A program made the translations under genes and the position numbers. From contig NZ_AQFT02000001.1 in NCBI RefSeq assembly GCF_000364225.2, positions 682,001 to 746,000 on the forward strand: a stretch of 64,000 nucleotides of DNA, written 5' to 3'. Source of the stretch: Eubacterium plexicaudatum ASF492. Lineage in GTDB: Bacteria > Bacillota > Clostridia > Lachnospirales > Lachnospiraceae. Positions 1-64,000 of this stretch are shown in pieces (positions within the stretch are counted from its first letter, which is position 1; each line of letters opens with the position of its first letter). The notes below the pieces were generated by a model. That model was given only the letters and a program-made list of their open reading frames with translations. It made no database searches and was not told the DNA's origin.

Positions 1-1524
1 CAGCTGTTCGGCACAAAAAGCGAGAAGACAAAAACTCCGCCAGCCAGTGCCGGGGATGAACCGGAAAACCCGCCTGAAAAAACAACGGTGAAGGAACACA
101 CCCGGACGAAAAAGAAGAAAGCCACGAGGGATGAGCGTTATGCGGACATCCCTGTCCGCGATGTCATAATCCCTGTCCCGGATAAAGACCGGCTCTGCCC
201 GTACTGCAATGCGGAAATGATCCTGCTTGGATATAAACAAGTCCGCACAGAGCTGCGTATAACCCCGGCAAAAGTGGAGCGTGTCCGCTATATGCAGGAA
301 GAACTGATCTGCCCGGAATGCCGTAAAGACGGCGACGGCACAATCGTGCAGGCGCAGACGCCTGTACCGCTTATGGCGCACAGCCCGGCGTCGCCGTCTG
401 TTGTTGCGTACGTCATGTTTGAAAAAAGTTTTGTAAGCGTCCCATACTACCGCCAGGAGGCCTGCATGGCCCAGCTTGGATTGGAGCTGCCGCGTGAAAC
501 CATGGCAAACTGGTATATAAAATGTGCCATGGAATATTTCCAGCCGGTATATGACCAAATGCACCGGCTCCTCCTGCAGAGGGATATTATCCATGCGGAT
601 GAAACAACCTGCCAGGTGCTGCACGAAAAGGGGAAAGCCGCGGAATCTATATCATACATGTGGATGTATTTAAGCGGGAGCGACGGCCTGGCGCCGATCG
701 TACTCTATGAATACCAGGCGGGGCGCAGCGGCGTTTTCCCAAAAGCTTTCCTGGAGGGTTTTTCCGGCATCGTGCAGTGCGATGGGTACAGCGGCTATAA
801 CCAGGTGGAGGATGTGGTCCTTGCCGTATGCTCTGCGCACTGCCGCAGAAAATTTTACGAAGCCCTCCCGGCAGAACGGCGGAAAAAGCTGAAGCTGCTG
901 GACATAAATTCAGAAACGGATGTAAAAGACATCCCGCTTCCGGATCCGGAACAGATGGAAAACATGATCCCGGCTGAGATCGGCCTCGTGTTTTTCAACA
1001 AGCTCTTTTTCATTGAAAAAGGGCTGAAAGGCATGGGCCCAGAAAAGCGCCAGGAAAAACGGCTGGAAAAGGAGGCACCTGTCTGGGAAAAGTTCTGGTC
1101 ATGGATTGAAGCCCTAAAACCGCTTGGCGGCAGCAAGCTGGAAAAAGCCGTCAATTATTCAATAAACCACAGAGAGACACTACAGAGCTATATGCTGGAC
1201 GGCAGATGCGAACTTTCTAATAATAGAGCCGAACGCTGCGCAAAATCGTATGCTATTGGCAGGAAGAACTCGCTGTTCCACACATCTGCGGCTGGGGCAG
1301 AAGCAAGTGCGCTTGTTTACAGTATAATAGAAACCGCAAAAGCCAATAAGCTGAATGTATTCCAATACCTTTATGTCCTGCTGCTGTACATGCCTGAGCA
1401 TAAAGATGATCCTAATGCAGTTAAAACGCTTCTTCCGTGGAGTGATTTTATCAAAGAACGCTGCACAGGACTGATCGATGTTGAAGCGATAACACCTGAA
1501 AACAAACCTCAATTGCCAATATAG
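1..1524 (+). CDS. tnpC: IS66 transposase TnpC (partial, N-terminus outside window)
   Basis: DDE transposase of IS66, which cuts and joins the element's ends. The reading frame is open from base 1, so the N-terminal coiled-coil segment present in the full copies is missing only because of the window edge. Visible features are the zinc-binding CPYC...CPEC pairs, the first catalytic Asp in HADETTC, the second in VQCDGYSGYN and the catalytic Glu in SNNRAERC. It differs from the other copies at a few residues, for example EKTTVK instead of AKTTVK and VPDKDR instead of VPGKDR. The stop is followed by about 55 bp to the IS end. The match to its sister copies is near-complete. Confidence 0.93.
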   Translation, partial: QLFGTKSEKTKTPPASAGDEPENPPEKTTVKEHTRTKKKKATRDERYADIPVRDVIIPVPDKDRLCPYCNAEMILLGYKQVRTELRITPAKVERVRYMQEELICPECRKDGDGTIVQAQTPVPLMAHSPASPSVVAYVMFEKSFVSVPYYRQEACMAQLGLELPRETMANWYIKCAMEYFQPVYDQMHRLLLQRDIIHADETTCQVLHEKGKAAESISYMWMYLSGSDGLAPIVLYEYQAGRSGVFPKAFLEGFSGIVQCDGYSGYNQVEDVVLAVCSAHCRRKFYEALPAERRKKLKLLDINSETDVKDIPLPDPEQMENMIPAEIGLVFFNKLFFIEKGLKGMGPEKRQEKRLEKEAPVWEKFWSWIEALKPLGGSKLEKAVNYSINHRETLQSYMLDGRCELSNNRAERCAKSYAIGRKNSLFHTSAAGAEASALVYSIIETAKANKLNVFQYLYVLLLYMPEHKDDPNAVKTLLPWSDFIKERCTGLIDVEAITPENKPQLPI

Positions 1525-1579
1525 ACTATTTTACACCTAAACGGAACATATGTGGAACGGTAGGTTATTCATCGCTTAC
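1..1579 (+). mobile_element. IS66-family element #1, 5'-truncated by the window edge
   Basis: This is the tnpC end of an IS66 element. It is almost identical to the copies at 2213-5187 and 19441-22414. It ends with the 28-bp terminal inverted repeat at 1552-1579, which starts GTGGAACGG and ends CATCGCTTAC. The other end lies outside the window. The IS stops nine bases before the ATG of the DUF6075 gene, so it has displaced that gene's native ribosome binding site. With copy #2 in opposite orientation it brackets 633 bp, a composite-transposon-like arrangement. Confidence 0.93.
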
Positions 1580-1588
1580 GGTTCAGGT

Positions 1589-2107
1589 ATGAACAACACA
1601 GCGTTAAGAGCAGGGGCGCAGAGCGCCAACAACACACACATGGTTTTTGCAAACGAGGAACATGAGAGATTCTATTATGAAAAACTGGAACAGGCGAGGT
1701 ATCAGGACTGCTATCACAAGGCTTTGATTTACATTCTCGGTATTTCTGAGGACACGAGGAACCATTTCAGCCAGATTTACGATATGAAGTCCGGGTGTGT
1801 CAAAACAGAGTGTCTGCATCAGGGCTGGCAGACCAGCGGCAGCGTAAAGGTGGTAAGGCTTGCCTTTAACCTTTACACGGACGGAACGCCGAGCGTTGAT
1901 GACTATAAGCGCAAGGACGAGCAGATTGGCGAGTGCAGGGAGTATTCCGTAAGCGATATTTTCTGCTGCGGCTACGCACTGTACTTCTGGCAGGGCATTA
2001 AACTCCGTTACCCGGAATACTGCCAAAAGCAGAGGTCTATTGAGGAAATCCTTGCAGAAATGGAGAGGAAACGTGCTGAAAATTCGACTGATGGGAACGA
2101 AGAATGA
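1589..2107 (+). CDS. DUF6075-family protein, copy 1
   Basis: A 172-residue protein beginning MNNTALRAGAQ, of the type I recognise as DUF6075, common on conjugative and mobilizable elements of Clostridia; its function is unknown. It is highly similar to the copy at 33861-34379. The start is set by alignment with that copy, which has a good AGGAGG site. Here IS66 #1 ends at 1579 and only a GGTTCAGGT remnant of the leader is left, so translation may be poor. Conserved Cys residues (KTECLHQGW, IFCCGYA) suggest a structured small cytoplasmic protein. A short downstream gene that overlaps its end in copy 2 is cut off here by an IS end at 2114. Confidence 0.75.
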   Translation: MNNTALRAGAQSANNTHMVFANEEHERFYYEKLEQARYQDCYHKALIYILGISEDTRNHFSQIYDMKSGCVKTECLHQGWQTSGSVKVVRLAFNLYTDGTPSVDDYKRKDEQIGECREYSVSDIFCCGYALYFWQGIKLRYPEYCQKQRSIEEILAEMERKRAENSTDGNEE

Positions 2108-2113
2108 TATTAA

Positions 2114-2212
2114 TGTTGCTGCCTGTTTATTCTGACGTCTAATAAATCTGATTGATTGTCACAGAATTAACCGATATAATGACATCAGCATATAGAAAGA
2201 GAAAGTTCCAGA
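2114..2212 (+). repeat. Left-end fragment of the DUF6431-type IS
   Basis: These 99 bases, starting TGTTGCTGCCTG, match 62442-62540, where they form the left end of the IS that continues to the window end. Here the fragment starts just after the DUF6075 gene and is cut at 2212 by IS66 #2. Comparing the two flanks fixes the outer boundary of that IS at the TGTTGCTG start. The rest of the IS has been lost from this site. No gene lies within it. Confidence 0.85.
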
Positions 2213-2267
2213 GTAAGCGATGAATAACCTACCGTTCCACATATGTTCCGTTTAGGTGTAAAATAGT

Positions 2268-3980
2268 CTATATTGGCAATTGAGGTTTGTTTTCAGGTGT
2301 TATCGCTTCAACATCGATCAGTCCTGTGCAGCGTTCTTTGATAAAATCACTCCACGGAAGAAGCGTTTTAACTGCATTAGGATCATCTTTATGCTCAGGC
2401 ATGTACAGCAGCAGGACATAAAGGTATTGGAATACATTCAGCTTATTGGCTTTTGCGGTTTCTATTATACTGTAAACAAGCGCACTTGCTTCTGCCCCAG
2501 CCGCAGATGTGTGGAACAGCGAGTTCTTCCTGCCAATAGCATACGATTTTGCGCAGCGTTCGGCTCTATTATTAGAAAGTTCGCATCTGCCGTCCAGCAT
2601 ATAGCTCTGTAGTGTCTCTCTGTGGTTTATTGAATAATTGACGGCTTTTTCCAGCTTGCTGCCGCCAAGCGGTTTTAGGGCTTCAATCCATGACCAGAAC
2701 TTTTCCCAGACAGGTGCCTCCTTTTCCAGCCGTTTTTCCTGGCGCTTTTCTGGGCCCATGCCTTTCAGCCCTTTTTCAATGAAAAAGAGCTTGTTGAAAA
2801 ACACGAGGCCGATCTCAGCCGGGATCATGTTTTCCATCTGTTCCGGATCCGGAAGCGGGATGTCTTTTACATCCGTTTCTGAATTTATGTCCAGCAGCTT
2901 CAGCTTTTTCCGCCGTTCTGCCGGGAGGGCTTCGTAAAATTTTCTGCGGCAGTGCGCAGAGCATACGGCAAGGACCGCATCCTCCACCTGGTTATAGCCG
3001 CTGTACCCATCGCACTGCACGATGCCGGAAAAACCCTCCAGGAAAGCTTTTGGGAAAACGCCGCTGCGCCCCGCCTGGTATTCATAGAGTACGATCGGCG
3101 CCAGGCCGTCGCTCCCGCTTAAATACATCCACATGTATGATATAGATTCCGCGGCTTTCCCCTTTTCGTGCAGCACCTGGCAGGTTGTTTCATCCGCATG
3201 GATAATATCCCTTTGCAGGAGGAGCCGGTGCATTTGGTCATATACCGGCTGGAAATATTCCATGGCACATTTTATATACCAGTTTGCCATGGTTTCACGC
3301 GGCAGCTCCAATCCAAGCTGGGCCATGCAGGCCTCCTGGCGGTAGTATGGGACGCTTACAAAACTTTTTTCAAACATGACGTACGCAACAACAGACGGCG
3401 ACGCCGGGCTGTGCGCCATAAGCGGTACAGGCGTCTGCGCCTGCACGATTGTGCCGTCGCCGTCTTTACGGCATTCCGGGCAGATCAGTTCTTCCTGCAT
3501 ATAGCGGACACGCTCCACTTTTGCCGGGGTTATACGCAGCTCTGTGCGGACTTGTTTATATCCAAGCAGGATCATTTCCGCATTGCAGTACGGGCAGAGT
3601 CGGTCTTTACCCGGGACAGGGATTATGACATCGCGGACAGGGATGTCCGCATAACGCTCATCCCTCGTGGCTTTCTTCTTTTTCGTCCGGGTGTGTTCCT
3701 TCACCGTTGTTTTTGCAGGCGGGTTTTCCGGTTCATCCCCGGCACTGGCTGGCGGAGTTTTTGTCTTCTCGCTTTTTGTGCCGAACAGCTGGCGCTTAAA
3801 TTCTTCAAGCGTTTCCTCCAGGCCGGACTTTAAAAGGCGCAGTTCATCCACAAGGGCGCGCAGTTGTGCTATGTCCTGCTCCTGCTCCAGGATGCGTGCG
3901 TCCTGGGACTGTATATGTATTTTCTGCTGTTCCACCATTGTTTCCAGCAGCCGGATATAGTCTTCCATATTAACTGGCAT
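2268..3980 (-). CDS. tnpC: IS66 transposase TnpC
   Basis: Full-length IS66 DDE transposase of about 570 residues. In order it has an N-terminal coiled coil (about residues 5-60, with the repeated QDARILEQEQ pattern), a basic linker (RTKKKK), a zinc-finger region with CPYC and CPEC, and the catalytic core with Asp in HADETTC, Asp in VQCDGYSGYN and Glu in SNNRAERC. The start chosen is the ATG preceded by a GGAGGG-like site (MPVNMEDY). A longer reading with seven extra residues (METRRVH) is possible. It lies downstream of tnpB in the same element and shows no lesion. Confidence 0.93.
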   Translation of the reverse strand: MPVNMEDYIRLLETMVEQQKIHIQSQDARILEQEQDIAQLRALVDELRLLKSGLEETLEEFKRQLFGTKSEKTKTPPASAGDEPENPPAKTTVKEHTRTKKKKATRDERYADIPVRDVIIPVPGKDRLCPYCNAEMILLGYKQVRTELRITPAKVERVRYMQEELICPECRKDGDGTIVQAQTPVPLMAHSPASPSVVAYVMFEKSFVSVPYYRQEACMAQLGLELPRETMANWYIKCAMEYFQPVYDQMHRLLLQRDIIHADETTCQVLHEKGKAAESISYMWMYLSGSDGLAPIVLYEYQAGRSGVFPKAFLEGFSGIVQCDGYSGYNQVEDAVLAVCSAHCRRKFYEALPAERRKKLKLLDINSETDVKDIPLPDPEQMENMIPAEIGLVFFNKLFFIEKGLKGMGPEKRQEKRLEKEAPVWEKFWSWIEALKPLGGSKLEKAVNYSINHRETLQSYMLDGRCELSNNRAERCAKSYAIGRKNSLFHTSAAGAEASALVYSIIETAKANKLNVFQYLYVLLLYMPEHKDDPNAVKTLLPWSDFIKERCTGLIDVEAITPENKPQLPI

Positions 3981-4268
3981 GTGTACCCTCCGTGTTTCCA
4001 TTTACTTACATTATAAGGAAACGCGGGGATGAAATCAAACCGCCCATACCTGCGCGATAGGCACAATGACGGACTGGAAACTGCCGCCAGATACAGGAAA
4101 AAGGCTTAAAAACAGCATTTTTCATGCAGGTTATCCACAGTTTTGCGGCCTGGCGCTGCGTTATGCGTGGACAGCATCCCGGAAAAAAACAGCGTCGTGG
4201 ATAACATTCCCTGGCGGCTTGCGGCGCTGGAAAATAAATTTTTAAATTTCTACATAATGCACAAAAGT

Positions 4269-4625
4269 TCAGAAGTCCTTCCTGCCGGAAGGCTGCACCG
4301 CCTTTGGCTGGCAGATGGAGAGTCCTTCCAGAAGCCATCGCAGCTGCTGGCGGGTAAGCGGCCTTACTTGCGAAGCGTCCCGCGGCCACTGGAATTTTCC
4401 ATTGTCCAGGCGTTTTGTGCAGAGCACGAACCCCGTCTGGTCAAAGTACAAGGCCTTGAGCGTATTTCTTTTCCGGCCGCAGAACAGATAAAGGGCGTCC
4501 GAATAAGGGTCCATCTGGTAAGTGTCCCGGATCAGGGACATAAGGCCGTCAAAGCTGCGCCGCATATCGGTGCATCCAGTGACGATATAAACTTTCGTGT
4601 CACTGGACAATGCACCTAACAGCAC
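4269..4625 (-). CDS. tnpB: IS66 accessory protein TnpB
   Basis: A 118-residue IS66 Orf2 (TnpB) protein needed for IS66 transposition. It contains the family signature TDMRRSFDGL and LYLFCGRKRNTLKALYFD. The start is a GTG that overlaps the end of tnpA by a few bases, which suggests translational coupling. It is nearly identical to the copies at 20002-20358 and 44072-44425. Confidence 0.92.
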   Translation of the reverse strand: MLLGALSSDTKVYIVTGCTDMRRSFDGLMSLIRDTYQMDPYSDALYLFCGRKRNTLKALYFDQTGFVLCTKRLDNGKFQWPRDASQVRPLTRQQLRWLLEGLSICQPKAVQPSGRKDF

Positions 4626-5011
4626 AGCCTCCCCAGCGCCAGAAGCGTATTCCGTATGGTATCTTCTGAAGCACCGTCTGCAATTTCAATGCTGTACCCC
4701 GGCATCCTGACCGTGATGGCAGCATGGGCTGCTGGAACCGGCAGCGTATCACTTGCAGCGCAGCCTGGATCAGGGACAGGGCTGCTGCCCAGCTCCAGTG
4801 GAACCACTTCGTGCATCTGTCTGGATGGGGCCGCCTGCGGATCTGGTATGATACAGGATTTTTTCTTTAGGTCTGAAACTTTGTTATGAAATGTTTTTAT
4901 GGATATGGAATGCAGCCGGCACCATTCTCTGTCAGGCAGGCCGCTCGTGCGGCATTCCTGGATCAGCTCCAGCCATTCCTGGTCACTGCGGGTTTTCTTT
5001 TTCTCTGACAT
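4616..5011 (-). CDS. tnpA: IS66 accessory protein TnpA (helix-turn-helix)
   Basis: A 131-residue IS66 Orf1 protein. It has a SDQEWLELIQECRTSGLP helix-turn-helix-like N-terminus, then WCRLHSISIKTFHNKV, a lysine-rich link and a variable C-terminus. It is intact here: the lysine codons lie in a run of six T on the plus strand at 4859-4864. The copy at 19617 has only five bases in that run and is frameshifted. It is the first gene of the element and overlaps tnpB. Confidence 0.92.
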   Translation of the reverse strand: MSEKKKTRSDQEWLELIQECRTSGLPDREWCRLHSISIKTFHNKVSDLKKKSCIIPDPQAAPSRQMHEVVPLELGSSPVPDPGCAASDTLPVPAAHAAITVRMPGYSIEIADGASEDTIRNTLLALGRLCC

Positions 5012-5259
5012 AGCATCATCTCCTGATTATTATTTTTGGAATGGATGGCAGTAGTGGAGCCGCAGGAAAAGCAATAAACGGCTGCCGGGCTACTTTATCA
5101 AGAACTGATGTGGACATCCGCTCCAAGCTGATACCATTATAGAGCAAAATCAAGTTCCTGTGGAACGGTGGGTTATTCATCGCTTACTGATAATATCCCC
5201 ATTCAGAGCGAATATGGGTACTACCGAAAGGGAAAACACGAAAAACGGAGGGAATCACA

Positions 5260-5631
5260 ATGACGAGATTTGAAAGAGAGATAAACGGGAGCCTTGGGGA
5301 TTTCTGGAAGAGGAATGCAGAGGAGGAAGTGAAAAAGGCGGTGGCGCAGGCGGATGAAAAGGCTACGGTTGATGAGGACGGCGCAATCAGGTGGAAGAGC
5401 AATGCGCGCTGCCTGATGGATGACTTCTGCGAGAAGCTGGAATACGCAGGATACCCTTTTAGCAGGGAGGCAACAGCAAGAAAACGGGATGCACAGAATG
5501 AGGAAAGCATCGCGGAATACCGCAGGAACCACAGGGGGCTTTCCGGGGAGGCGCTTTCGGAGGCAAGGGCAGCATTCGGGGAAGGCGCCACGGTGGTCAA
5601 TATACTGACGGGAGAGAGGACAAAACTGTAA
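5260..5631 (+). CDS. Small phage-type protein upstream of holin
   Basis: A 123-residue soluble, highly charged, mostly helical protein. A GGAGGG ribosome binding site precedes ATG 5260. I do not recognise a named family. Its position directly before a holin and amidase, in the same orientation, suggests a tail-end or lysis-adjacent phage gene. The C-terminal AFGEGATVVNILTGERTKL ends just before a hairpin-plus-T-run at 5652-5683. Confidence 0.6.
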   Translation: MTRFEREINGSLGDFWKRNAEEEVKKAVAQADEKATVDEDGAIRWKSNARCLMDDFCEKLEYAGYPFSREATARKRDAQNEESIAEYRRNHRGLSGEALSEARAAFGEGATVVNILTGERTKL

Positions 5632-5651
5632 AAACATTATTTTAGGAACAG

Positions 5652-5683
5652 GCGGACTGCCCACTGCGGGCAGCCGCTTTTTT
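5652..5683 (+). terminator. Intrinsic terminator between small phage gene and holin
   Basis: Arms GCGG-a-CTGCCC and GGGCAGCCGC with a five-base loop, followed by six T. It would end or attenuate transcription before the holin gene, whose ribosome binding site (GAAGGAGGAA) lies immediately downstream. Confidence 0.75.
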
Positions 5684-5712
5684 CTTACCCAAAACCAGAA
5701 GGAGGAATTGGA

Positions 5713-6117
5713 ATGAAGAATTTTATCGAGGCGGCGCAGTATGCGTTCGCGGCGCTCGGCGGTGCGCTGGGCGCGGTCATGGGAGGTTTTGACGGCTTCC
5801 TTTATGCACTGGTGGTATTCGTGGTGGTGGACTACATCACCGGGCTGATGGCGGCAGCGGTGGAGAAGAAGCTCTCCAGCGAAGTGGGATTCAAGGGCAT
5901 CTTCAAGAAGGTCATTATTTTCAGCCTTGTGGCGGTGGGGCATATCGTGGATACGCACATCATCGGGGAGGGGAGCGTCCTGCGGACGGCGGTCATCTTC
6001 TTTTACCTTTCCAATGAAGGCATTTCCATCTTGGAGAATGCCGCCCGGACGGGGCTGCCCATTCCGGGGAAGCTAAAGGCCGTGTTGGAGCAGTTACGGG
6101 AGGAAAAAGAGGAATGA
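5713..6117 (+). CDS. Phage holin family protein
   Basis: A 134-residue membrane protein of the toxin-secretion/phage-lysis holin family (phage_holin_4 type). It has about three to four hydrophobic segments (FAALGGALGAVMGGF, LYALVVFVVVDYITGLMAA, VIIFSLVAVGHIVD, VIFFYLSNEGISILENA) and a charged C-terminus. The motif DYITG and the NEGISILENA segment are typical of this family. Holins form membrane lesions that let the endolysin reach the wall; the amidase gene lies 400 bp downstream. A GGAGGAA site precedes the ATG. Confidence 0.88.
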   Translation: MKNFIEAAQYAFAALGGALGAVMGGFDGFLYALVVFVVVDYITGLMAAAVEKKLSSEVGFKGIFKKVIIFSLVAVGHIVDTHIIGEGSVLRTAVIFFYLSNEGISILENAARTGLPIPGKLKAVLEQLREEKEE

Positions 6118-6245
6118 TATGCTGCACAAATTTTCTGATGATGTTTGTGCAGTTTATGGTTCCATTCCTGCTTGCTATTATGCCCGTCCAGAGCGAACAT
6201 GTCTGTGACCGGGGAAAACGGAATACTGGAACGGAGGGCTTAAGG

Positions 6246-6413
6246 ATGAGGGCATACGGAGAGATGGAACAGCATGGGAAGTACACGCTGGAGGATTACG
6301 GCGGCTGGTCGAGGAACCACACCAGAGCGGCATCCATCCGCAGATGGAAACGCCCGCTGAAAAAGAGGGCAAGGCAGGTGTGCCGCGCCATGCTGAGACG
6401 GATGGAAAGATAA
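6246..6413 (+). CDS. Very small basic protein between holin and amidase
   Basis: A 55-residue, strongly basic protein (MRAYGEMEQHGKYTLEDYGG, then an Arg/Lys-rich tail). The start is chosen because GGAGGG at 6233-6238 is seven bases upstream. A longer frame could start at 6114, overlapping the holin stop, and would add a hydrophobic segment, but it has no good ribosome binding site. Function unknown; it is probably a phage lysis-module accessory gene. Confidence 0.5.
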   Translation: MRAYGEMEQHGKYTLEDYGGWSRNHTRAASIRRWKRPLKKRARQVCRAMLRRMER

Positions 6414-6431
6414 CAGGATAATTTTTGGAAG

Positions 6432-6456
6432 GGCATCGCTGCTGCGGTGCCTTTTT
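6432..6456 (+). terminator. Hairpin with T-run before the amidase gene
   Basis: GGCATCGC and GCGGTGCC form an eight-pair stem (one G-U) with a TGCT loop, followed by five T. It lies between the small basic gene and the amidase. Confidence 0.6.
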
Positions 6457-6516
6457 CGTTCAATAAGCTGGCCCGTGGAATGGGGCGGCGTTTGATATGA
6501 AAGAGAGGGAAATGGG

Positions 6517-7830
6517 ATGAATTTAAAACAGAATTACCTTACGGAGTCCGGCTGTTATAAAGCGGGAAAGCGCATCACCGTGAAAGGTCTTATGATCCAT
6601 TCGGTGGGATGCCCGCAGCCAAAGGCGGATGTGTTCATGAAGAACTGGAACAGGGCAGAGGCATCCGCCTGCGTCCATGCCATCGTAGAGCCGGACGGGG
6701 ATGTGTACCAGATTTTGTCTTGGAATCATAGGGGCTGGCACTGCGGAGGCGGAGCGAACAATACCCATATCGGCGTGGAGATGACGGAGCCTGCCACCAT
6801 CCGATATACGGGCGGCTCAAACTGGACGGAGACAGGGGATGGGGAGAACACGAAGAACCATGTGCTTGCCACCTATAAATATGCGGTGGAATTGTTTGCA
6901 TATCTGTGCAGCCAGTATAACTTAGACCCGCTTGCAGATGGTGTGGTGATTTCCCATTCGGAAGGATGCAGGAGAGGCATTGCCAGCAACCACGGAGACG
7001 TGGAGCATTTATGGTCTAAGTTTGGATTGTCGATGCAGCAGTTCCGAAAAGATATCAAGGCGGCGATGGAGGGAAGCACAGCGGAGGATTCCCTTACCGC
7101 CATTATGGGGAAAGCAAAAGCCACGGCAGGGCAGATGGCATCCTATCTGAAAAAGAAGAATCCGTCCGTGCCGCAGTCCGTTCTGGATATGCTCCCGCGG
7201 TACCTTTCGGAAGGGGAGGCGGAGGGCGTAAGGGGCGACATCGCCTTTGCACAGTCCTGTCTGGAAACGGGGAATTTCACTTTCTCCGGCTCTGCGGTCA
7301 CTCTTTCGCAGAACAATTTCTGCGGGCTTGGTGTGACGCAGAGGGGCAAAAAGGGGCTTTCTTTTGATACACCGCAGCTTGGCATCCGGGCGCAGATTCA
7401 GCACCTCAAAGCCTACGCTTCCACGGATAAACTGCGGAACGCACTTATAGACCCGCGTTTCCGCTATGTGAAAAGGGGATGCGCTCCCTATGCGGAATGG
7501 CTCGGCCAGAAGGAGAACCCGCAGGGAAAAGGCTGGGCGGCAGGGGAGAAGTACGGGGAGAAGATTCTCTCCATCCTGAAAGCCATTATGGAAGAAGGGA
7601 AAGTGCAGTTCATGGAGAGCCTCACCCTTTCCGCTCCCTACATGGTGCGCGTGACAATCCCCGATCTGAATATCCGCCGTGGCCCCGGAACAGATTTCCC
7701 TAAGACGGGCAAATTTACCGGCGCAGGCATTTTCACCGTGGTCGAGGAACAGGACGGATGGGGGCTGCTCAAAGCCTATGCGGAAAAGCGGGACGGGTGG
7801 ATTTCGCTTGCATTCACCACCCGGATTTAA
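6517..7830 (+). CDS. Phage endolysin: N-acetylmuramoyl-L-alanine amidase with glucosaminidase-like and SH3 domains
   Basis: A 437-residue peptidoglycan hydrolase. The N-terminal amidase_2 domain (about 1-170) shows GLMIHSVG, CVHAIVEPDGDVYQIL, WHCGGG, NNTHIGVEM and VISHSEG, which hold the zinc-binding His residues. The middle (about 205-345) looks like a glucosaminidase/lysozyme fold (IAFAQSCLETGNFTF, NNFCGLG, IRAQIQHLKAYAS). The C-terminus (about 370-437) is a bacterial SH3 wall-binding domain (VTIPDLNIRRGPGTDF, DGWGLL). There is no signal peptide, which fits export through the holin encoded upstream. Intact, with a GAGAGGGA site before the ATG. Confidence 0.9.
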   Translation: MNLKQNYLTESGCYKAGKRITVKGLMIHSVGCPQPKADVFMKNWNRAEASACVHAIVEPDGDVYQILSWNHRGWHCGGGANNTHIGVEMTEPATIRYTGGSNWTETGDGENTKNHVLATYKYAVELFAYLCSQYNLDPLADGVVISHSEGCRRGIASNHGDVEHLWSKFGLSMQQFRKDIKAAMEGSTAEDSLTAIMGKAKATAGQMASYLKKKNPSVPQSVLDMLPRYLSEGEAEGVRGDIAFAQSCLETGNFTFSGSAVTLSQNNFCGLGVTQRGKKGLSFDTPQLGIRAQIQHLKAYASTDKLRNALIDPRFRYVKRGCAPYAEWLGQKENPQGKGWAAGEKYGEKILSILKAIMEEGKVQFMESLTLSAPYMVRVTIPDLNIRRGPGTDFPKTGKFTGAGIFTVVEEQDGWGLLKAYAEKRDGWISLAFTTRI

Positions 7831-7939
7831 GGGAATGTAAGGCGGCATCTATATAGGAAGAAAGCGGCCAGACTGCTTGACTTTACGGGCTTTCAGAGTG
7901 ATTAATAGACTACCCAAAAAGAAAGGAGCGCAGACGGTC

Positions 7940-8122
7940 ATGGCAGAAAATGAAGGAAAAAAACTGAGGGTTTCGATGTACTGCAGGGTGGGAAACCCAA
8001 AGGATGCGGGGCCTTATTTTAAAGAAAAATGCGGGAGCCCTGCGGGGCAGGGACGGAAAGGAGCGGATGCAGATGCGCATAAGGAAAGTTGCGATATATG
8101 CCAGGGTGTCAACAGAGCATGA
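7940..8122 (+). CDS. Small protein resembling a serine-recombinase N-terminus
   Basis: A 60-residue protein preceded by AAAGGAG. Its RVSMYCRVGNPKDAG segment mimics the catalytic N-terminus of serine recombinases (YCRVST) but has Gly where the catalytic Ser would be, and the frame stops soon after. It overlaps the start of the real recombinase gene in another frame, so the two may be translationally coupled. It is either a decayed recombinase start or a small regulatory companion; the sequence alone does not decide. Confidence 0.5.
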   Translation: MAENEGKKLRVSMYCRVGNPKDAGPYFKEKCGSPAGQGRKGADADAHKESCDICQGVNRA

Positions 8123-9788
8123 GGCACAGCTTTCAGCATTGGAGAACCAGGTGCAGTATTATGATGACCTGATAGACAGACACCCGGACTGGGTGCTTTA
8201 CCGCCGGTATATCGATGAAGGTATCACCGGCACCTCCATATCCAAGCGTAAGAATTTTGTGCGGATGATGGAGGACGCAAAGGACGGACATTTCGACTTG
8301 ATCGTCACGAGGGAGGTATCGAGGTTCGCTAGGAACACGGTGGACACCCTCCAGCAGACGAGATTGTTAAAGCGGATGGGGATTGAGGTGTATTTTACCG
8401 AGGACGGGATATGGACCATGAACGATGAGGACGGGGAACTGCGGCTGACCATCATGGCGACCCTTGCGCAGAACGAATCGAAAAAGACCTCCATGCGCGT
8501 AAAGGCGGGGCAGATGGTCTCCTTCCAGAACGGGGTGATCTACGGCACCGGGAATGTTCTCGGCTACGACAAGGTGGGGCCGGAATACGTCATCAACGAG
8601 GCGCAGGCAAAAACGGTCAGGAAGATCTTCGATATGTACCTTGCGGGCAACGGCAGCCAGAAGATCAAGAGGCAGCTTGAAAAGGACGGCGACCTCACGG
8701 CGATGGGGAAGAGCCTGTGGCATTACGCCACCATCAGCCATATCCTGAAAAACCGCCTCTACTGCGGGGAGCTGGAATACCGGAAGGAGTATGTGCCGGA
8801 CTACCTCGAACAGAAAAGGGCGAAGAACAACGGGGAACTGGAGCGCGTCATCGTGGAGGGGAAGCACCAGCCAATCGTCACCAAGGAGGAATTCGAGAGG
8901 GTGCAGAAGCTGATAGAGGAAAAGAGGCCGCAGATGGAGAAATGCAGGAAGAACAGGGGCGTCCACTCGGATGACCTCTGGCGCAGGAAGCTGCGCTGCC
9001 AGTGCGGTCATGCTTTCGCAAAGACCAGGTGGCACTCCAAGTCAAGGGACTTCACCACCTACACCTACAAGTGCTATGACCAGACCCGGACGGGTACCAT
9101 TTCGGCAAGGCTTAAGAACGGCCTGAGCATTGAGGGCGTCTGCCGGGCGCCGCTGGTGCAGGACTGGAAGATACACACGATGGCGCAGAAAGTTCTCCAC
9201 GCCGTTTTCGATGACCCGGAGGGAACGCTGAAAAATGCGGCGGCGGTCCTCGGCCTCGGCGCGGCAGGGGTAGAGCAGGCGGAAGTGCTGCGGGATAAAT
9301 CCATCATAGAGGAAAAGCTGAAAAAGGAGCAGGGGCGCTACGAGACGCTCCTTGATATGCGGATGAACAACGAGATACCGAGGGAGGTATTCAGCCGCAA
9401 GCAGCAGGAGGTGGAGAAAAAGATCGCAGAGCTGGAACAGCAGATGATGCAGTACGGCGATGTGAAGCCCGCCACGGAGGAGGATGTGAGCGGCAAGCTG
9501 GAAAACCTGCAAAGGCTCATGGAGCAGCCGCCCGTGCCGGAGGATGGGGAGTTTTCGGAGGAAGATATCGATAAATATGTTTTCGGGGTAAGGGTTTACG
9601 AAGACCGCTTTGAGTGGCTCTTAAACTTAAGCCCCGAAGCCCGTGGGGAACTGGATGATGCCGGTTCCCCCGTTTATTTTACGAAGCTGACGGTCACGCC
9701 GGATGACGAGCGGGCATGGTTCAGGATGCACCCGCAGTGGTCAAAGTCCAACAAATATGCGGAGCTGGAGGCATGGATTTATATTTAG
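8073..9788 (+). CDS. Large serine recombinase (integrase/excisionase of the phage-like element)
   Basis: About 571 residues. The resolvase domain at the N-terminus has catalytic Ser13 in YARVSTEHEAQ and the conserved arginine region VTREVSRFARNTVDTLQQ. A recombinase DNA-binding domain follows (about 170-260), then a zinc ribbon (CQCGHAFAKTRW, later C residues) and a long coiled coil (about 400-480). ATG 8073 is preferred because AAAGGAG lies nine bases upstream; ATG 8067 is too close. The gene closes the lysis module and sits before a hairpin, so an attachment site may lie near 9790-9850. It is a clear paralogue of the recombinase at 31928-33589 but uses more GC-rich codons. Confidence 0.93.
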   Translation: MRIRKVAIYARVSTEHEAQLSALENQVQYYDDLIDRHPDWVLYRRYIDEGITGTSISKRKNFVRMMEDAKDGHFDLIVTREVSRFARNTVDTLQQTRLLKRMGIEVYFTEDGIWTMNDEDGELRLTIMATLAQNESKKTSMRVKAGQMVSFQNGVIYGTGNVLGYDKVGPEYVINEAQAKTVRKIFDMYLAGNGSQKIKRQLEKDGDLTAMGKSLWHYATISHILKNRLYCGELEYRKEYVPDYLEQKRAKNNGELERVIVEGKHQPIVTKEEFERVQKLIEEKRPQMEKCRKNRGVHSDDLWRRKLRCQCGHAFAKTRWHSKSRDFTTYTYKCYDQTRTGTISARLKNGLSIEGVCRAPLVQDWKIHTMAQKVLHAVFDDPEGTLKNAAAVLGLGAAGVEQAEVLRDKSIIEEKLKKEQGRYETLLDMRMNNEIPREVFSRKQQEVEKKIAELEQQMMQYGDVKPATEEDVSGKLENLQRLMEQPPVPEDGEFSEEDIDKYVFGVRVYEDRFEWLLNLSPEARGELDDAGSPVYFTKLTVTPDDERAWFRMHPQWSKSNKYAELEAWIYI

Positions 9789-9796
9789 ACGAAAGA

Positions 9797-9835
9797 GACA
9801 GGGCGGAAGGGCTGTGGCGGCCTTTCCGTCCTGTC
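9797..9835 (+). terminator. Hairpin downstream of the recombinase
   Basis: GACAGGGCGGAAGG pairs with CCTTTCCGTCCTGTC around a ten-base loop. The T-run after it is weak, so it may be a terminator or part of an attachment site. It lies between convergent genes. Confidence 0.5.
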
Positions 9836-9850
9836 CGGCGTTTTGCGGTC

Positions 9851-10156
9851 TTACTCTGTAATCATTTCTTTTACTTCTGTCGGCAGGCATTTCCCCAAAA
9901 ACATGGCCTTGCAGTCGGAAAATCCCAACAGGTAGGCGAGCATCCCAAAACGGGAGCCCAGCGCGTTCTGCTCACTGACGTACCGGTCGATCAGCAGCCG
10001 GATTTCTTTTGATAAGTCCATCCTGTCCAGTTCGCCGGAGTATATGTCCGACTTCCGGAGAATCGCCTGGTATTCCCCGTCACTGCTCACGATGCCGTTC
10101 ATGACGCTGTGCATGCGGGTGTCCATGAGCTGGTACAATGCAGAATCTTTTTCCAA
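9851..10156 (-). CDS. Small helical protein of unknown function
   Basis: A 101-residue, mainly helical acidic protein on the minus strand, convergent with the recombinase. It starts MEKDSALYQLMDTRMHS and ends PTEVKEMITE. I do not recognise the family. Similar-sized helical proteins are common in Clostridia accessory regions. A GGAGGGATTGG site precedes the start on the minus strand. Confidence 0.55.
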   Translation of the reverse strand: MEKDSALYQLMDTRMHSVMNGIVSSDGEYQAILRKSDIYSGELDRMDLSKEIRLLIDRYVSEQNALGSRFGMLAYLLGFSDCKAMFLGKCLPTEVKEMITE

Positions 10157-10340
10157 TCCAATCCCTCCTCTCTCTGTGGTGTCGTAGCTTACCTCTGAAT
10201 TTGGGATTTAGCAAGTGGAAAAATAAGTTATAAAAAATTCATAAAAGATTTGTTGCTTTAACCGATATAAAATAATAAAATAGAGATAGAAAAGTATGAA
10301 TTGAAACGGAAGAACCATACTAACAAAGGAGGTGTTTATT

Positions 10341-10550
10341 ATGGCAACTTCAAGTATCACAAAGAATTTTGTCATTTCCGGCAAGGAACAGGTGGAGATG
10401 TTCATCAATGCGATTGAAGAATCTGCCAAGAACCGTCCTGTGCGTACTCCGGTAAATGTAGAGTTCATTGAAACTGAGGATGAACTGCGAGAATTTATGA
10501 GGTTCAGGGAAAAGAAAGCAAAGGAGAAATTAAATGCCAGTAACGGATAA
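10341..10550 (+). CDS. Putative antitoxin of a GNAT toxin-antitoxin pair
   Basis: A 69-residue protein preceded by a strong AAAGGAGGTG at 10325-10334. It starts MATSSITKNFVISGKEQVEMF and ends in a charged Lys/Glu-rich helix, a layout common for small antitoxins: an N-terminal DNA-binding or dimer region and a C-terminal toxin-binding tail. Its 3' end overlaps the next gene by 17 bases, the usual sign of a coupled antitoxin-toxin operon. The call rests mainly on this context. Confidence 0.65.
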   Translation: MATSSITKNFVISGKEQVEMFINAIEESAKNRPVRTPVNVEFIETEDELREFMRFREKKAKEKLNASNG

Positions 10551-11148
10551 ATTTTTTGCAATCAATATCCGCAAGTATTTGGCATTAGGAGATGACCAAG
10601 AAGCCGGGGAGCCTGCGCTTGTTAAGCTGCTCTCCGGGTTTTCCTGTCCAAAGAATCCGGATTTGGAACGGTTTTTGAAAAAAAGTGCAATAGAGTTCAC
10701 AAAAAAGAACCAGTCAGTTACATATCTTGTTTTTTCCAAAGATAATGGGGAAATGCTGGGTTATTTTACCCTTGCATTAAAACCTCTAACAGTAAGGGGA
10801 GAAACAGTAAGCAATACTGTAAAGAGAAAGTTGTTGCGCATCAGTGAATGGGATGAAAAAACAGATACTTATACTATGTCTGCATATCTGATTGCACAGC
10901 TTGGAAAAAATTACGCGGGCGGCAGGGATAAGGAAATCTCTGGAAAGGCGCTTATTGAACTGGCTTGGATGATGATTGAAAAAGCACAGTATATGTTTGG
11001 CGGCATGGTAACATTCTTAGAAGCTGAAAATGAGGAAAGGCTGTTATCATTTTACCGTGATAACCGCTTTTCGCAGTTTGATACCAGGCAGACCACATCA
11101 GATACGGACGAGTCGCATGAGCTGGTACAGCTTTTAAGGCTGCTCTGA
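10534..11148 (+). CDS. GNAT-family acetyltransferase, probable toxin
   Basis: A 204-residue GNAT-like protein. LVFSKDNGEMLGYFTLALKPL matches a GNAT central strand, followed by SAYLIAQLGKNYAGG (acetyl-CoA loop region), a helix KALIELAWMMIEKAQYMFGG and FLEAENEERLLSFYRDNRF, the characteristic C-terminal GNAT segment. GNAT toxins acetylate aminoacyl-tRNA or similar targets; whether this one does is inferred from its antitoxin-like partner. The gene overlaps the partner by 17 bp. Codons are more AT-rich than in the phage module. Confidence 0.75.
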   Translation: MPVTDKFFAINIRKYLALGDDQEAGEPALVKLLSGFSCPKNPDLERFLKKSAIEFTKKNQSVTYLVFSKDNGEMLGYFTLALKPLTVRGETVSNTVKRKLLRISEWDEKTDTYTMSAYLIAQLGKNYAGGRDKEISGKALIELAWMMIEKAQYMFGGMVTFLEAENEERLLSFYRDNRFSQFDTRQTTSDTDESHELVQLLRLL

Positions 11149-11224
11149 TGCGATTTCACCGCACTGAAAAGCATGAATTTTGTTGCAAAACCGCAATTTG
11201 TCGATTTGTCGAATGTCGAATTGG

Positions 11225-11284
11225 GTGGGGTAAATTCCGCACAGGTGGGGTAAAAGGGGTAAACATTTTTACCCCGGGGTAAAA
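11225..11284. repeat. Clustered GGGGTAAA repeats in a long gene-free stretch
   Basis: Four direct GGGGTAAA units start at 11227, 11247, 11256 and 11276, and one inverted copy (TTTTACCCC) lies between the last two. They lie at the start of an 880-bp stretch (11149-12028) without a convincing gene. The arrangement looks iteron-like or operator-like, but no replication gene is adjacent. Confidence 0.6.
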
Positions 11285-11637
11285 GTCATCATAATCTAAC
11301 AGCGGCACAGGCGGCTATTCAAAAATAATGCCATAGAATTTTTGGTACTCGCAGGCAAAAGTATGGAAGAATGGCTTAAAATCAAGGGATTTTAAGGTTT
11401 GGTGGGGTTCATCACGGTGGGTGGTGGGCCCCTATTTTTGTGTTTTTGGATGCCGCTGATAGGATGGCGATAGGGGAAAAAATCGTACTATCAGGCAAAA
11501 GTATACTTTCACGCAAAAGTCCGGGGTTTCCGTGATAGTATAAAGCGGAAAGGTAAAAAGGAGTAGGATATTGTCGGTTTTGGCTGAAAGGCGTATTAGT
11601 TTGACGGAAAATGATGTTGAAAAACGGGGGATATGAT

Positions 11638-11673
11638 ACAAACACGGAAACTGCCCAGAGTTTTCGTGTTTGT
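11638..11673. repeat. 15-bp inverted repeat and right half of a gene-free stretch
   Basis: ACAAACACGGAAACT and AGTTTTCGTGTTTGT form a stem of 15 bp with one mismatch and a six-base loop. It is followed by GAGTTTCCGTGATAA, another partial copy (TTGCGTGATAGTATA) and a GGGCTGTTCAATGGCTC-plus-T hairpin near 11747. A related arrangement recurs at 13621-13735. The rest of 11285-12028 holds repeated CGCAAAAGT/GCAAAAGTAT words and no gene that I can support. Confidence 0.6.
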
Positions 11674-12028
11674 ATATGAGTTTCCGTGATAATATGGGGT
11701 TTTGCGTGATAGTATACAGAAAAATTGAAAAATGTTAGCGGGAGGAAAAGGGCTGTTCAATGGCTCTTTTTTGCTTTCTGCTCCCGAAAAATAGTCGTTT
11801 CGTGCCATTGGATGAAAAATAGAAATTTTTTATGGTATAATTCAGTGGATGCTTATGCTTTAGTGAGAGCGGTTTTCTGCCGAAGTAATAGAAAAGAATA
11901 TAAGGCTTAAGTTGAATGATACGGAAAAAGAATCGTCAAAACTAAGGAGAATATTTTAGTATTGTGTACGCATTTGTGGTAAGATAATGAAAATCGTAAT
12001 TTGTATAAAGGAATGAAGGAAATATTAT

Positions 12029-12664
12029 ATGCATTATTATCATATGACAGCTTTGAATAATCTTTCTTCAATCGTAGTGCAGGGACTAACGCCCCAAAAC
12101 GGAGATAACGGTAAACTGATCGGAGAAGAAAAAGTGAAAGTTTTTTTCTCTGAAGGATTTGAAGGTGCGGTTGCCCTGTATGTGGATTTCGATATTGTAT
12201 TTGATAGAATAAGAAAAGAACAGGTGAAAGTAGCAGATGGGTTTGTAAGAAAGAAATTGTTAACGTCCAAAAATCTTTCTGATTTCTTGGGTGAAGGAGT
12301 TTATTTGCGGTTTGACGGAACAGGAATAAAGAATGAAAGAAATTTTGAAAATGGCTGCACTGATATGACAATTTTGCCTGAAATGCTAAGCGTATGTATT
12401 CTGCGGAAGGAATGTGATAATTCAATTATATTTTCAAGGTTCGAGATAATTAAATACATGATGGCAAAAGTGCAACCTGAACAGATAAAATATTATGGAG
12501 CAATCTATGAAGGTTCCCCCAATTTTATAGAAGCAACAGAGCGGATACAAGAAAAAGTGAAAAAGTATTATAAAGACCATCAAACGGAGATTATTGAATA
12601 TAGTAATTGCGACTACATATGCGACTTCGTCCGATTAAAAGATTTTGTTGACAATTTTTTGTGA
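12029..12664 (+). CDS. Putative ART/DarT-like protein
   Basis: A 211-residue cytoplasmic protein. The N-terminus MHYYHMTALNNLSSIVVQGL with a following PQNGDN and VFFSEGFEGAVALYVDFD resembles the H-T...NL.sI...GL.P start of KptA/DarT-like ADP-ribosyltransferase folds. I do not see a complete catalytic signature, so the family is a guess from the N-terminal pattern. It lies 38 bp upstream of a nucleoside phosphorylase in the same direction. The DNA is AT-rich compared with the phage module, and the pair looks like imported cargo. Confidence 0.45.
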   Translation: MHYYHMTALNNLSSIVVQGLTPQNGDNGKLIGEEKVKVFFSEGFEGAVALYVDFDIVFDRIRKEQVKVADGFVRKKLLTSKNLSDFLGEGVYLRFDGTGIKNERNFENGCTDMTILPEMLSVCILRKECDNSIIFSRFEIIKYMMAKVQPEQIKYYGAIYEGSPNFIEATERIQEKVKKYYKDHQTEIIEYSNCDYICDFVRLKDFVDNFL

Positions 12665-12702
12665 AGCAGTAATGCAAATTTAAGTTTACGGAGGGATAAG
12701 AA

Positions 12703-13470
12703 ATGATTATTAAGAATGAATACCCTGTTTGTGAGTATGATACAAGCAGAAATCCTATTATTAAACCTACAGATTTTTTAGAAAAAACGCTGCCCTCTAA
12801 ATGTGTCATCACATTTTTCCGGAAAGAACTTAATCAGTTTGTTGTGGATAAAAACCTCCCTGTAATTGGGCATCTTCATTCCGAGGTTTTAGATATTCCT
12901 ATTTATGAGTATAGCGTATCTAAAGAAAGAATCTGCATTACAATGCCATTTTCTACGGCTCCTGGTGCGGCAGGAACAATCGAAGAATTACACGCTATGG
13001 GGTGTAATAAATTTATTATATGTGGCGGTGCAGGTTCCATTAAGAAGGATTCCAGAGTGGGAGAAATTATTGTTCCTGTTGCTGCTGTCAGAGATGAGGG
13101 AACGTCTTATCATTACTTAGAACCTTCACGAGAAGTGGAATGCCACAAAGCAACCGCAGATTTTATTATTTCCGGCTTAGAAAGATTAGGGATACCATAT
13201 ACAATCGGAAAAACATGGACGACAGATGCCATGTATCGAGAAACCCCCGAAATGATTGAGTTACGAAGAAAAGAGGGCTGCATAACAGTTGAAATGGAAA
13301 CGGCAGCATTTTTTGCCGTGTCTAAGTATTATGATATTCCTTTAGCTCAGTTGCTTTATGCAGGTGATGATGTAAGCGGTGAAAAATGGGACAATAGAAA
13401 TTGGGATAGCCAAAGGAATGTACGTGCAAATATGATTTTTACTGCTATTAAACTAATGGAAGAATTATAA
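12703..13470 (+). CDS. Nucleoside phosphorylase family protein
   Basis: A 255-residue PNP_UDP_1-family enzyme, which cleaves purine or uridine nucleosides with phosphate. Family marks are STAPGAAGTIEELHAMG, FIICGGAGSIKKDSRVGEIIVP (phosphate loop), TDAMYRETPEMIE and the nucleoside-binding VEMETAAFFAVSKYY, then LLYAGDDVSGEKWDNR. It is full length, and GGAGGGATAAG precedes the ATG. Coupling with the upstream ART-like gene suggests a role in nucleotide or NAD-derived metabolism. That link is inferred. Confidence 0.88.
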   Translation: MIIKNEYPVCEYDTSRNPIIKPTDFLEKTLPSKCVITFFRKELNQFVVDKNLPVIGHLHSEVLDIPIYEYSVSKERICITMPFSTAPGAAGTIEELHAMGCNKFIICGGAGSIKKDSRVGEIIVPVAAVRDEGTSYHYLEPSREVECHKATADFIISGLERLGIPYTIGKTWTTDAMYRETPEMIELRRKEGCITVEMETAAFFAVSKYYDIPLAQLLYAGDDVSGEKWDNRNWDSQRNVRANMIFTAIKLMEEL

Positions 13471-13620
13471 GGTTACTTAAACAGTTGTGGTTGGAATGAC
13501 CAGATTTTTTCTTATCGGGGAATTTCAATCCGCAAGCTGGCTATGAAACTTCCTGAAGAATATTGGTGCGTTGCTCTCTAGTTGTCCGTTGTAAGGCAAT
13601 CCTTGATACTTGCAGGCAAA

Positions 13621-13735
13621 ACCCATATACAAACACAGAAATTCACTGGGAGTTTCCGTGACTGTGCATTAGAAAAACGGTAAAAAGTGAATGAAAAAAT
13701 AGAAATGTGAGGAAAGGGCTGTTTCGGCAGTCCTT
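13621..13735. repeat. Second copy of the 11638-type repeat block
   Basis: It contains ATACAAACACAGAAATT, GGGAGTTTCCGTGA and a GGGCTGTTTCGGCAGTCC hairpin with T-run, in the same order as 11636-11765. The two blocks therefore bracket the 12029-13470 gene pair. The remaining sequence between 13471 and 13970 holds no gene that I can support; a 72-codon frame at 13707 begins inside the terminator-like hairpin. Confidence 0.5.
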
Positions 13736-13970
13736 CTTTTTATGTCTTAAGTTTTCACAATTCATTTCTTTGCATTTCAATATTCACAGATATTTTTATA
13801 GCGGTTTAGAAAATAATAAGTTGGAAAGCGGGGAAATCAGAGTTAATATGCTTACACGGTGGTTCGCGTTTCCGACGTGTCGGACTAATTTTGTGGCTTG
13901 GGAGGAGGCGGGAGTTTTTGCTTAATGGGATAATTATCTAAAAGTTAATCAGTGTGCTAAAATATAATTG

Positions 13971-14001
13971 TTGACTTGAAGCGCACTTCATAGTTTATGA
14001 T
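13971..14001 (+). promoter_or_regulatory. MerR-type promoter/operator
   Basis: -35 TTGACT at 13971-13976 and -10 TATGAT at 13996-14001 are separated by 19 bp, the overlong spacing typical of MerR-activated promoters. The spacer contains the inverted repeat TGAAGCGCACTTCA. The MerR gene starts 22 bp downstream, so it probably regulates itself and the SDR gene. Confidence 0.75.
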
Positions 14002-14022
14002 AACAGGGAAAGGTGGATTTAT

Positions 14023-14451
14023 ATGTATTCAGCAAAAGAAGCAGCAGAAAAGACGGGATTATCGACAGCAGCATTAAGGTATTATGAAAAGGAACAGTTA
14101 TTGCCGCAGATTTCCCGGACAAGCCAGAAATACAGGCAGTATTCGGATTCAGATATTGAATGGATAAAAATGGTTCAATGCCTGAGAAGGGCGAATGTGC
14201 CAATCCAGTCAGTTAAAAAATATATTGCCCTGTTGGTACAGGGTGGGAAAACAATGGAACAGCGGTATGGCATGGTTCAGGATTACATCAGGAATATTCA
14301 GGAACAGATGGATCAACTGCAAAATGCGCTTGCCTTAACACGCGAAAAGTCGGCATTTTATGAAAAACTTTTAAAGGAGCCGGCAAGCAGGGATTTAACA
14401 TATCTGGAAGAATGGGAACTGTTTAAAAATGAAGAAGGGAAGGAAGAATGA
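14023..14451 (+). CDS. MerR-family transcriptional regulator
   Basis: A 142-residue regulator. The winged-helix N-terminus MYSAKEAAEKTGLSTAALRYYEKEQLLP is the standard MerR signature, followed by YSDSDIEWIKMVQCLR and a dimerization coiled coil (about 80-120, IQEQMDQLQNALALTREKSAFYEKLL). It overlaps the start of the SDR gene by four bases (ATGA). MerR-SDR pairs often respond to redox or small-molecule stress, but the inducer cannot be read from the sequence. Confidence 0.92.
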   Translation: MYSAKEAAEKTGLSTAALRYYEKEQLLPQISRTSQKYRQYSDSDIEWIKMVQCLRRANVPIQSVKKYIALLVQGGKTMEQRYGMVQDYIRNIQEQMDQLQNALALTREKSAFYEKLLKEPASRDLTYLEEWELFKNEEGKEE

Positions 14452-14787
14452 AAACGGTTTTGATTACGGGAACCACCAGCGGAATCGGAAAAGCCTTTGC
14501 GGAAAAATTCGCAGATGAGGGATATGATTTGATTCTTGTTGCGAGGAATGAGCAGAAGTTAAAACAACAGCAGGCAGCTTTGCAGGAGACCTACCATGTG
14601 GCAGTGAGATACATTGTTCAGGATTTGACACAGGAGAGTGCGGCAGGTTTGATAATGGCGGATATAGATAAATGGAAGGTCACCATTGATGTTCTTGTAA
14701 ATAACGCGGGCTTTAATGAGTGTGGCTTTTTTGTGGATACCAGTCTTGACAGGGAGCTTGAAATGATAAATATGCATATACGGTTTG

Positions 14788-16461
14788 CAGCTCTGACGAT
14801 TAAAAATTTTTCGCAAAAAAACCTCCCATTTTGCGGGAAAATAAGCGATAATATAATTAACCCAAAATTATTTTTTCGCATTATGCACGTAAAGAAGGGA
14901 GGCTTTTTTATGAAAACAAAAGTGACACGGAAAGAGGCACGTAAACATCTGGAACAGTTTCATCTTGCAGTAGAACTTGTTAAGGTTATAAAACATTTTT
15001 TCCCTGACCTGGCCCGCCTGTTAAAACAGACAGAAGATCCCAGAAATCAGAGTTACATTACCTATCCCAATGTCATACTTCTCATGACCCGTATCCTTTC
15101 TTCTATATTCTATATCAGCAGCATGAGAAAAACAAGCCAGAAATTTAATTCTGATACAGTTATACAGAATATCTGGGAAATGTGCGGGGAAAGCGCATCC
15201 GCAGATGAAATTCCTTACTGGGAAACGATAAATAAATACCTTGAAAGGCTGGATCCGGAAGAACTGCAGGATACTGTCTGCCGGCTTGTATACAGGCTGG
15301 TGCGCAGCCGCGCATTTGCAGGTGCACGAATCCGGAACAGATACTGGCAGGTGATTGCAGACGGGACGCAGATTCACAGCAGCCGCAGAAAACTGGATGC
15401 AAAAAGCCTGTACAGGGTTCATAATAAGGGGACTGGCAGGGAGTATACGGAATATTACTATTATATACTGGAAGCAAAAATTGTTCTCCATCCGGACATT
15501 ATTGTAAGCATTATGACAGAATTTGTAGAAAATACCGGCGGGGAAGAAGCAGAAAAACAGGACTGTGAGCTGAAAGCATGCTACAGACTGATGGAACGGC
15601 TTAAGAAAGAATTTCCAAAGCTTCCTGTCTGCCTTTGCGCAGACAGCCTTTATGCATGTGAGAATTTTTTCATAAAATGCCGCGACAGCGGATGGCGCTA
15701 TATTCTGCGGTATAAGGAAGGCAGCATTCCGACGGTTTCAGATGAATACGGCAGGCTGAAAAAAACAGAGAAAAACTGCCGGAAACAGGAACTCATTAAC
15801 GGAACATGCTGGCATGATTTCGTTACGGACATTGATTATAACGGTCATAAGGTAAACATTGCAGAATACAGGGAGGAGCGGGATGTGCTGATAAAAAAGG
15901 GAAGCAGGAAAGGGGAGACAGAAAACATAAAGGCAGGGTTCCTGTTTCTGACGGACCTTCCCGTTAATCAGAAAAATGTGGCTGCACTGGTGGAAGCCGG
16001 AAGGAGGCGGTGGAAAATAGAAAACGAAGGCTTTAACGCGCAGAAAAAACACGGATATTATCTGGAACATTTATTCAGCAGGAACTATCAGGCATTGAAA
16101 AACCATTATTACCTGATACAGATCGGGCATATGATATCCCAGATAATGGAGGCGTGGGAAAAACTCTGGAAAAGCACAGCGCTGTCCCTGTCGGAAAAGC
16201 ACAGCCGGATATTTGAATCATTCCAGAATATAAAGTTATCAGAACACAGGCATGAAACAGGAAAGCGCTTTCAGATAAGGTTCCGGTAATGGAATGCACT
16301 GGAAAGGGGGATGCCCGGATATGGCACAATAACCTAAAAGCGTTTTCAAAATTACAGCAGGGGGAGTTTTTTGTTTTAAAATACTATCATCAAAAGTTGC
16401 AATATATTGAAAGATATATGTAATTGGCACTGATAAATCCATAATTTAATCGTCAGAGCTG
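14788..16461 (+). mobile_element. IS4-like insertion sequence with 17-bp perfect inverted repeats
   Basis: The element is 1674 bp, with perfect terminal repeats CAGCTCTGACGATTAAA (14788-14804) and its complement at 16445-16461. It is flanked by a 10-bp target duplication ATACGGTTTG (14778-14787 and 16462-16471). A 10-bp duplication and a single long DDE transposase fit the IS4-type group, although the exact family is not certain. It is inserted inside the SDR gene in the same orientation. Confidence 0.92.
14910..16289 (+). CDS. DDE transposase of the IS4-like element
   Basis: About 459 residues, starting at ATG 14910 after a GGGAGG site. Catalytic residues can be placed at Asp in VIADGTQIHS, Asp in LCADSLYAC and Glu in RRRWKIENEGFN (the YREK-like region), followed by KNHYYLIQIGHM. 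By accident the SDR frame runs through the IS end into this gene without a stop. The transposase's own start and ribosome site make independent translation more likely. It appears intact. Confidence 0.88.
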   Translation: MKTKVTRKEARKHLEQFHLAVELVKVIKHFFPDLARLLKQTEDPRNQSYITYPNVILLMTRILSSIFYISSMRKTSQKFNSDTVIQNIWEMCGESASADEIPYWETINKYLERLDPEELQDTVCRLVYRLVRSRAFAGARIRNRYWQVIADGTQIHSSRRKLDAKSLYRVHNKGTGREYTEYYYYILEAKIVLHPDIIVSIMTEFVENTGGEEAEKQDCELKACYRLMERLKKEFPKLPVCLCADSLYACENFFIKCRDSGWRYILRYKEGSIPTVSDEYGRLKKTEKNCRKQELINGTCWHDFVTDIDYNGHKVNIAEYREERDVLIKKGSRKGETENIKAGFLFLTDLPVNQKNVAALVEAGRRRWKIENEGFNAQKKHGYYLEHLFSRNYQALKNHYYLIQIGHMISQIMEAWEKLWKSTALSLSEKHSRIFESFQNIKLSEHRHETGKRFQIRFR

Positions 16462-16939
16462 ATACGGTTTGTAACAGAATTGACAAAACGTATATTAGTA
16501 CATATGAAAGAAAACGGCTATGGGAGAATCCTGAATGTAGGCTCAACAGGCTCTTTTATCCCGTCTCCTACAGATGCCGTTTGTTCTGCCACAAAAGCAT
16601 ATATTATGTCTTTTTCAAATGCTTTATGTGGCGAACTTGGTAAAGCAGGGATAAAAGTAACTACTTTATGTCCGGGGGCAACGGAGACAGAATTTGCTGC
16701 AAAAGCAAACATTCAAAATACATTGCTATTCAGGATTGCAGTTATGAAGCCGGAAAAAGTAGTGGGGATTGCTTATCGCAAAATGATGAAAGGAAGAAGG
16801 CTGGTTATTCCGGGGATATATAATAAGCTGTTGGTTCTATTTTCCAAAGTAATGCCTATAAGCCTAACAAATAGGATTACGATTCTTATGATGAAATAAT
16901 TGTGGCGAGGCTGGAAAAGATACCATTGATTAAGCAAAT

Positions 16940-16988
16940 ACCGCCGCAATATGGCCATCATCCGCCATATGCGGCGGTCTGCTTTTTT
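16940..16988 (+). terminator. Intrinsic terminator after the SDR gene
   Basis: ACCGCCGCAATATGGC pairs with GCCATATGCGGCGGT (one bulge) and is followed by CTGCTTTTTT. It separates the MerR-SDR operon from the LytTR locus. The remaining bases to 17112 hold no gene. Confidence 0.85.
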
Positions 16989-17112
16989 CCCAGGCAGGCC
17001 GGGCGGCCTGATAAGGGAAATTACTTGGAAAGGAAATATGCAGGTGGGGCTATCGGACGAAAAGCGAAAAACTTTAGGGGTGATTTTGATATTTTTGAGA
17101 AAAGAAAAAAGA

Positions 17113-17143
17113 TTTCGTTCCATTTCAAATAGGGTTTCGTTCC
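17113..17143 (+). promoter_or_regulatory. Putative LytTR operator (direct repeats)
   Basis: TTTCGTTCC occurs at 17113-17121 and again at 17135-17143, a 22-bp period. LytTR regulators such as AgrA bind paired 9-bp direct repeats about 21 bp apart on one DNA face. The response regulator gene starts 100 bp downstream, so autoregulation is likely. Binding is inferred from the spacing only. Confidence 0.55.
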
Positions 17144-17243
17144 CTCCCGGCGAAATACGAAAAATATCTGCCGATATAAAAAGTAAAAAGAACTGCCGTG
17201 GGGAAGCTGATCCTCATGGGAAACGAATTGCAGGTGATGAAGA

Positions 17244-17948
17244 TTGAATATAGCCATATGCGATGACGAGAAAGCCATCCGGGAACAGATAAAGGAACTG
17301 ATAGAAAAAACGGGCTTATGCCCTGAACTTTTTGAAACAGGGGACAGCCTGCTTGCCGCTGGGAAGCAGTTTGACATTGTTTTCCTCGACATACAGATGG
17401 AGGGGACAAATGGCATTGAAACAGCGAAGAAGCTCCGGGAAAGGGACGGAGATACCATACTGATCTTCATAACGGCTATCCGGGAATATGTTTTCGAGGC
17501 GTTTGACGTGGCGGCGTTCCACTATCTGCTAAAGCCTATCGAGGAAGATAAATTCCGCGAGGTGTTCGGGCGGGCAGAGAAGGAACTGGAAAAAAGGAAA
17601 AGTAAACGGCGGGAGACGGTATTCGTAAAGACGAGGAACCGGAGCTTCACGCTGGAAAAAGACAGCATCCTTTATGTTGAGAGCAGGGCGAAGAAGGTGG
17701 AGATTCATACCAGAGAGGAAACCATAGAGGCATATGCCTCCATGAACGAGCTGGAAGCACAGCTTGGGGAAGGGTTCTACCGCTGCCACAGGGGGTATCT
17801 GGTGAACATGGCATATGTGGCGGAGTACGACAGTGAGAGCATCACCCTGAACAATGGGGAGTATATCTATCTGGCAAAGGAAAAGTACGGGGAATTTGTG
17901 AAAGCCTATATGCGGTATCTGAGGAATGGGGTGAATGAGGATGCTTGA
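17244..17948 (+). CDS. LytTR-family response regulator
   Basis: A 234-residue AgrA/ComE-type regulator. The receiver domain has acidic D7/D8, phosphoacceptor D49 in VFLDIQM, T77 and K97 in LLKPI. The LytTR DNA-binding domain (about 125-228) contains VFVKTRNRSFTLEKDSILYVES, FYRCHRGYLVNM and KYGEFVKAYMRYL. It starts with TTG at 17244. It overlaps the kinase gene by 14 bases and so forms a two-component operon. A direct-repeat operator lies upstream. The likely targets are the cassette genes downstream. Intact. Confidence 0.93.
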   Translation: MNIAICDDEKAIREQIKELIEKTGLCPELFETGDSLLAAGKQFDIVFLDIQMEGTNGIETAKKLRERDGDTILIFITAIREYVFEAFDVAAFHYLLKPIEEDKFREVFGRAEKELEKRKSKRRETVFVKTRNRSFTLEKDSILYVESRAKKVEIHTREETIEAYASMNELEAQLGEGFYRCHRGYLVNMAYVAEYDSESITLNNGEYIYLAKEKYGEFVKAYMRYLRNGVNEDA

Positions 17949-19383
17949 ATGGATCATGGGAATACTTGGCATTCCGCAGTATCTATTTGAGGGGTACTGC
18001 ATCCAGTTCTTTTTTGGCAGGTTTGCGGAACCAAAGCTGTGCAGGAGGAAGAAAGCACAATGGGCAGCCGGGATTGTATGGATTGCAATAAGGATTATCA
18101 GCGGATGGTTATTTCGTGAAACAGACAGTGTGACACTGGTTCTGGGGCTGATCTTTACCACGGCTGTACTTTTTGTTTTTTGTGTGGGCTGGTACAAAGG
18201 GAATATCCTGCTGAAAATATTCCTGGTCATTCAGTTTATCGCCCTTCGTGAACTGGCATTTTGGACTGGGTACAGTTTTCTCTATATTGGAAATGAATTG
18301 ATAGATGTGCTTGTGCGTGAGGCCGGCAATAGCATGGCGCTGGCAGGATATTTACCTGCGGCGGCAGGAGTGCTGGCCTGCCTGTCGGTGGCGCTTGTGG
18401 AAATCATAGAAGGCATCCTGCTCCTGGCTTCCATAAGAAAGATTGCAGGAAGTTATCATTGCAGGGAGAAAGGGCGGATGGATAAGGAAGTGGTCTTCTA
18501 TCTGCTCCCAGCCGTGGCGGGGGTTCTGGTTTCGGTGCTTGTGCGCCTGCTGTTGATCGCAGTTACGGATGGCGTCCCGGTGCTGCTGTATGAAAGGCAT
18601 CCGGCTCTGTACCTCATCATTCCCATGACAGCGCTTGTATTGCTTGGGGCTGTCGTGTTCAGTTTCCGCATTTATCAGAACATGGCGGCCCTGCAGGAAG
18701 AACGGGCGGAGAAGATCATACTGGAAAACCAGATCACGCAGATGCAGGGTTCCATGGTGGAAATGGAGCATCTGTATGACGGGATACGCTCGGTGAAGCA
18801 CGATATGAAGAACCACATGGCAGTCCTGCAGAACCTGATACGGAAAAAGTACAGCGGGGAGGATGAGGAAATCCGGCAGTATTTTGAGGGTATGTATCAG
18901 TCGGTGGAGCAGCTTGACAACAGGGTGCATACGGGCAATGCAGTCAGTGATGCGGTGGTGGGCAGCAAGTTCCGTTATGCGGGAAAAAAGATAAAAGGCA
19001 TCAAACTGGATGCGAAAGGTTTCATGCTTTCAGATGCCGTTACGATAAAGGCTTATGACATGGGAATCATCCTGAACAACGGGCTGGACAATGCGATTGA
19101 AGCCTGCATACGGATGCGTGAGAAACAGCCGGATGCAGGAGCCTATATCACGATCCGGTCTTTCAAGGCAAAGAATATGTATTTTATAGAGATTGAAAAC
19201 AGCTTTGATGGTTCGGCACTGTCCCGCAAGGATAGCGGCCTTCCCATATCAACAAAAGAGGATAAGGAGGTGCATGGGATAGGGCTAAAGAATATCAGGA
19301 AATGTGCAGTAAAATATGGCGGCGATTTAGACTGCATTGTAAAAGGCAATAAATTCACGCTGTCGGTCATGGTAAAAAGTTAA
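17935..19383 (+). CDS. GHKL sensor histidine kinase (AgrC-like)
   Basis: About 480 residues. The N-terminal half has roughly six membrane segments (to about residue 245), a cytoplasmic coiled coil, then the H-box SVKHDMKNHMAVL (His near 289), the N-box ILNNGLDNAIEAC and the G-box HGIGLKNIRKCAVKYGG, as in AgrC/HATPase_c_5 kinases. Such kinases often sense peptides, but no AgrB/AgrD-like peptide maturation gene is seen nearby. The start could be 17935 or 17941. It is followed 25 bp later by the DUF6033 cassette genes. Confidence 0.93.
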   Translation: MRMLEWIMGILGIPQYLFEGYCIQFFFGRFAEPKLCRRKKAQWAAGIVWIAIRIISGWLFRETDSVTLVLGLIFTTAVLFVFCVGWYKGNILLKIFLVIQFIALRELAFWTGYSFLYIGNELIDVLVREAGNSMALAGYLPAAAGVLACLSVALVEIIEGILLLASIRKIAGSYHCREKGRMDKEVVFYLLPAVAGVLVSVLVRLLLIAVTDGVPVLLYERHPALYLIIPMTALVLLGAVVFSFRIYQNMAALQEERAEKIILENQITQMQGSMVEMEHLYDGIRSVKHDMKNHMAVLQNLIRKKYSGEDEEIRQYFEGMYQSVEQLDNRVHTGNAVSDAVVGSKFRYAGKKIKGIKLDAKGFMLSDAVTIKAYDMGIILNNGLDNAIEACIRMREKQPDAGAYITIRSFKAKNMYFIEIENSFDGSALSRKDSGLPISTKEDKEVHGIGLKNIRKCAVKYGGDLDCIVKGNKFTLSVMVKS

Positions 19384-19616
19384 TCGGTAGGAAGGAGAAA
19401 AATTATTATGAGCATTTTAGGAGTAAACGGAGCTTTGGCGGTAAGCGATGAATAACCCACCGTTCCACAGGAACTTGATTTTGCTCTATAATGGTATCAG
19501 CTTGGAGCGGATGTCCACATCAGTTCTTGATAAAGTAGCCCGGCAGCCGTTTATTGCTTTTCCTGCGGCTCCACTACTGCCATCCATTCCAAAAATAATA
19601 ATCAGGAGATGATGCT

Positions 19617-20011
19617 ATGTCAGAGAAAAAGAAAACCCGCAGTGACCAGGAATGGCTGGAGCTGATCCAGGAATGCCGCACGAGCGGCCTGCCTGACAGA
19701 GAATGGTGCCGGCTGCATTCCATATCCATAAAAACATTTCATAACAAAGTTTCAGACCTAAAGAAAAATCCTGTATAATACCAGATCCGCAGGCGGCCCC
19801 ATCCAGACAGATGCACGAAGTGGTTCCACTGGAGCTGGGCAGCAGCCCTGTCCCTGATCCAGGCTGCGCTGCAAGTGATACGCTGCCGGTTCCAGCAGTC
19901 CATGCTGCCATCACGGTCAGGATGCCGGGGTACAGCATTGAAATTGCAGACGGTGCTTCAGAAGATACCATACGGAATACGCTTCTGGCGCTGGGGAGGC
20001 TGTGCTGTTAG
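19617..20011 (+). pseudogene. tnpA: IS66 tnpA, frameshifted
   Basis: It matches the intact tnpA of copy #2 except that the A-run at 19764-19768 has five bases where copy #2 has six. The frame then reads KKNPV and stops at about residue 53; the remainder continues in another frame to 20011. Possible explanations are a sequencing deletion, a real mutation, or ribosomal slippage on the A-run. Because this IS has a clean target duplication, loss of tnpA (if real) happened after transposition, or the protein was supplied by another copy. Confidence 0.85.
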
Positions 20012-20358
20012 GTGCATTGTCCAGTGACACGAAAGTTTATATCGTCACTGGATGCACCGATATGCGGCGCAGCTTTGACGGCCTTATGTCCCTGATCCGG
20101 GACACTTACCAGATGGACCCTTATTCGGACGCCCTTTATCTGTTCTGCGGCCGGAAAAGAAATACGCTCAAGGCCTTGTACTTTGACCAGACGGGTTTCG
20201 TGCTTTGCACAAAACGCCTGGACAATGGAAAATTCCAGTGGCCGCGGGACGCTTCGCAAGTAAGGCCGCTTACCCGCCAGCAGCTGCGATGGCTTCTGGA
20301 GGGACTCTCCACCTGCCAGCCAAAGGCGGTGCAGCCTTCCGGCAGGAAGGACTTCTGA
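20002..20358 (+). CDS. tnpB: IS66 accessory protein TnpB
   Basis: 118 residues, starting with GTG at 20002 and overlapping the tnpA end. It has the TDMRRSFDGLMSLIRDTYQ and FCGRKRNTLKALYFD signatures and differs from copy #2 by a single residue near the end (STCQPK instead of SICQPK). Intact. Confidence 0.92.
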   Translation: MLLGALSSDTKVYIVTGCTDMRRSFDGLMSLIRDTYQMDPYSDALYLFCGRKRNTLKALYFDQTGFVLCTKRLDNGKFQWPRDASQVRPLTRQQLRWLLEGLSTCQPKAVQPSGRKDF

Positions 20359-20646
20359 ACTTTTGTGCATTATGTAGAAATTTAAAAATTTATTTTCCAG
20401 CGCCGCAAGCCGCCAGGGAATGTTGTCCACGACGCTGTTTTTTTCCGGGATGCTGTCCACGCATAACGCAGCGCCAGGCCGCAAAACTGTGGATAACCTG
20501 CCTGAAAAATGCTGTTTTTAAGCCTTTTTCCTGTATTTGGCGGCAGTTTCCAGTCCGTCATTGTGCCTATCGCGCAGGTATGGGCGGTTTGATTTCATCC
20601 CCGCGTTTCCTTATAATGTAAGTAAATGGAAACGAGGAGGGCGCAC

Positions 20647-22359
20647 ATGCCAGTTAATATGGAAGATTATATCCGGCTGCTGGAAACAATGGTGGAGCAG
20701 CAGAAAATGCAGATACAGTCCCAGGACGCACGCATCCTGGAGCAGGAACAGACCATAGCACAACTGCGCGCCCTTGTGGATGAACTGCGCCTTTTAAAGT
20801 CCGGCCTGGAGGAAACGCTTGAAGAATTTAAGCGCCAGCTGTTCGGCACAAAAAGCGAGAAGACAAAAACTCCGCCAGCCAGTGCCGGGGATGAACCGGA
20901 AAACCCGCCTGCAAAAACAACGGTGAAGGAACACACCCGGACGAAAAAGAAGAAAGCCACGAGGGATGAGCGTTATGCGGACATCCCTGTCCGCGATGTC
21001 ATAATCCCTGTCCCGGGTAAAGACCGACTCTGCCCGTACTGCAATGCGGAAATGATCCTGCTTGGATATAAACAAGTCCGCACAGAGCTGCGTATAACCC
21101 CGGCAAAAGTGGAGCGTGTCCGCTATATGCAGGAAGAACTGATCTGCCCGGAATGCCGTAAAGACGGCGACGGCACAATCGTGCAGGCGCAGACGCCTGT
21201 ACCGCTTATGGCGCACAGTCCGGCGTCGCCGTCTGTTGTTGCGTACGTCATGTTTGAAAAAAGTTTTGTAAGCGTCCCATACTACCGCCAGGAGGCCTGC
21301 ATGGCCCAGCTTGGATTGGAGCTGCCGCGTGAAACCATGGCAAACTGGTATATAAAATGTGCCATGGAATATTTCCAGCCGGTATATGACCAAATGCACC
21401 GGCTCCTCCTGCAAAGGGATATTATCCATGCGGATGAAACAACCTGCCAGGTGCTGCACGAAAAGGGGAAAGCCGCGGAATCTATATCATACATGTGGAT
21501 GTATTTAAGCGGGAGCGACGGCCTGGCGCCGATCGTACTCTATGAATACCAGGCGGGGCGCAGCGGCGTTTTCCCAAAAGCTTTCCTGGAGGGTTTTTCC
21601 GGCATCGTGCAGTGCGATGGGTACAGCGGCTATAACCAGGTGGAGGATGTGGTCCTTGCCGTATGCTCTGCGCACTGCCGCAGAAAATTTTACGAAGCCC
21701 TCCCGGCAGAACGGCGGAAAAAGCTGAAGCTGCTGGACATAAATTCAGAAACGGATGTAAAAGACATCCCGCTTCCGGATCCGGAACAGATGGAAAACAT
21801 GATCCCGGCTGAGATCGGCCTCGTGTTTTTCAACAAGCTCTTTTTCATTGAAAAAGGGCTGAAAGGCATGGGCCCAGAAAAGCGCCAGGAAAAACGGCTG
21901 GAAAAGGAGGCACCTGTCTGGGAAAAGTTCTGGTCATGGATTGAAACCCTAAAACCGCTTGGCGGCAGCAAGCTGGAAAAAGCCGTCAATTATTCAATAA
22001 ACCACAGAGAGACACTACAGAGCTATATGCTGGACGGCAGATGCGAACTTTCTAATAATAGAGCCGAACGCTGCGCAAAATCGTATGCTATTGGCAGGAA
22101 GAACTCGCTGTTCCACACATCTGCGGCTGGGGCAGAAGCAAGTGCGCTTGTTTACAGTATAATAGAAACCGCAAAAGCCAATAAGCTGAATGTATTCCAA
22201 TACCTTTATGTCCTGCTGCTGTACATGCCTGAGCATAAAGATGATCCTAATGCAGTTAAAACGCTTCTTCCGTGGAGTGATTTTATCAAAGAGCGCTGCA
22301 CAGGACTGATCGATGTTGAAGCGATAACACCTGAAAACAAACCTCAATTGCCAATATAG
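20647..22359 (+). CDS. tnpC: IS66 transposase TnpC
   Basis: Full-length DDE transposase of about 570 residues, nearly identical to copy #2. ATG 20647 (MPVNMEDY) follows GAGGAGGG and is preferred over the in-frame ATG at 20626. The N-terminal coiled coil, CPYC/CPEC zinc motif and catalytic D-D-E (HADETTC, VQCDGYSG, SNNRAERC) are all present. It lies within the split DUF6033 gene. Confidence 0.93.
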   Translation: MPVNMEDYIRLLETMVEQQKMQIQSQDARILEQEQTIAQLRALVDELRLLKSGLEETLEEFKRQLFGTKSEKTKTPPASAGDEPENPPAKTTVKEHTRTKKKKATRDERYADIPVRDVIIPVPGKDRLCPYCNAEMILLGYKQVRTELRITPAKVERVRYMQEELICPECRKDGDGTIVQAQTPVPLMAHSPASPSVVAYVMFEKSFVSVPYYRQEACMAQLGLELPRETMANWYIKCAMEYFQPVYDQMHRLLLQRDIIHADETTCQVLHEKGKAAESISYMWMYLSGSDGLAPIVLYEYQAGRSGVFPKAFLEGFSGIVQCDGYSGYNQVEDVVLAVCSAHCRRKFYEALPAERRKKLKLLDINSETDVKDIPLPDPEQMENMIPAEIGLVFFNKLFFIEKGLKGMGPEKRQEKRLEKEAPVWEKFWSWIETLKPLGGSKLEKAVNYSINHRETLQSYMLDGRCELSNNRAERCAKSYAIGRKNSLFHTSAAGAEASALVYSIIETAKANKLNVFQYLYVLLLYMPEHKDDPNAVKTLLPWSDFIKERCTGLIDVEAITPENKPQLPI

Positions 22360-23121
22360 ACTATTTTACACCTAAACGGAACATATGTGGAACGGTAGGT
22401 TATTCATCGCTTACCTTTGGCGGGCGCATACCAGTATGCGAACAGGACACAGAAAACATCGGCAAACAAGGCAAGTTTTACGGAGCAGTTGCAGAAAACG
22501 GGAGAAGCGGCGGAAACATCAAAGGTGGATGCATACCAAAAATATCTGGAACAGAAATATGGCCCTATTATGGTTCGGAGTGTTGGAAGTGACCAAAAGA
22601 GCATGGACGCATTGGGAACAGGAACATACGGAATGAACAATATTGCGATTGCCCCTAATATTTTAGAGGAGATGGCAAATAATCCGGAGAAGGCTGCCCA
22701 CTATGAAAAGATCATAGATGATTTCTTCGCTTCGCAGCCTATGGTAAAAGCGCAGATGGCGGCAGGCGGGTTTGAAATCCAGTCCTATGGAGTGGTGATT
22801 CATCCGGACGGTACGGCGAACTATTATGTCTGCGGTGATGTTTCCCCGGAAAAGAAAGCTAAGATAGAGGCTCAGATGAAAGCCGAAGATGAGGAGAAAG
22901 CAAAACGCAAACAACAGTATCGTGAACAAAGCGAAAAGGCGGCGGAGAAACGGAAAATGGAAATGGAGATAGCCTATAAACGGCAGACTATGGAAGAAAT
23001 GCTTGCCAGTCGTGTAATAGAAACAGGCAGGGTTACATATGCAGGAACACCGGAGAGTTTGCGTTCTGCGGTTGCGGCTTATGAAATGAGTGCTTTTATT
23101 ACGCCGGGTATTTTGAATTAA

Positions 23122-23175
23122 CTGCTTGGACTTATTGCAAGGGAGCGGATTTAGTCCTGAATGACAGATGGGCTG
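23122..23175 (+). promoter_or_regulatory. Two-hairpin leader element, copy A
   Basis: CTGCTTGGACTTA, a short loop and GGGAGCG form hairpin 1. AGTCC-TGAATGACAGAT-GGGCT forms hairpin 2. The stem bases differ from the GGCTC/GAGCC of other copies but still pair, which is compensatory change. The next start codon (23209) lies about 34 nt downstream. Confidence 0.7.
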
Positions 23176-23208
23176 TGATACAAATATGTTTTGGAGCGAG
23201 GATTTATT

Positions 23209-23937
23209 ATGAGCATTTTAGGAGTAAATGGAGTTTTGGCAGGTGCATACCAGTATGCGAACAAGACACAGAAAACAGGAGCAAGAGGAACAAGTTTTAC
23301 AGAGCAGTTGCAGAAAACGGGAGAGGCGGCGGACACATCAAAGGTGGATGCTTATACGGAATATCTCCGGTCAAAGTATGGAAATGTGAGAATCCAGAGT
23401 ATCGGGAAAGACCAGCAGAGTCTTGACAGGGCAGGAAAGAGCATGAGTGGCAGTGATGTTGTGATTGCACCGAATATTCTGGAGCAGATGGCAAATGACC
23501 CGGAAAAGGCCGCTTACTATGAGGGCAAGATAGATGATTTCTTTAATGCCACTCCGAGGCTGAAAGCGTCTTTTGCGGCACAGGGGCTTGACTACCAGCC
23601 GTGCGGGGTGGTAGTTCATGAGGATGGAAGCGTCACTTATATCGGCGGCTGCGGCGATTCTCCGGAGTGTGTGGCAGAAGTAAATGCTATCAACAAAGCG
23701 AAACGGGAAAAAGAGGCGGCACAGCGGAAAGCGAGCATTGAGCGGAGCCAGGAAGCGGCAGAGGAACGGAAACAGCAGATGGAAATAGCTTACAGGAAAC
23801 AGACGATGGCAGAGGCTCTTGCCAATCATGCAATAGATACAAGCAGGGTTACATACACAAGTTCGCCGGAAACTATGGGTTCTGCGATTGCGGCTTATGA
23901 GAAAAACATCATGGAAGCGGCGGGCATTTTGAAGTAA
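23209..23937 (+). CDS. DUF6033-like cassette protein
   Basis: A 242-residue protein beginning MSILGVNGVLAGAYQYANKTQ, closely related to the IS66-interrupted gene. Other shared blocks are FTEQLQKTGEAADTSKVDAY, VIAPNILEQMANDPEKAAYYEGKIDDFF and a C-terminal Lys/Glu/Ala coiled coil before the VTYTSSPETMGSAIAAYEK tail. The glycine/asparagine-rich N-terminus is not a classical signal peptide but recurs in the neighbouring cassettes. ATG 23209 is chosen by alignment with its paralogue; an in-frame TTG at 23191 is also possible. I recognise the family as DUF6033; function unknown. Confidence 0.8.
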   Translation: MSILGVNGVLAGAYQYANKTQKTGARGTSFTEQLQKTGEAADTSKVDAYTEYLRSKYGNVRIQSIGKDQQSLDRAGKSMSGSDVVIAPNILEQMANDPEKAAYYEGKIDDFFNATPRLKASFAAQGLDYQPCGVVVHEDGSVTYIGGCGDSPECVAEVNAINKAKREKEAAQRKASIERSQEAAEERKQQMEIAYRKQTMAEALANHAIDTSRVTYTSSPETMGSAIAAYEKNIMEAAGILK

Positions 23938-23946
23938 AACAGGATA

Positions 23947-24000
23947 TGCCCGGACTTACCGTAAGGGGGCATGAGCGGCTCCGAATGACAGAGGAGCCGC
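23947..24000 (+). promoter_or_regulatory. Two-hairpin leader element, copy B
   Basis: TGCCCGGACTTACC...GGGGCA forms hairpin 1 and GCGGCTCC-GAATGACAGA-GGAGCCGC forms a perfect 8-bp hairpin 2. The loops keep GGACTTA and GAATGACAGA while stems change together. ATG 24034 follows about 33 nt later. Confidence 0.75.
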
Positions 24001-24033
24001 CGTTGAAATATTTATATCAAGGAGGATAATATT

Positions 24034-24657
24034 ATGTCAATTTCAGGAGTAACGGATTACACGAACACTTATGCGGCAGACAGGGCAAACGGGAGCAGTT
24101 CCCTCAATGGGGATTCGCAGGCTTACCTGAATAGTCTGAAGGAGAAATACCCGGATGTGAACATAACGGTGGCGGATTTCAAGAATGGGAAACAGGAAGA
24201 TGCCTATATGCTTGGGAGCAGGGGCTATAACAACATAGCGGTTTCTTCCAGCATTGTAGAGAAGATGGCATCAGACCCGGCAGCGGCGGCAAAGTATGAA
24301 AAAGTCTTTGCAGAAATGTCCGGTAATTCGGAACGGATAGAGAAGTTTGCAAGGGAGAACAATGACGAGATACTCAGTGCAGGTGCCCTTATTGACAAGA
24401 ATGGGAAAGTATCTTACTGGATGGTCGGCAGGAGCAGGGACACAATGGAGAACCCCGGCACGGTCTATAAAGAAAAGGTACAGAAGCAGATTGCGGAAAA
24501 ACGTGCGAAGAAAAAAGAGGAGGAAGCCTTAAAGGAGAAGAAACTGGCAAAGGCGGAATCCGTGGAAAAACTGATGGAGCAGATAAAGGCGGGAACAAGC
24601 CAGCCTGCAAAACTGCAGGAAGAAGGCAAAGGCGCACAGTTGGATTTGACCATATAA
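24034..24657 (+). CDS. Cassette protein, DUF6033-like
   Basis: A 207-residue protein preceded by AAGGAGGATAA. It starts MSISGVTDYTNTYAADRA and has LNSLKEKYPDVNITVADF, NIAVSSSIVEKMASDPAAAAKYEKVF and a long Lys/Glu coiled coil (about 145-185). The block NIAVSSSIVEKMASDP parallels VIAPNILEQMANDP in the DUF6033 genes, so it appears to be a divergent member of the same group. Function unknown. It ends 14 bp before the next gene. Confidence 0.75.
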   Translation: MSISGVTDYTNTYAADRANGSSSLNGDSQAYLNSLKEKYPDVNITVADFKNGKQEDAYMLGSRGYNNIAVSSSIVEKMASDPAAAAKYEKVFAEMSGNSERIEKFARENNDEILSAGALIDKNGKVSYWMVGRSRDTMENPGTVYKEKVQKQIAEKRAKKKEEEALKEKKLAKAESVEKLMEQIKAGTSQPAKLQEEGKGAQLDLTI

Positions 24658-24671
24658 CGAGGGAGGTATTT

Positions 24672-25223
24672 ATGATGCGTATAGGAAATAACAGTCAGGG
24701 AATCTGGCAGCTCTTTTCAAGGATGAACGGGAATAATGCTTTTGGCAGAAGTTCCGGTGCAGGCGGCAGGAATACGCTTGAAGACCAGCTTACCGGACAT
24801 AGAAAAAATTCCTACGGCGTGGAGGGAATGTGCGCTACCAACAATCCCAATGCAAGAAAAATCATCAAAGTATCTGATGAGATGAAGCAGCGTGTTTTCA
24901 ACAGCGTGAAAGATGCATTTTACAAATACAATGGAATGTCCGGCGATAATGAGGCGGAGTGGGAAGAAATGGCCCAGGCAAAAAACAATTATTATAAGAC
25001 ATTAAAGAAGGAAGACCGGGTAGCCGCGGCATGGACTTTAGGGCAGTTGGAAATAAGCATTGGGAGAAAGGTGGCCAGTGCCGTGAAAGAAAAAGTACCC
25101 GGATGGACGCATGGTCAGCCAATCCCGTCAGATGTACTGGATGAGATTTTTGCAGATGAGAGCATCACATCAATGGTATCCGGGAAATCCGGCACGGCGG
25201 AAGGGCTGGATATACAGATATAA
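24672..25223 (+). CDS. Cassette protein of unknown function (DUF3879-like?)
   Basis: 183 residues, starting MMRIGNNSQGIWQLFSRMNG after GGGAGGT; the start could be the second ATG at 24675. It is Gly/Asn/Ser-rich at the N-terminus (about 1-45), then helical (VSDEMKQRVFNSVKDAFYKY, AAAWTLGQLEISIGRKVASA). The end SGTAEGLDIQI resembles the LDLTI end of the previous gene. The DUF3879 link is from memory and uncertain. It is cotranscribed with the preceding gene because only 14 bp separate them. Confidence 0.65.
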   Translation: MMRIGNNSQGIWQLFSRMNGNNAFGRSSGAGGRNTLEDQLTGHRKNSYGVEGMCATNNPNARKIIKVSDEMKQRVFNSVKDAFYKYNGMSGDNEAEWEEMAQAKNNYYKTLKKEDRVAAAWTLGQLEISIGRKVASAVKEKVPGWTHGQPIPSDVLDEIFADESITSMVSGKSGTAEGLDIQI

Positions 25224-25256
25224 TCCTTACACCGTATTCCGCAGAGGCGCATAAAA

Positions 25257-25310
25257 CTCTGCCACTGCGGACTGCAAGGGTGCATGGGCGGCTCTGAACG
25301 GGAGAGCAGC
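25257..25310 (+). promoter_or_regulatory. Degenerate two-hairpin leader element, copy C
   Basis: It retains TGCGGACTGCAAGGGTGCA and GGCGGCTCTGAACGGGAGAGC, with the loops partly changed. It is followed by a GGGAGGTG ribosome site and the mini-ORF at 25328, not by a long gene. Confidence 0.45.
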
Positions 25311-25327
25311 GAAGGGAGGTGTTTGTC

Positions 25328-25351
25328 ATGAAGTTTGACAGGGGAAGTTAG
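25328..25351 (+). CDS. Mini-ORF MKFDRGS
   Basis: A seven-codon frame (MKFDRGS) with a GGGAGGTG site nine bases upstream. A near-identical one (MEFDRGS) stands at 26645-26668 in the same position, between a hairpin-like segment and the next leader element. The third equivalent block (near 26101) has lost the ATG. It could be a leader peptide, a signal peptide candidate, or simply a conserved repeat with a chance frame. Confidence 0.35.
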   Translation: MKFDRGS

Positions 25352-25370
25352 GATTGAATGAAGCAATAAA

Positions 25371-25425
25371 CTGCTTGGACTTATTATGAGAGAGCAGGGA
25401 TGGCTCTGAATGACAGATGAGCCGC
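25371..25425 (+). promoter_or_regulatory. Two-hairpin leader element, copy D
   Basis: CTGCTTGGACTTA...GAGAGCAG (hairpin 1) and TGGCTC-TGAATGACAGAT-GAGCCG (hairpin 2). ATG 25456 follows about 32 nt after the second stem, with AATGGAGGATTAAAAGAG between. Confidence 0.75.
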
Positions 25426-25455
25426 AATATTAAAAACAATGGAGGATTAAAAGAG

Positions 25456-26001
25456 ATGAATGTTAATGGAATAGGAGCAGCAGGATATCCGGCATGGCAG
25501 GGAGCAAGAAAGGCACAGCAGAATGCGGCAGGAAAGAGTTTTGCAGAGTCGGTAAACAATGTGGCAGGCGCAAAACCACATACATCAATTGTTTACATGA
25601 AAACGGATGATATGCTGTATTCAGGCGGCAATGGAACGGGATTATCTTTTTATATCAAATATGCAGAAGGTTCAACAGAGGATGACCCTACTGTGATTGC
25701 AAAAGGTGTTGATGAGAATGGGGATGAATTTGAGCAGACCATACATATCAATAAGATAAATCCCCGGAATGCTTCATTAGTGGAAATGACGGCTTTGGAA
25801 TCATATATGGGGGTGGATAAGAATGGAGGGCTTACATCATTACCGCCTGAAACCGGAATGATGGGGTTAAGTGACAGGACAGATTTTATGGATATGTTCC
25901 AAAAGCAGATCAGCGATATGAAACTGTTGAGCCAGAAAAAGGCTGTGGCATATTACCAGTACAGCATGCAGGCATATTGGGATTTCATGAACAAGAAATA
26001 A
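25456..26001 (+). CDS. Cassette protein with MNVNGIGAAGYP N-terminus
   Basis: A 181-residue protein, ATG chosen by GGAGG at 25441. The N-terminus MNVNGIGAAGYPAWQGARKA is shared with the next gene. The middle part (SFYIKYAEGSTEDDPTVIAKGVDENGDEFEQTIHINKINPRNA) is strand-rich, and the end is helical with KAVAYYQYSMQAYWDFM. Function unknown. It stands in its own cassette with the two-hairpin leader. Confidence 0.75.
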   Translation: MNVNGIGAAGYPAWQGARKAQQNAAGKSFAESVNNVAGAKPHTSIVYMKTDDMLYSGGNGTGLSFYIKYAEGSTEDDPTVIAKGVDENGDEFEQTIHINKINPRNASLVEMTALESYMGVDKNGGLTSLPPETGMMGLSDRTDFMDMFQKQISDMKLLSQKKAVAYYQYSMQAYWDFMNKK

Positions 26002-26142
26002 ATTCCATTGGTTGCATATCCCCAATAAGGCCACAGCCTGACAAGGCAGGGCAGACTTCCCCGGTTTTCCGGAAGATTGGGGAATCGGGGAGCAGCGAGA
26101 GGAGGTGTTGACAGGGGGAGTTAGGCTATAGGAAACAATGGA

Positions 26143-26197
26143 CTGCTCGGACTTACATCAAGAGAGCAGAGATGGCTCTGAATGACAGATGAGCCGC
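26143..26197 (+). promoter_or_regulatory. Two-hairpin leader element, copy E
   Basis: CTGCTCGGACTTACATCAA...GAGAGCAG and TGGCTC-TGAATGACAGAT-GAGCCG. ATG 26228 follows 32 nt after the second stem, the same spacing as copy D. The GGGGAGCAGCGAGAGGAGGTG block upstream (26077-26110) recurs at 26616-26636. Confidence 0.75.
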
Positions 26198-26227
26198 AAT
26201 ACTAAAAACAATGGAGGATTAAAGGAA

Positions 26228-26563
26228 ATGAATGTTAATGGAATAGGAGCAGCAGGATACCCGGTGGCAGGAAAAGCAAAGGTGCGTCAGGCGCAGGACG
26301 GCACACAGAGTTTTGACCGGGAGTTCATGGGAATGGCATCACAGACGCCTCCTTCTTTTGTAGGAAAGGTCTGGACGAAAGAAGAACTGATGCAGTCGAT
26401 TGATAAGCAGGTGCAGAGCAAGAAAATGTCCGTTTCCGATATGATAAAGGCAACCTGCATAGAAGGGACAAGGGCACGATTCCGTTTTGCGGGAGAAGAT
26501 AAGATATACACATTTGATGAATACATAAAGGAGCTTGACAAGCGTTCAAAGAATAATGTGTAG
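26228..26563 (+). CDS. Small cassette protein with MNVNGIGAAGYP N-terminus
   Basis: A 111-residue protein. The first twelve residues equal those of the gene at 25456, then the sequence diverges (VAGKAKVRQAQDGTQSFDREF). A helical middle carries KEELMQSIDKQVQSKKMSVSDMIKATC, and it ends FDEYIKELDKRSKNNV. The shared N-terminus joined to different bodies suggests a targeting or export signal, or a family assembled by recombination at the conserved leader. Function unknown. Confidence 0.72.
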   Translation: MNVNGIGAAGYPVAGKAKVRQAQDGTQSFDREFMGMASQTPPSFVGKVWTKEELMQSIDKQVQSKKMSVSDMIKATCIEGTRARFRFAGEDKIYTFDEYIKELDKRSKNNV

Positions 26564-26644
26564 GTAAAATGCCATAGGGCGGACAGGGCAGGCTTTCCGG
26601 CAAATTGGGGAACCGGGGAGCAGCGAGAGGAGGTGAAGGTCAGT

Positions 26645-26668
26645 ATGGAATTTGACAGGGGAAGTTAG
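26645..26668 (+). CDS. Mini-ORF MEFDRGS
   Basis: Seven codons (MEFDRGS) preceded by AGGAGGTG at 26629-26636. It parallels MKFDRGS at 25328. Too short to call with confidence. Confidence 0.35.
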   Translation: MEFDRGS

Positions 26669-26696
26669 ATAAAGTGTTTCTGTATGAAGGAATAAA

Positions 26697-26754
26697 CTGC
26701 TCGGACTTATTATGAGAGAGCAGAGGCGGCTCTGAATGACAGAAGGACTACCGG
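26697..26754 (+). promoter_or_regulatory. Two-hairpin leader element, copy F
   Basis: CTGCTCGGACTTATTATGA...GAGAGCAG is intact, and CGGCTC-TGAATGACAGA is followed by a degraded AAGGACTACCGG arm. The next ATG (26768) is closer than in the other copies. Confidence 0.6.
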
Positions 26755-26767
26755 AAAGGAGAAAAGA

Positions 26768-27709
26768 ATGGAGATTTCAAATAATCAATCTTATTATATC
26801 AATCCCAATACCAGACAGCTTACATCAAATGTGAAAAATACTGTAATAAAGGATAGAGAAGCCTTCAATGGTTCAATGCAAAACTTGTTAAATCCCGTAG
26901 AGGATTTGGTGCAGGTTTTGAAAACACCTATCAAGCTGGCAGAAAGGTCATCCCTGAACCGGCAGGGTAACTCTGTTGATATTGCATCCGGCAGCCGCAT
27001 TGCGGTAAATGACGGTTATATACTGACGGTGAAGCCGCAGGGCGTGGAGGTTTCTGGCGGGGATAATCCATATGACACGCAGGCATATTTGAAAGCGCAG
27101 AAGATGGCTGATTCGCTGGCTACGCTGCTACGAAACGCTTGTGGGAATATGCATACGGTAGCATATTCTCAGGAGGAATATGCCAGATGGAATGAGGGCG
27201 TTTCCGATGTGATGGGATATCTTGGCATAGACGCATCAAAGGATTTTACAGTCAACGGCATGAAGTACAGCAGGAATGGGAATGGGTGGTATGAATCACA
27301 GGCAGACAGTGAGGCGAAATCCGCTTATGAAATGCTGAAAGCAAATAACAGGACATACACCTATGCGGATGAAAGGACAAGAAACCAGATCGCATACATA
27401 AGCAATTATTATCTGGAAAATACCACAGAAAGTCTGAAAGCGGCATGGCAGAAAACGCTTGAAGAAACGGGCGTAAATCCATTCCCGCAGGGATTTTCAA
27501 GCACGTTGTCACAGCTTGCTATGGAACAGGACTTTGCGACAGGCGGGAATGATGATATTTTCGGCAGCGACCTAGAAAGCAGCATTGCGGCTGTAAAGAA
27601 GATCATAGAACGGCTGGAGAATCCATTAGGGGCAGTGACAGAGAAGAATGCAGAGTTTATGGAGGATGAAAAGACCTTCTATACGGCATTATTAAATAAC
27701 TTGGCTTAA
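26768..27709 (+). CDS. Larger cassette protein of unknown function (DUF4885-like?)
   Basis: A 313-residue protein, GAAAGGAG before ATG. The N-terminus is Asn/Tyr/Ser-rich (MEISNNQSYYINPNTRQLTS). The centre has IAVNDGYILTVKPQGVEVSGG, VMGYLGIDASKDFTVNGMKYSRNGNGWYE and helices to the end. I associate this kind of protein with DUF4885, but only loosely. It is the last gene of the cassette run and precedes a terminator-like hairpin. No signal peptide or membrane segment is visible. Confidence 0.65.
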   Translation: MEISNNQSYYINPNTRQLTSNVKNTVIKDREAFNGSMQNLLNPVEDLVQVLKTPIKLAERSSLNRQGNSVDIASGSRIAVNDGYILTVKPQGVEVSGGDNPYDTQAYLKAQKMADSLATLLRNACGNMHTVAYSQEEYARWNEGVSDVMGYLGIDASKDFTVNGMKYSRNGNGWYESQADSEAKSAYEMLKANNRTYTYADERTRNQIAYISNYYLENTTESLKAAWQKTLEETGVNPFPQGFSSTLSQLAMEQDFATGGNDDIFGSDLESSIAAVKKIIERLENPLGAVTEKNAEFMEDEKTFYTALLNNLA

Positions 27710-27843
27710 TTCATTCTGGTACAGAAGCACCACACGAAGAAAACCAATAATGCACAAACGATAAAAGGGATCAACAGGCATATTACTAAAAAAAGACGAA
27801 GGGATTTTGCGGGTAGAGAATATATAGAGAGTAGTTTAGAAAT

Positions 27844-27879
27844 AAAGGCGTCTATTGGAAGATACCAATAGATGCCTTT
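27844..27879 (+). terminator. Hairpin ending the cassette cluster
   Basis: AAAGGCGTCTATTGG pairs with CCAATAGATGCCTTT around AAGATA, followed by GCACTTTT. It is the likely end of the LytTR-cassette transcription unit. Confidence 0.75.
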
Positions 27880-27949
27880 GCACTTTTAAGACGGTACATA
27901 AATGATGATTTTTAGATTTGGATGGCTGTTGCGGATGCGGCAGAGAGTG

Positions 27950-28279
27950 TTATTTCCGCAACAGGCCAAGCAGGTAGCGGATCATAGGTATCAGGTCAAC
28001 AGCTTCCTGTTCTGTGCAGTCTTTTTGCAGGGCCAGGAGTTTCTGAAGGTTTGGGGTTTCTTCTTTGTATGCCGGATCAAAGATTTTGTCGGCTGGTATT
28101 TTCAGGTATGTAACCAGGGTGTACAGCTTTTCAAATTTGGGGTTTCCCCGTCCGGCTTCGATATTGAGTATGGTGCGTGAGTCAATATTCAGGATTTCGG
28201 CAAGTTTTTCCTGCGAGAGTCCGAGTCCAGTCCGGGCATCACGCACTGCGGCAGCAAGATTTTGTTTTGCTTCATTCAT
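27950..28279 (-). CDS. XRE-family transcriptional regulator
   Basis: A 109-residue helix-turn-helix protein. The HTH_3 domain at about 8-65 has AVRDARTGLGLSQEKLAEILNIDSRTILNIEAGRGNP, and a short helical C-terminus follows. It lies downstream of the relaxase region, on the same strand, with its start 220 bp from the relaxase's native stop. It probably controls the mobilizable element. Confidence 0.88.
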   Translation of the reverse strand: MNEAKQNLAAAVRDARTGLGLSQEKLAEILNIDSRTILNIEAGRGNPKFEKLYTLVTYLKIPADKIFDPAYKEETPNLQKLLALQKDCTEQEAVDLIPMIRYLLGLLRK

Positions 28280-28438
28280 TGTGATTCACCTCGATAGTAG
28301 TTTACAATACACTTCGGCGGGCGTGAATTACAGCAAAATACAGTTGGAAAGTGAATCAGAGTACATGAAAGAGCGATATAAGAAAATACATAACATTAAA
28401 TATGAAGAAGGTCTAAATACAGGGACTGCCACACACAT

Positions 28439-28489
28439 AAGGGTGTATCGCAATGAAGGACAAAACCTCGTTGGGATACACCCTTTTTT
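28439..28489. terminator. Hairpin downstream of the relaxase gene
   Basis: AAGGGTGTATC and GATACACCCTT form an 11-bp stem around a 26-base loop; a T-run follows on the plus strand. It lies just past the native relaxase stop (28500-28502). Confidence 0.55.
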
Positions 28490-28499
28490 GATGTCGAAT

Positions 28500-29899
28500 T
28501 TAGAGGGTATTTTGGTTTTTTTGCACTTTTTTGTCAACAGCCGCCTGCTCCGGGGTACGGTCAAGATATTGGTTGAGGTTGTCCAGTTTCCGGTTAAGGT
28601 CAGCGCTTTCTTTTTCGGCAGTTTTATAAGTTTTCTGTAAAGCCTGCTTTTTGGAATAGAGCGCATTGTAGTCGCTGCGGAGCTTTTCGACATCAAGGTT
28701 TTTGTGTCAATGCCAAAGCGTTTCAGCATATTTTCAGCGCCGTCATGGAGCAGAAGCTCCGTTTCGTGCTGGCGCAGGTATCTGTCCTTATCCTTTGACT
28801 TCTGGTAGCGGATATGGTAGATGCGGTTGGCTTTGTACTGCTCGGCATATTTCAAAACTTGCCCTAAATCCTTTAGCTGATGCTCGGTTTCCACAAGGCT
28901 CTCACGGGCTGTTTTTGCCAGTGTGGACTTGGCGGCGATCTGCTTTTCAAGCTCGGAAATAGAGCCTGCCTGACTGTAACTTGAGGCGGCAATTTTAAGG
29001 TTTTGAATGTCAGCCCAATGTTTCAGGCCAGGGCTTTCAGCAAACTTATCCTCGGTGGTGTCAATAAGATTTTTCCTTGAATAATCTTTGACAACGGGCT
29101 TCTTCCGGGCAGGGAACGGAATACGCTTTTTTTCCTTAGCAAGCGCCTTTTCCTCAATGCGTTCCCTGATGCGTTCTTTGGTGTATTCCGTTCCTAAAGA
29201 CTTTGCACTCCCACGGACAAAACGCTCTCTGTCCAGAGGACGGAATGAGATAAATTTATATGCTTTCTCCCCAAAGTCCGCACCTTTTATTTCATAACCT
29301 TTTGCCCGGATCAGCTCAATGCAGTCCTCGTAGGTGGCGGCGTTTTTAATGGCTTCGTCAATGTCGGACTTTAACTGTTCTTTCCATGCGGAGCCGTTTT
29401 TGCCAGCCTGCCATTCCTTGTAAGTTTTGCCCCGTTTTTCCCCCGGAGTGATGATGGAAAGTTCATGCTCCCGGCAAAGGTCATCGCTCAGGCTACGGAT
29501 GTTGTAATAGGTCTTTTTGCAGTCATGATATTTCTGATGATTGATGTTATCGGCGGCACAGAAAATCACATGGTTATGGACGTGGCCTTTATCTATATGG
29601 GTGCTGACAACATACGAGTATTTCCCCTCTAAAAGTCTGTCGGCAAGCTCCACGCCTATCTGGTGGGCTTCCTTATAAGTAACCTCACCGGGAAGAAAGG
29701 ACTGTATCAAATGATAGGCTTTGTTTGGGTCGGACTGGCTGGTTTTTGACAGGGCAAATTTGAAATCATAGGCGGCAGTTTCGGGGCTGCAGCCGTAGGA
29801 AGAAATCAGTATGCCCTCATCGGTTTTGGCAGGGTTGCAGATGTAGTCTACTGCCTTACTGACGGTTGCCGTGATAGCATGGATTTTTGTGTATGCCAT
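28500..29899 (-). pseudogene. MobA/MobL-type relaxase with a C-terminal frameshift
   Basis: Relaxase that nicks oriT for mobilization. The catalytic N-terminus is intact: YVVSTHIDKGHVHNHVIFCAAD is the HxxxHNH metal-binding motif of MOBP relaxases, and the start MAYTKIHAITATVSKAVDYI is typical. The C-terminal coiled coil is broken near 28699-28703, where the T-run (five bases) lacks one base. Restoring it gives DVEKLRSDYNALYSKKQALQ and a native stop at 28500-28502. As written, the frame runs on to 28328 with an unrelated tail. It overlaps the mobC gene upstream. The relaxase domain may still work. Confidence 0.88.
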
Positions 29900-30189
29900 A
29901 CCTGTTTCATCAGCTCCTTTACTTCATTTACATCGGCTTTGTATACATTGCCCGTGGCATTCATGCGCTTTGCGATCTGGTTTAGATTGTTTCCGATTTT
30001 TGCAAGTGCAGAGTTGTATTCCCGTAGCTCTGAATAGTCAATGTCATAGACATAGCCGTACAGGATCAGATGCCGGAGGAAAGCGGATTTGTCTTTCATG
30101 TTGGAGGCTTTGCATTTCTGCTCCAGTATGTAAAGTTCATCATCGTTCAGACGGAGTGTTAAGCGGTTTTGGCGTTCTCTGTTCTCCAT
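29848..30189 (-). CDS. mobC: MobC-family relaxosome protein
   Basis: A 113-residue relaxosome accessory protein. The N-terminus RQNRLTLRLNDDELYILEQKCK is a ribbon-helix-helix-like DNA-binding segment, and YNSALAKIGNNLNQIAKRMNATG is the hallmark of the MobC family. It binds next to the nick site and helps the relaxase. It overlaps the relaxase start by about 50 bp, so the two are cotranscribed. The likely oriT lies directly upstream. Confidence 0.9.
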   Translation of the reverse strand: MENRERQNRLTLRLNDDELYILEQKCKASNMKDKSAFLRHLILYGYVYDIDYSELREYNSALAKIGNNLNQIAKRMNATGNVYKADVNEVKELMKQVWHTQKSMLSRQPSVRQ

Positions 30190-30480
30190 TATTTGAGAAG
30201 CTCCTTTCGATAAAAATGGTTTGTTTTTGTAATATGCCGTATCCGGCAGGAGGGTTTTTCAAGCGTAAAAATCCAGAAATTCCGCAGAGGCAATTTCGGG
30301 ATTTTGGAGCGCAAAGGGGGTCAGGGGGATATGCCCTCTGCAAGCCAATTTTCTCAAGTTCCCATTTGGAGGAACTTGGGGAAATTGAAGCCTATGGACG
30401 TCCATAGGCAGTGCTTGCTATTCGTGGCAAATTACCCGTAGGGAATTTGCGTGTTGTGCGAGCTTAGGCGAGCGTCTTAC
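30190..30480. other. Probable oriT region upstream of mobC
   Basis: A gene-free stretch with several inverted repeats. CAATTTTCTCAAGTTCC (30346) and GGAACTTGGGGAAATTG (ending 30387) form an imperfect 17-bp pair. GCAAATTACCC-GTA-GGGAATTTGC lies at 30427-30450. GAAATT and AATTTC flank CCGCAGAGGC near 30277. Position next to mobC/relaxase and the density of inverted repeats support an origin of transfer. The nick site cannot be fixed. From 30481 to 30848 I see no gene. Confidence 0.55.
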
Positions 30481-30848
30481 AACACATATGGGCGTTTCCG
30501 CCCTTGCTTTTATAAAGCCTTTCGGATATTCGGCTTTGGGGGCTGCCCTGGCAAATAAAAAACTGCCACAACCAAGACAGGGCAGAGTCGCCCCGATCCG
30601 GCTCATAGCAGTTTAAGTGTCTGTTGATGAAGTTTTGATTCTATCCACTAAAGATTTTAACAAGCGACAGGGGGAAAGTCAACAGGAGTTAGCAGAAGAA
30701 AAACAAAAGACGGAGATATAAATGCTGTCAAAAGAGTAGAGCAGGACAGAACCGAAAAACTTTTTAAATTATTTTTTTGAATAGGAACGGATTGTTCGGG
30801 TTCGTTTTTTACAATGTGATTGGAGAATTAGCAGAAGGGAGGTGAAGC

Positions 30849-31176
30849 ATGAATACAGCAGACCGCAGGACGGAAATCATTAACATTCTGATTATCCGGC
30901 GGCGTACAACGGCTAGGGAACTGGCGGACGAGTTTGGCGTCACTACCCGCACGATACAAAAGATATTCAGGCTTTATCTCCCGGATACCCGATCTATACA
31001 AAGCAGGGAGGGGATGGAGGGATTTTTATAGGGGAGGATTACAAGCCATATGTGAATACCCTTTTCCAGGACGAATTAAAAACCCTGCGTGAAATATATG
31101 GACAGGCAGAGGGAGCGCAAAAGAAAATCCTGTTGCAGATCATACATAAATACGGCCCCGATAAACTAAAACTGTA
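30849..31176 (+). pseudogene. DeoR/HTH_11-type small regulator, frameshifted
   Basis: The N-terminus MNTADRRTEIINILIIRRRTTARELADEFGVTTRTIQ is an HTH_11 domain. After the A-run at 30958-30961 the frame shifts and stops at 31031. One added base restores DIQALSPGYPIYTKQGG through KYGPDKLKL, ending at 31176. GGAGGTGAAGC precedes the ATG. Such short DeoR-like proteins are common on Clostridia mobile elements. It is either a pseudogene or a sequencing deletion. Confidence 0.8.
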
Positions 31177-31480
31177 AACTTGCCATTCCGCTAAAGCACA
31201 TAATCTTTACAGAACCGTTCATAGCAGACGGAGAGTGCTTATGTGCTTTTTGGGCTGGCAAGTCCAGAAATGATTTTATCCAAAACAGGCAGAGGGTTTT
31301 CTGCCCGTCAACGCAGGTTGGCGAGTGTACCTTGATAATTGAATATTCAAATACATACGGGACGTGTGGGATGTGCGGAGCCGCTATGCGGACACGCCAA
31401 GAGCTGCCTGCTTCCATTTTTGTATGGGAGTGTGTACGAGGGAATACTGAAATCTGGTATTGAAGTTAAGGCAGTGAGCG
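31177..31480. other. Gene-free stretch
   Basis: No gene with a credible start was found. The only notable sequence is a pair of GCTTATGTGCTTTT / AAGCACATAATC words near 31195 and 31237, which could form a weak hairpin. Confidence 0.4.
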
Positions 31481-31630
31481 ATGAATGTCTGGCGAAAAGT
31501 GCAGCAGTTGCATGAGGCTATGAGGCATATCTTTGATAATGATACTTCCGGGTTTCCCGGTCAGTTTGGAATGACGGTGCGATACCGATGTGGACAGTGT
31601 AATGAGCTGTCACCCGTATGGATTTTTTGA
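31481..31630 (+). CDS. Small ORF, 49 aa, doubtful
   Basis: Encodes MNVWRKVQQLHEAMRHIFDN with a CGQC motif near the end (YRCGQCNELSPVWIF). No convincing ribosome binding site. A second 59-codon frame overlaps its end at 31618. Both may be remnants of an element backbone upstream of the recombinase. Confidence 0.3.
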   Translation: MNVWRKVQQLHEAMRHIFDNDTSGFPGQFGMTVRYRCGQCNELSPVWIF

Positions 31631-31726
31631 AAGAGTTTGGAGAAGTTTTGTCTGCTGATGAGAGCCGGGAACTTGATTCTTGTCCGTCATGGGCAGATAA
31701 AATTTATGTAGCAGAAGGGAGGAAAT

Positions 31727-31885
31727 ATGAGCAGCAATATAACAAAGGAGCAAATCAATACTACAATGGCTTTGGCTTTAATGAAGCATTTGTTTAACCA
31801 AGGAAAAATATCTGAAAAGGTATATAAGAAAATTTTATCGAAATATGAGAAGAAAGGGCTTGCAGAATCAAATAATTCATGCTAA
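31727..31885 (+). CDS. SHOCT-like small protein upstream of recombinase
   Basis: 52 residues, preceded by GAAGGGAGGAAAT. MSSNITKEQINTTMALALMK followed by HLFNQGKISEKVYKKILSKY is a short SHOCT-like helical pattern (LxxLxxxGxIxxxxYxxxxxK). Proteins like this often sit before serine recombinases of mobilizable elements. It ends 42 bp before the recombinase start. Confidence 0.65.
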   Translation: MSSNITKEQINTTMALALMKHLFNQGKISEKVYKKILSKYEKKGLAESNNSC

Positions 31886-31927
31886 TATGAGTGTGAACAA
31901 AAAGAGGAAATAAGGAAAGGCGAATGA

Positions 31928-33589
31928 ATGTATAAGAAAAGGATAGTTGCGATATATGCCAGAGTATCGACAGAGCATGAGGCACAAATATCTGCATTAG
32001 GCAACCAGGTTCAGTATTATGACAATTTATTAGCCCAACACCCGGAATGGGAACTTTATGACCGTTACATAGATGAAGGAATTACTGGAACATCTGTAAA
32101 AAAGCGGAAGAATTTTATGCGAATGATGAAAGACGCTTCAGAGGGAAAGTTTGATCTTGTCATAACAAGAGAAGTATCCCGGTTTGCAAGGAATACGGTA
32201 GACACTTTACAGCAGACACGCATATTAAAGAAGCAGGGTGTTGAAGTCTATTTTACAGAAGATAATATTTGGACAATGAATGATGAAGATGGAGAACTCC
32301 GTTTGACTATCATGGCAACATTGGCGCAGAATGAGAGCAAAAAGACATCACTCAGAGTGAAAGCAGGTCAGATGATTTCGTTTCAAAATGCCGTGCCATA
32401 CGGAAATGGAAATATATTAGGATATGACAGGATTGATAAGCAGTTTGTTATCAACGAATCGCAGGCGGCTACAGTCAGACGTATATTTGATTTATACTTA
32501 GATGGAAATGGTGTCAGAAAAATACAATTTATTATTGAGAAAGAAGGTCATTTGACAGCAACGGGATTGACAAAATGGCAGCCGGGAAATATAAGCAGGA
32601 TTCTCCGAAATCCGTTTTATTGTGGAACGATAGTTTATCGAAAACAGTTTGTACCTGATTTTTTAGAACAGAAGAAAATCAACAATTTTGGAGATGTTGA
32701 TAAGGTAGTAGTGGAAGGCAGTCATACGCCAATTGTTACGAAAGAGCAGTTTCAAAAGGTTCAAGAAATGTTGGATGGCAAATCAGCATCAATAAATAAT
32801 AAAGGCAGACGTGGGAAAAAGGTTTCCAAAGATGTCTGGTGCAGGAAGCTGATCTGTGAGTGTGGACATACCTATAACAGAGTAGTATGGCATTATGGGG
32901 CAGGCGGACCGCAATATGCGTATCAATGTTACAGCCAGGTTCGTTTCGGCTCTGCAAAGACCAGAGAGAAAAAGGGGCTTAGCACTGAGGGGATGTGCGT
33001 TACAAAAATGGTAGCCCGCTGGAAGTTAGAGGCTATGGCAGATGTCATATTTCAGAAGTTCTGGAATGACCGAGAGGGTGTCCTGACTATTGCTAATGAA
33101 ATGCTGGATAAATGCTATGACAATGAGCAGGATAATGAGGCTTTAGAGAGAAAACACGAGCTTGAGCAGAAGTTGAAAACATGGGATAGAAAATATGATA
33201 ATCTCTTGAATATGCGTATGGCTGGTGAGATTGAAAAAGACCGTTATGATGAAAAGCGGGCGCAGCTCCAAAAAGAGCAGGAAAAACTCAGAGAGCAGCT
33301 AATGCAGCTTGAAAATGAGGAAGAAATTACAGATGATATTTACAAGGACAAACTGGAAGTGCTAAAATATGGGTTAGAGCAGGACTTTAACTTTTCAACA
33401 AAGCACATTCCAGAGGAAATCATAGATGCTTTCGTAAAGGAGATAGTGGTTTGCAGAGATTGTTTTATCTGGAAACTGAATTTCTTCCCGGATGACTACA
33501 AACTGGATGTCGAAGGCAGGAGCAACAATTACACAGTTACCCAAACAGAACTTTCCTCTGATACGTCACAGCAGCACAGGCGGCGATAA
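31928..33589 (+). CDS. Large serine recombinase of the mobilizable element
   Basis: 553 residues. Catalytic Ser14 in YARVSTEHEAQ, the VITREVSRFARNTVDTLQQ block, a recombinase domain (about 165-260), a zinc ribbon (CECGHTYNRVVW) and a coiled coil (about 400-470) are present. It is a paralogue of the recombinase at 8073 but with AT-richer codons, so it was probably acquired separately. It would catalyse integration and excision of the XRE-mob element. AAGGAAAGGCGA precedes ATG 31928. Intact. Confidence 0.93.
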   Translation: MYKKRIVAIYARVSTEHEAQISALGNQVQYYDNLLAQHPEWELYDRYIDEGITGTSVKKRKNFMRMMKDASEGKFDLVITREVSRFARNTVDTLQQTRILKKQGVEVYFTEDNIWTMNDEDGELRLTIMATLAQNESKKTSLRVKAGQMISFQNAVPYGNGNILGYDRIDKQFVINESQAATVRRIFDLYLDGNGVRKIQFIIEKEGHLTATGLTKWQPGNISRILRNPFYCGTIVYRKQFVPDFLEQKKINNFGDVDKVVVEGSHTPIVTKEQFQKVQEMLDGKSASINNKGRRGKKVSKDVWCRKLICECGHTYNRVVWHYGAGGPQYAYQCYSQVRFGSAKTREKKGLSTEGMCVTKMVARWKLEAMADVIFQKFWNDREGVLTIANEMLDKCYDNEQDNEALERKHELEQKLKTWDRKYDNLLNMRMAGEIEKDRYDEKRAQLQKEQEKLREQLMQLENEEEITDDIYKDKLEVLKYGLEQDFNFSTKHIPEEIIDAFVKEIVVCRDCFIWKLNFFPDDYKLDVEGRSNNYTVTQTELSSDTSQQHRRR

Positions 33590-33617
33590 ACAATGTAGGA
33601 AAGTAGATTACAAATAT

Positions 33618-33734
33618 ATGTACTTTACGGAGTATCTGATAACCAGAGCTGATGTGAATGATTTCATGGCACATCGTCCGGAGTACACAAAGGCGAACCG
33701 CTTTGAGGATTTCGTTTGTAAAATCTATCTTTAA
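33618..33734 (+). CDS. Small ORF after the recombinase
   Basis: 38 residues (MYFTEYLITRADVNDFMAHR through EDFVCKIYL). It has the look of a C-terminal fragment of a larger protein. The terminator at 33741 follows directly. Low confidence as an independent gene. Confidence 0.35.
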   Translation: MYFTEYLITRADVNDFMAHRPEYTKANRFEDFVCKIYL

Positions 33735-33740
33735 CGATTA

Positions 33741-33774
33741 GGGGAAAATTCATTTGAGAGTTTTCCCCTTTTTT
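33741..33774 (+). terminator. Intrinsic terminator
   Basis: GGGGAAAA and TTTTCCCC with a twelve-base loop, followed by six T. It separates the recombinase unit from the DUF6075 gene. Confidence 0.85.
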
Positions 33775-33860
33775 CGTGGTTTTTTCAAAGGATTCTATCC
33801 CAAACAAAGGATAGAGTCCTTTTTATATACACAAACAAAATAATCAAAGGAGGTTCACAC

Positions 33861-34379
33861 ATGAACAACACAGCGTTAAGAGCAGGGGCGCAGAGCGCCA
33901 ACAACACACACATGGTTTTTGCAAACGAGGAACATGAGAAGTTTTATTTTGAGAAATTGGAACAGGCGAGGTATCAGGACTGCTACCACAAGGCGTTGAT
34001 TTACATTCTCGGCATATCTGAGGACACAAGGAATCATTTCAGCCAGATTTACGATATCAAGTCCGGGTACATCAAAACAGAGTGTCTGCATCAGGGCTGG
34101 CAGACAAGCGGCAGTGTCCGGGTGGTAAGGCTTGCCTTTAACCTTTACACGGACGGAACGCCAAGCATTGATGATTATAAGCGCAAGGACGAGCAGATAG
34201 GCGAGTGCAGGGGATATTCTGTAAGCGATATTTTCTGCTGCGGCTATGCAATGTACTTCTGGCAGGGCATCAAGCTCCGTTACCCGGAATACTGCCAGAA
34301 ACAGCGGTCTGTTGAGGAAATCCTTGCAGAAATGGAGAAGAAGCGTGCTGAAAATTCGACTGATGGGAACAAAGAATGA
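33861..34379 (+). CDS. DUF6075-family protein, copy 2
   Basis: A 172-residue protein with its native AAAGGAGGTTCAC ribosome site, which fixes the start of both copies. It is highly similar to the gene at 1589. The conserved text includes AQSANNTHMVFANEEHEKFYF, KTECLHQGWQTSG and DIFCCGYAMYFWQGIKLRYPEYC. Function unknown; typically carried on conjugative and mobilizable elements. Its end overlaps the next small gene by 17 bases. Confidence 0.8.
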   Translation: MNNTALRAGAQSANNTHMVFANEEHEKFYFEKLEQARYQDCYHKALIYILGISEDTRNHFSQIYDIKSGYIKTECLHQGWQTSGSVRVVRLAFNLYTDGTPSIDDYKRKDEQIGECRGYSVSDIFCCGYAMYFWQGIKLRYPEYCQKQRSVEEILAEMEKKRAENSTDGNKE

Positions 34380-34497
34380 TATTAAGTGGTTCGAGAAGAT
34401 CCTGAAAAGACAGCCCAAAGTGGCTGTGACGGAAGTTTCGGAGCTGTACCGGAACAAGGGTACAAACAGGTATTACCGGGCTTATGTGGAAGTGTAG
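34363..34497 (+). CDS. Small basic protein coupled to DUF6075
   Basis: 44 residues (MGTKNDIKWFEKILKRQPKV through YYRAYVEV), starting inside the DUF6075 gene and reading in another frame. In the copy-1 locus its first codons survive at about 2091-2113 and are then cut by the IS end. Conservation of the overlap supports it as a real gene. Function unknown. Confidence 0.55.
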   Translation: MGTKNDIKWFEKILKRQPKVAVTEVSELYRNKGTNRYYRAYVEV

Positions 34498-34623
34498 AAA
34501 GCCAACATCAAAGAAAAATCTAACTAAACGGAGGAATAAGGGTGAAAGAAAAGTATATTTTTGGGCGCACTTCACTAAGGAGTCAAAAACTCCCCTGAAA
34601 ACGAATATATGTTCTAGTTTGAA

Positions 34624-34749
34624 CTAGTTATCGTTGCATTTAACTAATTGAGATATATCGTAACCTTGGGCGGCAAGAAATGCCAAAGCATTTTCTTCGT
34701 TTAAAACAACCCGTTTTTTCTGCTCACGGCTATCTATTAATTTCTTCAT
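34624..34749 (-). CDS. Short ORF overlapping the 3' end of the IS110 transposase
   Basis: 41 residues (MKKLIDSREQKKRVVLNEEN, then ALAFLAAQGYDISQLVKCNDN). Its ATG lies within the last codons of the transposase gene on the same strand, overlapping by 20 bases, the layout of a coupled gene. I do not recognise it. It may be an IS110 accessory or part of the flank captured by the IS. Confidence 0.45.
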   Translation of the reverse strand: MKKLIDSREQKKRVVLNEENALAFLAAQGYDISQLVKCNDN

Positions 34750-35896
34750 AGTCCGTTGGCGCAAATGGTTTCTTTTCAGAGATCATATGGTAAATACAGA
34801 CCATCATCATGCGGGCTATGGCAATCATTGCTTTTTTATGTCCACGGCGCTTTTTGATTGCGTTATATTTAACTGCAAAATAAGGCTGTTTCCTGCTTCT
34901 TACGGCGGAAAGGGCGCACTGAACCATTACAGGTTTCAGATAATCGCCAGCTTTTGCGATCCGGACAGATTTTTTCTTCCCGGCGGATTCATTATTGGCA
35001 GGGGAAAGCCCACACCAGGAACAGAGATGTCCGGCGTCATCAAAGATTTCCATATCGACTCCGGTTTCAGCCAGGACAATGGTGGTACTTAGCTGAGTCA
35101 TGCCTGGCATTGTGCTTACGAATTCCACAAATTCGTAATAAGGTTTTATGCGGACATAGAGCTCGACTTCTGTCTGGGTGATCATATCTTCAAGGTAATT
35201 CAGATGGTTGCGGGCAAGTTCCAGTTTTTTTGCCTGATCCGTTTCAATGTTATAGCCTTTGATCGCCTCAATGATTTCGTTTGATGTGGCTTTTGTCCCT
35301 TTTTTGATCAGTCTGCGGACAGCCTTTTCATCGATCGTGTCTGAGGTATGTTCCAGTAGATAGGACATGATCTCAGTGGCTGTTTTACAGAAAGGGTCTT
35401 TGAGAACGCTTGCGATCCCAATGTTTGAAACTGTCATGCAGTTCCGGATGCGGTTCTTTTCCGAGGATTTCATGCAGACCAGTTTAAAACGGTATCTGGC
35501 AAGTTCCCGGAGTTGCCGGAAATCTTTTGGAGGGATAAAAGAGCATCTGACCAGATCAAACTTGTAGAGGTCGGCAATCCATTTGGAATCCTTTTTGTCG
35601 GTTTTCTTGCCTTTGATAGCTTTCACATATTTGGGATGCGTAAGGCAGACATCAATGTCTTTTTCGAGATAATTAAAAACAGGAATCCAATACTTTCCTG
35701 TGGATTCCATACAGACATGATAGCAATTATTCCCAATAAGCCAGTCGTGAAACTTTTGGATGTCCGAGTTGATGGTGGAAAAAGATTTCTGGTTATACTC
35801 AGAAACGCCTTCCTTATTGGTGGTTACGATGGTTGCAACGATAACATTTTTATGGACGTCAAGTCCACAGCAGATGGAGTATTTTAACTTCATCAT
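34730..35896 (-). CDS. IS110-family transposase (DEDD)
   Basis: About 388 residues. The N-terminal RuvC-like DEDD domain starts CCGLDVHKNVIVATIV and continues MESTGKYWIPVFNYLE and KTDKKDSKWIADL. The C-terminal transposase_20 domain has VSTMPGMTQLSTTIVLAETG and WCGLSPANNESAGKKK with the nucleophilic Ser region. The start at 35896 (ATGATG) follows AAGGTGG on the minus strand; an upstream extension to 35929 lacks such a site. IS110 enzymes use a non-coding bridge RNA from the element to choose donor and target sites. Confidence 0.92.
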   Translation of the reverse strand: MMKLKYSICCGLDVHKNVIVATIVTTNKEGVSEYNQKSFSTINSDIQKFHDWLIGNNCYHVCMESTGKYWIPVFNYLEKDIDVCLTHPKYVKAIKGKKTDKKDSKWIADLYKFDLVRCSFIPPKDFRQLRELARYRFKLVCMKSSEKNRIRNCMTVSNIGIASVLKDPFCKTATEIMSYLLEHTSDTIDEKAVRRLIKKGTKATSNEIIEAIKGYNIETDQAKKLELARNHLNYLEDMITQTEVELYVRIKPYYEFVEFVSTMPGMTQLSTTIVLAETGVDMEIFDDAGHLCSWCGLSPANNESAGKKKSVRIAKAGDYLKPVMVQCALSAVRSRKQPYFAVKYNAIKKRRGHKKAMIAIARMMMVCIYHMISEKKPFAPTDYEEINR

Positions 35897-36110
35897 AAGT
35901 ATCACCACCTTAAAAATGGATAGCAACATTGACTGTCATCCAGTGACTAAATAAATATGGTTTATTACCAATGATAAGGGTCCGGGCTCAAAGTCCCACT
36001 TGTTTGTGCTTGAAAGGATGACGGCACATATAACCATGCGGGGTCGGAAATGCATCCGCCACTCACCTCCCCGTGCTCTGTAGTGTATTGCTATCCTGAA
36101 TTTATTATAA
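35897..36110 (-). ncRNA. Candidate IS110 bridge-RNA region
   Basis: About 210 bp of structured, gene-free sequence directly upstream of the IS110 transposase on its coding strand, where IS110 bridge RNAs are encoded. GTCCGGGCTCAAAGTCCC and GGGGTCGGAAATGCATCCG show short complementary words. The exact RNA ends and the guide loops cannot be set without the flanking empty site. The call rests on family knowledge and position. Confidence 0.4.
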
Positions 36111-36180
36111 ACCAATCAACAAAGTGGCACAACTCGCTTTTTCATGACTTGTTTGTGCCTTGAGCGAAGCGAAAGGAATG

Positions 36181-36975
36181 ATGAAAACCATGTGTAAAAT
36201 TATAGCAATTGCAAACCAGAAAGGCGGAGTTGGTAAGACCACCACAACGAGCAATTTAGGGATCGGGCTGGCAAAACAGGGAAAAAGAGTTTTACTTATT
36301 GATGCGGACGCACAGGGGAGCCTGACCGCAAGCCTTGGCTTTACGGAGCCTGACAAGCTGGAAGTCACCCTTGCAAGCGTAATGGAAAAGGTCATCAACG
36401 ATGAAGAAATGGAACCGGGCTACGGTATCTTAAAGCACGAAGAAGGGATTGACCTGATGCCGGGGAACATTGAGCTGTCCGGCCTGGAGGTTTCCCTTGT
36501 AAACGTGATGAGCAGGGAGATCATGATGCGCTCTTATATGGATATGGTAAAGGAGCAGTACGATTATATCCTGATTGACTGTATGCCCTCACTTGGCATG
36601 ATCACCATAAATGCCTTTGCCTGTGCGGACAGCATACTGATACCCGTGCAGGCCGCATATCTGCCCGTGAAAGGTCTGGAACAGCTTATCAAGACCATAG
36701 GCAAGGTAAAGCGGCAGATCAATCCCAGACTGGAGATTGAGGGCATCCTGCTGACAATGGTAGACAACCGTACCAATTATGCAAGGGATATTACAGCGCT
36801 GCTTATTGAAACGTATGGGAGCAGGGTACGGATATTTGAGAACAGCATGCCGATGTCGGTAAGGGCGGCGGAAACTTCGGCAGAGGGCATCAGTATCTAC
36901 CAGCATGACCCGAAAGGCAGGGTTGCGGGTGCATACCAGTCTTTGACGGAGGAGGTGCTTGGCAGTGAGCAGTAA
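36181..36975 (+). CDS. parA: ParA/Soj-type partition ATPase
   Basis: About 264 residues. The deviant Walker A is [13 protein letters not shown], switch/Walker B regions are [17 protein letters not shown] and [17 protein letters not shown]. This is the full ParA/MinD fold. It is followed by a parB-like gene whose ribosome site lies inside its last codons, so the two form an operon. A plasmid or conjugative-element backbone is the likely source. ATG 36181 is chosen after AAAGGA; ATG 36190 is also possible. Confidence 0.9.
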
Positions 36976-37567
36976 GGCAGGGAGTGCGTCAAAAGTCAAA
37001 CTGAACACTTTTGATGATTTATTCGGCGGCGCAGAAAATACGGCGGGGGAGCAGATTATCCATGCGAAGCTGGCCGATCTACATACATTCAAAGGCCACC
37101 CGTTCCGTGTCCTTGATGATGAAAAGATGGAGGAAACCACGGAGAGCATCGGCAAATATGGTGTGCTTGTACCTGGAATTGTAAGGCCACGGGCAGGGGG
37201 CGGCTATGAGATGATAGCCGGACACCGGAGGAAACGGGGTTCTGAAAGGGCAGGGCTTGATACAATGCCCGTCATTGTCAGAGATTATACGGACGATGAA
37301 GCCACGATCATCATGGTGGATTCCAATATCCAGCGTGAGGACATTCTACCGAGCGAAAAAGCCAGGGCTTATTCCGAGGTGTACAGCGGCGTATATGGCA
37401 GGGCGAGCATCAATTTCTATGCTTTCAATTCCAACGGAAATAAAGGGATCGCCTGCGGGCTGAACAACCTGCAGAAGCTCCGTGACGGGGAGCCGCTGGG
37501 CGGCAGGTCACGTGCGGAGGATGACTTTGCGGACGGAGACGGGGATGATGAGGATTTCCTGTCATGA
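36965..37567 (+). pseudogene. Chimeric gene: ParB N-terminal half fused in frame to a DUF2815-type C-terminus
   Basis: It starts with GTG 36965 after GGAGG. Residues about 1-136 are ParB: a Spo0J-like nuclease/CTP fold with [41 protein letters not shown] and [19 protein letters not shown]. After codon about 137 the sequence becomes [38 protein letters not shown] and an Asp/Glu-rich tail. I recognise that tail as the C-terminus of phage DUF2815 ssDNA-binding-type proteins. The ParB helix-turn-helix is missing. The next gene is a phage DNA polymerase, the usual neighbour of DUF2815, so a deletion joined two elements in frame. Confidence 0.8.
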
Positions 37568-37659
37568 CCAGATAAACAGAAATATGGCCGCCGGGTGGCG
37601 GGGAACGGGCATCTGCCTTTTCCCTGCTGCCCTTAAGGCGGTGAAAGGAGCTGGTGGGA

Positions 37660-38160
37660 ATGGAGTCTATCAATATTGACATAGAGTCGTTTTCGTCTGT
37701 GGATTTGTCCAAATGCGGCGTTTACCGGTATGCCTCATCCCCGGATTTTGACATCCTTCTGTTCGGATACAGCGTGGATGGTGGGGATGTGCATGTGGTT
37801 GACTTATGCCAGGGGAGGAAATCCCAGCGGATATCGTGGCGGCGCTTTCGGATGATTCTGTCATCAAGTGGAGCTACAATAACAATTTCGAGCGTGTTTC
37901 GCTGTCAAATTATTTCGGCACATGGTTTGAGCCTGGGAACTGGCGCTGCACGATGGTGTGGGCGGCTTATCTTGGCCTTCCGCGGTCATTAGAGGATGTA
38001 GGCGCGGTGCTTGGGCTGGAGAAGCAGAAGCTGTCTGAGGGGAAAGACCTGATCCGGTATTTCTGTGTCCCTTGCAAGCCGACCAAGGCAAACGGCGGCC
38101 GGACGCGGAACCTGCCGGGGCATGACAGGGAGAAGTGGGAGCGGTTCAAAGCCTATACAG
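37660..38160 (+). pseudogene. Phage family A DNA polymerase, N-terminal fragment
   Basis: MESINIDIESFSSVDLSKCG, FDILLFGYSVDGG and KWSYNNNFERVSLSNYF belong to the 3'-5' exonuclease part of phage DNA polymerase I. One G is missing in the run at 37812-37815, which shifts the frame from DLCQG to EEIPADIVAALSDDSV. The gene is then cut near 38160 by a DUF6431-type IS; the polymerase domain is absent. GAAAGGAGCTGG precedes ATG 37660. Confidence 0.78.
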
Positions 38161-38176
38161 GGACAGCAGACGCCGT

Positions 38177-38608
38177 GTGCATAAAATTGCGGGAGGGGAT
38201 AAGGAGTGGTATCTTATCCGGCGGCTGAAATGCACGGGCGATAAGTGTGGGCGGCTCCATAATGAACTGCCGGACTGCATCTGCCCCTATAAGCATTATG
38301 ATGCAGGCCTGATCGAGGATGTGGCGGACGGTGTGGTCAGCGAAGAGGATACGGAAACGGAGGATTATCCCTGTGAAGGGACCATGAAACACTGGAGATG
38401 GTGGCTCCACATGAATGAAAAAAACATGGAAGGGCAGATTAGGGCGGCGGCACACCGTTTCCTGGACCTGGATGGAAAGTTTCTGAAATCCAGGGTTTCT
38501 TTACTGGAAGAGATGAAAGAACGGATAAGCCCCGGCTGGCTTAAGGCGGTGGTCAGAGCCATATATAACAGCGGAGGGCGGATAGAGCCGTATCTGGCTG
38601 GGGAATAA
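38177..38608 (+). pseudogene. DUF6431-like IS accessory protein, 5'-truncated
   Basis: The C-terminal about 140 residues of a zinc-finger protein: IRRLKCTGDKCGRLHNELPD, CPYKHYDAGLIEDV, YPCEGTMKHWRWW and ISPGWLKAVVRAIYNSGGR. The N-terminal CPCCG motif seen in copy 2 is missing. It is thought to assist the transposase; its role is unproven. It is read in frame with unrelated sequence to its left, which is not its true start. Confidence 0.75.
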
Positions 38609-38680
38609 GGGTGCACCTGCTTTTGTTCGCTGTCATTTTTATTCTGGTGTATGCTGTCCTGTGAAAGGAGGGCCATACAG

Positions 38681-39472
38681 ATGGAGAAAAAAGAAGTGAA
38701 AAAATGGCAGGATGAAGAGGCGCTTAAAAGATATCAGATGATAGCGCTGCTTCTGGATCCGGACATGGATGAAGGGAAAAGGTAGCAGCTGCGGGAGGAA
38801 GCCGCAGAGAAGAACGGCGTATCCAAAAGGACGCTGTACCGTTATGAAAAAAGTTGCCGGGAAGAAGGGTTCGGAGGCCTGCGGCCAGCCAGCCGGACGA
38901 AACAGAGGCAGCAGAGACTCCCGGAAAACTTTGGGGAAATCATGGAACAGGCAGTGCAGTTAAAGCGTGAAGTCCCGAAGCGGAGCGTGCGCCAGATCAT
39001 AAAGGTGCTGGAACTGGAAGGCTTTGCGGAGCCGGGCGTGCTGAGGCCTTCGACAATGCAGCGGCACCTGTATGATGCGGGTCTTGGGAAGAAGCAGATG
39101 AAAAGATACGCCGAGAAACGGGCCGCATCGTCCAGGCGCTTCTGCCGGGCGCACCGGATGGAGCTTTTACAGGGGGACATCAAGTACGGACCAGAACTGC
39201 GGACAACGGACGGGGGACTGATAAAAACTTATTTATCCTCCCTGATCGACGACCATTCCAGATATATCGTGCAGTCAGAGTTTTATGACAACCAGAGGCG
39301 GGAGATCGTGAAGGACACTTTTCATAAGGCAGTCTTAAAAGCCGGAAAGTTTGACTGTGCCTACCTTGACAACGGGGTGCAGTATACGTCGGGCCATCTT
39401 GGAAAAGCCTGTGCAAAGCTGGGGATACGTATCGTCCATGCAAAACCGGGGGCGTGCCAGTCGAAAGGTTAA
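38681..39472 (+). pseudogene. DDE transposase of the DUF6431-type IS (nonsense and truncated)
   Basis: It starts MEKKEVKKWQDEEALKRYQM after AAAGGAGGG. TAG replaces CGG at about 38783 (compare the copy at 63219). The rest reads HTH (EKNGVSKRTLYRYE) and an rve-type catalytic domain with Asp in LLQGDIKYGP and Asp in CAYLDNGVQYT. It ends at SKG, just before the expected catalytic Glu, because another element follows. It is inactive. Confidence 0.85.
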
Positions 39473-39473
39473 G

Positions 39474-39550
39474 TAAAGAAATCCGTTATGTAAAGAAATG
39501 CCCGACGAAGCCTAAAATTAAGCAACTCCAGCAGAGATTTCTTTACATAA
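39474..39550. repeat. RIT left-end repeats (probable recombinase binding sites)
   Basis: TAAAGAAAT occurs directly at 39474-39482 and 39491-39499 and inverted at 39537-39545. The pair TTATGTAAAGAAAT (39486-39499) and ATTTCTTTACATAA (39537-39550) is a perfect 14-bp inverted repeat. It lies 40 bp before the first recombinase gene. Confidence 0.75.
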
Positions 39551-39590
39551 TAATCCGCTGTATCATGGAACGGAAAGGAGGATCTGTTCT

Positions 39591-40835
39591 ATGATTACAG
39601 ATTTAAAAACATTAATTGACACTTGCAAACAGGAACTGCATGACAGGGAATACCACGCACACCACGCCGACATTCTTATAAAAGAGTGGGATGCTGTTTT
39701 ACAATGGTTTTCCCATAGGGGTGTTTCCGAGTTTGGACAGGACATTGGCTATAAGTACTGTGATGAGGAAATCGGTTCCCATATCATTGTTAAGGGCATG
39801 TCTTCCAGGCAGAAAAAACGGCTCCGGGCCGTCCGGATGCTGCTCTCTTATCAGCAGGCTGGCGATTTTGAGTTTCGGACACCCCGTGTCGAACGGACTT
39901 ATGATGGTGAAACCGGACAGCTCATTCTCCAGTTTTTTCAGCACGAACGCATGATTGGACGCTCAGAGAAAACGATTGCATGCAGGCAGATAGCCTTATA
40001 TCATTTTAACCAGTACCTGACCGGACACAGCCTTGGATTCCCGGATCTGGATATCGATGCCATTGAGGGCTTTTTTAAGGCAATGGATTATTCATTGTCT
40101 GCCCGCCATACCTGTGCCAACCATTTAAGGCAGCTGTTCCATTACCTTTATGATTATGGATATACGCATACGGATTACGCACTGTTTGTTTTGAAAGACC
40201 AGTACAGGGACCAGTGTAAAATCCCGACAACTTACACGGAGGATGAAATATCCAGGGTGTTATCTGCGGTAGAGCGTTCCTCCGCCATTGGCAAACGCGA
40301 CTACCTGATCCTTCTCCTTGCAGCCGAGTATGGCTGGCGCAGCGGAGACATTGTCAGCTTCCGGTTCTCCCAGATAGACTGGGACAGCAACCGGATATCG
40401 TTCCGTCAGGACAAGACGGATGTCCCGGTTGAATACCCGCTGCTTTCATCTGTTGGCAATGCCATCATTGATTACCTTAAGCATGGCAGGCCAAAGTCAG
40501 ATGCCCCTGAGGTCATCGTTTTAGCCGAGGTTGGAAAACACGGGACACCGCTGAAGCCGCCGACCATCCATTCCATTGTGTGCCGGTATATGAGGGAAGC
40601 AGGCATCTCCCACTGGAAAGAGAAAAAACACGGTCCGCACTCACTGCGGCATAGCCTTGCGTCAAACATGCTGAAGAATAACGTATCCATGCCGGTGATC
40701 GGCACTGTGCTTGGGCACCAGAGGACGGAAACCACAAAGATTTACCTCAAGGTGGACATTGGAAAACTTGCCCTGTGCCCGCTGCCTATGCCTGCGCTTG
40801 CTACCTCCCATTATAAGGAGGTGACACTGGGATGA
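39591..40835 (+). CDS. ritA: Tyrosine recombinase, first of the trio (RitA-like)
   Basis: A 414-residue phage-integrase-family enzyme. The N-terminal SAM-like domain is near 100-200. The catalytic domain has Arg in AAEYGWRSGDIVSF, the box HGPHSLRHSLASNML, His in VLGHQRTETTKIY and the Tyr nucleophile in TTKIYLKVD. GGAAAGGAGGATC precedes the ATG. It overlaps the second gene by four bases (ATGA). Confidence 0.9.
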   Translation: MITDLKTLIDTCKQELHDREYHAHHADILIKEWDAVLQWFSHRGVSEFGQDIGYKYCDEEIGSHIIVKGMSSRQKKRLRAVRMLLSYQQAGDFEFRTPRVERTYDGETGQLILQFFQHERMIGRSEKTIACRQIALYHFNQYLTGHSLGFPDLDIDAIEGFFKAMDYSLSARHTCANHLRQLFHYLYDYGYTHTDYALFVLKDQYRDQCKIPTTYTEDEISRVLSAVERSSAIGKRDYLILLLAAEYGWRSGDIVSFRFSQIDWDSNRISFRQDKTDVPVEYPLLSSVGNAIIDYLKHGRPKSDAPEVIVLAEVGKHGTPLKPPTIHSIVCRYMREAGISHWKEKKHGPHSLRHSLASNMLKNNVSMPVIGTVLGHQRTETTKIYLKVDIGKLALCPLPMPALATSHYKEVTLG

Positions 40836-41809
40836 ACCGACCAAAATTTATATCCGGCTTTGCAGAAGAGATTAACCGTTACCTTGATTACAAAACCGCA
40901 AGCGGATACAAGGAATCCAGCTTCACGTTTATCCTCAGGCAGTTTGACCGTTTCTGCGCCGGGCGGGGTATCCGGGACGTCTCTTTCTCAAAGGAGGATG
41001 CGGATGCATGGTCTGAAAAAAAGGAGACAGAGGCATCCACTTCCCATTACGCAAGGGTAAACAAGGTCAAGTGCTTCCTAAAATATCTTGGCTTAAAAGG
41101 ATACGGCGTATACCTTATGCATGACGTATTCTTCCGGGCAACGGATTTCCAGCCCCATATTTATACGGATGATGAAATCCTCCGGTATTTCCATGCCGTT
41201 GACACTTATACTTCTGGGCGGAGCCGGATGGATGCAGTCCAGTTCCCGGTCCTGTTCCGGCTCCTGTACTGCTGTGGAACCAGAATTAATGAGACACTCG
41301 GCATAAAAAAGAAAGATGTTGACCTTGAAAACGGGATCATAAGGCTTATGGAAACGAAAAACGACTGTGAGCGGTATATCGTTCTGGGTCCGGAAATAAA
41401 GAGCCTGTTTGAGCAGTTTTCAGATAAATGCTTTTATCTTTTCAGTGATGATGACTATATTTTTCCATCTGCGGCAGGGATAAGGAGAAAGGAAAACAGG
41501 CTTTACGATATCCACCGCATGATCCTGAAACAGGCCGGCATCCCGTATATCGGAGGGGGACATGGGCCAAGAATACATGACTGGAGGCACACATTTGCTG
41601 TCAGGGCATTCAAACAGATGGTCGACCAGGGGATGGACATGTATGTGGCGCTCCCCGTGCTTTCAACCTATCTGGGCCATAAGACGATTTACGCTACAGA
41701 GCGGTATGTGCGGCTGACAATGGAACTCTATCCGTACATCGGGGAAAAGTGCAGCGCAAAGTTCCAGCGCGTGTTCGGAAAGGCGGCTGATCTTCATGAA
41801 ACAGACTGA
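40832..41809 (+). CDS. ritB: Tyrosine recombinase, second of the trio (RitB-like)
   Basis: A 325-residue integrase. Catalytic motifs are CCGTRINETLGIKKKDVD, HDWRHTFAVRAFKQM, YLGHKTIYATERYVRLT. Overlapping starts and stops on both sides indicate one operon with the first and third genes. In RIT elements all three recombinases are conserved in this order; how they divide the reaction is not settled. Confidence 0.9.
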   Translation: MNRPKFISGFAEEINRYLDYKTASGYKESSFTFILRQFDRFCAGRGIRDVSFSKEDADAWSEKKETEASTSHYARVNKVKCFLKYLGLKGYGVYLMHDVFFRATDFQPHIYTDDEILRYFHAVDTYTSGRSRMDAVQFPVLFRLLYCCGTRINETLGIKKKDVDLENGIIRLMETKNDCERYIVLGPEIKSLFEQFSDKCFYLFSDDDYIFPSAAGIRRKENRLYDIHRMILKQAGIPYIGGGHGPRIHDWRHTFAVRAFKQMVDQGMDMYVALPVLSTYLGHKTIYATERYVRLTMELYPYIGEKCSAKFQRVFGKAADLHETD

Positions 41810-42554
41810 TTTTGCCATCTGCCTTAACCGGTTCCTTACGGATTTCCTTGTAAATAAAAAAGGATGCTCGCCCAAGACCATCGATTCCTACCGGTATGCG
41901 TTTATCTACCTTCTGGATTACTATAATGAAATCCTCGGCATCCCTGCAGATCAGATAACGATAAAAAGCCTGACTTACGAACGCCTTCTCGGTTTCCTTG
42001 ACTGGCTGCAGTCTGAAAGAAAGAGTGGCATAGCAACGCGGAACCAGAGGCAGGCAGCAATAAACAGTTTTATCCGTTTCCTGATGTATGAAAAGCCGGA
42101 ATTCCTAAATGAATACCAGAAAATCCTTGGGATTCCTGTAAAAAAGGCGCCGCAGAAAGAAATATCATATCTGAAAACAGATGGCGTTTCTGCATTAATG
42201 GACCAAGTGGATACACGAAAAGCAGACGGCCTGCGTGACTATGTCATGCTGATGCTCCTGTATTCCACCGGCATCCGCGTCAGTGAACTGACCGGCATCC
42301 GGGTAAAGGATTTATCACTCCATGAACCGCATACGCTCCTGGTACATGGCAAAGGGAAAAAGAGCCGTTACGTTCCCCTAATGAAGGATTCCATCCCCAT
42401 CATACAGGACTATTTGAAAATGATGGGCTACCAGTCACCGGAAAAGCTGGACGAATGGCTTTTTATAAACCACATGGGCAGGCAGTTCACCCGTCAGGGT
42501 GTGAATTACATCATCAAAAAATATGGCGCCATGGCCCGTGAAAGTTCGCCGGAC
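41796..42554 (+). pseudogene. ritC: Tyrosine recombinase, third of the trio, truncated (RitC-like)
   Basis: The N-terminal SAM-like domain (FLTDFLVNKKGCSPKTIDSY) and the first catalytic Arg (YSTGIRVSELTGIRVKDL) are present. The frame leaves the gene at 42554, where the TnsB/ExeA transposon begins, and stops 18 bases later. The HxLRH, H and Tyr motifs are therefore missing and the protein cannot be a functional recombinase. Confidence 0.9.
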
Positions 42555-42750
42555 TGTTGGACGGCGAATTGAGGGAGACATAAATGGCAAATTATTTTTC
42601 CAACCTTTTTCGCATTGACTGCGCAGCGCTGTCTACAAATGCATAATACCGCCGAAAATGCAGCACGCTGTTGGTATAGCTTTTCTTTCGAAATCGAAAG
42701 GCCATGAATCCCATTATGAGATCCATAGCCACATGATGTATTTGGATTTT

Positions 42751-43074
42751 TTATTGTTTGTCAGCCAGAGTCGGCAGATAAGTCAAACCGGCAGCAACAG
42801 TTACGGCATCTACCTTCCGCATTAGATTGCTGATCCGCCCCTCATTCCAGAAAATATCAGAAAAATCGGATAGTTCACATCCCACATCATGATTCGGGAT
42901 GCACAGGTAGTTTCCGTATTTATGCACTCCGGCCAGGATGTGGAAGTATGTCCCCCGTCCATTCATCTCAGCTTCATACCATCCAGGCCGCCATCGCAGC
43001 AGGATAATCTCCCCTGTCCAGGTTTCTATGCGGGAACCATCCCTGAAAAAACAGCTGTATTCCAAAAATAGCAC
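42751..43074 (-). CDS. Small aromatic-rich transposon protein
   Basis: 107 residues: MLFLEYSCFFRDGSRIETWT, RWRPGWYEAEMNGRGTYFH and GNYLCIPNHDVGCELSDF. I do not recognise a family. It follows the ATPase gene on the same strand in both transposon copies, so it belongs to the element; a target-choice or regulatory role is conceivable but unproven. This copy keeps C4 at 42838-42841 and is full length, whereas the copy at 52038 has C3 and is frameshifted. Confidence 0.7.
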   Translation of the reverse strand: MLFLEYSCFFRDGSRIETWTGEIILLRWRPGWYEAEMNGRGTYFHILAGVHKYGNYLCIPNHDVGCELSDFSDIFWNEGRISNLMRKVDAVTVAAGLTYLPTLADKQ

Positions 43075-43077
43075 CCC

Positions 43078-43525
43078 CTATCCAAGATTCTGGCTGCTGA
43101 CGGAGGCAAGTATGACTTCCGTGTCAATTGCTTTCTTCTCCATCTGTGCGCCAAGGGTAAGGGCATTTGTCATCAGGTTATCCACCAGGCGCGGATTCCC
43201 CTGGGAATGGCTGTGGACAGCGGAAAGGGCGGCCTGCTCTATGATGGAGGCAGAGCCTCCCGCACAGGAGACCTTGTGGAGTACATACTGCGCCACTTCT
43301 GAATCTGTGAGACCAGTAAAGTTGTAATGCACGGTGATCCTCTGGCGCAGGGCTTCGTGGACCGGCTTGCGCAGGGTATTGTTCAGGTGCGGTTCCCCGC
43401 ACAGGATGAGCGTAAAGCAGTTCAGGGAGTCATAGCCGTAGTTCATGAGCATCTTAATGTCCTCCAGGATGCCTGTGGAGAGGTACTGGGCCTCGTCAAC
43501 GGCCAGAAGAAGGGGCTGCTTCTTT
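43078..43525 (-). pseudogene. ExeA-like ATPase, C-terminal fragment
   Basis: The last about 150 residues of the AAA ATPase that is complete at 52364-53173 (LILCGEPHLNNTLRKPVHEA, HSHSQGNPRLVDNL). The N-terminal part with the Walker A motif was removed when IS66 #4 arrived at 43526. Confidence 0.9.
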
Positions 43526-43691
43526 GTAAGCGATGAATAACCTGCCGTCCCACAAGAACAGGATTTTGCCCTATAATGATAGCAACTTGGAGCGAATATC
43601 TACATCAGTTCTTGATCAAGCAGTCCGGCAGCCATCTGTCTGGCATCCGCTGCTGCTATCAGCTCCAAAATAACTATCAGGAGATGATGCT

Positions 43692-44078
43692 ATGTCAAAG
43701 AAAATACGCAGCGACCAGGAATGGCTGGAGCTAATCCAGGAGTGCCGCGCCAGCGGCCTGTCTGTCAAAAACTGGTGCCAGACACGTTCTATATCCATAA
43801 AAACATTTTATAATAAAGCCGCAGATTTAAGAAAAAAATCCTGTGGCATACCAGGATCACAGACAGCTGCTTCTGGGCAGAAACACGAAGTGGTTCCTCT
43901 GGAAATGGCTGCTGATCCGGTGCTTTATCCACAGGATCCCGCCGGTGGTGCAATGCAGGTCCCGTCTGCCCGTGTTGTTGTCACAGTCAGGATATCCGGA
44001 TACCGTGTTGAAATCTTAGAAGGCGCTTCAGAAGACATCATTCGCAATACGCTTCTGGCGCTGAGATCTCTGTGTTAG
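43692..44078 (+). CDS. tnpA: IS66 accessory protein TnpA (divergent copy)
   Basis: 128 residues, intact: SDQEWLELIQECRASGLSVK, WCQTRSISIKTFYNKAADLR, then a variable middle and GYRVEILEGASEDIIRNTLL. Overlaps tnpB by a few bases. Confidence 0.92.
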   Translation: MSKKIRSDQEWLELIQECRASGLSVKNWCQTRSISIKTFYNKAADLRKKSCGIPGSQTAASGQKHEVVPLEMAADPVLYPQDPAGGAMQVPSARVVVTVRISGYRVEILEGASEDIIRNTLLALRSLC

Positions 44079-44425
44079 GCGCATTGTCCGGTGATACAAA
44101 AGTTTATATCGTCACCGGGCGCACGGATATGCGGCGCAGCTTCGACGGCCTTATGGCCCTTATCCGCGACACTTACCAGATGGATCCTTATGCAGATGCA
44201 CTGTACCTGTTCTGCGGCAGAAAAAGAAATACGCTCAAGGCCCTGTACTTTGACCAGACGGGATTTGTGCTCTGCACGAAACGGCTGGATAATGGAAAGT
44301 TCCAGTGGCCGCGCGATGCGAAAGAAGTCAGGCTGCTCACCCGTCAGCAGCTGCGCTGGCTTCCGGAAGGACTCTCCATCTGCCAGCCGAATGCAGTGCA
44401 GCCTTCCGGCAGGAAAGATTTCTGA
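44072..44425 (+). CDS. tnpB: IS66 accessory protein TnpB (divergent copy)
   Basis: 117 residues, intact, with TDMRRSFDGLMALIRDTYQ and FCGRKRNTLKALYFDQTGFV. Start TTG/GTG region overlapping the tnpA end. Confidence 0.92.
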   Translation: MLGALSGDTKVYIVTGRTDMRRSFDGLMALIRDTYQMDPYADALYLFCGRKRNTLKALYFDQTGFVLCTKRLDNGKFQWPRDAKEVRLLTRQQLRWLPEGLSICQPNAVQPSGRKDF

Positions 44426-44712
44426 CCTTTTGTGCATTATGATGAAATTTAAAAATTTATTTTCCGGCGGCTGGCGCCGTTTTTGAAAGTTATCCACGCT
44501 GCCGGATTTTTTCGGGCGGGCTGTCCGCATATGCCGCTGCCCTGCCCTCGGAATACTGTGGACAAACTGCCTTAAAAACAGCATTTAGAAGTTTTTTTCA
44601 CCATTTTCCAATCCGTCAAACTGCCTATCATGCAGTTATGGACGGTTTGATTTCACCCCCGCATTTCTTTATAATTTATAATATAAGCAGAAAGAAATAC
44701 GGAGGGGCGCAT

Positions 44713-46424
44713 ATGCCGGCTGATAATGAAGAATACACACGGCTGTTGGAAGAAATGGTGGAACAGATGAAAGCGCATATACTGTCCCAGGATGCACGCA
44801 TCCTGGAACAGGAACAGACGATCGCGGACCTGCGCTCCCTTGTGGATGACCTGCGTCTTTTGAAGGCCGGCCTGGAGGAGACGCTTGAAGAATTCAAGCG
44901 CCAGCTGTTCGGAACAAAAAGCGAAAAAACAAAAACCTCTCAGGCCAATGCCGCAGTGGAAACAGAAGATCCAGCCTCAAAAACAACGGTAAAAGAACAC
45001 ACACGGGCAAAAAGAAAAAAACAACAAGGGATGAACGCTATGCAGACATTCCTGTCCGTGATGTCGTTATACCTGTCCCGGACAAAGACCGCCGCTGTCC
45101 GTACTGCAATGCGGAAATGATGCCGCTCGGGCGTAAGGAAGTCCGCACAGAGCTGCGCATAACCCCGGCAAAAGTGGAACGTGTCCGTTATATGCAGGAG
45201 GAGCTGATCTGTCCGGAATGCCGTAAGGACGGTGACGGGACGATCGTACAGGCGCAAACGCCTGCGCCTTTGATGCCGCACAGCCCGGCATCGCCGTCTG
45301 CTGTAGCATATGTCATGTTTGATAAAAGCTTTGCAAGTGTCCCATACTACCGCCAGGAAGCCTGCATGGCCCAGCTTGGCCTGAAACTGCCTCGTGAGAC
45401 CATGGCGAACTGGTATATCAGATGCGCCCTGGAATATTTCCAGCCGGTATATGACCGTCTGCATGGACTCCTCCTGCAGAGAGGGGTCATCCATGCGGAT
45501 GAAACCACATGCCAGGTGCTACGTGAAAAAGGGAGGGCCGCAGAATCCACTTCGTATATGTGGCTGTATTTAAGCGGAAGCGATGGCCTGCCGCCGATCG
45601 TGCTTTACGAATACCAGGCGGGGCGCAGCGGGGATTTTCCAAAGGCATTCCTGGATGGATTTTCCGGCATCGTACAGTGCGACGGGTACAGCGGCTATAA
45701 CAAGGTAGAAGATGTAATACTCGCTGTGTGCTGCGCACACTGCCGCAGGAAGTTTTACGAAGCCCTCCCGACAGAGCGGCAGAAGCAGTTGAAACTGCTG
45801 GACATAAATTCAGAAACGGAAGTAAAAGACATCCCGCTTCCAGGCCCGGAACAAATGAAAAGCATAATCCCGGCTGAAATCGGGCTCATGTTCTTCAACA
45901 AGCTCTTTTTCATTGAAAAAGGGCTCAAAGGCATGGAACCGGACCTGCGGAAAGCAAAACGCCTGGAAAAGGAGCCGCCTGTCTGGGAAAAGTTCTGGGC
46001 ATGGGTCGAAACACTAAAGCCGCTCGGCGGCAGCAAGCTGGAAAAAGCTGTCAATTACGCGATAAACCACAGAGAAACGCTGCAGAGCTATCTGTTGGAC
46101 GGCAGATGCGAATTGTCAAACAATGCAGCGGAGCGGCGTGCAAAATCTTATGCCATCGGAAGGAAAAATTCCCTGTTCCATACATCCGTTGCGGGTGCTA
46201 AAGCAGGTGCGCTTGTTTACAGCATGATAGAAACTGCAAAGGCCAATAAGTTAAATGTATTCCAGTATCTTTATATCCTGCTGCTGTATATGCCCGATCA
46301 TAAAGATGATCCTGCTGCGGTTGAAATACTTCTTCCATGGAGCAGTTTTATCAAAGAACACTGTACAGGGCTGATTGATGTTGAAACGATAACACCTGAA
46401 AACAAGCCTCAGCTGCCGCTATAA
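44713..46424 (+). pseudogene. tnpC: IS66 tnpC, frameshifted (divergent copy)
   Basis: ATG 44713 after GGAGGGG begins MPADNEEYTRLLEEMVEQM. Within the basic linker the A-run at 45015-45021 has seven bases; eight would give RKKTTRDERYADI. As written, the first frame ends at 45120 and the catalytic part (HADETTC, VQCDGYSGYN, SNNAAERR) continues in another frame from about 45022. The lesion is one base in a homopolymer, so it may be a sequencing error. Confidence 0.88.
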
Positions 46425-46604
46425 ACTATTTTACACCTAAACATATCATCAGGGGAACGGTAGGTTGTTCATCGCTTACGAAATAAATAGTTGTATATAC
46501 AATTGATTGTGTGACAGGAAAATGGGTGATTTTACGACAGCAGGTGAGGTTGAATCTGTGACAGCTCATGAAGTTATTAACAGAAATGGGATAGATGGCA
46601 GACG

Positions 46605-46645
46605 AAAAGCCGGAAAGGGGCGTATCCTCTTTTCGGCTTTTTGTT
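46605..46645. terminator. Bidirectional terminator between IS66 #4 and the toxin gene
   Basis: AAAAGCCGGAAAGGGG and CCTCTTTTCGGCTTTT pair around CGTAT, with A-run and T-run on the two sides, so it can work in either direction. It lies just after the minus-strand toxin gene stop. Confidence 0.8.
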
Positions 46646-46646
46646 T

Positions 46647-46979
46647 TCAGTGTTTCAATTCATCTGCAAAGGTATTTTCATAATCCTGGAGCTGGTGGTA
46701 TACGGCATCCACATAAGCTGTCGTGCCCTCTACCCGGTAAAGCATAAGGTAGCGGTGCCGCATGAAGTGGATGGCGCGGTATCCGTTCTTTTTCAGCTGT
46801 GGGTGGGCACAGAATTTTAGGCTGCCGGCAACTTTTGAAAGCTGCTCCCGTGTTTCCAGGGCATCCTGCCATACGTTGTAAGCAGCCTGATCATTGAGCA
46901 GGGTGTACTGCAGGTAATCGATATAGTCGTTCAGTTGGGACAGCGCTTTCGGTGAGATGATCACATCAAATGAATCCAT
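46647..46979 (-). CDS. RelE/ParE-family toxin
   Basis: 110 residues: VIISPKALSQLNDYIDYLQY, QLKKNGYRAIHFMRHRYLML and YRVEGTTAYVDAVYHQLQDY match the RelE/ParE plasmid-stabilization fold. Related toxins either cleave ribosome-bound mRNA or poison gyrase; which applies here is unknown. It overlaps the antitoxin gene by 14 bases. Confidence 0.88.
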   Translation of the reverse strand: MDSFDVIISPKALSQLNDYIDYLQYTLLNDQAAYNVWQDALETREQLSKVAGSLKFCAHPQLKKNGYRAIHFMRHRYLMLYRVEGTTAYVDAVYHQLQDYENTFADELKH

Positions 46980-47208
46980 GCTGTTTCCCCATCCTTTTCA
47001 ATGCGTCTTCCATATTGAGCCCCTGTCCGGCGGAAATCTGCTGGCGTGATTCGGCAAGGTCAGAAAGGATCTGCTCCTGGCTGACTGGGACAAATGGGTT
47101 TGCGGGTTTCCTGGAAGTGAACAGTTTCTGCGTGAATTCCATGACCTTGATTCTTGCGTCCTCCGGCATGGCCTCCAGCATGGAAACGGTTGCGTCTAAA
47201 GTGCTCAT
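46966..47208 (-). CDS. Antitoxin of the RelE/ParE pair
   Basis: 80 residues from MSTLDATVSMLEAMPEDARI. ATG at 47208 is chosen because GAGGAGGC precedes it on the minus strand; a longer in-frame start at 47226 lies upstream of that site. The C-terminus (LAESRQQISAGQGLNMEDAL) resembles antitoxin tails. It is the first gene of the pair. Confidence 0.82.
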   Translation of the reverse strand: MSTLDATVSMLEAMPEDARIKVMEFTQKLFTSRKPANPFVPVSQEQILSDLAESRQQISAGQGLNMEDALKRMGKQHGFI

Positions 47209-47419
47209 GGGAAAGCCTCCTCTCATGATTGGAATCTGTAGGAAAAGTGTTTCTTCCTATGAGTAAATTATACATGAAAAGGGGGCTGAATTCAATATAT
47301 GGAGGAAAGGATTTTACGGAGAGGCTGGTCGGGAAAATATTTTGTAAAATTTGTTAGTGTATAGTTGACAGAATCGGGCGGCTCCGGTTCCGGCAAGACG
47401 AGGTTTTTTGTAAAACCGA

Positions 47420-49925
47420 GTGCGCCCGTAAGGGCGGCATAAATCCTACCTTGAGCAAGTAGTAGGTAAAAGTATCATGTGGCATATGCCACAAACCTAT
47501 CATTCCCCGTCTAACCCCAAAAGGGAAACCGGAGGGCAACCATAGCATGACGGAGGACACGGGGCGCTGAAACCTCAGAGGCGTCAGCGTGACGGAATGA
47601 AAATCCATGTACGAGGGTGGAAGCTAAACTGCTTGAATGACAGCCTGAAATCGGGAAAAAGACGTACTCCTGGCGTAGAGAGGTTGTACTCGCCAGTGTT
47701 CCTGACATCCGCATTGTTTGGCTATGCGGATGCTGATACTCGGAACAGGTTCAGCCACGGGAGAGTGGAAAAAGGCGAACGTCACACACTTACCGAAAAC
47801 ATGGAACGCTCATTTATGCCGTACTAAACGGGGATTGCCTAAAGTGGAATGCCATAAGGCTATGAAAACGCTGAAATGCGGGATTCTGAATATCCACCAC
47901 GGCAACAGAGTTCCCATAGTAGTCCGAGGGCGGGAAAGCCGTCTACATGGCGAAGGGGAACAGTGAATCAATTTCAAAACAGAAAGGATGGTGTGCGAGA
48001 CACTATGAGAAATCCGATTCATGTCTTGAAAAGCCTTGAAGAAAAGGCAAGTGTAAGAAACTACAAATATGAACGGTTGTACCGTAACCTGTACAATCCA
48101 GAATTCTATCTTCTTGCCTATGCGAACATTGCAAAATCGCAGGGGAGCATGACGCAGGGGGCAGACGGGCAGACACTGGATAATATGAGCCTGCCCAGAA
48201 TCAACCGGATTATCGAATCAATACGCAACAGGACATACCAGCCAAAGCCTGCAAAAAGAAAATATATCCCTAAGAAAAATGGGAAAATGCGTCCGCTTGG
48301 AATCACTTCTACGGATGACAAGCTGGTGCAGGAAGTGGTGAGGATGATTCTGGAAGCAATCTATGAGCCGACATTCAGCGACAATTCGCATGGTTTCAGA
48401 CCAAAACGGAGCTGTCATACGGCGCTTTTGCAGGTGAAAAGAATGTTCACCGGGGTCACATGGGTTGTGGAAGGTGACATCCATGCGTGCTTTGACAATT
48501 TTGACCACCATGTATTAGTGGAACTATTGCGGAAAAGGATAGCGGACGAGGCGTTCATCAGCCTTATCTGGAAATTCCTGAAAGCCGGGTATATGGAACA
48601 GTGGGAATACAACTGTACCTACTCCGGCGTGCCGCAGGGCAGCGGCATCAGTCCAATCTGCGCCAATATTTACCTTAGCGAACTGGATGGATTTATGCAG
48701 GAATACAAAGAAAAGTATGACTGTGAGCCGGAACGCAGAAAGACAACGAAGGAATACGAACGTGCGTCCAGAAGGTACAAAAAGGCACGGAAAGCATTGG
48801 CAGACACTGAAAAGTCAACTCCTGAATTGATAAGGGAATTTAAAGATTCCAGAATGGAGAAGATGAACCAGCATTATTACAATCCGTTTGAGGAAGGGTA
48901 CAAGAAAATCCAGTACAACCGTTACGCTGATGATTTTGTAATCGGTGTGATTGGTTCAAAAAGGGATGCAGAAAAAATCAAAGAGGATGTGAGAATCTTC
49001 CTGAAAGAGAGGCTGCACCTTGAAATGTCCGAAGAAAAGACGGAAATCACCCATGCCAGCAAGCCGGTGAGGTACTTGGGATATGACTTCAAAGTGATGC
49101 GCTCTAAAAGCATGAAGCGGTGTAAAAACGGCGACATGAAACGTGTGTGGAACGGAAAAGTATTCCTGTATGTGCCTAAAGAAAAATGGATTAAAAAGGC
49201 TATGGAGCGTGGGGCGATACAAGTCAAGCGCAACAAAGGCACAGGCAAAGAAACGTGGAGACCAATGCCGAGGAAAGACCTGATGAACCGGAATGATGCT
49301 GATATTGTATCAACATTTAATTCGGAAATCCGAGGGTTATATAATTTCTACCGCATTGCGGAAAATGTCGGCGTACTGCACAAGTATTACTACATGGTGC
49401 GTTACAGTATGCTGAAAACCCTAGCAGGAAAACACAGGACAAAAGTCAGTGCCATTAAAAAGCGTTTCATGGTAGACAAAGTGCTAAGAATCCCCTATGA
49501 CACAACAAAAGGGAGGAAATACTGTGAGTTTTATCATGATGGATTTAAGAAGCACAGCGACGGCTATGACAATGTGTCGGATGTTATGCCGAACTATAAG
49601 AAATACGACAGCAGGCATACGATAATCAACCGAATCAAAGCCGGAAAATGCGAAATATGTGGGGAGCAGGCAGAGTATTTATGTATGCACCATGTAAGGA
49701 CGCTGAAATCGCTGAAGGGCAGGGATATATTTGAAAAGAAAATGTTGGAGATGCGGAGAAAATCTCTTGCACTCTGCCCTGACTGCTTTGAACTCTTACA
49801 CGAAGCCAGAGAATCAAGGTGATTCATGGAAAGCCGGATACGCTGAGAGGTGTACGTCCGGTTTGGGAGGCGGCTCCCTGAAACCTGCTGGTGAAAGTCA
49901 GTAAGGCGCAGGGTGCCTACCTCAT
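47420..49925 (+). mobile_element. Group II intron with reverse transcriptase ORF
   Basis: The 5' end GTGCGCCCG is the consensus bacterial group II start. About 570 bases of structured RNA (47420-47995) precede the ORF. The 3' end carries domain V/VI-like sequence (about 49828-49920) and ends CCTCAT, an AY terminus. The exon reading frame of the coupling-protein gene confirms both splice sites. Length 2506 bp. Confidence 0.9.
47996..49822 (+). CDS. ltrA: Group II intron-encoded reverse transcriptase/maturase (LtrA-like)
   Basis: About 608 residues. RT domains are seen in PKKNGKMRPLGITSTDDKLV, GFRPKRSCHTALLQV, GDIHACFDNFDHHVL, GVPQGSGISPICANIYL and the catalytic YADD in YNRYADDFVIGV. A maturase X domain follows (about 420-540), then an HNH-like C-terminus (CEICGEQAEYLCMHHV, CPDCFELLH). 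GTG 47996 follows AAAGGA at a good distance; ATG 48005 is the alternative. It promotes splicing and retrohoming. Intact. Confidence 0.93.
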   Translation, partial: RDTMRNPIHVLKSLEEKASVRNYKYERLYRNLYNPEFYLLAYANIAKSQGSMTQGADGQTLDNMSLPRINRIIESIRNRTYQPKPAKRKYIPKKNGKMRPLGITSTDDKLVQEVVRMILEAIYEPTFSDNSHGFRPKRSCHTALLQVKRMFTGVTWVVEGDIHACFDNFDHHVLVELLRKRIADEAFISLIWKFLKAGYMEQWEYNCTYSGVPQGSGISPICANIYLSELDGFMQEYKEKYDCEPERRKTTKEYERASRRYKKARKALADTEKSTPELIREFKDSRMEKMNQHYYNPFEEGYKKIQYNRYADDFVIGVIGSKRDAEKIKEDVRIFLKERLHLEMSEEKTEITHASKPVRYLGYDFKVMRSKSMKRCKNGDMKRVWNGKVFLYVPKEKWIKKAMERGAIQVKRNKGTGKETWRPMPRKDLMNRNDADIVSTFNSEIRGLYNFYRIAENVGVLHKYYYMVRYSMLKTLAGKHRTKVSAIKKRFMVDKVLRIPYDTTKGRKYCEFYHDGFKKHSDGYDNVSDVMPNYKKYDSRHTIINRIKAGKCEICGEQAEYLCMHHVRTLKSLKGRDIFEKKMLEMRRKSLALCPDCFELLHEARESR

Positions 49926-50013
49926 ACCTTATGCAGATGCACTCATCGTATGTTGTCACTGACCCAAACGGATAACTACAATAAGGGTTGAGAGAAGTAG
50001 ACATTCTCAATAA

Positions 50014-50196
<183 letters not shown>

Positions 50197-50247
50197 AACC
50201 AAACTTTGATACAATTTAATGCGGTGTAACGCCTTGAAATACTGTAA

Positions 50248-50296
50248 ATAAGGCTTGCGGGATGGTAAAAACCATTTCCGTGAGCCTTATTTTTTA
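50248..50296 (+). terminator. Intrinsic terminator
   Basis: ATAAGGCTtgCGGGATGG and CCATTTCCGtgAGCCTTAT form a long stem around TAAAAA, followed by six T. Confidence 0.8.
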
Positions 50297-50328
50297 TGCC
50301 GCCTGACAGGGACTTGCCTCCGCTGTTT

Positions 50329-50361
50329 GGCAGGGGTGTACGGATTTTGTACACCCCTGCC
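50329..50361. repeat. 13-bp inverted repeat with TACACCCC repeats
   Basis: GGCAGGGGTGTAC and GTACACCCCTGCC are perfect inverted repeats with a seven-base spacer. Two further TACACCC copies follow at 50372 and 50382. Possibly operator sites or a replication or transfer remnant; the 50197-50523 stretch has no gene. Confidence 0.6.
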
Positions 50362-50523
50362 AAGGTGGACATACACCCCTGTACACCCTTGAGGGCAAAA
50401 TTAAAAAGTATTAAGAAGTGAAGAAAATTGTCGTTTTCACTATTTTTATCTGTTCACGATATAGCTTTTTTGGCTGTCTATACGATTTTGGATCTTCCAA
50501 TTCTATTTTTTACTGATACCCTC

Positions 50524-50552
50524 TTGACAACTGTGTTTTTCTGAATTATAAT
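50524..50552 (+). promoter_or_regulatory. Consensus sigma-A promoter of the TetR gene
   Basis: TTGACA at 50524-50529 and TATAAT at 50547-50552 are both perfect with a 17-bp spacer. AAACATCGTTATGAAACACTG directly downstream contains repeated AAACA words and could be the TetR operator. Confidence 0.85.
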
Positions 50553-50599
50553 TGAAACATCGTTATGAAACACTGTTATTAAAGAGAGAAGGTGAACAG

Positions 50600-51235
50600 G
50601 TGGCAAAGCAGATCGAGGGCGTGTATGAGAGGATACTGGAATGCGCAAAAAAGGAATTCCTCGAAAAAGGCTACACAGATGCCTCCCTGCGGACGATTGC
50701 CGCAGAAGCGGAAACAAGTACCAATTCCATTTACGTCCGCTTTAAAGATAAGGAAGGGCTATTTGCCGCCATTGTGGAGCCGGTTTCAGAAGAGTTCATG
50801 TCCCGGTGTCTGGATGTGCAGGAAACATTCCATTCTTTTGACAGCGATGTCCAGCGACGGGAGGTTGGGAAGTATTCTTCTGATGCGATGCTTGGAATGG
50901 TGGATTACATCTACGACCACTTTGACGAATTCCGTTTGCTATTGGATGCTTCCCATGGCACGAAGTTCTGTAATTTTGTGAACGGGCTGGTATCCATGGA
51001 AGAGGAATACACATGGAAGTGGCTGGAGGCAACAGGCTCCCGTCTGGAACCTATGGGCGGGCTGACCGCAGATTTTTATCACATGATGGTCACTGCATAT
51101 TTTGAAGGAATCTTTGAAGTGGTCCGCCATGGGATTGACAGGGAAGATGCGAAAAAATATGTCGCCATGATGGGGAAATACCACCATGGAGGATTTTTGG
51201 CAATCGTCGGGGAAGAAACGGCGGAAACAAAATAA
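50600..51235 (+). CDS. TetR/AcrR-family regulator
   Basis: 211 residues from GTG 50600, seven bases after AAGGTG. The HTH is at about 8-55: YERILECAKKEFLEKGYTDA, SLRTIAAEAETSTNSIYVRF and KDKEGLF. The C-terminal ligand domain is variable. It is followed by a hairpin (51241-51277) and then the ABC transporter genes in the same direction, which it most likely controls. Confidence 0.9.
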   Translation: MAKQIEGVYERILECAKKEFLEKGYTDASLRTIAAEAETSTNSIYVRFKDKEGLFAAIVEPVSEEFMSRCLDVQETFHSFDSDVQRREVGKYSSDAMLGMVDYIYDHFDEFRLLLDASHGTKFCNFVNGLVSMEEEYTWKWLEATGSRLEPMGGLTADFYHMMVTAYFEGIFEVVRHGIDREDAKKYVAMMGKYHHGGFLAIVGEETAETK

Positions 51236-51240
51236 GTTCT

Positions 51241-51277
51241 TAAGGCTGCCAGAACTGGCAACAGTCAGGCAGCCTTA
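51241..51277 (+). terminator. Hairpin after the TetR gene
   Basis: TAAGGCTGCC and GGCAGCCTTA with a 17-base loop, followed by AAATAAACC; a terminator or attenuator between tetR and the ABC gene. Confidence 0.6.
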
Positions 51278-51290
51278 AAATAAACCAATA

Positions 51291-51308
51291 AGTTAGCGAA
51301 AACTAACT
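51291..51308 (+). promoter_or_regulatory. Putative metalloregulator operator (AGTTAG-N6-CTAACT)
   Basis: A perfect inverted repeat AGTTAG-CGAAAA-CTAACT six bases before the ribosome site of the first ABC gene. A matching GTTAG-N6-CTAAC stands at 59566-59581 before DUF2325. The half-site resembles DtxR/IdeR-type boxes (TTAGGTTAG..CTAACC). Regulator identity is inferred. Confidence 0.55.
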
Positions 51309-52037
51309 AAAATAAGGAGGAACTGATATACAGAAACAAAATCCGCTGCTCCGCATATGGGGCTGGGGAAAAGACGAACATGGCAGGCTGATCGGTGCGG
51401 TCATAAGCGCGCTCATTGCTGTCCTGCTGGGAATGCTGCCTTATTTTGCGGCGGCACAGGTTATCATCGGTATGCTGGCTTGGGAAAAGGATCTGTCCTT
51501 TTATCTGCCATGGTTAGGTCTGGGACTGGCGGGGTATGCCGCACGCACGCTTCTTTACAATATGGCATTGTCCGTGTCCCACAAGGCGACCTTTTCCATT
51601 CTGAAGAATATCCGGCAGAGAATACTGGAAAAACTGCCGAAGCTGCCCCTTGGGACGGTCATGGATATGTCCAGCGGGAAGATGAAGCAGATCATCGTGG
51701 ATCAGGTGGACGGCATGGAGACCACACTTGCCCATCTGTTCCCGGAGCTGACTGCTAATATTGCGGGGCCACTTTTCATTGTGGTCTGCCTGTTTGTTCT
51801 GGATTGGCGCATGGCGCTTTTGTCCATCGTGACGCTCCCGGTGTTGGACGGCGAATTGAGGGAGACATAAATGGCAAATTATTTTTCCAACCTTTTTCGC
51901 ATTGACTGCGCAGCGCTGTCTACAAATGCATAATACCGCCGAAAATGCAGCACGCTGTTGGTATAGCTTTTCTTTCGAAATCGAAAGGCCATGAATCCCA
52001 TTATGAGATCCATAGCCACATGATGTATTTGGATTTT

Positions 52038-52360
52038 TTATTGTTTGTCAGCCAGAGTCGGCAGATAAGCCAAACCGGCAGCAACAGTTACGGCATCTAC
52101 CTTCCGCATTAGATTGCTGATCCGCCCTCATTCCAGAAAATATCAGAAAAATCGGATAGTTCACATCCCACATCATGATTCGGGATGCACAGGTAGTTTC
52201 CGTATTTATGCACTCCGGCCAGGATGTGGAAGTATGTCCCCCGTCCATTCATCTCAGCTTCATACCATCCAGGCCGCCATCGCAGCAGGATAATCTCCCC
52301 TGTCCAGGTTTCTATGCGGGAACCATCCCTGAAAAAACAGCTGTATTCCAAAAATAGCAC
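52038..52360 (-). pseudogene. Small aromatic-rich transposon protein, frameshifted copy
   Basis: Identical to the 107-residue protein at 42751-43074 up to DIFWNEG. There the C-run at 52125-52127 has three bases instead of four, and the frame is lost (GGSAI...). Either a one-base deletion or a sequencing error. Starts two bases after the ATPase stop. Confidence 0.8.
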
Positions 52361-52363
52361 CCC

Positions 52364-53173
52364 CTATCCAAGATTCTGGCTGCTGACGGAGGCAAGTATG
52401 ACTTCCGTGTCAATTGCTTTCTTCTCCATCTGTGCGCCAAGGGTAAGGGCATTTGTCATCAGGTTATCCACCAGGCGCGGATTCCCCTGGGAATGGCTGT
52501 GGACAGCGGAAAGGGCGGCCTGCTCTATGATGGAGGCAGAGCCTCCCGCACAGGAGACCTTGTGGAGTACATACTGCGCCACTTCTGAATCTGTGAGACC
52601 AGTAAAGTTGTAATGCACGGTGATCCTCTGGCGCAGGGCTTCGTGGACCGGCTTGCGCAGGGTATTGTTCAGGTGCGGTTCCCCGCACAGGATGAGCGTA
52701 AAGCAGTTCAGGGAGTCATAGCCGTAGTTCATGAGCATCTTAATGTCCTCCAGGATGCCTGTGGAGAGGTACTGGGCCTCGTCAACGGCCAGAAGAAGGG
52801 GCTGCTTCTTTTCCCGGTAAAGGTAGAGGATCTGCTCCTGTATGGCCCGGAACATCCCGGGTTTGCCGCCTCTAGGTTCTACTCCCAGTACAGAGCAGAG
52901 CTGGCGGTAGAACTCCATGACGCTTACGGTGGAAAGACAGAGGTACTCCATATGGTAAAGGTTCGGGTTGAGCCCCTTTGCAAAACAGCGGAGTCCAAAA
53001 GACTTCCCCATGCCCGGGCGTGCCGTGAACAGACCAATGCCCCTGGTATCCTTGAGGTAATCCAGCCGGGAGAGCATCTCAGAGATGTCCCTGGAAAGGA
53101 AACGGTCTTTTTCCCGGACCATCTGTTTGTCAAAAGGATTGAAAGACAATCCATAGTAAGAACGGAACATCAA
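52364..53173 (-). CDS. ExeA/TnsC-like AAA+ ATPase
   Basis: 269 residues: MMFRSYYGLSFNPFDKQMVR is the typical ExeA start, Walker A is TARPGMGKSFGLRCFA, Walker B LLLAVDEAQYLSTGILEDI, sensor-1 region FTLILCGEPHLNN, arginine region LRQRITVHYNFTGL. In Tn7/Mu-like elements such ATPases (TnsC, MuB) load the transposase on target DNA. It overlaps the transposase stop by four bases (ATGA). Intact here and truncated at 43078. Confidence 0.9.
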   Translation of the reverse strand: MMFRSYYGLSFNPFDKQMVREKDRFLSRDISEMLSRLDYLKDTRGIGLFTARPGMGKSFGLRCFAKGLNPNLYHMEYLCLSTVSVMEFYRQLCSVLGVEPRGGKPGMFRAIQEQILYLYREKKQPLLLAVDEAQYLSTGILEDIKMLMNYGYDSLNCFTLILCGEPHLNNTLRKPVHEALRQRITVHYNFTGLTDSEVAQYVLHKVSCAGGSASIIEQAALSAVHSHSQGNPRLVDNLMTNALTLGAQMEKKAIDTEVILASVSSQNLG

Positions 53174-54438
53174 CAGCCACCCCCTAACTTTGAGTAGTCG
53201 ATGCCAGGTGTATTGTTGCGCTTCGTCCTGCAGTTCTCATTCTTATCCGTAGGGCGGATGGGATAATGCACTCCTTCGTAAAGGATGAAGGCGGAGGACA
53301 TGTCATCCGGGAGGAAGCGGATCTCCACTTTTGATGAGATAAACTGCATAGGGACATCATAGGATACCTTGTCGATGGAGACGGTAGAATCCTTATTCAC
53401 TTTCCTTGTAATGCGGTTCAGGAAACATTCCTCCAGCCATTCCCTGGACGCAGGTGTCCGTATGGAAGCGCGGGTCTGCTGGTAACGGGAAAGGGGTGTA
53501 GTGCCGATACCGGAATGGAGGGAAGTATTATAGGAGCGCATGTAATCCTTAAGGAGTCCATTGAACTGTGCCAGGGAGCTTAAGGAATCCAGGTCCAGGG
53601 TATAGAGCCAGGTTTCCTTGAGTGTCCGGAACTGGCGTTCTATCTTAGCCTTGGATGCGCCATCCCGGATTTTTGTATGTAAAAGGATCGTTCCGATGGA
53701 GCCGCAGATGAGGGAAAGCTGCCCGTTCGAGTAGCTGGAACCGTTATCGACATAGAGCTTAGAAGGGATTCCGTGTGCAGCCACAGCATCCTTAAGCACT
53801 TTCTGGAAGTTATAAGCTGAGTCGTTATAGAAGAGCCCGCCGCCCACCAGGAACCGGGAATGGTCATCGATGATCAGGATGCAGTAGACCCGCCTGCGCT
53901 GGCCGTCTTCTGTGATATATGGAAGGTAACAGGTATCAGCCTGCCACATTTTCCCAAAGGCGTCCTCTTCAAAAGCCTTCCTGTCCCGCATGTTCGGGTT
54001 ACGTGCCGATTTCAGGTCATGTTTCTTTACAAAACGCTGGACAGCACACACGCTGACAGAGGCAGGGATGAACGCCTCTTCCACAAGGTGGCGGTGGATC
54101 TGTGTGGAGTTAAGCCTTGGGAAAGCTTCCTTAAGCCGGTAGATCTCCTCGATGGCTGTATCCGTCAGGACCCGGGTGCTGCCCTTGTCGGAGCGTTCCC
54201 GGGGCATAAGTGCATCGATGCCGCCATTCTGGTAGAGAGACACCCACTTGCTGATAGTCTTGGGGCTGTAGCGGAAGGCGGAACCATCAGGTAGGGTGAG
54301 CGGGTTCTCGGTGATGCGTTGGTAATAGGCATTTCCGGACGCATCCGGATAAAGGCCATGGATGACCGGTGCGATGAGGGCAAGCCGGAACTGTGCCATG
54401 GCGGCAGCGTCCGAAAGGTTCTTTTGTTTGTTGTCCAT
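53170..54438 (-). CDS. TnsB/Mu-like DDE transposase
   Basis: About 422 residues, starting at ATG 54438 (MDNKQKNLSDAAAMAQFRLA) after AAGGAGGATATT; a longer frame to 54498 lacks a ribosome site. N-terminal helix-turn-helix (YSPKTISKWVSLYQNGGIDA), then the rve core with Asp in KMWQADTCYLP, Asp in LYVDNGSSYSNG and Glu in GASKAKIERQFRTLKE. A Mu C-terminal barrel (about 340-410) follows. It acts on the TGT/ACA ends together with the ATPase. Intact. Confidence 0.9.
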   Translation of the reverse strand: MDNKQKNLSDAAAMAQFRLALIAPVIHGLYPDASGNAYYQRITENPLTLPDGSAFRYSPKTISKWVSLYQNGGIDALMPRERSDKGSTRVLTDTAIEEIYRLKEAFPRLNSTQIHRHLVEEAFIPASVSVCAVQRFVKKHDLKSARNPNMRDRKAFEEDAFGKMWQADTCYLPYITEDGQRRRVYCILIIDDHSRFLVGGGLFYNDSAYNFQKVLKDAVAAHGIPSKLYVDNGSSYSNGQLSLICGSIGTILLHTKIRDGASKAKIERQFRTLKETWLYTLDLDSLSSLAQFNGLLKDYMRSYNTSLHSGIGTTPLSRYQQTRASIRTPASREWLEECFLNRITRKVNKDSTVSIDKVSYDVPMQFISSKVEIRFLPDDMSSAFILYEGVHYPIRPTDKNENCRTKRNNTPGIDYSKLGGGC

Positions 54439-54527
54439 AAAAATATCCTCCTTAAATGGTTTTCTGCCATTATAAAGGAGTTTCCTCAGGGAGACCATGC
54501 CTGGGCGTGTGGTCGTGGAAAAGCAGT

Positions 54528-55142
54528 TCAGGGACCGAACACCTGTTGGCAGTAAGACGCCGGATTTTTATGGGACTGGAGGAAGGATTTTGCAAAACGG
54601 CGGACAAAGGCGGAAGCAAAATCAGAATAGGAGGGCTGGGAGACCAGTGTCTTCAGGAAGGAGAGGGAAGAGGCTTCCATAGAGGAAAGTGCCCCGAGCC
54701 ATTCTTCCTTCTGCACCAGGAAGAGTTCCGGAAAACGGTGCAGTTGGGAAAGGGTGATGGAGAAACGCCTGCAGAGTCCCTCTATAGAAGAAAGGTGCAG
54801 GAAATACTCTGCCAGGACACGGAGGATGAAGAACAGGCCGTAGCCGGAATAGGGGATGATGAAATCCGGGAGGATGGCATGGGTATGGCCGCAGGTACAG
54901 ATGAGGCGAAGGATGCAGAGGCTGTGTCGGACAGGGGCGCCGTCTATGAAATCCACCAGGGAACGGTCATAATAGGCATGGATCTTGCAGCTGCCCGCTG
55001 CCCCGCAGAAGGGACAGGTCTGCAGCTGGGGGCGGAATCCAACCATGAAAGACTCAAATAGTGCTTTTGATGAAGTTTTTATACGGATCAGCTTGCAAAA
55101 TAGGGAGTTTTCTCTTATCATAGTATATGTCGGTAGTGCCAA
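54528..55142 (-). CDS. DUF6431-like zinc-finger protein of the transposon
   Basis: 204 residues: CPFCGAAGSCKIHAYYDR and LRLICTCGHTHAILPDFIIP suggest a zinc-binding N-terminal domain, then helical C-terminus (HLSSIEGLCRRFSITLSQLH). The CxxC...RLxC..CG..H..LPdf.iPY pattern is also found in the IS at 62588. Such proteins accompany several unrelated DDE transposases, so it may be a DNA-binding helper. The start is uncertain (55142 or 55121). Confidence 0.65.
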   Translation of the reverse strand: MALPTYTMIRENSLFCKLIRIKTSSKALFESFMVGFRPQLQTCPFCGAAGSCKIHAYYDRSLVDFIDGAPVRHSLCILRLICTCGHTHAILPDFIIPYSGYGLFFILRVLAEYFLHLSSIEGLCRRFSITLSQLHRFPELFLVQKEEWLGALSSMEASSLSFLKTLVSQPSYSDFASAFVRRFAKSFLQSHKNPASYCQQVFGP

Positions 55143-56624
55143 AGCCTCACGAGTGGGACATGATCCCGTATATGGCAGGCACGCTGGTGTATGAGAGAAA
55201 GAACAAACTGTAGGAGGTTGGTGTTCTTTCTCTTTTTTTTCGTTCCAAAAAAACTATATCGGAACAGGCTGGAATGGTCAAGAGGAAAATGCGCCGTTTC
55301 CTACAGCGCGCTCTGATAGACAGTATTAAGGAGATGAGATTTTAATTCGATGTTTTTGTGCGGGAGATAGGAACTTTAGTTTGCTGGGCGACACTCCCGG
55401 TTGGGATGGCATTTATGATGTCGGTTATGGGGAGTTATGCGAAGAATTATGAAGGCGCAGTGAAGACTACACAGGAGATGAACGGGACTATCGTGGAATA
55501 CATAGGCGGCATCGAGGTCATCAAGGCGTTTAACCAGGGAAAGTTATCTTATGCGAAATTCGCAGACAGGGTAAAGGCAAATGCCTCCTATTACTACAAT
55601 TGGATGAAAAAAAGCCAGTTCGGAGTGTCTATGGGTTATTCCATCGTGCCTGCCTCGCTGGTTACAATCCTGCCGGCGGGCTGGCTCTGGTACAGGAATG
55701 GAAGCCTGCCGGTGGAAACCTTTATCATGGTCATCATCCTGTCCCTTGGCATTGCAGGACCGCTCATTGCCGCAATGAACTTTGTAGACACGCTTGCTAC
55801 GGTCGGTACAACGGTGGCATCTGTGGATGAACTTCTTTCCGCAGAGGAACAGCATCATGGTGACAAGGAGGTCCGTATCAAGGGTAAGGATATTGAATTA
55901 TCCCATGTTTCTTTCGGCTACCATGAAGATAAGAATATCCTGCGTGATGTGAGTCTTTCCATCCCGCAGGGGGAATGACAGCGCTGGTGGGGCCTTCCGG
56001 TTCCGGCAAATCCACCATTGCAAAACTCATCGCCGGTTTTTGGGATGTAAAGGACGGGACGGTTTCCATGGGCGGCGTGGATGAAAAGAAGATCCCGCTG
56101 GAACAGCTCTATGACCAGGTGGCATTTGTATCCCAGGATAATTATCTGTTTGACGAGAGCGTCCGGGAAAATATCCGCATGGGCAGGCTGTCCGCATCAG
56201 ATAAGGAAGTGGAAGCGGCTGCCAAAGCTGCGGGGTGCGATGCCTTTATCCGCTCCCTGGAAAAAGGATATGAAACAAATGTTGGCGGAGGCGGCGCACA
56301 CCTTTCGGGCGGTGAACGTCAGAGGATTGCCATAGCGAGGGCAATGCTAAAGGATGCGCCCATCGTGATACTGGATGAGGCCACCGCGTATATTGACCCT
56401 GAAAATGAGGCAGTCATCCAGAAAGCGATTGCAAAGCTGGTACGGGGTAAAACGGTGATCGTGATTGCCCACAGGCTTTCAACCATTAAGGATGCAGATA
56501 AAATTGTTGTAGTAAAGGACGGCAGAATAGAAGCGGCCGGAAAACATGAGGAATTAAGAAAGACCTGCCCTCTCTATGAATCCATGTGGCAGGCGCATAT
56601 CGGTGCAAAGGACGGTGATGTGGC

Positions 56625-58361
56625 ATGATAGAAGCATTCAGAAAAATATGGCGGTTTGCCGGCGTGGAGCGGGCAAACATCAATAAATCCGTAGTGGTAA
56701 AATTTTTAAATGCAGTGTTCCATATGCTGGAGGTCAGCGCCATCTATTTTGTGATCGTGGCTCTGACGCAGGGAAACACAGGAAATGATGCGGCTTGGAC
56801 GGCATTGGCATTTATGGCAGTCAGCATTATCGGCAATGCGGTGACGACTGCTTTTTCCAAGAATCAGCAGACACACGCAGGGTATTTCATGGCGGCAAAT
56901 GAGAGGATTAAAATCGGCAATCTCTTAAAAGGCGTGCCAATGGGATTCTTCAACGAGAACAGCCTTGGCGAAGTGACCGGCGTATGCACCACGGTGCTTG
57001 GGAATATTGAGATGCTGGTCCCTATGGTGCTGGTGGATATCATGGGCGGCCTGATTGGGACGGTTGTCTTTACAGCGATGATCCTGATATTCGAATGGCG
57101 CGTGGGGCTGGTCGTTGCAGCAGGCATTTTCGTATATTTCTTAATTGTCTCGTCCATGGAGAAAAAGTCCGCGGCTATCGCGCCGAATGCACAGAAGTCG
57201 CAGACGGCACTCACCTCTGCAGTCTTGGAATATGTGCAGGGGATGGGCATCGTCAAATCCTTTAATTTAAGCGGCAGGGGAGATAAAAGGGCGCAGGATG
57301 CCTTGGAATTTAACAGGAAGAGCAACCTTGACATGGAAAAGCTGATGACGCCTTATACAATCTTCCAGGAGCTGGTGCTCCAGATTGCGGGGATTGCCAT
57401 GATGTTCGTATCAATTTTCTGCTGGGCAAATGGCACGATGCCTGTTGCCAATGCGCTGATGTGCATTGTGATGTCCTTCCTTGTGTTCGGGCAGATCAAA
57501 TTGTTCGGCATGGGAATGTCCATGCTGCGCCTTGCCTCTGCAAGCATTGACCGTACTTTGCAGACGGAAGGAATGGAGCAGATGGATGAGAAAGGTAAGG
57601 CATTTTCGCCGAAAGGACATGTGATTGAATTTAAAAATGTGCATTTCTCTTATGAGAACAAGGAGATACTCCACGGCATTGATGTGACGCTGCCTGACAG
57701 GACGACCACAGCAGTCATCGGGCCTTCCGGCTCCGGCAAGACTACCCTCTGCAACCTGATCGCCCGCTTTTGGGATGTGGACAGCGGCAGCGTAAAGATC
57801 GGCGGGAAGGATGTGCGGGAATATACCCTGGAGTCCCTGATGGAGCAGATCAGCATGGTGTTTCAGAATGTATATTTATTTGCGGACACGATTGAGAACA
57901 ACATCAAGTTCGGCAGGCCGCAGGCGACCCATGCGGAAGTGGTGGAGGCGGCGAGGAAAGCCTGCTGTGCAGATTTCATTGAAGCCCTCCCTGACGGGTA
58001 CGATACGGTCATCGGAGAAGGCGGCGCATCCCTTTCCGGCGGTGAGAAGCAGCGTATCTCCATCGCAAGGGCGATGCTGAAGGACGCTCCTATTGTTATC
58101 CTTGACGAGGCGACCGCCAATGTGGACCCGGAGAACGAGGACCGGCTGCAGAAGGCGATTGAGGAACTGACCAGGGATAAGACTATCATCATGATCGCAC
58201 ACAGGCTGAAGACCGTGCGGAACGCAGACCAGATACTTGTGGTGGATGAAGGGCGTATTGTCCAGAAAGGAAAACATGAGGAGCTGATCGGGCAGGAAGG
58301 CATCTATGCGGATTTCGTACTTGGAAGGAAAGAGGCTATCGGCTGGAAGCTGAATACATAG
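56625..58361 (+). CDS. ABC exporter-type half-transporter (permease-ATPase) #2
   Basis: 578 residues, complete. The membrane domain has about six segments (VSAIYFVIVALTQ..., LVPMVLVDIMGGLIGTVVF, VGLVVAAGIFVYFLIVSS and so on). The ATPase has Walker A GPSGSGKTTLCNLIARF, Q-loop SMVFQNVYLF, signature SLSGGEKQRISIARAML, Walker B PIVILDEATANVD and the H-loop IAHRLKTV. It overlaps the first ABC gene by four bases, and the two would form a heterodimer. Because gene #1 is broken, function may be lost or need homodimers. Substrate unknown; the context suggests an iron-siderophore or related complex. Confidence 0.92.
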   Translation: MIEAFRKIWRFAGVERANINKSVVVKFLNAVFHMLEVSAIYFVIVALTQGNTGNDAAWTALAFMAVSIIGNAVTTAFSKNQQTHAGYFMAANERIKIGNLLKGVPMGFFNENSLGEVTGVCTTVLGNIEMLVPMVLVDIMGGLIGTVVFTAMILIFEWRVGLVVAAGIFVYFLIVSSMEKKSAAIAPNAQKSQTALTSAVLEYVQGMGIVKSFNLSGRGDKRAQDALEFNRKSNLDMEKLMTPYTIFQELVLQIAGIAMMFVSIFCWANGTMPVANALMCIVMSFLVFGQIKLFGMGMSMLRLASASIDRTLQTEGMEQMDEKGKAFSPKGHVIEFKNVHFSYENKEILHGIDVTLPDRTTTAVIGPSGSGKTTLCNLIARFWDVDSGSVKIGGKDVREYTLESLMEQISMVFQNVYLFADTIENNIKFGRPQATHAEVVEAARKACCADFIEALPDGYDTVIGEGGASLSGGEKQRISIARAMLKDAPIVILDEATANVDPENEDRLQKAIEELTRDKTIIMIAHRLKTVRNADQILVVDEGRIVQKGKHEELIGQEGIYADFVLGRKEAIGWKLNT

Positions 58362-58448
58362 GATTTGGGCATATGCTTTGATAAAGCTGTGCAGGGTGCA
58401 GGCAGGATAAGGGGCTGCATGGCGGCTCCTGTAAAAAGAGGTGTTATG

Positions 58449-59430
58449 ATGGATTACAGAGAAAAGGATGAAAGGAATATCTGCTGTGTCCTGTGCAGTG
58501 AATCAGGCAGGCTTCCAGAATACGGGCCGGAAATACACAGGTTCCGAAATGGCAGGGGTGATGCAGAGGTTGATTCCTACAAAGTGTTTCCGGGAATTGA
58601 GCTGAATATTTACTCTGTGCATATGGACAGTTTTTTCTTCGGGCAGAGGAAGAGGGAAACTTTATGGAAATACACCACTGCCGTGAAGGGAGGATGGAGC
58701 AGAGGCTGGAGGATGATGGGAGTGCCTATATTATGCCGGGTGACCTGTCCGTTACGGTAAAAAGACAGCGTTCCAGTGAATACAGCTTCCCCCTCTGCCA
58801 TTACCACGGCATTTCCATATGCATTGATACCGATGCCGCGCCGGAGTGCCTTTCCTGCTTCCTGGAGGATGTAAATGTCCGTCCAAGGGAACTGGCAGGG
58901 CGGCTGTGCGCAGACAAAACTGCTTTATTATCCGTTCCCAGGCATATATCGAGCATATCTTTTCTGAGCTGTATTCGGTGCCGGAAAAATGCAAGAAAGG
59001 CTATTTCAAAATAAAGGTCCTGGAGCTGCTTTTCGTGCTTGGGAGCGTCAGTCCGGAAAAGAACAGCGCACCCGCCCTTTCGCTGTCAAAACTGCAGGCA
59101 GACCTTGCCAAGGAAGCCGCCGCATGGCTTGCGGAGAATTTAGACAGGCAGGTATCTGTGTCTGAGCTTTCTGGTAGGTTCCATGTATCGCAGACCCATC
59201 TTCAGAACGCATTCAAAGGCGTGTATGGCGTTCCCGTGAGTTCCTATACCCGGATTTTGAAAATGCAGTCTGCCGCCCTGCGGCTGATCCATACGGACGC
59301 CGCCATATTGGAGATAGCCTCCGAATTTGGGTACAGCAATGCGGGGAAATTTGCTTCTGCATTCCAGAAGATCATGGGGGAGACTCCGGGCGAATACCGG
59401 AAAATGCACAGCAGCCGGGAATGGCAGTGA
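58449..59430 (+). pseudogene. AraC-family regulator with two single-base deletions
   Basis: GTAAAAAGAGGTGTT precedes ATG 58449 (MDYREKDERNICCVLCSESG). The frame is lost at the G3 run 58641-58643 (a fourth G restores AEEEGNFMEIHHCREGRMEQ). It is lost again at the A4 run 58916-58919 (a fifth A restores CFIIRSQAYIEHIFSELYSV). The C-terminal AraC DNA-binding domain is complete: VSVSELSGRFHVSQTHLQNA, FKGVYGVPVSSYTRILKMQS and IASEFGYSNAGKFASAFQKI. It likely activates the ABC genes, as YbtA-type regulators do. Both lesions are in homopolymers. Confidence 0.85.
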
Positions 59431-59435
59431 CAGCC

Positions 59436-59483
59436 GCTCCAAAACAGCACTCTGTAAAAAGTGCTGTTTTGGAGCATTTTTCT
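59436..59483 (+). terminator. Strong intrinsic terminator after the AraC gene
   Basis: GCTCCAAAACAGCACT and AGTGCTGTTTTGGAGC form a perfect 16-bp stem with an eight-base loop, followed by ATTTTTCT. Confidence 0.92.
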
Positions 59484-59565
59484 ATTTTGATGGAGCGGAA
59501 AAGGCAGAAGAAAGGATGCTATAATTTTACTGTGCCTTGCAAAAGGCTATTATTTTTGACAATAA

Positions 59566-59581
59566 GTTAGTTGTTGCTAAC
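59566..59581 (+). promoter_or_regulatory. Putative metalloregulator operator (GTTAG-N6-CTAAC)
   Basis: A perfect inverted repeat GTTAG-TTGTTG-CTAAC, preceded by CAATA as in the copy at 51291, and overlapping a TTGACA -35-like box (59556-59561). It lies 20 bp before the DUF2325 gene. Confidence 0.55.
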
Positions 59582-59601
59582 CAAAAAGGAGATGAAGTGG
59601 A

Positions 59602-59904
59602 ATGAGTGTGGTGATTGTCGGAGGGAATGAATGTATGGTTCGTCAATATAAAGAACTGTGTAGCGAGTATCAATGTAAGGCGAAAATATATCCCAAAATG
59701 GCAGGGAACCTGAAAAATATCGGGCTGCCGGATCTGCTTGTGCTGTTTACAAGTACGGTGTCCCATAAAATGGTACGCAGCGCATTGGAGCAGACGAAAG
59801 GAAAGCCGGTAAGTACGGTCCGTTCCCATACAAGCTCCATAAATGCGCTCCGGGGAATCCTGGAAGGGCATATGGAGGAAAGCGGGGAGGGTATGTATGT
59901 CTGA
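59602..59904 (+). CDS. DUF2325-family protein
   Basis: 100 residues: MSVVIVGGNECMVRQYKELC, DLLVLFTSTVSHKMVRSALE and a PVSTVRSHTSSINALRGILE end match DUF2325, a small Rossmann-like domain. In Clostridia it is found beside DUF3793 and flavodoxin genes in metal-responsive operons. It overlaps the DUF3793 start by a few bases. Confidence 0.8.
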   Translation: MSVVIVGGNECMVRQYKELCSEYQCKAKIYPKMAGNLKNIGLPDLLVLFTSTVSHKMVRSALEQTKGKPVSTVRSHTSSINALRGILEGHMEESGEGMYV

Positions 59905-60448
59905 GGAAGTATTCGTCCATTACTGTTCGCCGACACTGGCAGGGATAAAAACAGCAAATTTATTTTCCTGCCGCTTTGCAGACGAAGAGGAAATGAGGGA
60001 CAGCGTCCGCAGGCTGAACGTGGTCCTTGTGAAAAAGGGGATCAGGGTTCTGCCCCTCCGGTACCGTGACGGGTGTGCGCTTATTTATGCATATCGGCCG
60101 TCAAAGCTGTCGCAGGACTTACAGCAGGCTGATGCCTGCAGTCTGTTAGAAAAACGCGGGTACACGTTTGGCGCGCCGGAACGGTGCATTATCCAGCTTA
60201 TGCAGAGGCTGGCGGACGGCGGGGAATTCCCGCACGAAATCGGGCTGTTTCTTGGCTACCCGCCGGAAGATGTAAGCGGCTTTATCGAGAACAGGGCGGA
60301 AGGGTATAAATGTGCGGGGGAATGGAAGGTCTACGGCGATGCGGATAAGGCAAAAGAGACATTTGCAAAGTACCGGAAATGCACGGAGGCCTGCCTTGCG
60401 CAGTTTGCACAGGGTAAGTCTATTGAACGGCTCACAGCGGCCGTTTGA
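59898..60448 (+). CDS. DUF3793-family protein
   Basis: 183 residues from MSEEVFVHYCSPTLAGIKTA. CSPTLAGIKTANLFSC, KGIRVLPLRYRDGCALIYAYRP, HEIGLFLGYPPEDVSGFIEN and KCTEACLAQFAQGKSIERL are typical DUF3793 blocks with conserved Cys residues, perhaps metal- or heme-related. It overlaps DUF2325 and lies 40 bp before flavodoxin. An in-frame start at 59843 exists but lies deep in the upstream gene. Confidence 0.85.
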
Positions 60449-60488
60449 TATATAAAAAATATTTTAACAGAAAGGCAGGATACATATT

Positions 60489-60911
60489 ATGGCAAAAATA
60501 GCAGTAGTTTATTGGAGCGGGACCGGCAACACGCAGGCAATGGCAGAGGCAGTCCTGGAAGGCGCGAAGGCAGGCGGGGCGGAGGCGGATCTGCTTACAG
60601 CTTCGGAGTTTGACGTTTCCAAAATGGATTCCTATGACGCAGTTGCCTTCGGCTGCCCGGCTATGGGCGCGGAGGTGCTGGAAGAAGGTGAATTCCAGCC
60701 GATGTTCGATTCCGTAGAAGGAAAGCTTGGAGGAAAAAAGACCGGGCTGTTCGGCTCTTATGGATGGGGCGACGGGGAATGGATGCGTAATTGGGAGGAG
60801 ACCTGCAGGATGGCGGGCGCAGTGCTTGTGTGCGACAGCGTGACCTGCAATGAGGCGCCGGATGAAGATGCGCTGGAAGACTGCAGGGCGCTTGGAAAAG
60901 CGCTGGCATAA
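60489..60911 (+). CDS. Flavodoxin
   Basis: 140 residues: the FMN phosphate loop is YWSGTGNTQAMAEAVLEGA, then AFGCPAMGAEVLEEGEF (FMN loop 1) and FGSYGWGDGEWMRNWEETCR (FMN loop 2). Flavodoxins replace ferredoxin under iron limitation. Its place after DUF2325/DUF3793 supports a metal-starvation theme. GAAAGGCAGG precedes the ATG. Intact. Confidence 0.92.
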   Translation: MAKIAVVYWSGTGNTQAMAEAVLEGAKAGGAEADLLTASEFDVSKMDSYDAVAFGCPAMGAEVLEEGEFQPMFDSVEGKLGGKKTGLFGSYGWGDGEWMRNWEETCRMAGAVLVCDSVTCNEAPDEDALEDCRALGKALA

Positions 60912-60917
60912 TTCATG

Positions 60918-60945
60918 ACAATAGATTGCAGGTGCAATCTATTGT
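60918..60945. terminator. Perfect hairpin after flavodoxin
   Basis: ACAATAGATTGC and GCAATCTATTGT form a 12-bp stem with loop AGGT, followed by TTCGGG. Weak T-run, so possibly an attenuator or mRNA-stabilising hairpin before the lipoprotein gene. Confidence 0.6.
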
Positions 60946-60966
60946 TTCGGGAAAGGACTGTGGAAG

Positions 60967-62188
60967 ATGAAAAAATTGAAATCAAGACTGCTGACGCTTG
61001 GGCTTGTGGGTATCCTGGCATTGTCGTCCGCACTGGCAGGATGCGGCCAGAACCCGCAGGATAACAATCCGCAGCAGGATTCGTCAGAGGTTGTTGGCAG
61101 CACAGAAAATAATCAGCAGGAAACAGCAGTTGAAATCGGCAGCAGGGATGATTTTGCAAAAATATATGATGACCTCTCAGCGTCATACATACTTACAGCA
61201 GACATTGACTTTGGCGGTGAAACCGTGAATCCAGTCGGAATCTTCGAGCCGAAATCAGATGCGGAGGAGGATGCGGAAACGCCCAACACGGCGCTTGCCT
61301 TTACCGGCACTTTTGACGGGAACGGGCATACTCTTTCAAACATAAAGATTGACGCGGCGGATAAAGACGGCGTAGGGCTGTTCGGATGCATGACAGGGGA
61401 AGGCTCCTGGGTGAAGAACCTGAAAGTGGAAAATATAAGCGTAAAGGGTGGGAATTACACTGGCGGCGTGATCGGCTTTGCGGATTTCGGCTCTTATGTA
61501 GAGGGATTACTCTCAGCGGTAAAAATATGGTGGAGGGCAGATTCCTGATCGGGGGATTGCCGGGGCATCCCATGCGGATATCGTGGACTGTGAGGCAGTG
61601 GCAGACCTTACGCTCACAGATGCCAATATGCAGGGGGCGGGCATCATCGTTGGCGGCCAGGAAGACGGCAATCTTGAAAACTGTACTGCAGGCGGGACCA
61701 TTACCGCCCCTGACGGCTGCTACAGCATCGGGGGACTGGCAGGCTGTTTTCATTGCAGCGAGTATGCGAAAAACTGTAAAGCGGAAAATATAAAGATTGT
61801 GACGGGCGATAACTGCTGGCTGCTCGGCGGCCTTGCAGGACACTCCGGGACTTTTGAAAATGCCCCGACGCTGGTAGAGAACGGCACCGTAAAGAATGTG
61901 TCGATTGAAACGGGCAGGAATTCAGAGAGGATCGGAGGGATTACCGGAGGGGGATTTTATTCTCCCATGTTCAAAGAATATTATCCGGAACCCGCAAAGT
62001 CAGATATAAGTTCCTGCACCGTTTCTGAATTTACTGTTTCGGGAGGGAAATATGTCGGTGCTGCTGTCGGGTATTCCTATGGGACAACATCCGTAGACGG
62101 CTTTGACGGGCAGATGACATGGGACGGCTCGGAAAGCAGAGAGCAGGTTGGCACTGACGAAAGCGTGAAACTGGAGGAACTGAAATAA
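60967..62188 (+). pseudogene. GLUG-repeat-type lipoprotein with two single-base deletions
   Basis: The signal peptide MKKLKSRLLTLGLVGILALS with lipobox LAGC (Cys26) marks an exported lipoprotein. After a low-complexity Gln/Asn linker come GLUG-like repeats: FTGTFDGNGHTLSNIKI, VGLFGCM, GNYTGGVIGFA, IGGLAGCFHCSEYAKNC, WLLGGLAGHSGTF, IGGITGGGF and VGAAVGYSYG. The frame is lost at the G3 run 61503-61505 (a fourth G gives VEGITLSGKNM) and again at the G5 run 61551-61555 (a sixth gives IGGIAGASHADIVDC). Probably a surface adhesin-like protein. Both lesions lie in G-runs. Confidence 0.85.
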
Positions 62189-62237
62189 AAAAGCTGGTCT
62201 GCGGCATTTGCAGAAACAGCAGGAAAGAGGTGGCATC

Positions 62238-62441
62238 GTGCGTATAATGGTTCTTGAACTGAAAGATCAGGACTCGCCCATCTTTGATAAGATTATGGAA
62301 GTGGTGAAATGCTGTCCTGATATTGAACACATAAGGATAAAGGATGAGCCGATGCTGTCACTGCCGGGACTGGAAATCTATCCCGGCAGGCGCAAGTTAT
62401 ACCGTGACCGCCGGGAGATCAATCTTACGGCAAAGGAGTAT
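62238..62441 (+). pseudogene. OmpR-type response regulator, truncated by an IS
   Basis: A GTG start after GAAAGAGGTGGC gives VRIMVLELKDQDSPIFDKIM..., then LPGLEIYPGRRKLYRDRREI-NLTAKEY. This is the entry to a winged-helix domain, which normally continues with LLxxL. The frame leaves the gene at 62441 where the IS begins. It lacks a canonical receiver Asp pocket, as do some orphan winged-helix proteins. Confidence 0.75.
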
Positions 62442-62587
62442 TGTTGCTGCCTGTTTATTCTGACGTCTAATAAATCTGATTGATTGTCACAGAATTAACC
62501 GATATAATGACATCAGCATATAGAAAGAGAAAGTTCCAGAGCACTTTCTTTTTGCAGAGACAAGTGTTCCGGAACTTTATTAAAACC

Positions 62588-63147
62588 ATGGTTATTATAT
62601 CAAAATATATAGTAAAATACAATCGGGAAGATGATTTTTTTCTGTAACCAGTGAAGAAGACAGTATCTGTCCATGCTGTGGGAACCCGCTTAAATACAGG
62701 GACCGCAGGCTGCGTGTCCATAAAGTTGCCGGCGGAGGGAAAGAATGGTACCAGATCAGGCGTTTGAAATGTACGAATGATGAATGCGGAAGGCTCCAAA
62801 ATGAGCTGCCGGACTGCATGTTCCCTTATAAACATTATGATGCCGGACTGATAGAGGATGTAGTGGATGAAGTTGTCAGCGGGGACGATCCTGAAACAGA
62901 GAATTATCCCTGTGAAGGGACCATAAACCACTGGAAATGGTGGATGAAGATGAATGAGCAGAACATAGAAGGCCGGATAAGATCATCAGCGCACCGCTTC
63001 CTGGACTTTGGGGACGGGTTCCTAAAATCCATGGATTCTTTGCTGGAGGAACTGAAAAAGAGGATAAGCCCCGGCTGGCTGAAGGCGGCTGCCAGGTTTA
63101 TATATAATTCAGGAGGGCGGTTAGAGCCGTACCCGCAGACGGCCTGA
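62588..63147 (+). pseudogene. DUF6431-like IS protein with a T-run frameshift
   Basis: ATG 62588 begins MVIISKYIVKYNREDDFF. The T7 run at 62635-62641 needs an eighth T to continue SVTSEEDSICPCCGNPLKYR. After that the frame is open: RRLKCTNDECGRLQNELPDC, YPCEGTINHWKWW and ISPGWLKAAARFIYNSGGR. The CPCCG and CTNDEC pairs are probable zinc ligands. A homopolymer lesion. Confidence 0.78.
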
Positions 63148-63218
63148 CTTGTGCACCTGCTTTTGTTCGCTGTCATCTTTTTTAAGTGTATAGTTATCTC
63201 CAGAAGGAGGTAATGCAT

Positions 63219-64000
63219 ATGCAGAAAAAAGAAATCAAAAAGTGGCAGGATGAGGAAGCGCTGAAAAGGTACCGTATGATAGCGCCGCTGCTGGATGAAG
63301 GGCTGGATGAAGGGAAAAGGCGGCAGATGCGGGAAGAAGCCGCCGAAAAAAACGGCATATCCAAAAGGAGCCTTTACCGGTATGAGGCAGGGTATCGGGA
63401 CAACGGCTTTGAAGGGCTGCGCCCAATGAGCCGGACAAAGAAGCGGATGCAGAGGCTGCCGGATAACTTTGATGAGGTGATGGAGCAGGCAATGCAGCTG
63501 AAACGGGAAGTTCCAAAGCGCAGCGTGCGCCAGATCATAAAGATTCTGGAGCTGGAAGGATGGGTGGCGCCAGGGGTTTTGAAACAGTCCACAATGCAGA
63601 GGCATCTGTACGAAGCGGGGCTTGGGAAGAAGCAAATGAAGCGGTATGCAGAAAACGTGAGACGTCTTCCAGGCGGTTCTGCCGTCCGCACAGGATGGAA
63701 CTCCTGCAGGGTGACATTAAATATGGACCGGACATACGGACAACGGACGGGGAATTGATAAAAACGTATTTGTCATCATTGATCGATGACCATTCCAGGT
63801 ATATCGTGCAGTCAGAGTTTTATGATAACCAGAGGCAGGAGATTGTGGAGGACACATTCCATAAGGCAGTCTTAAAGGCGGGAAAGTTTGACTGTGCGTA
63901 TCTGGACCATGGGGTGCAGTATACACTTCACATCTTGGGAAGGCGTGTGCGAAACTGGGGATCCGTATTGTCCATGCAAAGCCAGGTGCGTGCCAATCGA
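63219..64000 (+). pseudogene. DDE transposase of the DUF6431-type IS, frameshifted and cut by the window end
   Basis: ATG 63219 (MQKKEIKKWQDEEALKRYRM) after GAAGGAGG. HTH region EEAAEKNGISKRSLYRYEAG, then SVRQIIKILELEGWVAPG. The A4 run at 63652-63655 needs one more A to continue KRETSSRRFCRPHRMELLQG. The rve core follows in that frame with Asp in LLQGDIKYGP and Asp in AYLDHGVQYT; a second frame change lies near 63920. It aligns throughout with the gene at 38681. Confidence 0.85.

Follow-up and report, generated by a model that had tools for sequence, protein, structure and literature searches.

Introduction

Among described systems, the flg-Rhizobiales RNA of Rfam is a structured RNA upstream of flagellar genes, found in another phylum, and the hag leader of Bacillus subtilis is bound by CsrA and its translation blocked, the usual CsrA site carrying an A two bases upstream of the GGA. 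PreQ1-type and ribosomal-protein leaders mask the Shine-Dalgarno (SD) sequence, and FlgM-sigma28 constitutes an export checkpoint. The matching of synthesis to export has, to our knowledge, been studied mostly on flagellin and FlgM.

Here we compare these systems with a two-hairpin repeat in a cassette array of Eubacterium plexicaudatum ASF492 (Lachnospiraceae), lying in a 64,000-nucleotide stretch (the window). Searches of the open-licence PMC literature found no paper on DUF6033, DUF3879 or TIGR02530 and no RNA-motif leader of flgE in Clostridia, and a term search of two RNA-discovery papers (PMC8632094, PMC6429828) returned no flagell, flgE, hook or motility.

Results

The window holds five occurrences of the pattern GGACTTA-N-GAATGACAGA, each where an earlier note had placed a clear copy, and 100 dinucleotide shuffles hold none; these five copies are real. 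A sixth, degenerate copy claimed at 25257 exists as a remnant but falls below a full copy. The elements are located as follows.

23116-23178, + strand: copy 1, whole (R2 covariance-model match, 68.7 bits)
23122..23148, + strand: copy 1, hairpin 1 with GGA internal loop (R2 match)
23152..23175, + strand: copy 1, hairpin 2 with loop UGAAUGACAGA (R2 match)
23940-24002, + strand: copy 2, whole (R2, 70.4 bits)
23946..23972, + strand: copy 2, hairpin 1 (R2 match)
23976..23999, + strand: copy 2, hairpin 2 (R2 match)
25253..25312, + strand: decayed remnant of a sixth copy (R1 14 bits, E 0.35; no R2 match at E<=1)
25365-25427, + strand: copy 3, whole (R2, 79.0 bits)
25371..25397, + strand: copy 3, hairpin 1 (R2 match)
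25401..25424, + strand: copy 3, hairpin 2 (R2 match)
26137-26199, + strand: copy 4, whole (R2, 77.1 bits)
26143..26169, + strand: copy 4, hairpin 1 (R2 match)
26173..26196, + strand: copy 4, hairpin 2 (R2 match)
26691-26753, + strand: copy 5, whole (R2, 70.7 bits)
26697..26723, + strand: copy 5, hairpin 1 (R2 match)
26727..26750, + strand: copy 5, hairpin 2 (R2 match; the weakest stem 2, with two non-standard pairs)

The first base of hairpin 1 in copy 1 directly follows the TAA of the preceding DUF6033 frame. Across the organism's own genome the exact pattern is found 10 times (reversed control, none) and the covariance model finds 20 copies; the genome also carries the copy at flgE. Several own-genome copies stand among similar genes, and for the copy at C1:340318 no start codon was found 3' of the element, only a terminator-like hairpin. 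The genes of the window's array are the following.

17244..19383, + strand: LytTR response regulator and GHKL sensor kinase, heading the cassette array (Pfam)
23209..23937, + strand: DUF6033 gene under copy 1, start codon chosen by us (PF19498, E 3.1e-33, for frame 23191-23937)
24034..24657, + strand: DUF6033 gene under copy 2 (PF19498, E 3.4e-36)
24672..25223, + strand: DUF3879 gene, no element of its own (PF12995, E 7.9e-16)
25456..26001, + strand: orphan under copy 3, starting MNVNGIG, with F-A-E-S-V from residue 29 (no family match in Pfam or NCBIfam)
26228..26563, + strand: orphan under copy 4 (no Pfam or NCBIfam family)
26768..27709, + strand: orphan under copy 5 (no Pfam or NCBIfam family)

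The structural evidence is comparative, drawn from aligned sequences. Three alignments, two of them built from distant sequences, show strong covariation in both hairpins, with 97.2% of cells paired in A5 (shuffled, 78.7%), 97.6% in A8 (65.2%; 56 distinct rows, all outside the window's family) and 95.2% in A11 (63.0%; 79 distinct further rows), against 32-53% in slid controls. Stem 2 pairing is indeed kept while its bases change, as had been read from the window. Single-sequence folding of the five copies is unimpressive (z of 0.04, -2.42, -1.20, -1.00 and -0.83), and minimum-energy folds depart from the model in both hairpins of copy 1 and in hairpin 2 of copy 5. The element comprises about 14 base pairs in total. 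GGAC is present in 244 of 269 distinct element sequences, the GGA sitting in the internal loop that separates the inner from the outer stem of hairpin 1 and, in the leaders listed, almost without exception following C or U (A in L114), and loop 2, which contains no GGA, matches a loose GANNG-type pattern in 253 of the 269.

In the comparison with Rfam that the earlier note had proposed, Rfam 15 gave no gathering-threshold match on the window element or in 20 family loci, and a loose scan gave sub-threshold hits only, six in the window stretch and two in 20 flgE/flgG leaders. Copies lay wholly inside frames of at least 100 codons on the same strand in 10 of 267 cases and on the opposite strand in 19. 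Strong covariation and the rarity of copies inside genes, the two points on which the earlier note had staked its claim of a structured 5' leader, both favour it, and that claim is now strongly supported. Covarying helices, a place 5' of start codons and occurrence across homologous operons characterize the repeat, which is a real RNA element, probably with a control function, absent from Rfam.

The proposed near-constant distance to the start codon stood for four window copies (31-34 nt after hairpin 2) but not for the fifth (17 nt), and the wider set is variable, with a median of 31 nt at axial genes (IQR 25-36, range 1-132) and of 26 nt at non-axial genes starting within 60 nt, where two modes lie at about 10-14 and 25-34.

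The element was detected in 135 of 396 family, 54 of 243 class and 37 of 199 phylum genomes. Outside the window's family, 89 of 93 copies immediately precede a flagellar axial gene, mainly flgE (hook), with some flgG (rod) and one flgK, and the element before the hook gene ranges from Clostridia to one Paenibacillus record. Within the family, 56 of 174 copies precede axial genes and 92 precede non-axial genes whose start lies no more than 60 nt away. The earlier description as a cassette leader is correct in that the element precedes cassette genes but too narrow, because outside the family it lies 5' of flgE; the element is not specific to the window's cassettes, and its ancestral target was likely flgE, sometimes flgG or flgK. 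Of the 54 element-positive class genomes, 52 encode flhA, and in the class draw the element occurred in 52 of 100 FlhA-positive but 2 of 143 FlhA-negative genomes; the former count rises to 63 with a more sensitive search, which covered 40 of the 48 remaining FlhA-positive genomes, the other eight being csrA-positive. Viral contigs gave 52 matches of one pattern, about the chance expectation by a rough estimate, and two of another, and among these 54 loci only contigs L451 and L463 held model-supported copies (E<=0.01).

Sigma-28 promoters 5' of the elements were considered as a general rule and rejected, since only a minority have one: TAAA-N13-17-CCGATA precedes 4 of 114 orphan leaders (shuffled, 0.17) and 1 of 73 hooks (0.07), and two looser forms precede 5 and 8 of the 114 leaders (1.2 each).

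At element-bearing axial genes, GGAGG is followed by UC in 95 of 131 cases, compared with 3 of 327 other genes in the same loci. GGUC precedes 43 of 86 FlgE-like starts in the model-found set (25 of 45 families) and is absent from the other 43 leaders. In hook leaders the duplex of native loop 1 with the SD region scores z -5.5, against -1.0 and -0.6 for reversed controls, and in short-spaced orphans it scores z -2.5; loop 2 reaches z -2.8 in hook leaders as well, so relatedness accounts for some of the score in such tests. Compensatory change is confined to three leaders of one family that combine GGCCC with GGAGGGU (L045, L281, L283), and L321 and L390 have GGCCC without the compensating GGAGGGU. 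In the flgE form, the complementarity of the GGACC strand to the SD extension GGAGGUC suggests a putative SD-masking switch. Loop-SD pairing found no support in copies of the window type, which combine GGACUUA with long spacing (z -0.4), and was set aside for them; the evidence for SD masking does not extend to the copies in the window.

TIGR02530 was found in 40 of 40 element-positive and 16 of 25 element-negative flagellated genomes (p 6.4e-5), and its profile matched none of 14 control genomes, B. subtilis included. Its stop codon lies -6 to +1 nt from hairpin 1 in 103 of 110 loci, an adjacency that could be mere operon order. The N-terminus is export-signal-like and the core is well predicted (beta-alpha-alpha-beta-beta-beta), but nothing in the PDB, RNA-acting proteins included, matches its fold significantly (E 0.36 at best, to the contact-dependent inhibition toxin 5i4q_A); similarity to DUF4258 is below cut-off in three of five proteins (E 0.011, 0.016 and 0.86) and absent in two. 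A RelE-like RNA-binding fold is a hint at most. TIGR02530 is the leading candidate partner of the element. FlbD, present in 63 of 65 flagellated genomes, was uninformative and set aside.

Among the orphans, 70 of 81 fall in one BLAST cluster. F-x-x-x-hydrophobic occurs in residues 16-60 of 44 of 63 (shuffled, 16.6), a count with relatedness not removed and mostly from one superfamily, and in 18 of 57 control segments (shuffled, 13.0); the hydrophobic part of the N-terminus was read by eye. Early-export signals combine small hydrophobic residues at the N-terminus with a gate recognition motif, which according to PMC8983047 begins no closer to the N-terminus than some 24-30 residues. The motif of the orphan superfamily may be a putative export signal of this early type, and the orphans, DUF6033 proteins included, are candidate cargo of the flagellar exporter. 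A predicted DUF6033 structure (pLDDT 68.3) had a top PDB match of only E 0.14 and probability 0.11.

Discussion

The covarying two-hairpin structure, its site just before the ribosome-binding site and its linkage to flagellar axial genes make it probable that the element is a cis-acting mRNA leader controlling translation initiation of substrates of the flagellar type III export gate. We propose that the GGACC strand of hairpin 1 could leave its short inner pairing and then mask the SD by pairing with GGAGGUC in the flgE form or with GAAAGG in short-spaced orphans, and that the GGA internal loop and the UGANNGACAGA loop would offer a docking site where a factor could tip the balance between these pairings. 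A ribosome finishing the preceding frame (TIGR02530 at flgE) would halt on hairpin 1 and could couple both genes. In the window's family, E. plexicaudatum included, the element has also been copied to sites before a large superfamily of export-substrate-like orphans.

The most attractive partner for such a leader may be TIGR02530; because its N-terminus resembles an export signal, its cell level could, speculatively, report whether the export gate is open. A stronger form, which we hold only tentatively and judge somewhat unlikely, makes the element an RNA tag on mRNAs of rod/hook-class export substrates, read by TIGR02530 as an export-borne RNA-binding regulator whose control the orphans share. 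TIGR02530 would exit through the gate, build up once the gate closes or switches, and at that point shut down translation of hook and orphan cargo. Were this so, Lachnospiraceae would have reused the tag, and the flagellar gate would be a general secretion route for the orphan family.

The pair of helices and their conserved loops (loop 2 matched loosely in 253 of 269 sequences) resemble an aptamer and the complementarity to the SD region an expression platform, so that docked loops forming a ligand pocket, with hairpin 1/SD alternative pairing as the platform, would make a small-molecule riboswitch; we consider this unlikely, as 89 of 93 targets outside the family are axial flagellar genes, the element has only some 14 base pairs and Rfam holds no match.

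CsrA, possibly with FliW, might bind the GGA of hairpin 1 and that of the SD and so block translation. GGAC is present in 244 of 269 sequences, 51 of 54 element-positive class genomes have csrA, and a table passage of PMC4894983, taken apart from its column headings, gives flgE mRNA 68.2x and 7.1x in C. jejuni CsrA co-purification. CsrA sites have GGA in an apical loop, usually as ANGGA (PMC4894983), but here the GGA lies in an internal loop, the leaders listed have no A two bases upstream and loop 2 has no GGA. Nor is csrA found wherever the element is kept. It is undetected in four element-bearing drafts (G445, G605, G560, G578), and among flagellated class genomes the element occurs in 57 of 89 with csrA and 6 of 11 without (Fisher p 0.53), the opposite trend of the first-pass search (50 of 89 and 2 of 11) preceding the sensitive search. 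CsrA is disfavoured, and was rejected, as a required partner because G504 and G581, complete single-contig genomes, keep the element 5' of flgE (L395, L400) with csrA and fliW undetected. The earlier note had offered CsrA as compatible only; presence of the element does not track csrA, and we regard this reading as distinctly unlikely.

It is likewise quite improbable that the element is an address label bringing mRNAs to the export apparatus with initiation unregulated. The downstream products would suit such a role, being components of the rod, hook and hook junction or orphans whose N-termini look export-like, but flgD, an early export substrate, lacks the element in the organism's own flagellar stretch L305, where the single model match stands before flgE, and the conserved SD complementarity speaks for control of initiation. 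Passive spread of an intergenic repeat by cassette duplication, functionless at the orphans, fits the own-genome copies among similar genes, the start-less copy at C1:340318 and the 15 of 174 family copies with no start within 220 nt, yet covarying stems, conserved loops and 92 non-axial starts within 60 nt point to selection and make it most improbable.

The leader reading would provide a handle on how synthesis of rod and hook proteins is matched to export, through an RNA structure at the hook gene that matches no Rfam family and did not turn up in the literature searched. Within the window's family the element ties many orphan genes (92 non-axial copies) to the flagellar system, and the prediction is that their products exit via the flagellar gate.

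Compared with known systems, the element shares with the flg-Rhizobiales RNA its being structured and 5' of flagellar genes, but differs in phylum and genes, and no Rfam family matched it even at loose thresholds (window stretch, 20 leaders). With the SD-masking preQ1-type and ribosomal-protein switches it shares a leader strand complementary to the SD region, whereas its targets and structure are other, and it has no known ligand or protein. The CsrA-bound flaA leader of C. jejuni (PMC4894983) likewise consists of neighbouring hairpins, with GGA, ahead of a flagellar gene. Like the flaA and hag leaders, the element would couple control at the level of translation to assembly state; those leaders control flagellin, whereas the element stands at hook and rod genes, carries GGA in one hairpin only, in an internal loop, with none in loop 2, and is kept without detectable csrA and fliW. 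The proposed logic, in which the state of the gate is signalled by an exported protein that feeds back on substrate synthesis, resembles the FlgM-sigma28 and Hag-FliW-CsrA checkpoints, but would act on rod/hook-class genes via RNA, with TIGR02530 as a hypothetical reporter; if TIGR02530 does read the element as an RNA tag, the system would parallel FlgM at the hook stage and at the level of RNA.

Architecture and covariation of the element

The five two-hairpin copies described in the earlier note, each of 63 bases, were confirmed at window positions 23122, 23947, 25371, 26143 and 26697, against a chance expectation of none, and its sixth, degenerate copy (25257) is a remnant of the same element. 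Ten exact copies were found across this bacterium's own genome (6.74 Mb, six contigs). A covariance model built from these ten sequences (R1) gave twenty own-genome matches at E ≤ 1, and a second model (R2) scored the window copies at 68.7–79.0 bits. Hairpin 1 consists of an outer stem of ~6 bp and an inner stem of 2 bp or more, separated by an asymmetric internal loop that carries GGA on its 5' side and usually one purine on its 3' side, whilst hairpin 2 has a stem of ~6 bp around the loop UGANNGACAGA. Among 269 distinct element sequences, GGAC was present in 244, and a loose loop-2 pattern, (T/C/G)GANNG(A/C)(C/T/A)N(G/A)A, matched in 253, within which the freer positions were A (98%), C (88%), A (79%) and G (99%). 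No start codon was found after one own-genome copy (C1:340318-340380, locus L016), where a terminator-like hairpin with a run of T comes next.

The claim that bases change whilst pairing is kept was borne out by strong helix covariation in three alignments. Covariation scores were 0.665 in A5 (42 sequences; 0.297 shuffled), 0.868 in A8 (56 distinct non-family sequences; 0.237 shuffled) and 0.829 in A11 (79 distinct further sequences; 0.248 shuffled), with A8 and A11 both leaning towards the structure of R2, since they were aligned to that model, itself built solely from the family sequences of A5. Paired cells made up 95–98% of the alignments, compared with 32–53% when partners were slid by 1–3 columns. 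Pair changes on both sides were unremarkable (reached by 145/500 shuffles for A8 and 187/500 for A11), as were further pair types in A8 (170/500).

Genes downstream of the element

The 267 distinct copies comprised 93 from outside the family and 174 from inside. Outside, an axial-protein start (NNIANVN-type region) lay within 90 nt in 89 of 93 copies, nearly all FlgE-like, with FlgE, FlgG and FlgK assigned from N-terminal sequence and the own FlgE alone checked against NCBIfam. FlgG-like starts occurred, for example, at loci L107, L108, L115, L121, L122, L165 and L167, and a FlgK-like start at L140. By reading, the exceptions were an uncharacterised non-axial gene, or orphan (L079), a miscalled frame (L092), a copy cut by the contig end (L147) and a marginal match (L377, genome G492). 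A strict regular expression detected a hook start in 57 of 80 listed named loci; by reading, 79 had axial-type starts, counting L165 after frame correction, and the remaining one was cut off. Within the family, 56 of the 174 copies preceded axial genes and 92 other genes starting within 60 nt, with the start further away in 11 and not found in 15. The own-genome order is flgD, TIGR02530, element and flgE, then motA, fliM, fliP and flhA.

DUF6033 was matched by 15 of 83 orphan proteins scanned and DUF5601, weakly, by two; the others had no family match. The F-x-x-x-hydrophobic form of the gate recognition motif reportedly stems from Evans 2013. F-x-x-x-[LIVMF] occurred within residues 16–60 of 44/63 non-redundant orphans, mostly starting at residue 28–36, compared with 16.6 after shuffling (maximum 26, 500 shuffles); the control segment, residues 61–105, had it in 18/57 (13.0 shuffled). 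Passages of PMC8983047 describe early flagellar subunits as requiring small hydrophobic N-terminal residues, with the gate recognition motif at least about 24–30 residues further on. Because 70 of 81 orphans fall into one single-linkage BLAST cluster, the orphan motif counts as one trait conserved within a single divergent superfamily rather than as 44 independent occurrences.

Neighbouring features of the array

17244–19383: GHKL (AgrC-like) sensor kinase and LytTR response regulator (Pfam)
19408–23121: the array's first DUF6033 gene, apparently split by an IS66-type insertion after ~eleven codons
20002–20358: TnpB gene of the IS66-type insertion
20626–22359: TnpC gene of the IS66-type insertion
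25328–25351 and 26645–26668: tiny conserved frame, M(E/K)(F/L)DRG(S/G)-stop
31536–31591: Rfam pemK RNA match (43.8 bits)
31928–33589: serine recombinase gene, 3' of the pemK RNA match
47876–49925: group II intron, with an Rfam intron match and a reverse transcriptase/maturase gene

The GHKL kinase gene ends immediately before the window's first DUF6033 gene, and similar kinase ends, judged solely by sequence resemblance, precede DUF6033-like or orphan genes at own-genome loci L001, L007 and L008. The adjoining GHKL kinase and LytTR genes suggest that the cassettes are under peptide-signal control. The tiny frame recurs at L008, L021, L247, L248, L249, L252 and L257, sits 25–34 nt before GGACTT in 9/10 distinct occurrences and has its stop not far from hairpin 1, like the TIGR02530 stop at flgE. 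Another leader, composed of an AAGGAYGGC-like start, a hairpin and a T run, lies 0–40 nt upstream of the element at L046, L263, L270, L273, L280, L285 and L328, preceded by a sigma-28-like CCGATAT at L270, L280 and L285. A script found this pattern in 10/265 leaders, three of which (L061, L019, L259) resemble coding sequence. This leader may represent a terminator or a CsrA-type site; at L046 it had no Rfam gathering match. Two IMG/VR contigs labelled viral share a common array with three (L451) and four (L463) element copies, representing prophage cargo or host flank.

Distribution across genomes

R1 detected the element in 28/200 genomes of a family draw, and R2 in 135/396 genomes of the family, 54/243 of the class (6 of the 54 within the family) and 37/199 of the phylum (2 of the 37 within the family). 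Among the matches listed (80; at least 120 stretches in the pattern scan), records with the flgE-type element included Moorella stamsii, Acetivibrio mesophilus, Desulfotruncus arcticus, Konateibacter massiliensis, Mobilitalea sibirica and Paenibacillus apiarius. In class draws of equal size and with identical genome labels, 52/100 FlhA-positive genomes carried the element compared with 2/143 FlhA-negative genomes; FlhA-negative G490 carries it at flgE (L087), and FlhA-negative G492 has a match at E 0.0098. When 40 of the other 48 flagellated class genomes were searched more sensitively, 11 further elements emerged (E ≤ 2.4e-4), all preceding a FlgE-like start; the weaker matches of that search (E 0.01 to 1) lay mostly away from flgE.

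Proposed initiation control and candidate partners

GGACCU of hairpin 1 is the complement of AGGUC. UC directly followed the Shine-Dalgarno GGAGG in 95/131 element-bearing axial genes, most of them found via a GGACC pattern, compared with 31% of 13 axial genes without a script-detected element and 3/327 other genes (loci L079–L245 and L305). In the model-found set, GGUC lay upstream of 43/86 FlgE-like starts, in 25/45 families, and of 2/9 FlgG-like starts. The native loop 1–Shine-Dalgarno duplex of hook leaders was stronger than permuted ones (z -5.5), compared with z -1.0 for the reversed loop, -0.6 for the reversed Shine-Dalgarno and -2.8 for loop 2; it was also stronger in short-spaced orphans (z -2.5) and not stronger in window-type leaders (z -0.4). 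Few compensatory changes accompany this pairing. We infer that an alternative pairing masks the Shine-Dalgarno sequence in the flgE form and, from position alone, that the window's own copies control initiation.

As candidate partner, TIGR02530 was present in 40/40 element-positive compared with 16/25 element-negative flagellated genomes (p 6.4e-5, kinship uncorrected), several of the nine lacking it being related to each other; FlbD was present in 63/65. The TIGR02530 stop codon, with the gene recognised by C-termini, fell -6 to +1 nt from hairpin 1 in 103 of the 110 loci (of 120) with an upstream frame found. Like the F-x-x-x-hydrophobic motif of the orphans, the TIGR02530 protein has F37, which is invariant, and L41, which is nearly so. 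CsrA, with which the earlier note considered the exposed GGA compatible, showed no such association: amongst flagellated class genomes the element occurred in 57/89 csrA-positive and 6/11 csrA-negative genomes (p 0.53), and single-contig genomes G504 and G581 keep it at flgE with no csrA or fliW detectable.

Comparison with known families

The predicted TIGR02530 fold follows the order of a RelE-like domain, but a fold search gave no significant match, and similarity to DUF4258 was below cut-off. The element itself had no Rfam match, and no published description was found in the open-licence papers searched. Overall, the element is a structured 5' leader that, as a family, appears new in its targets, loops and spread.
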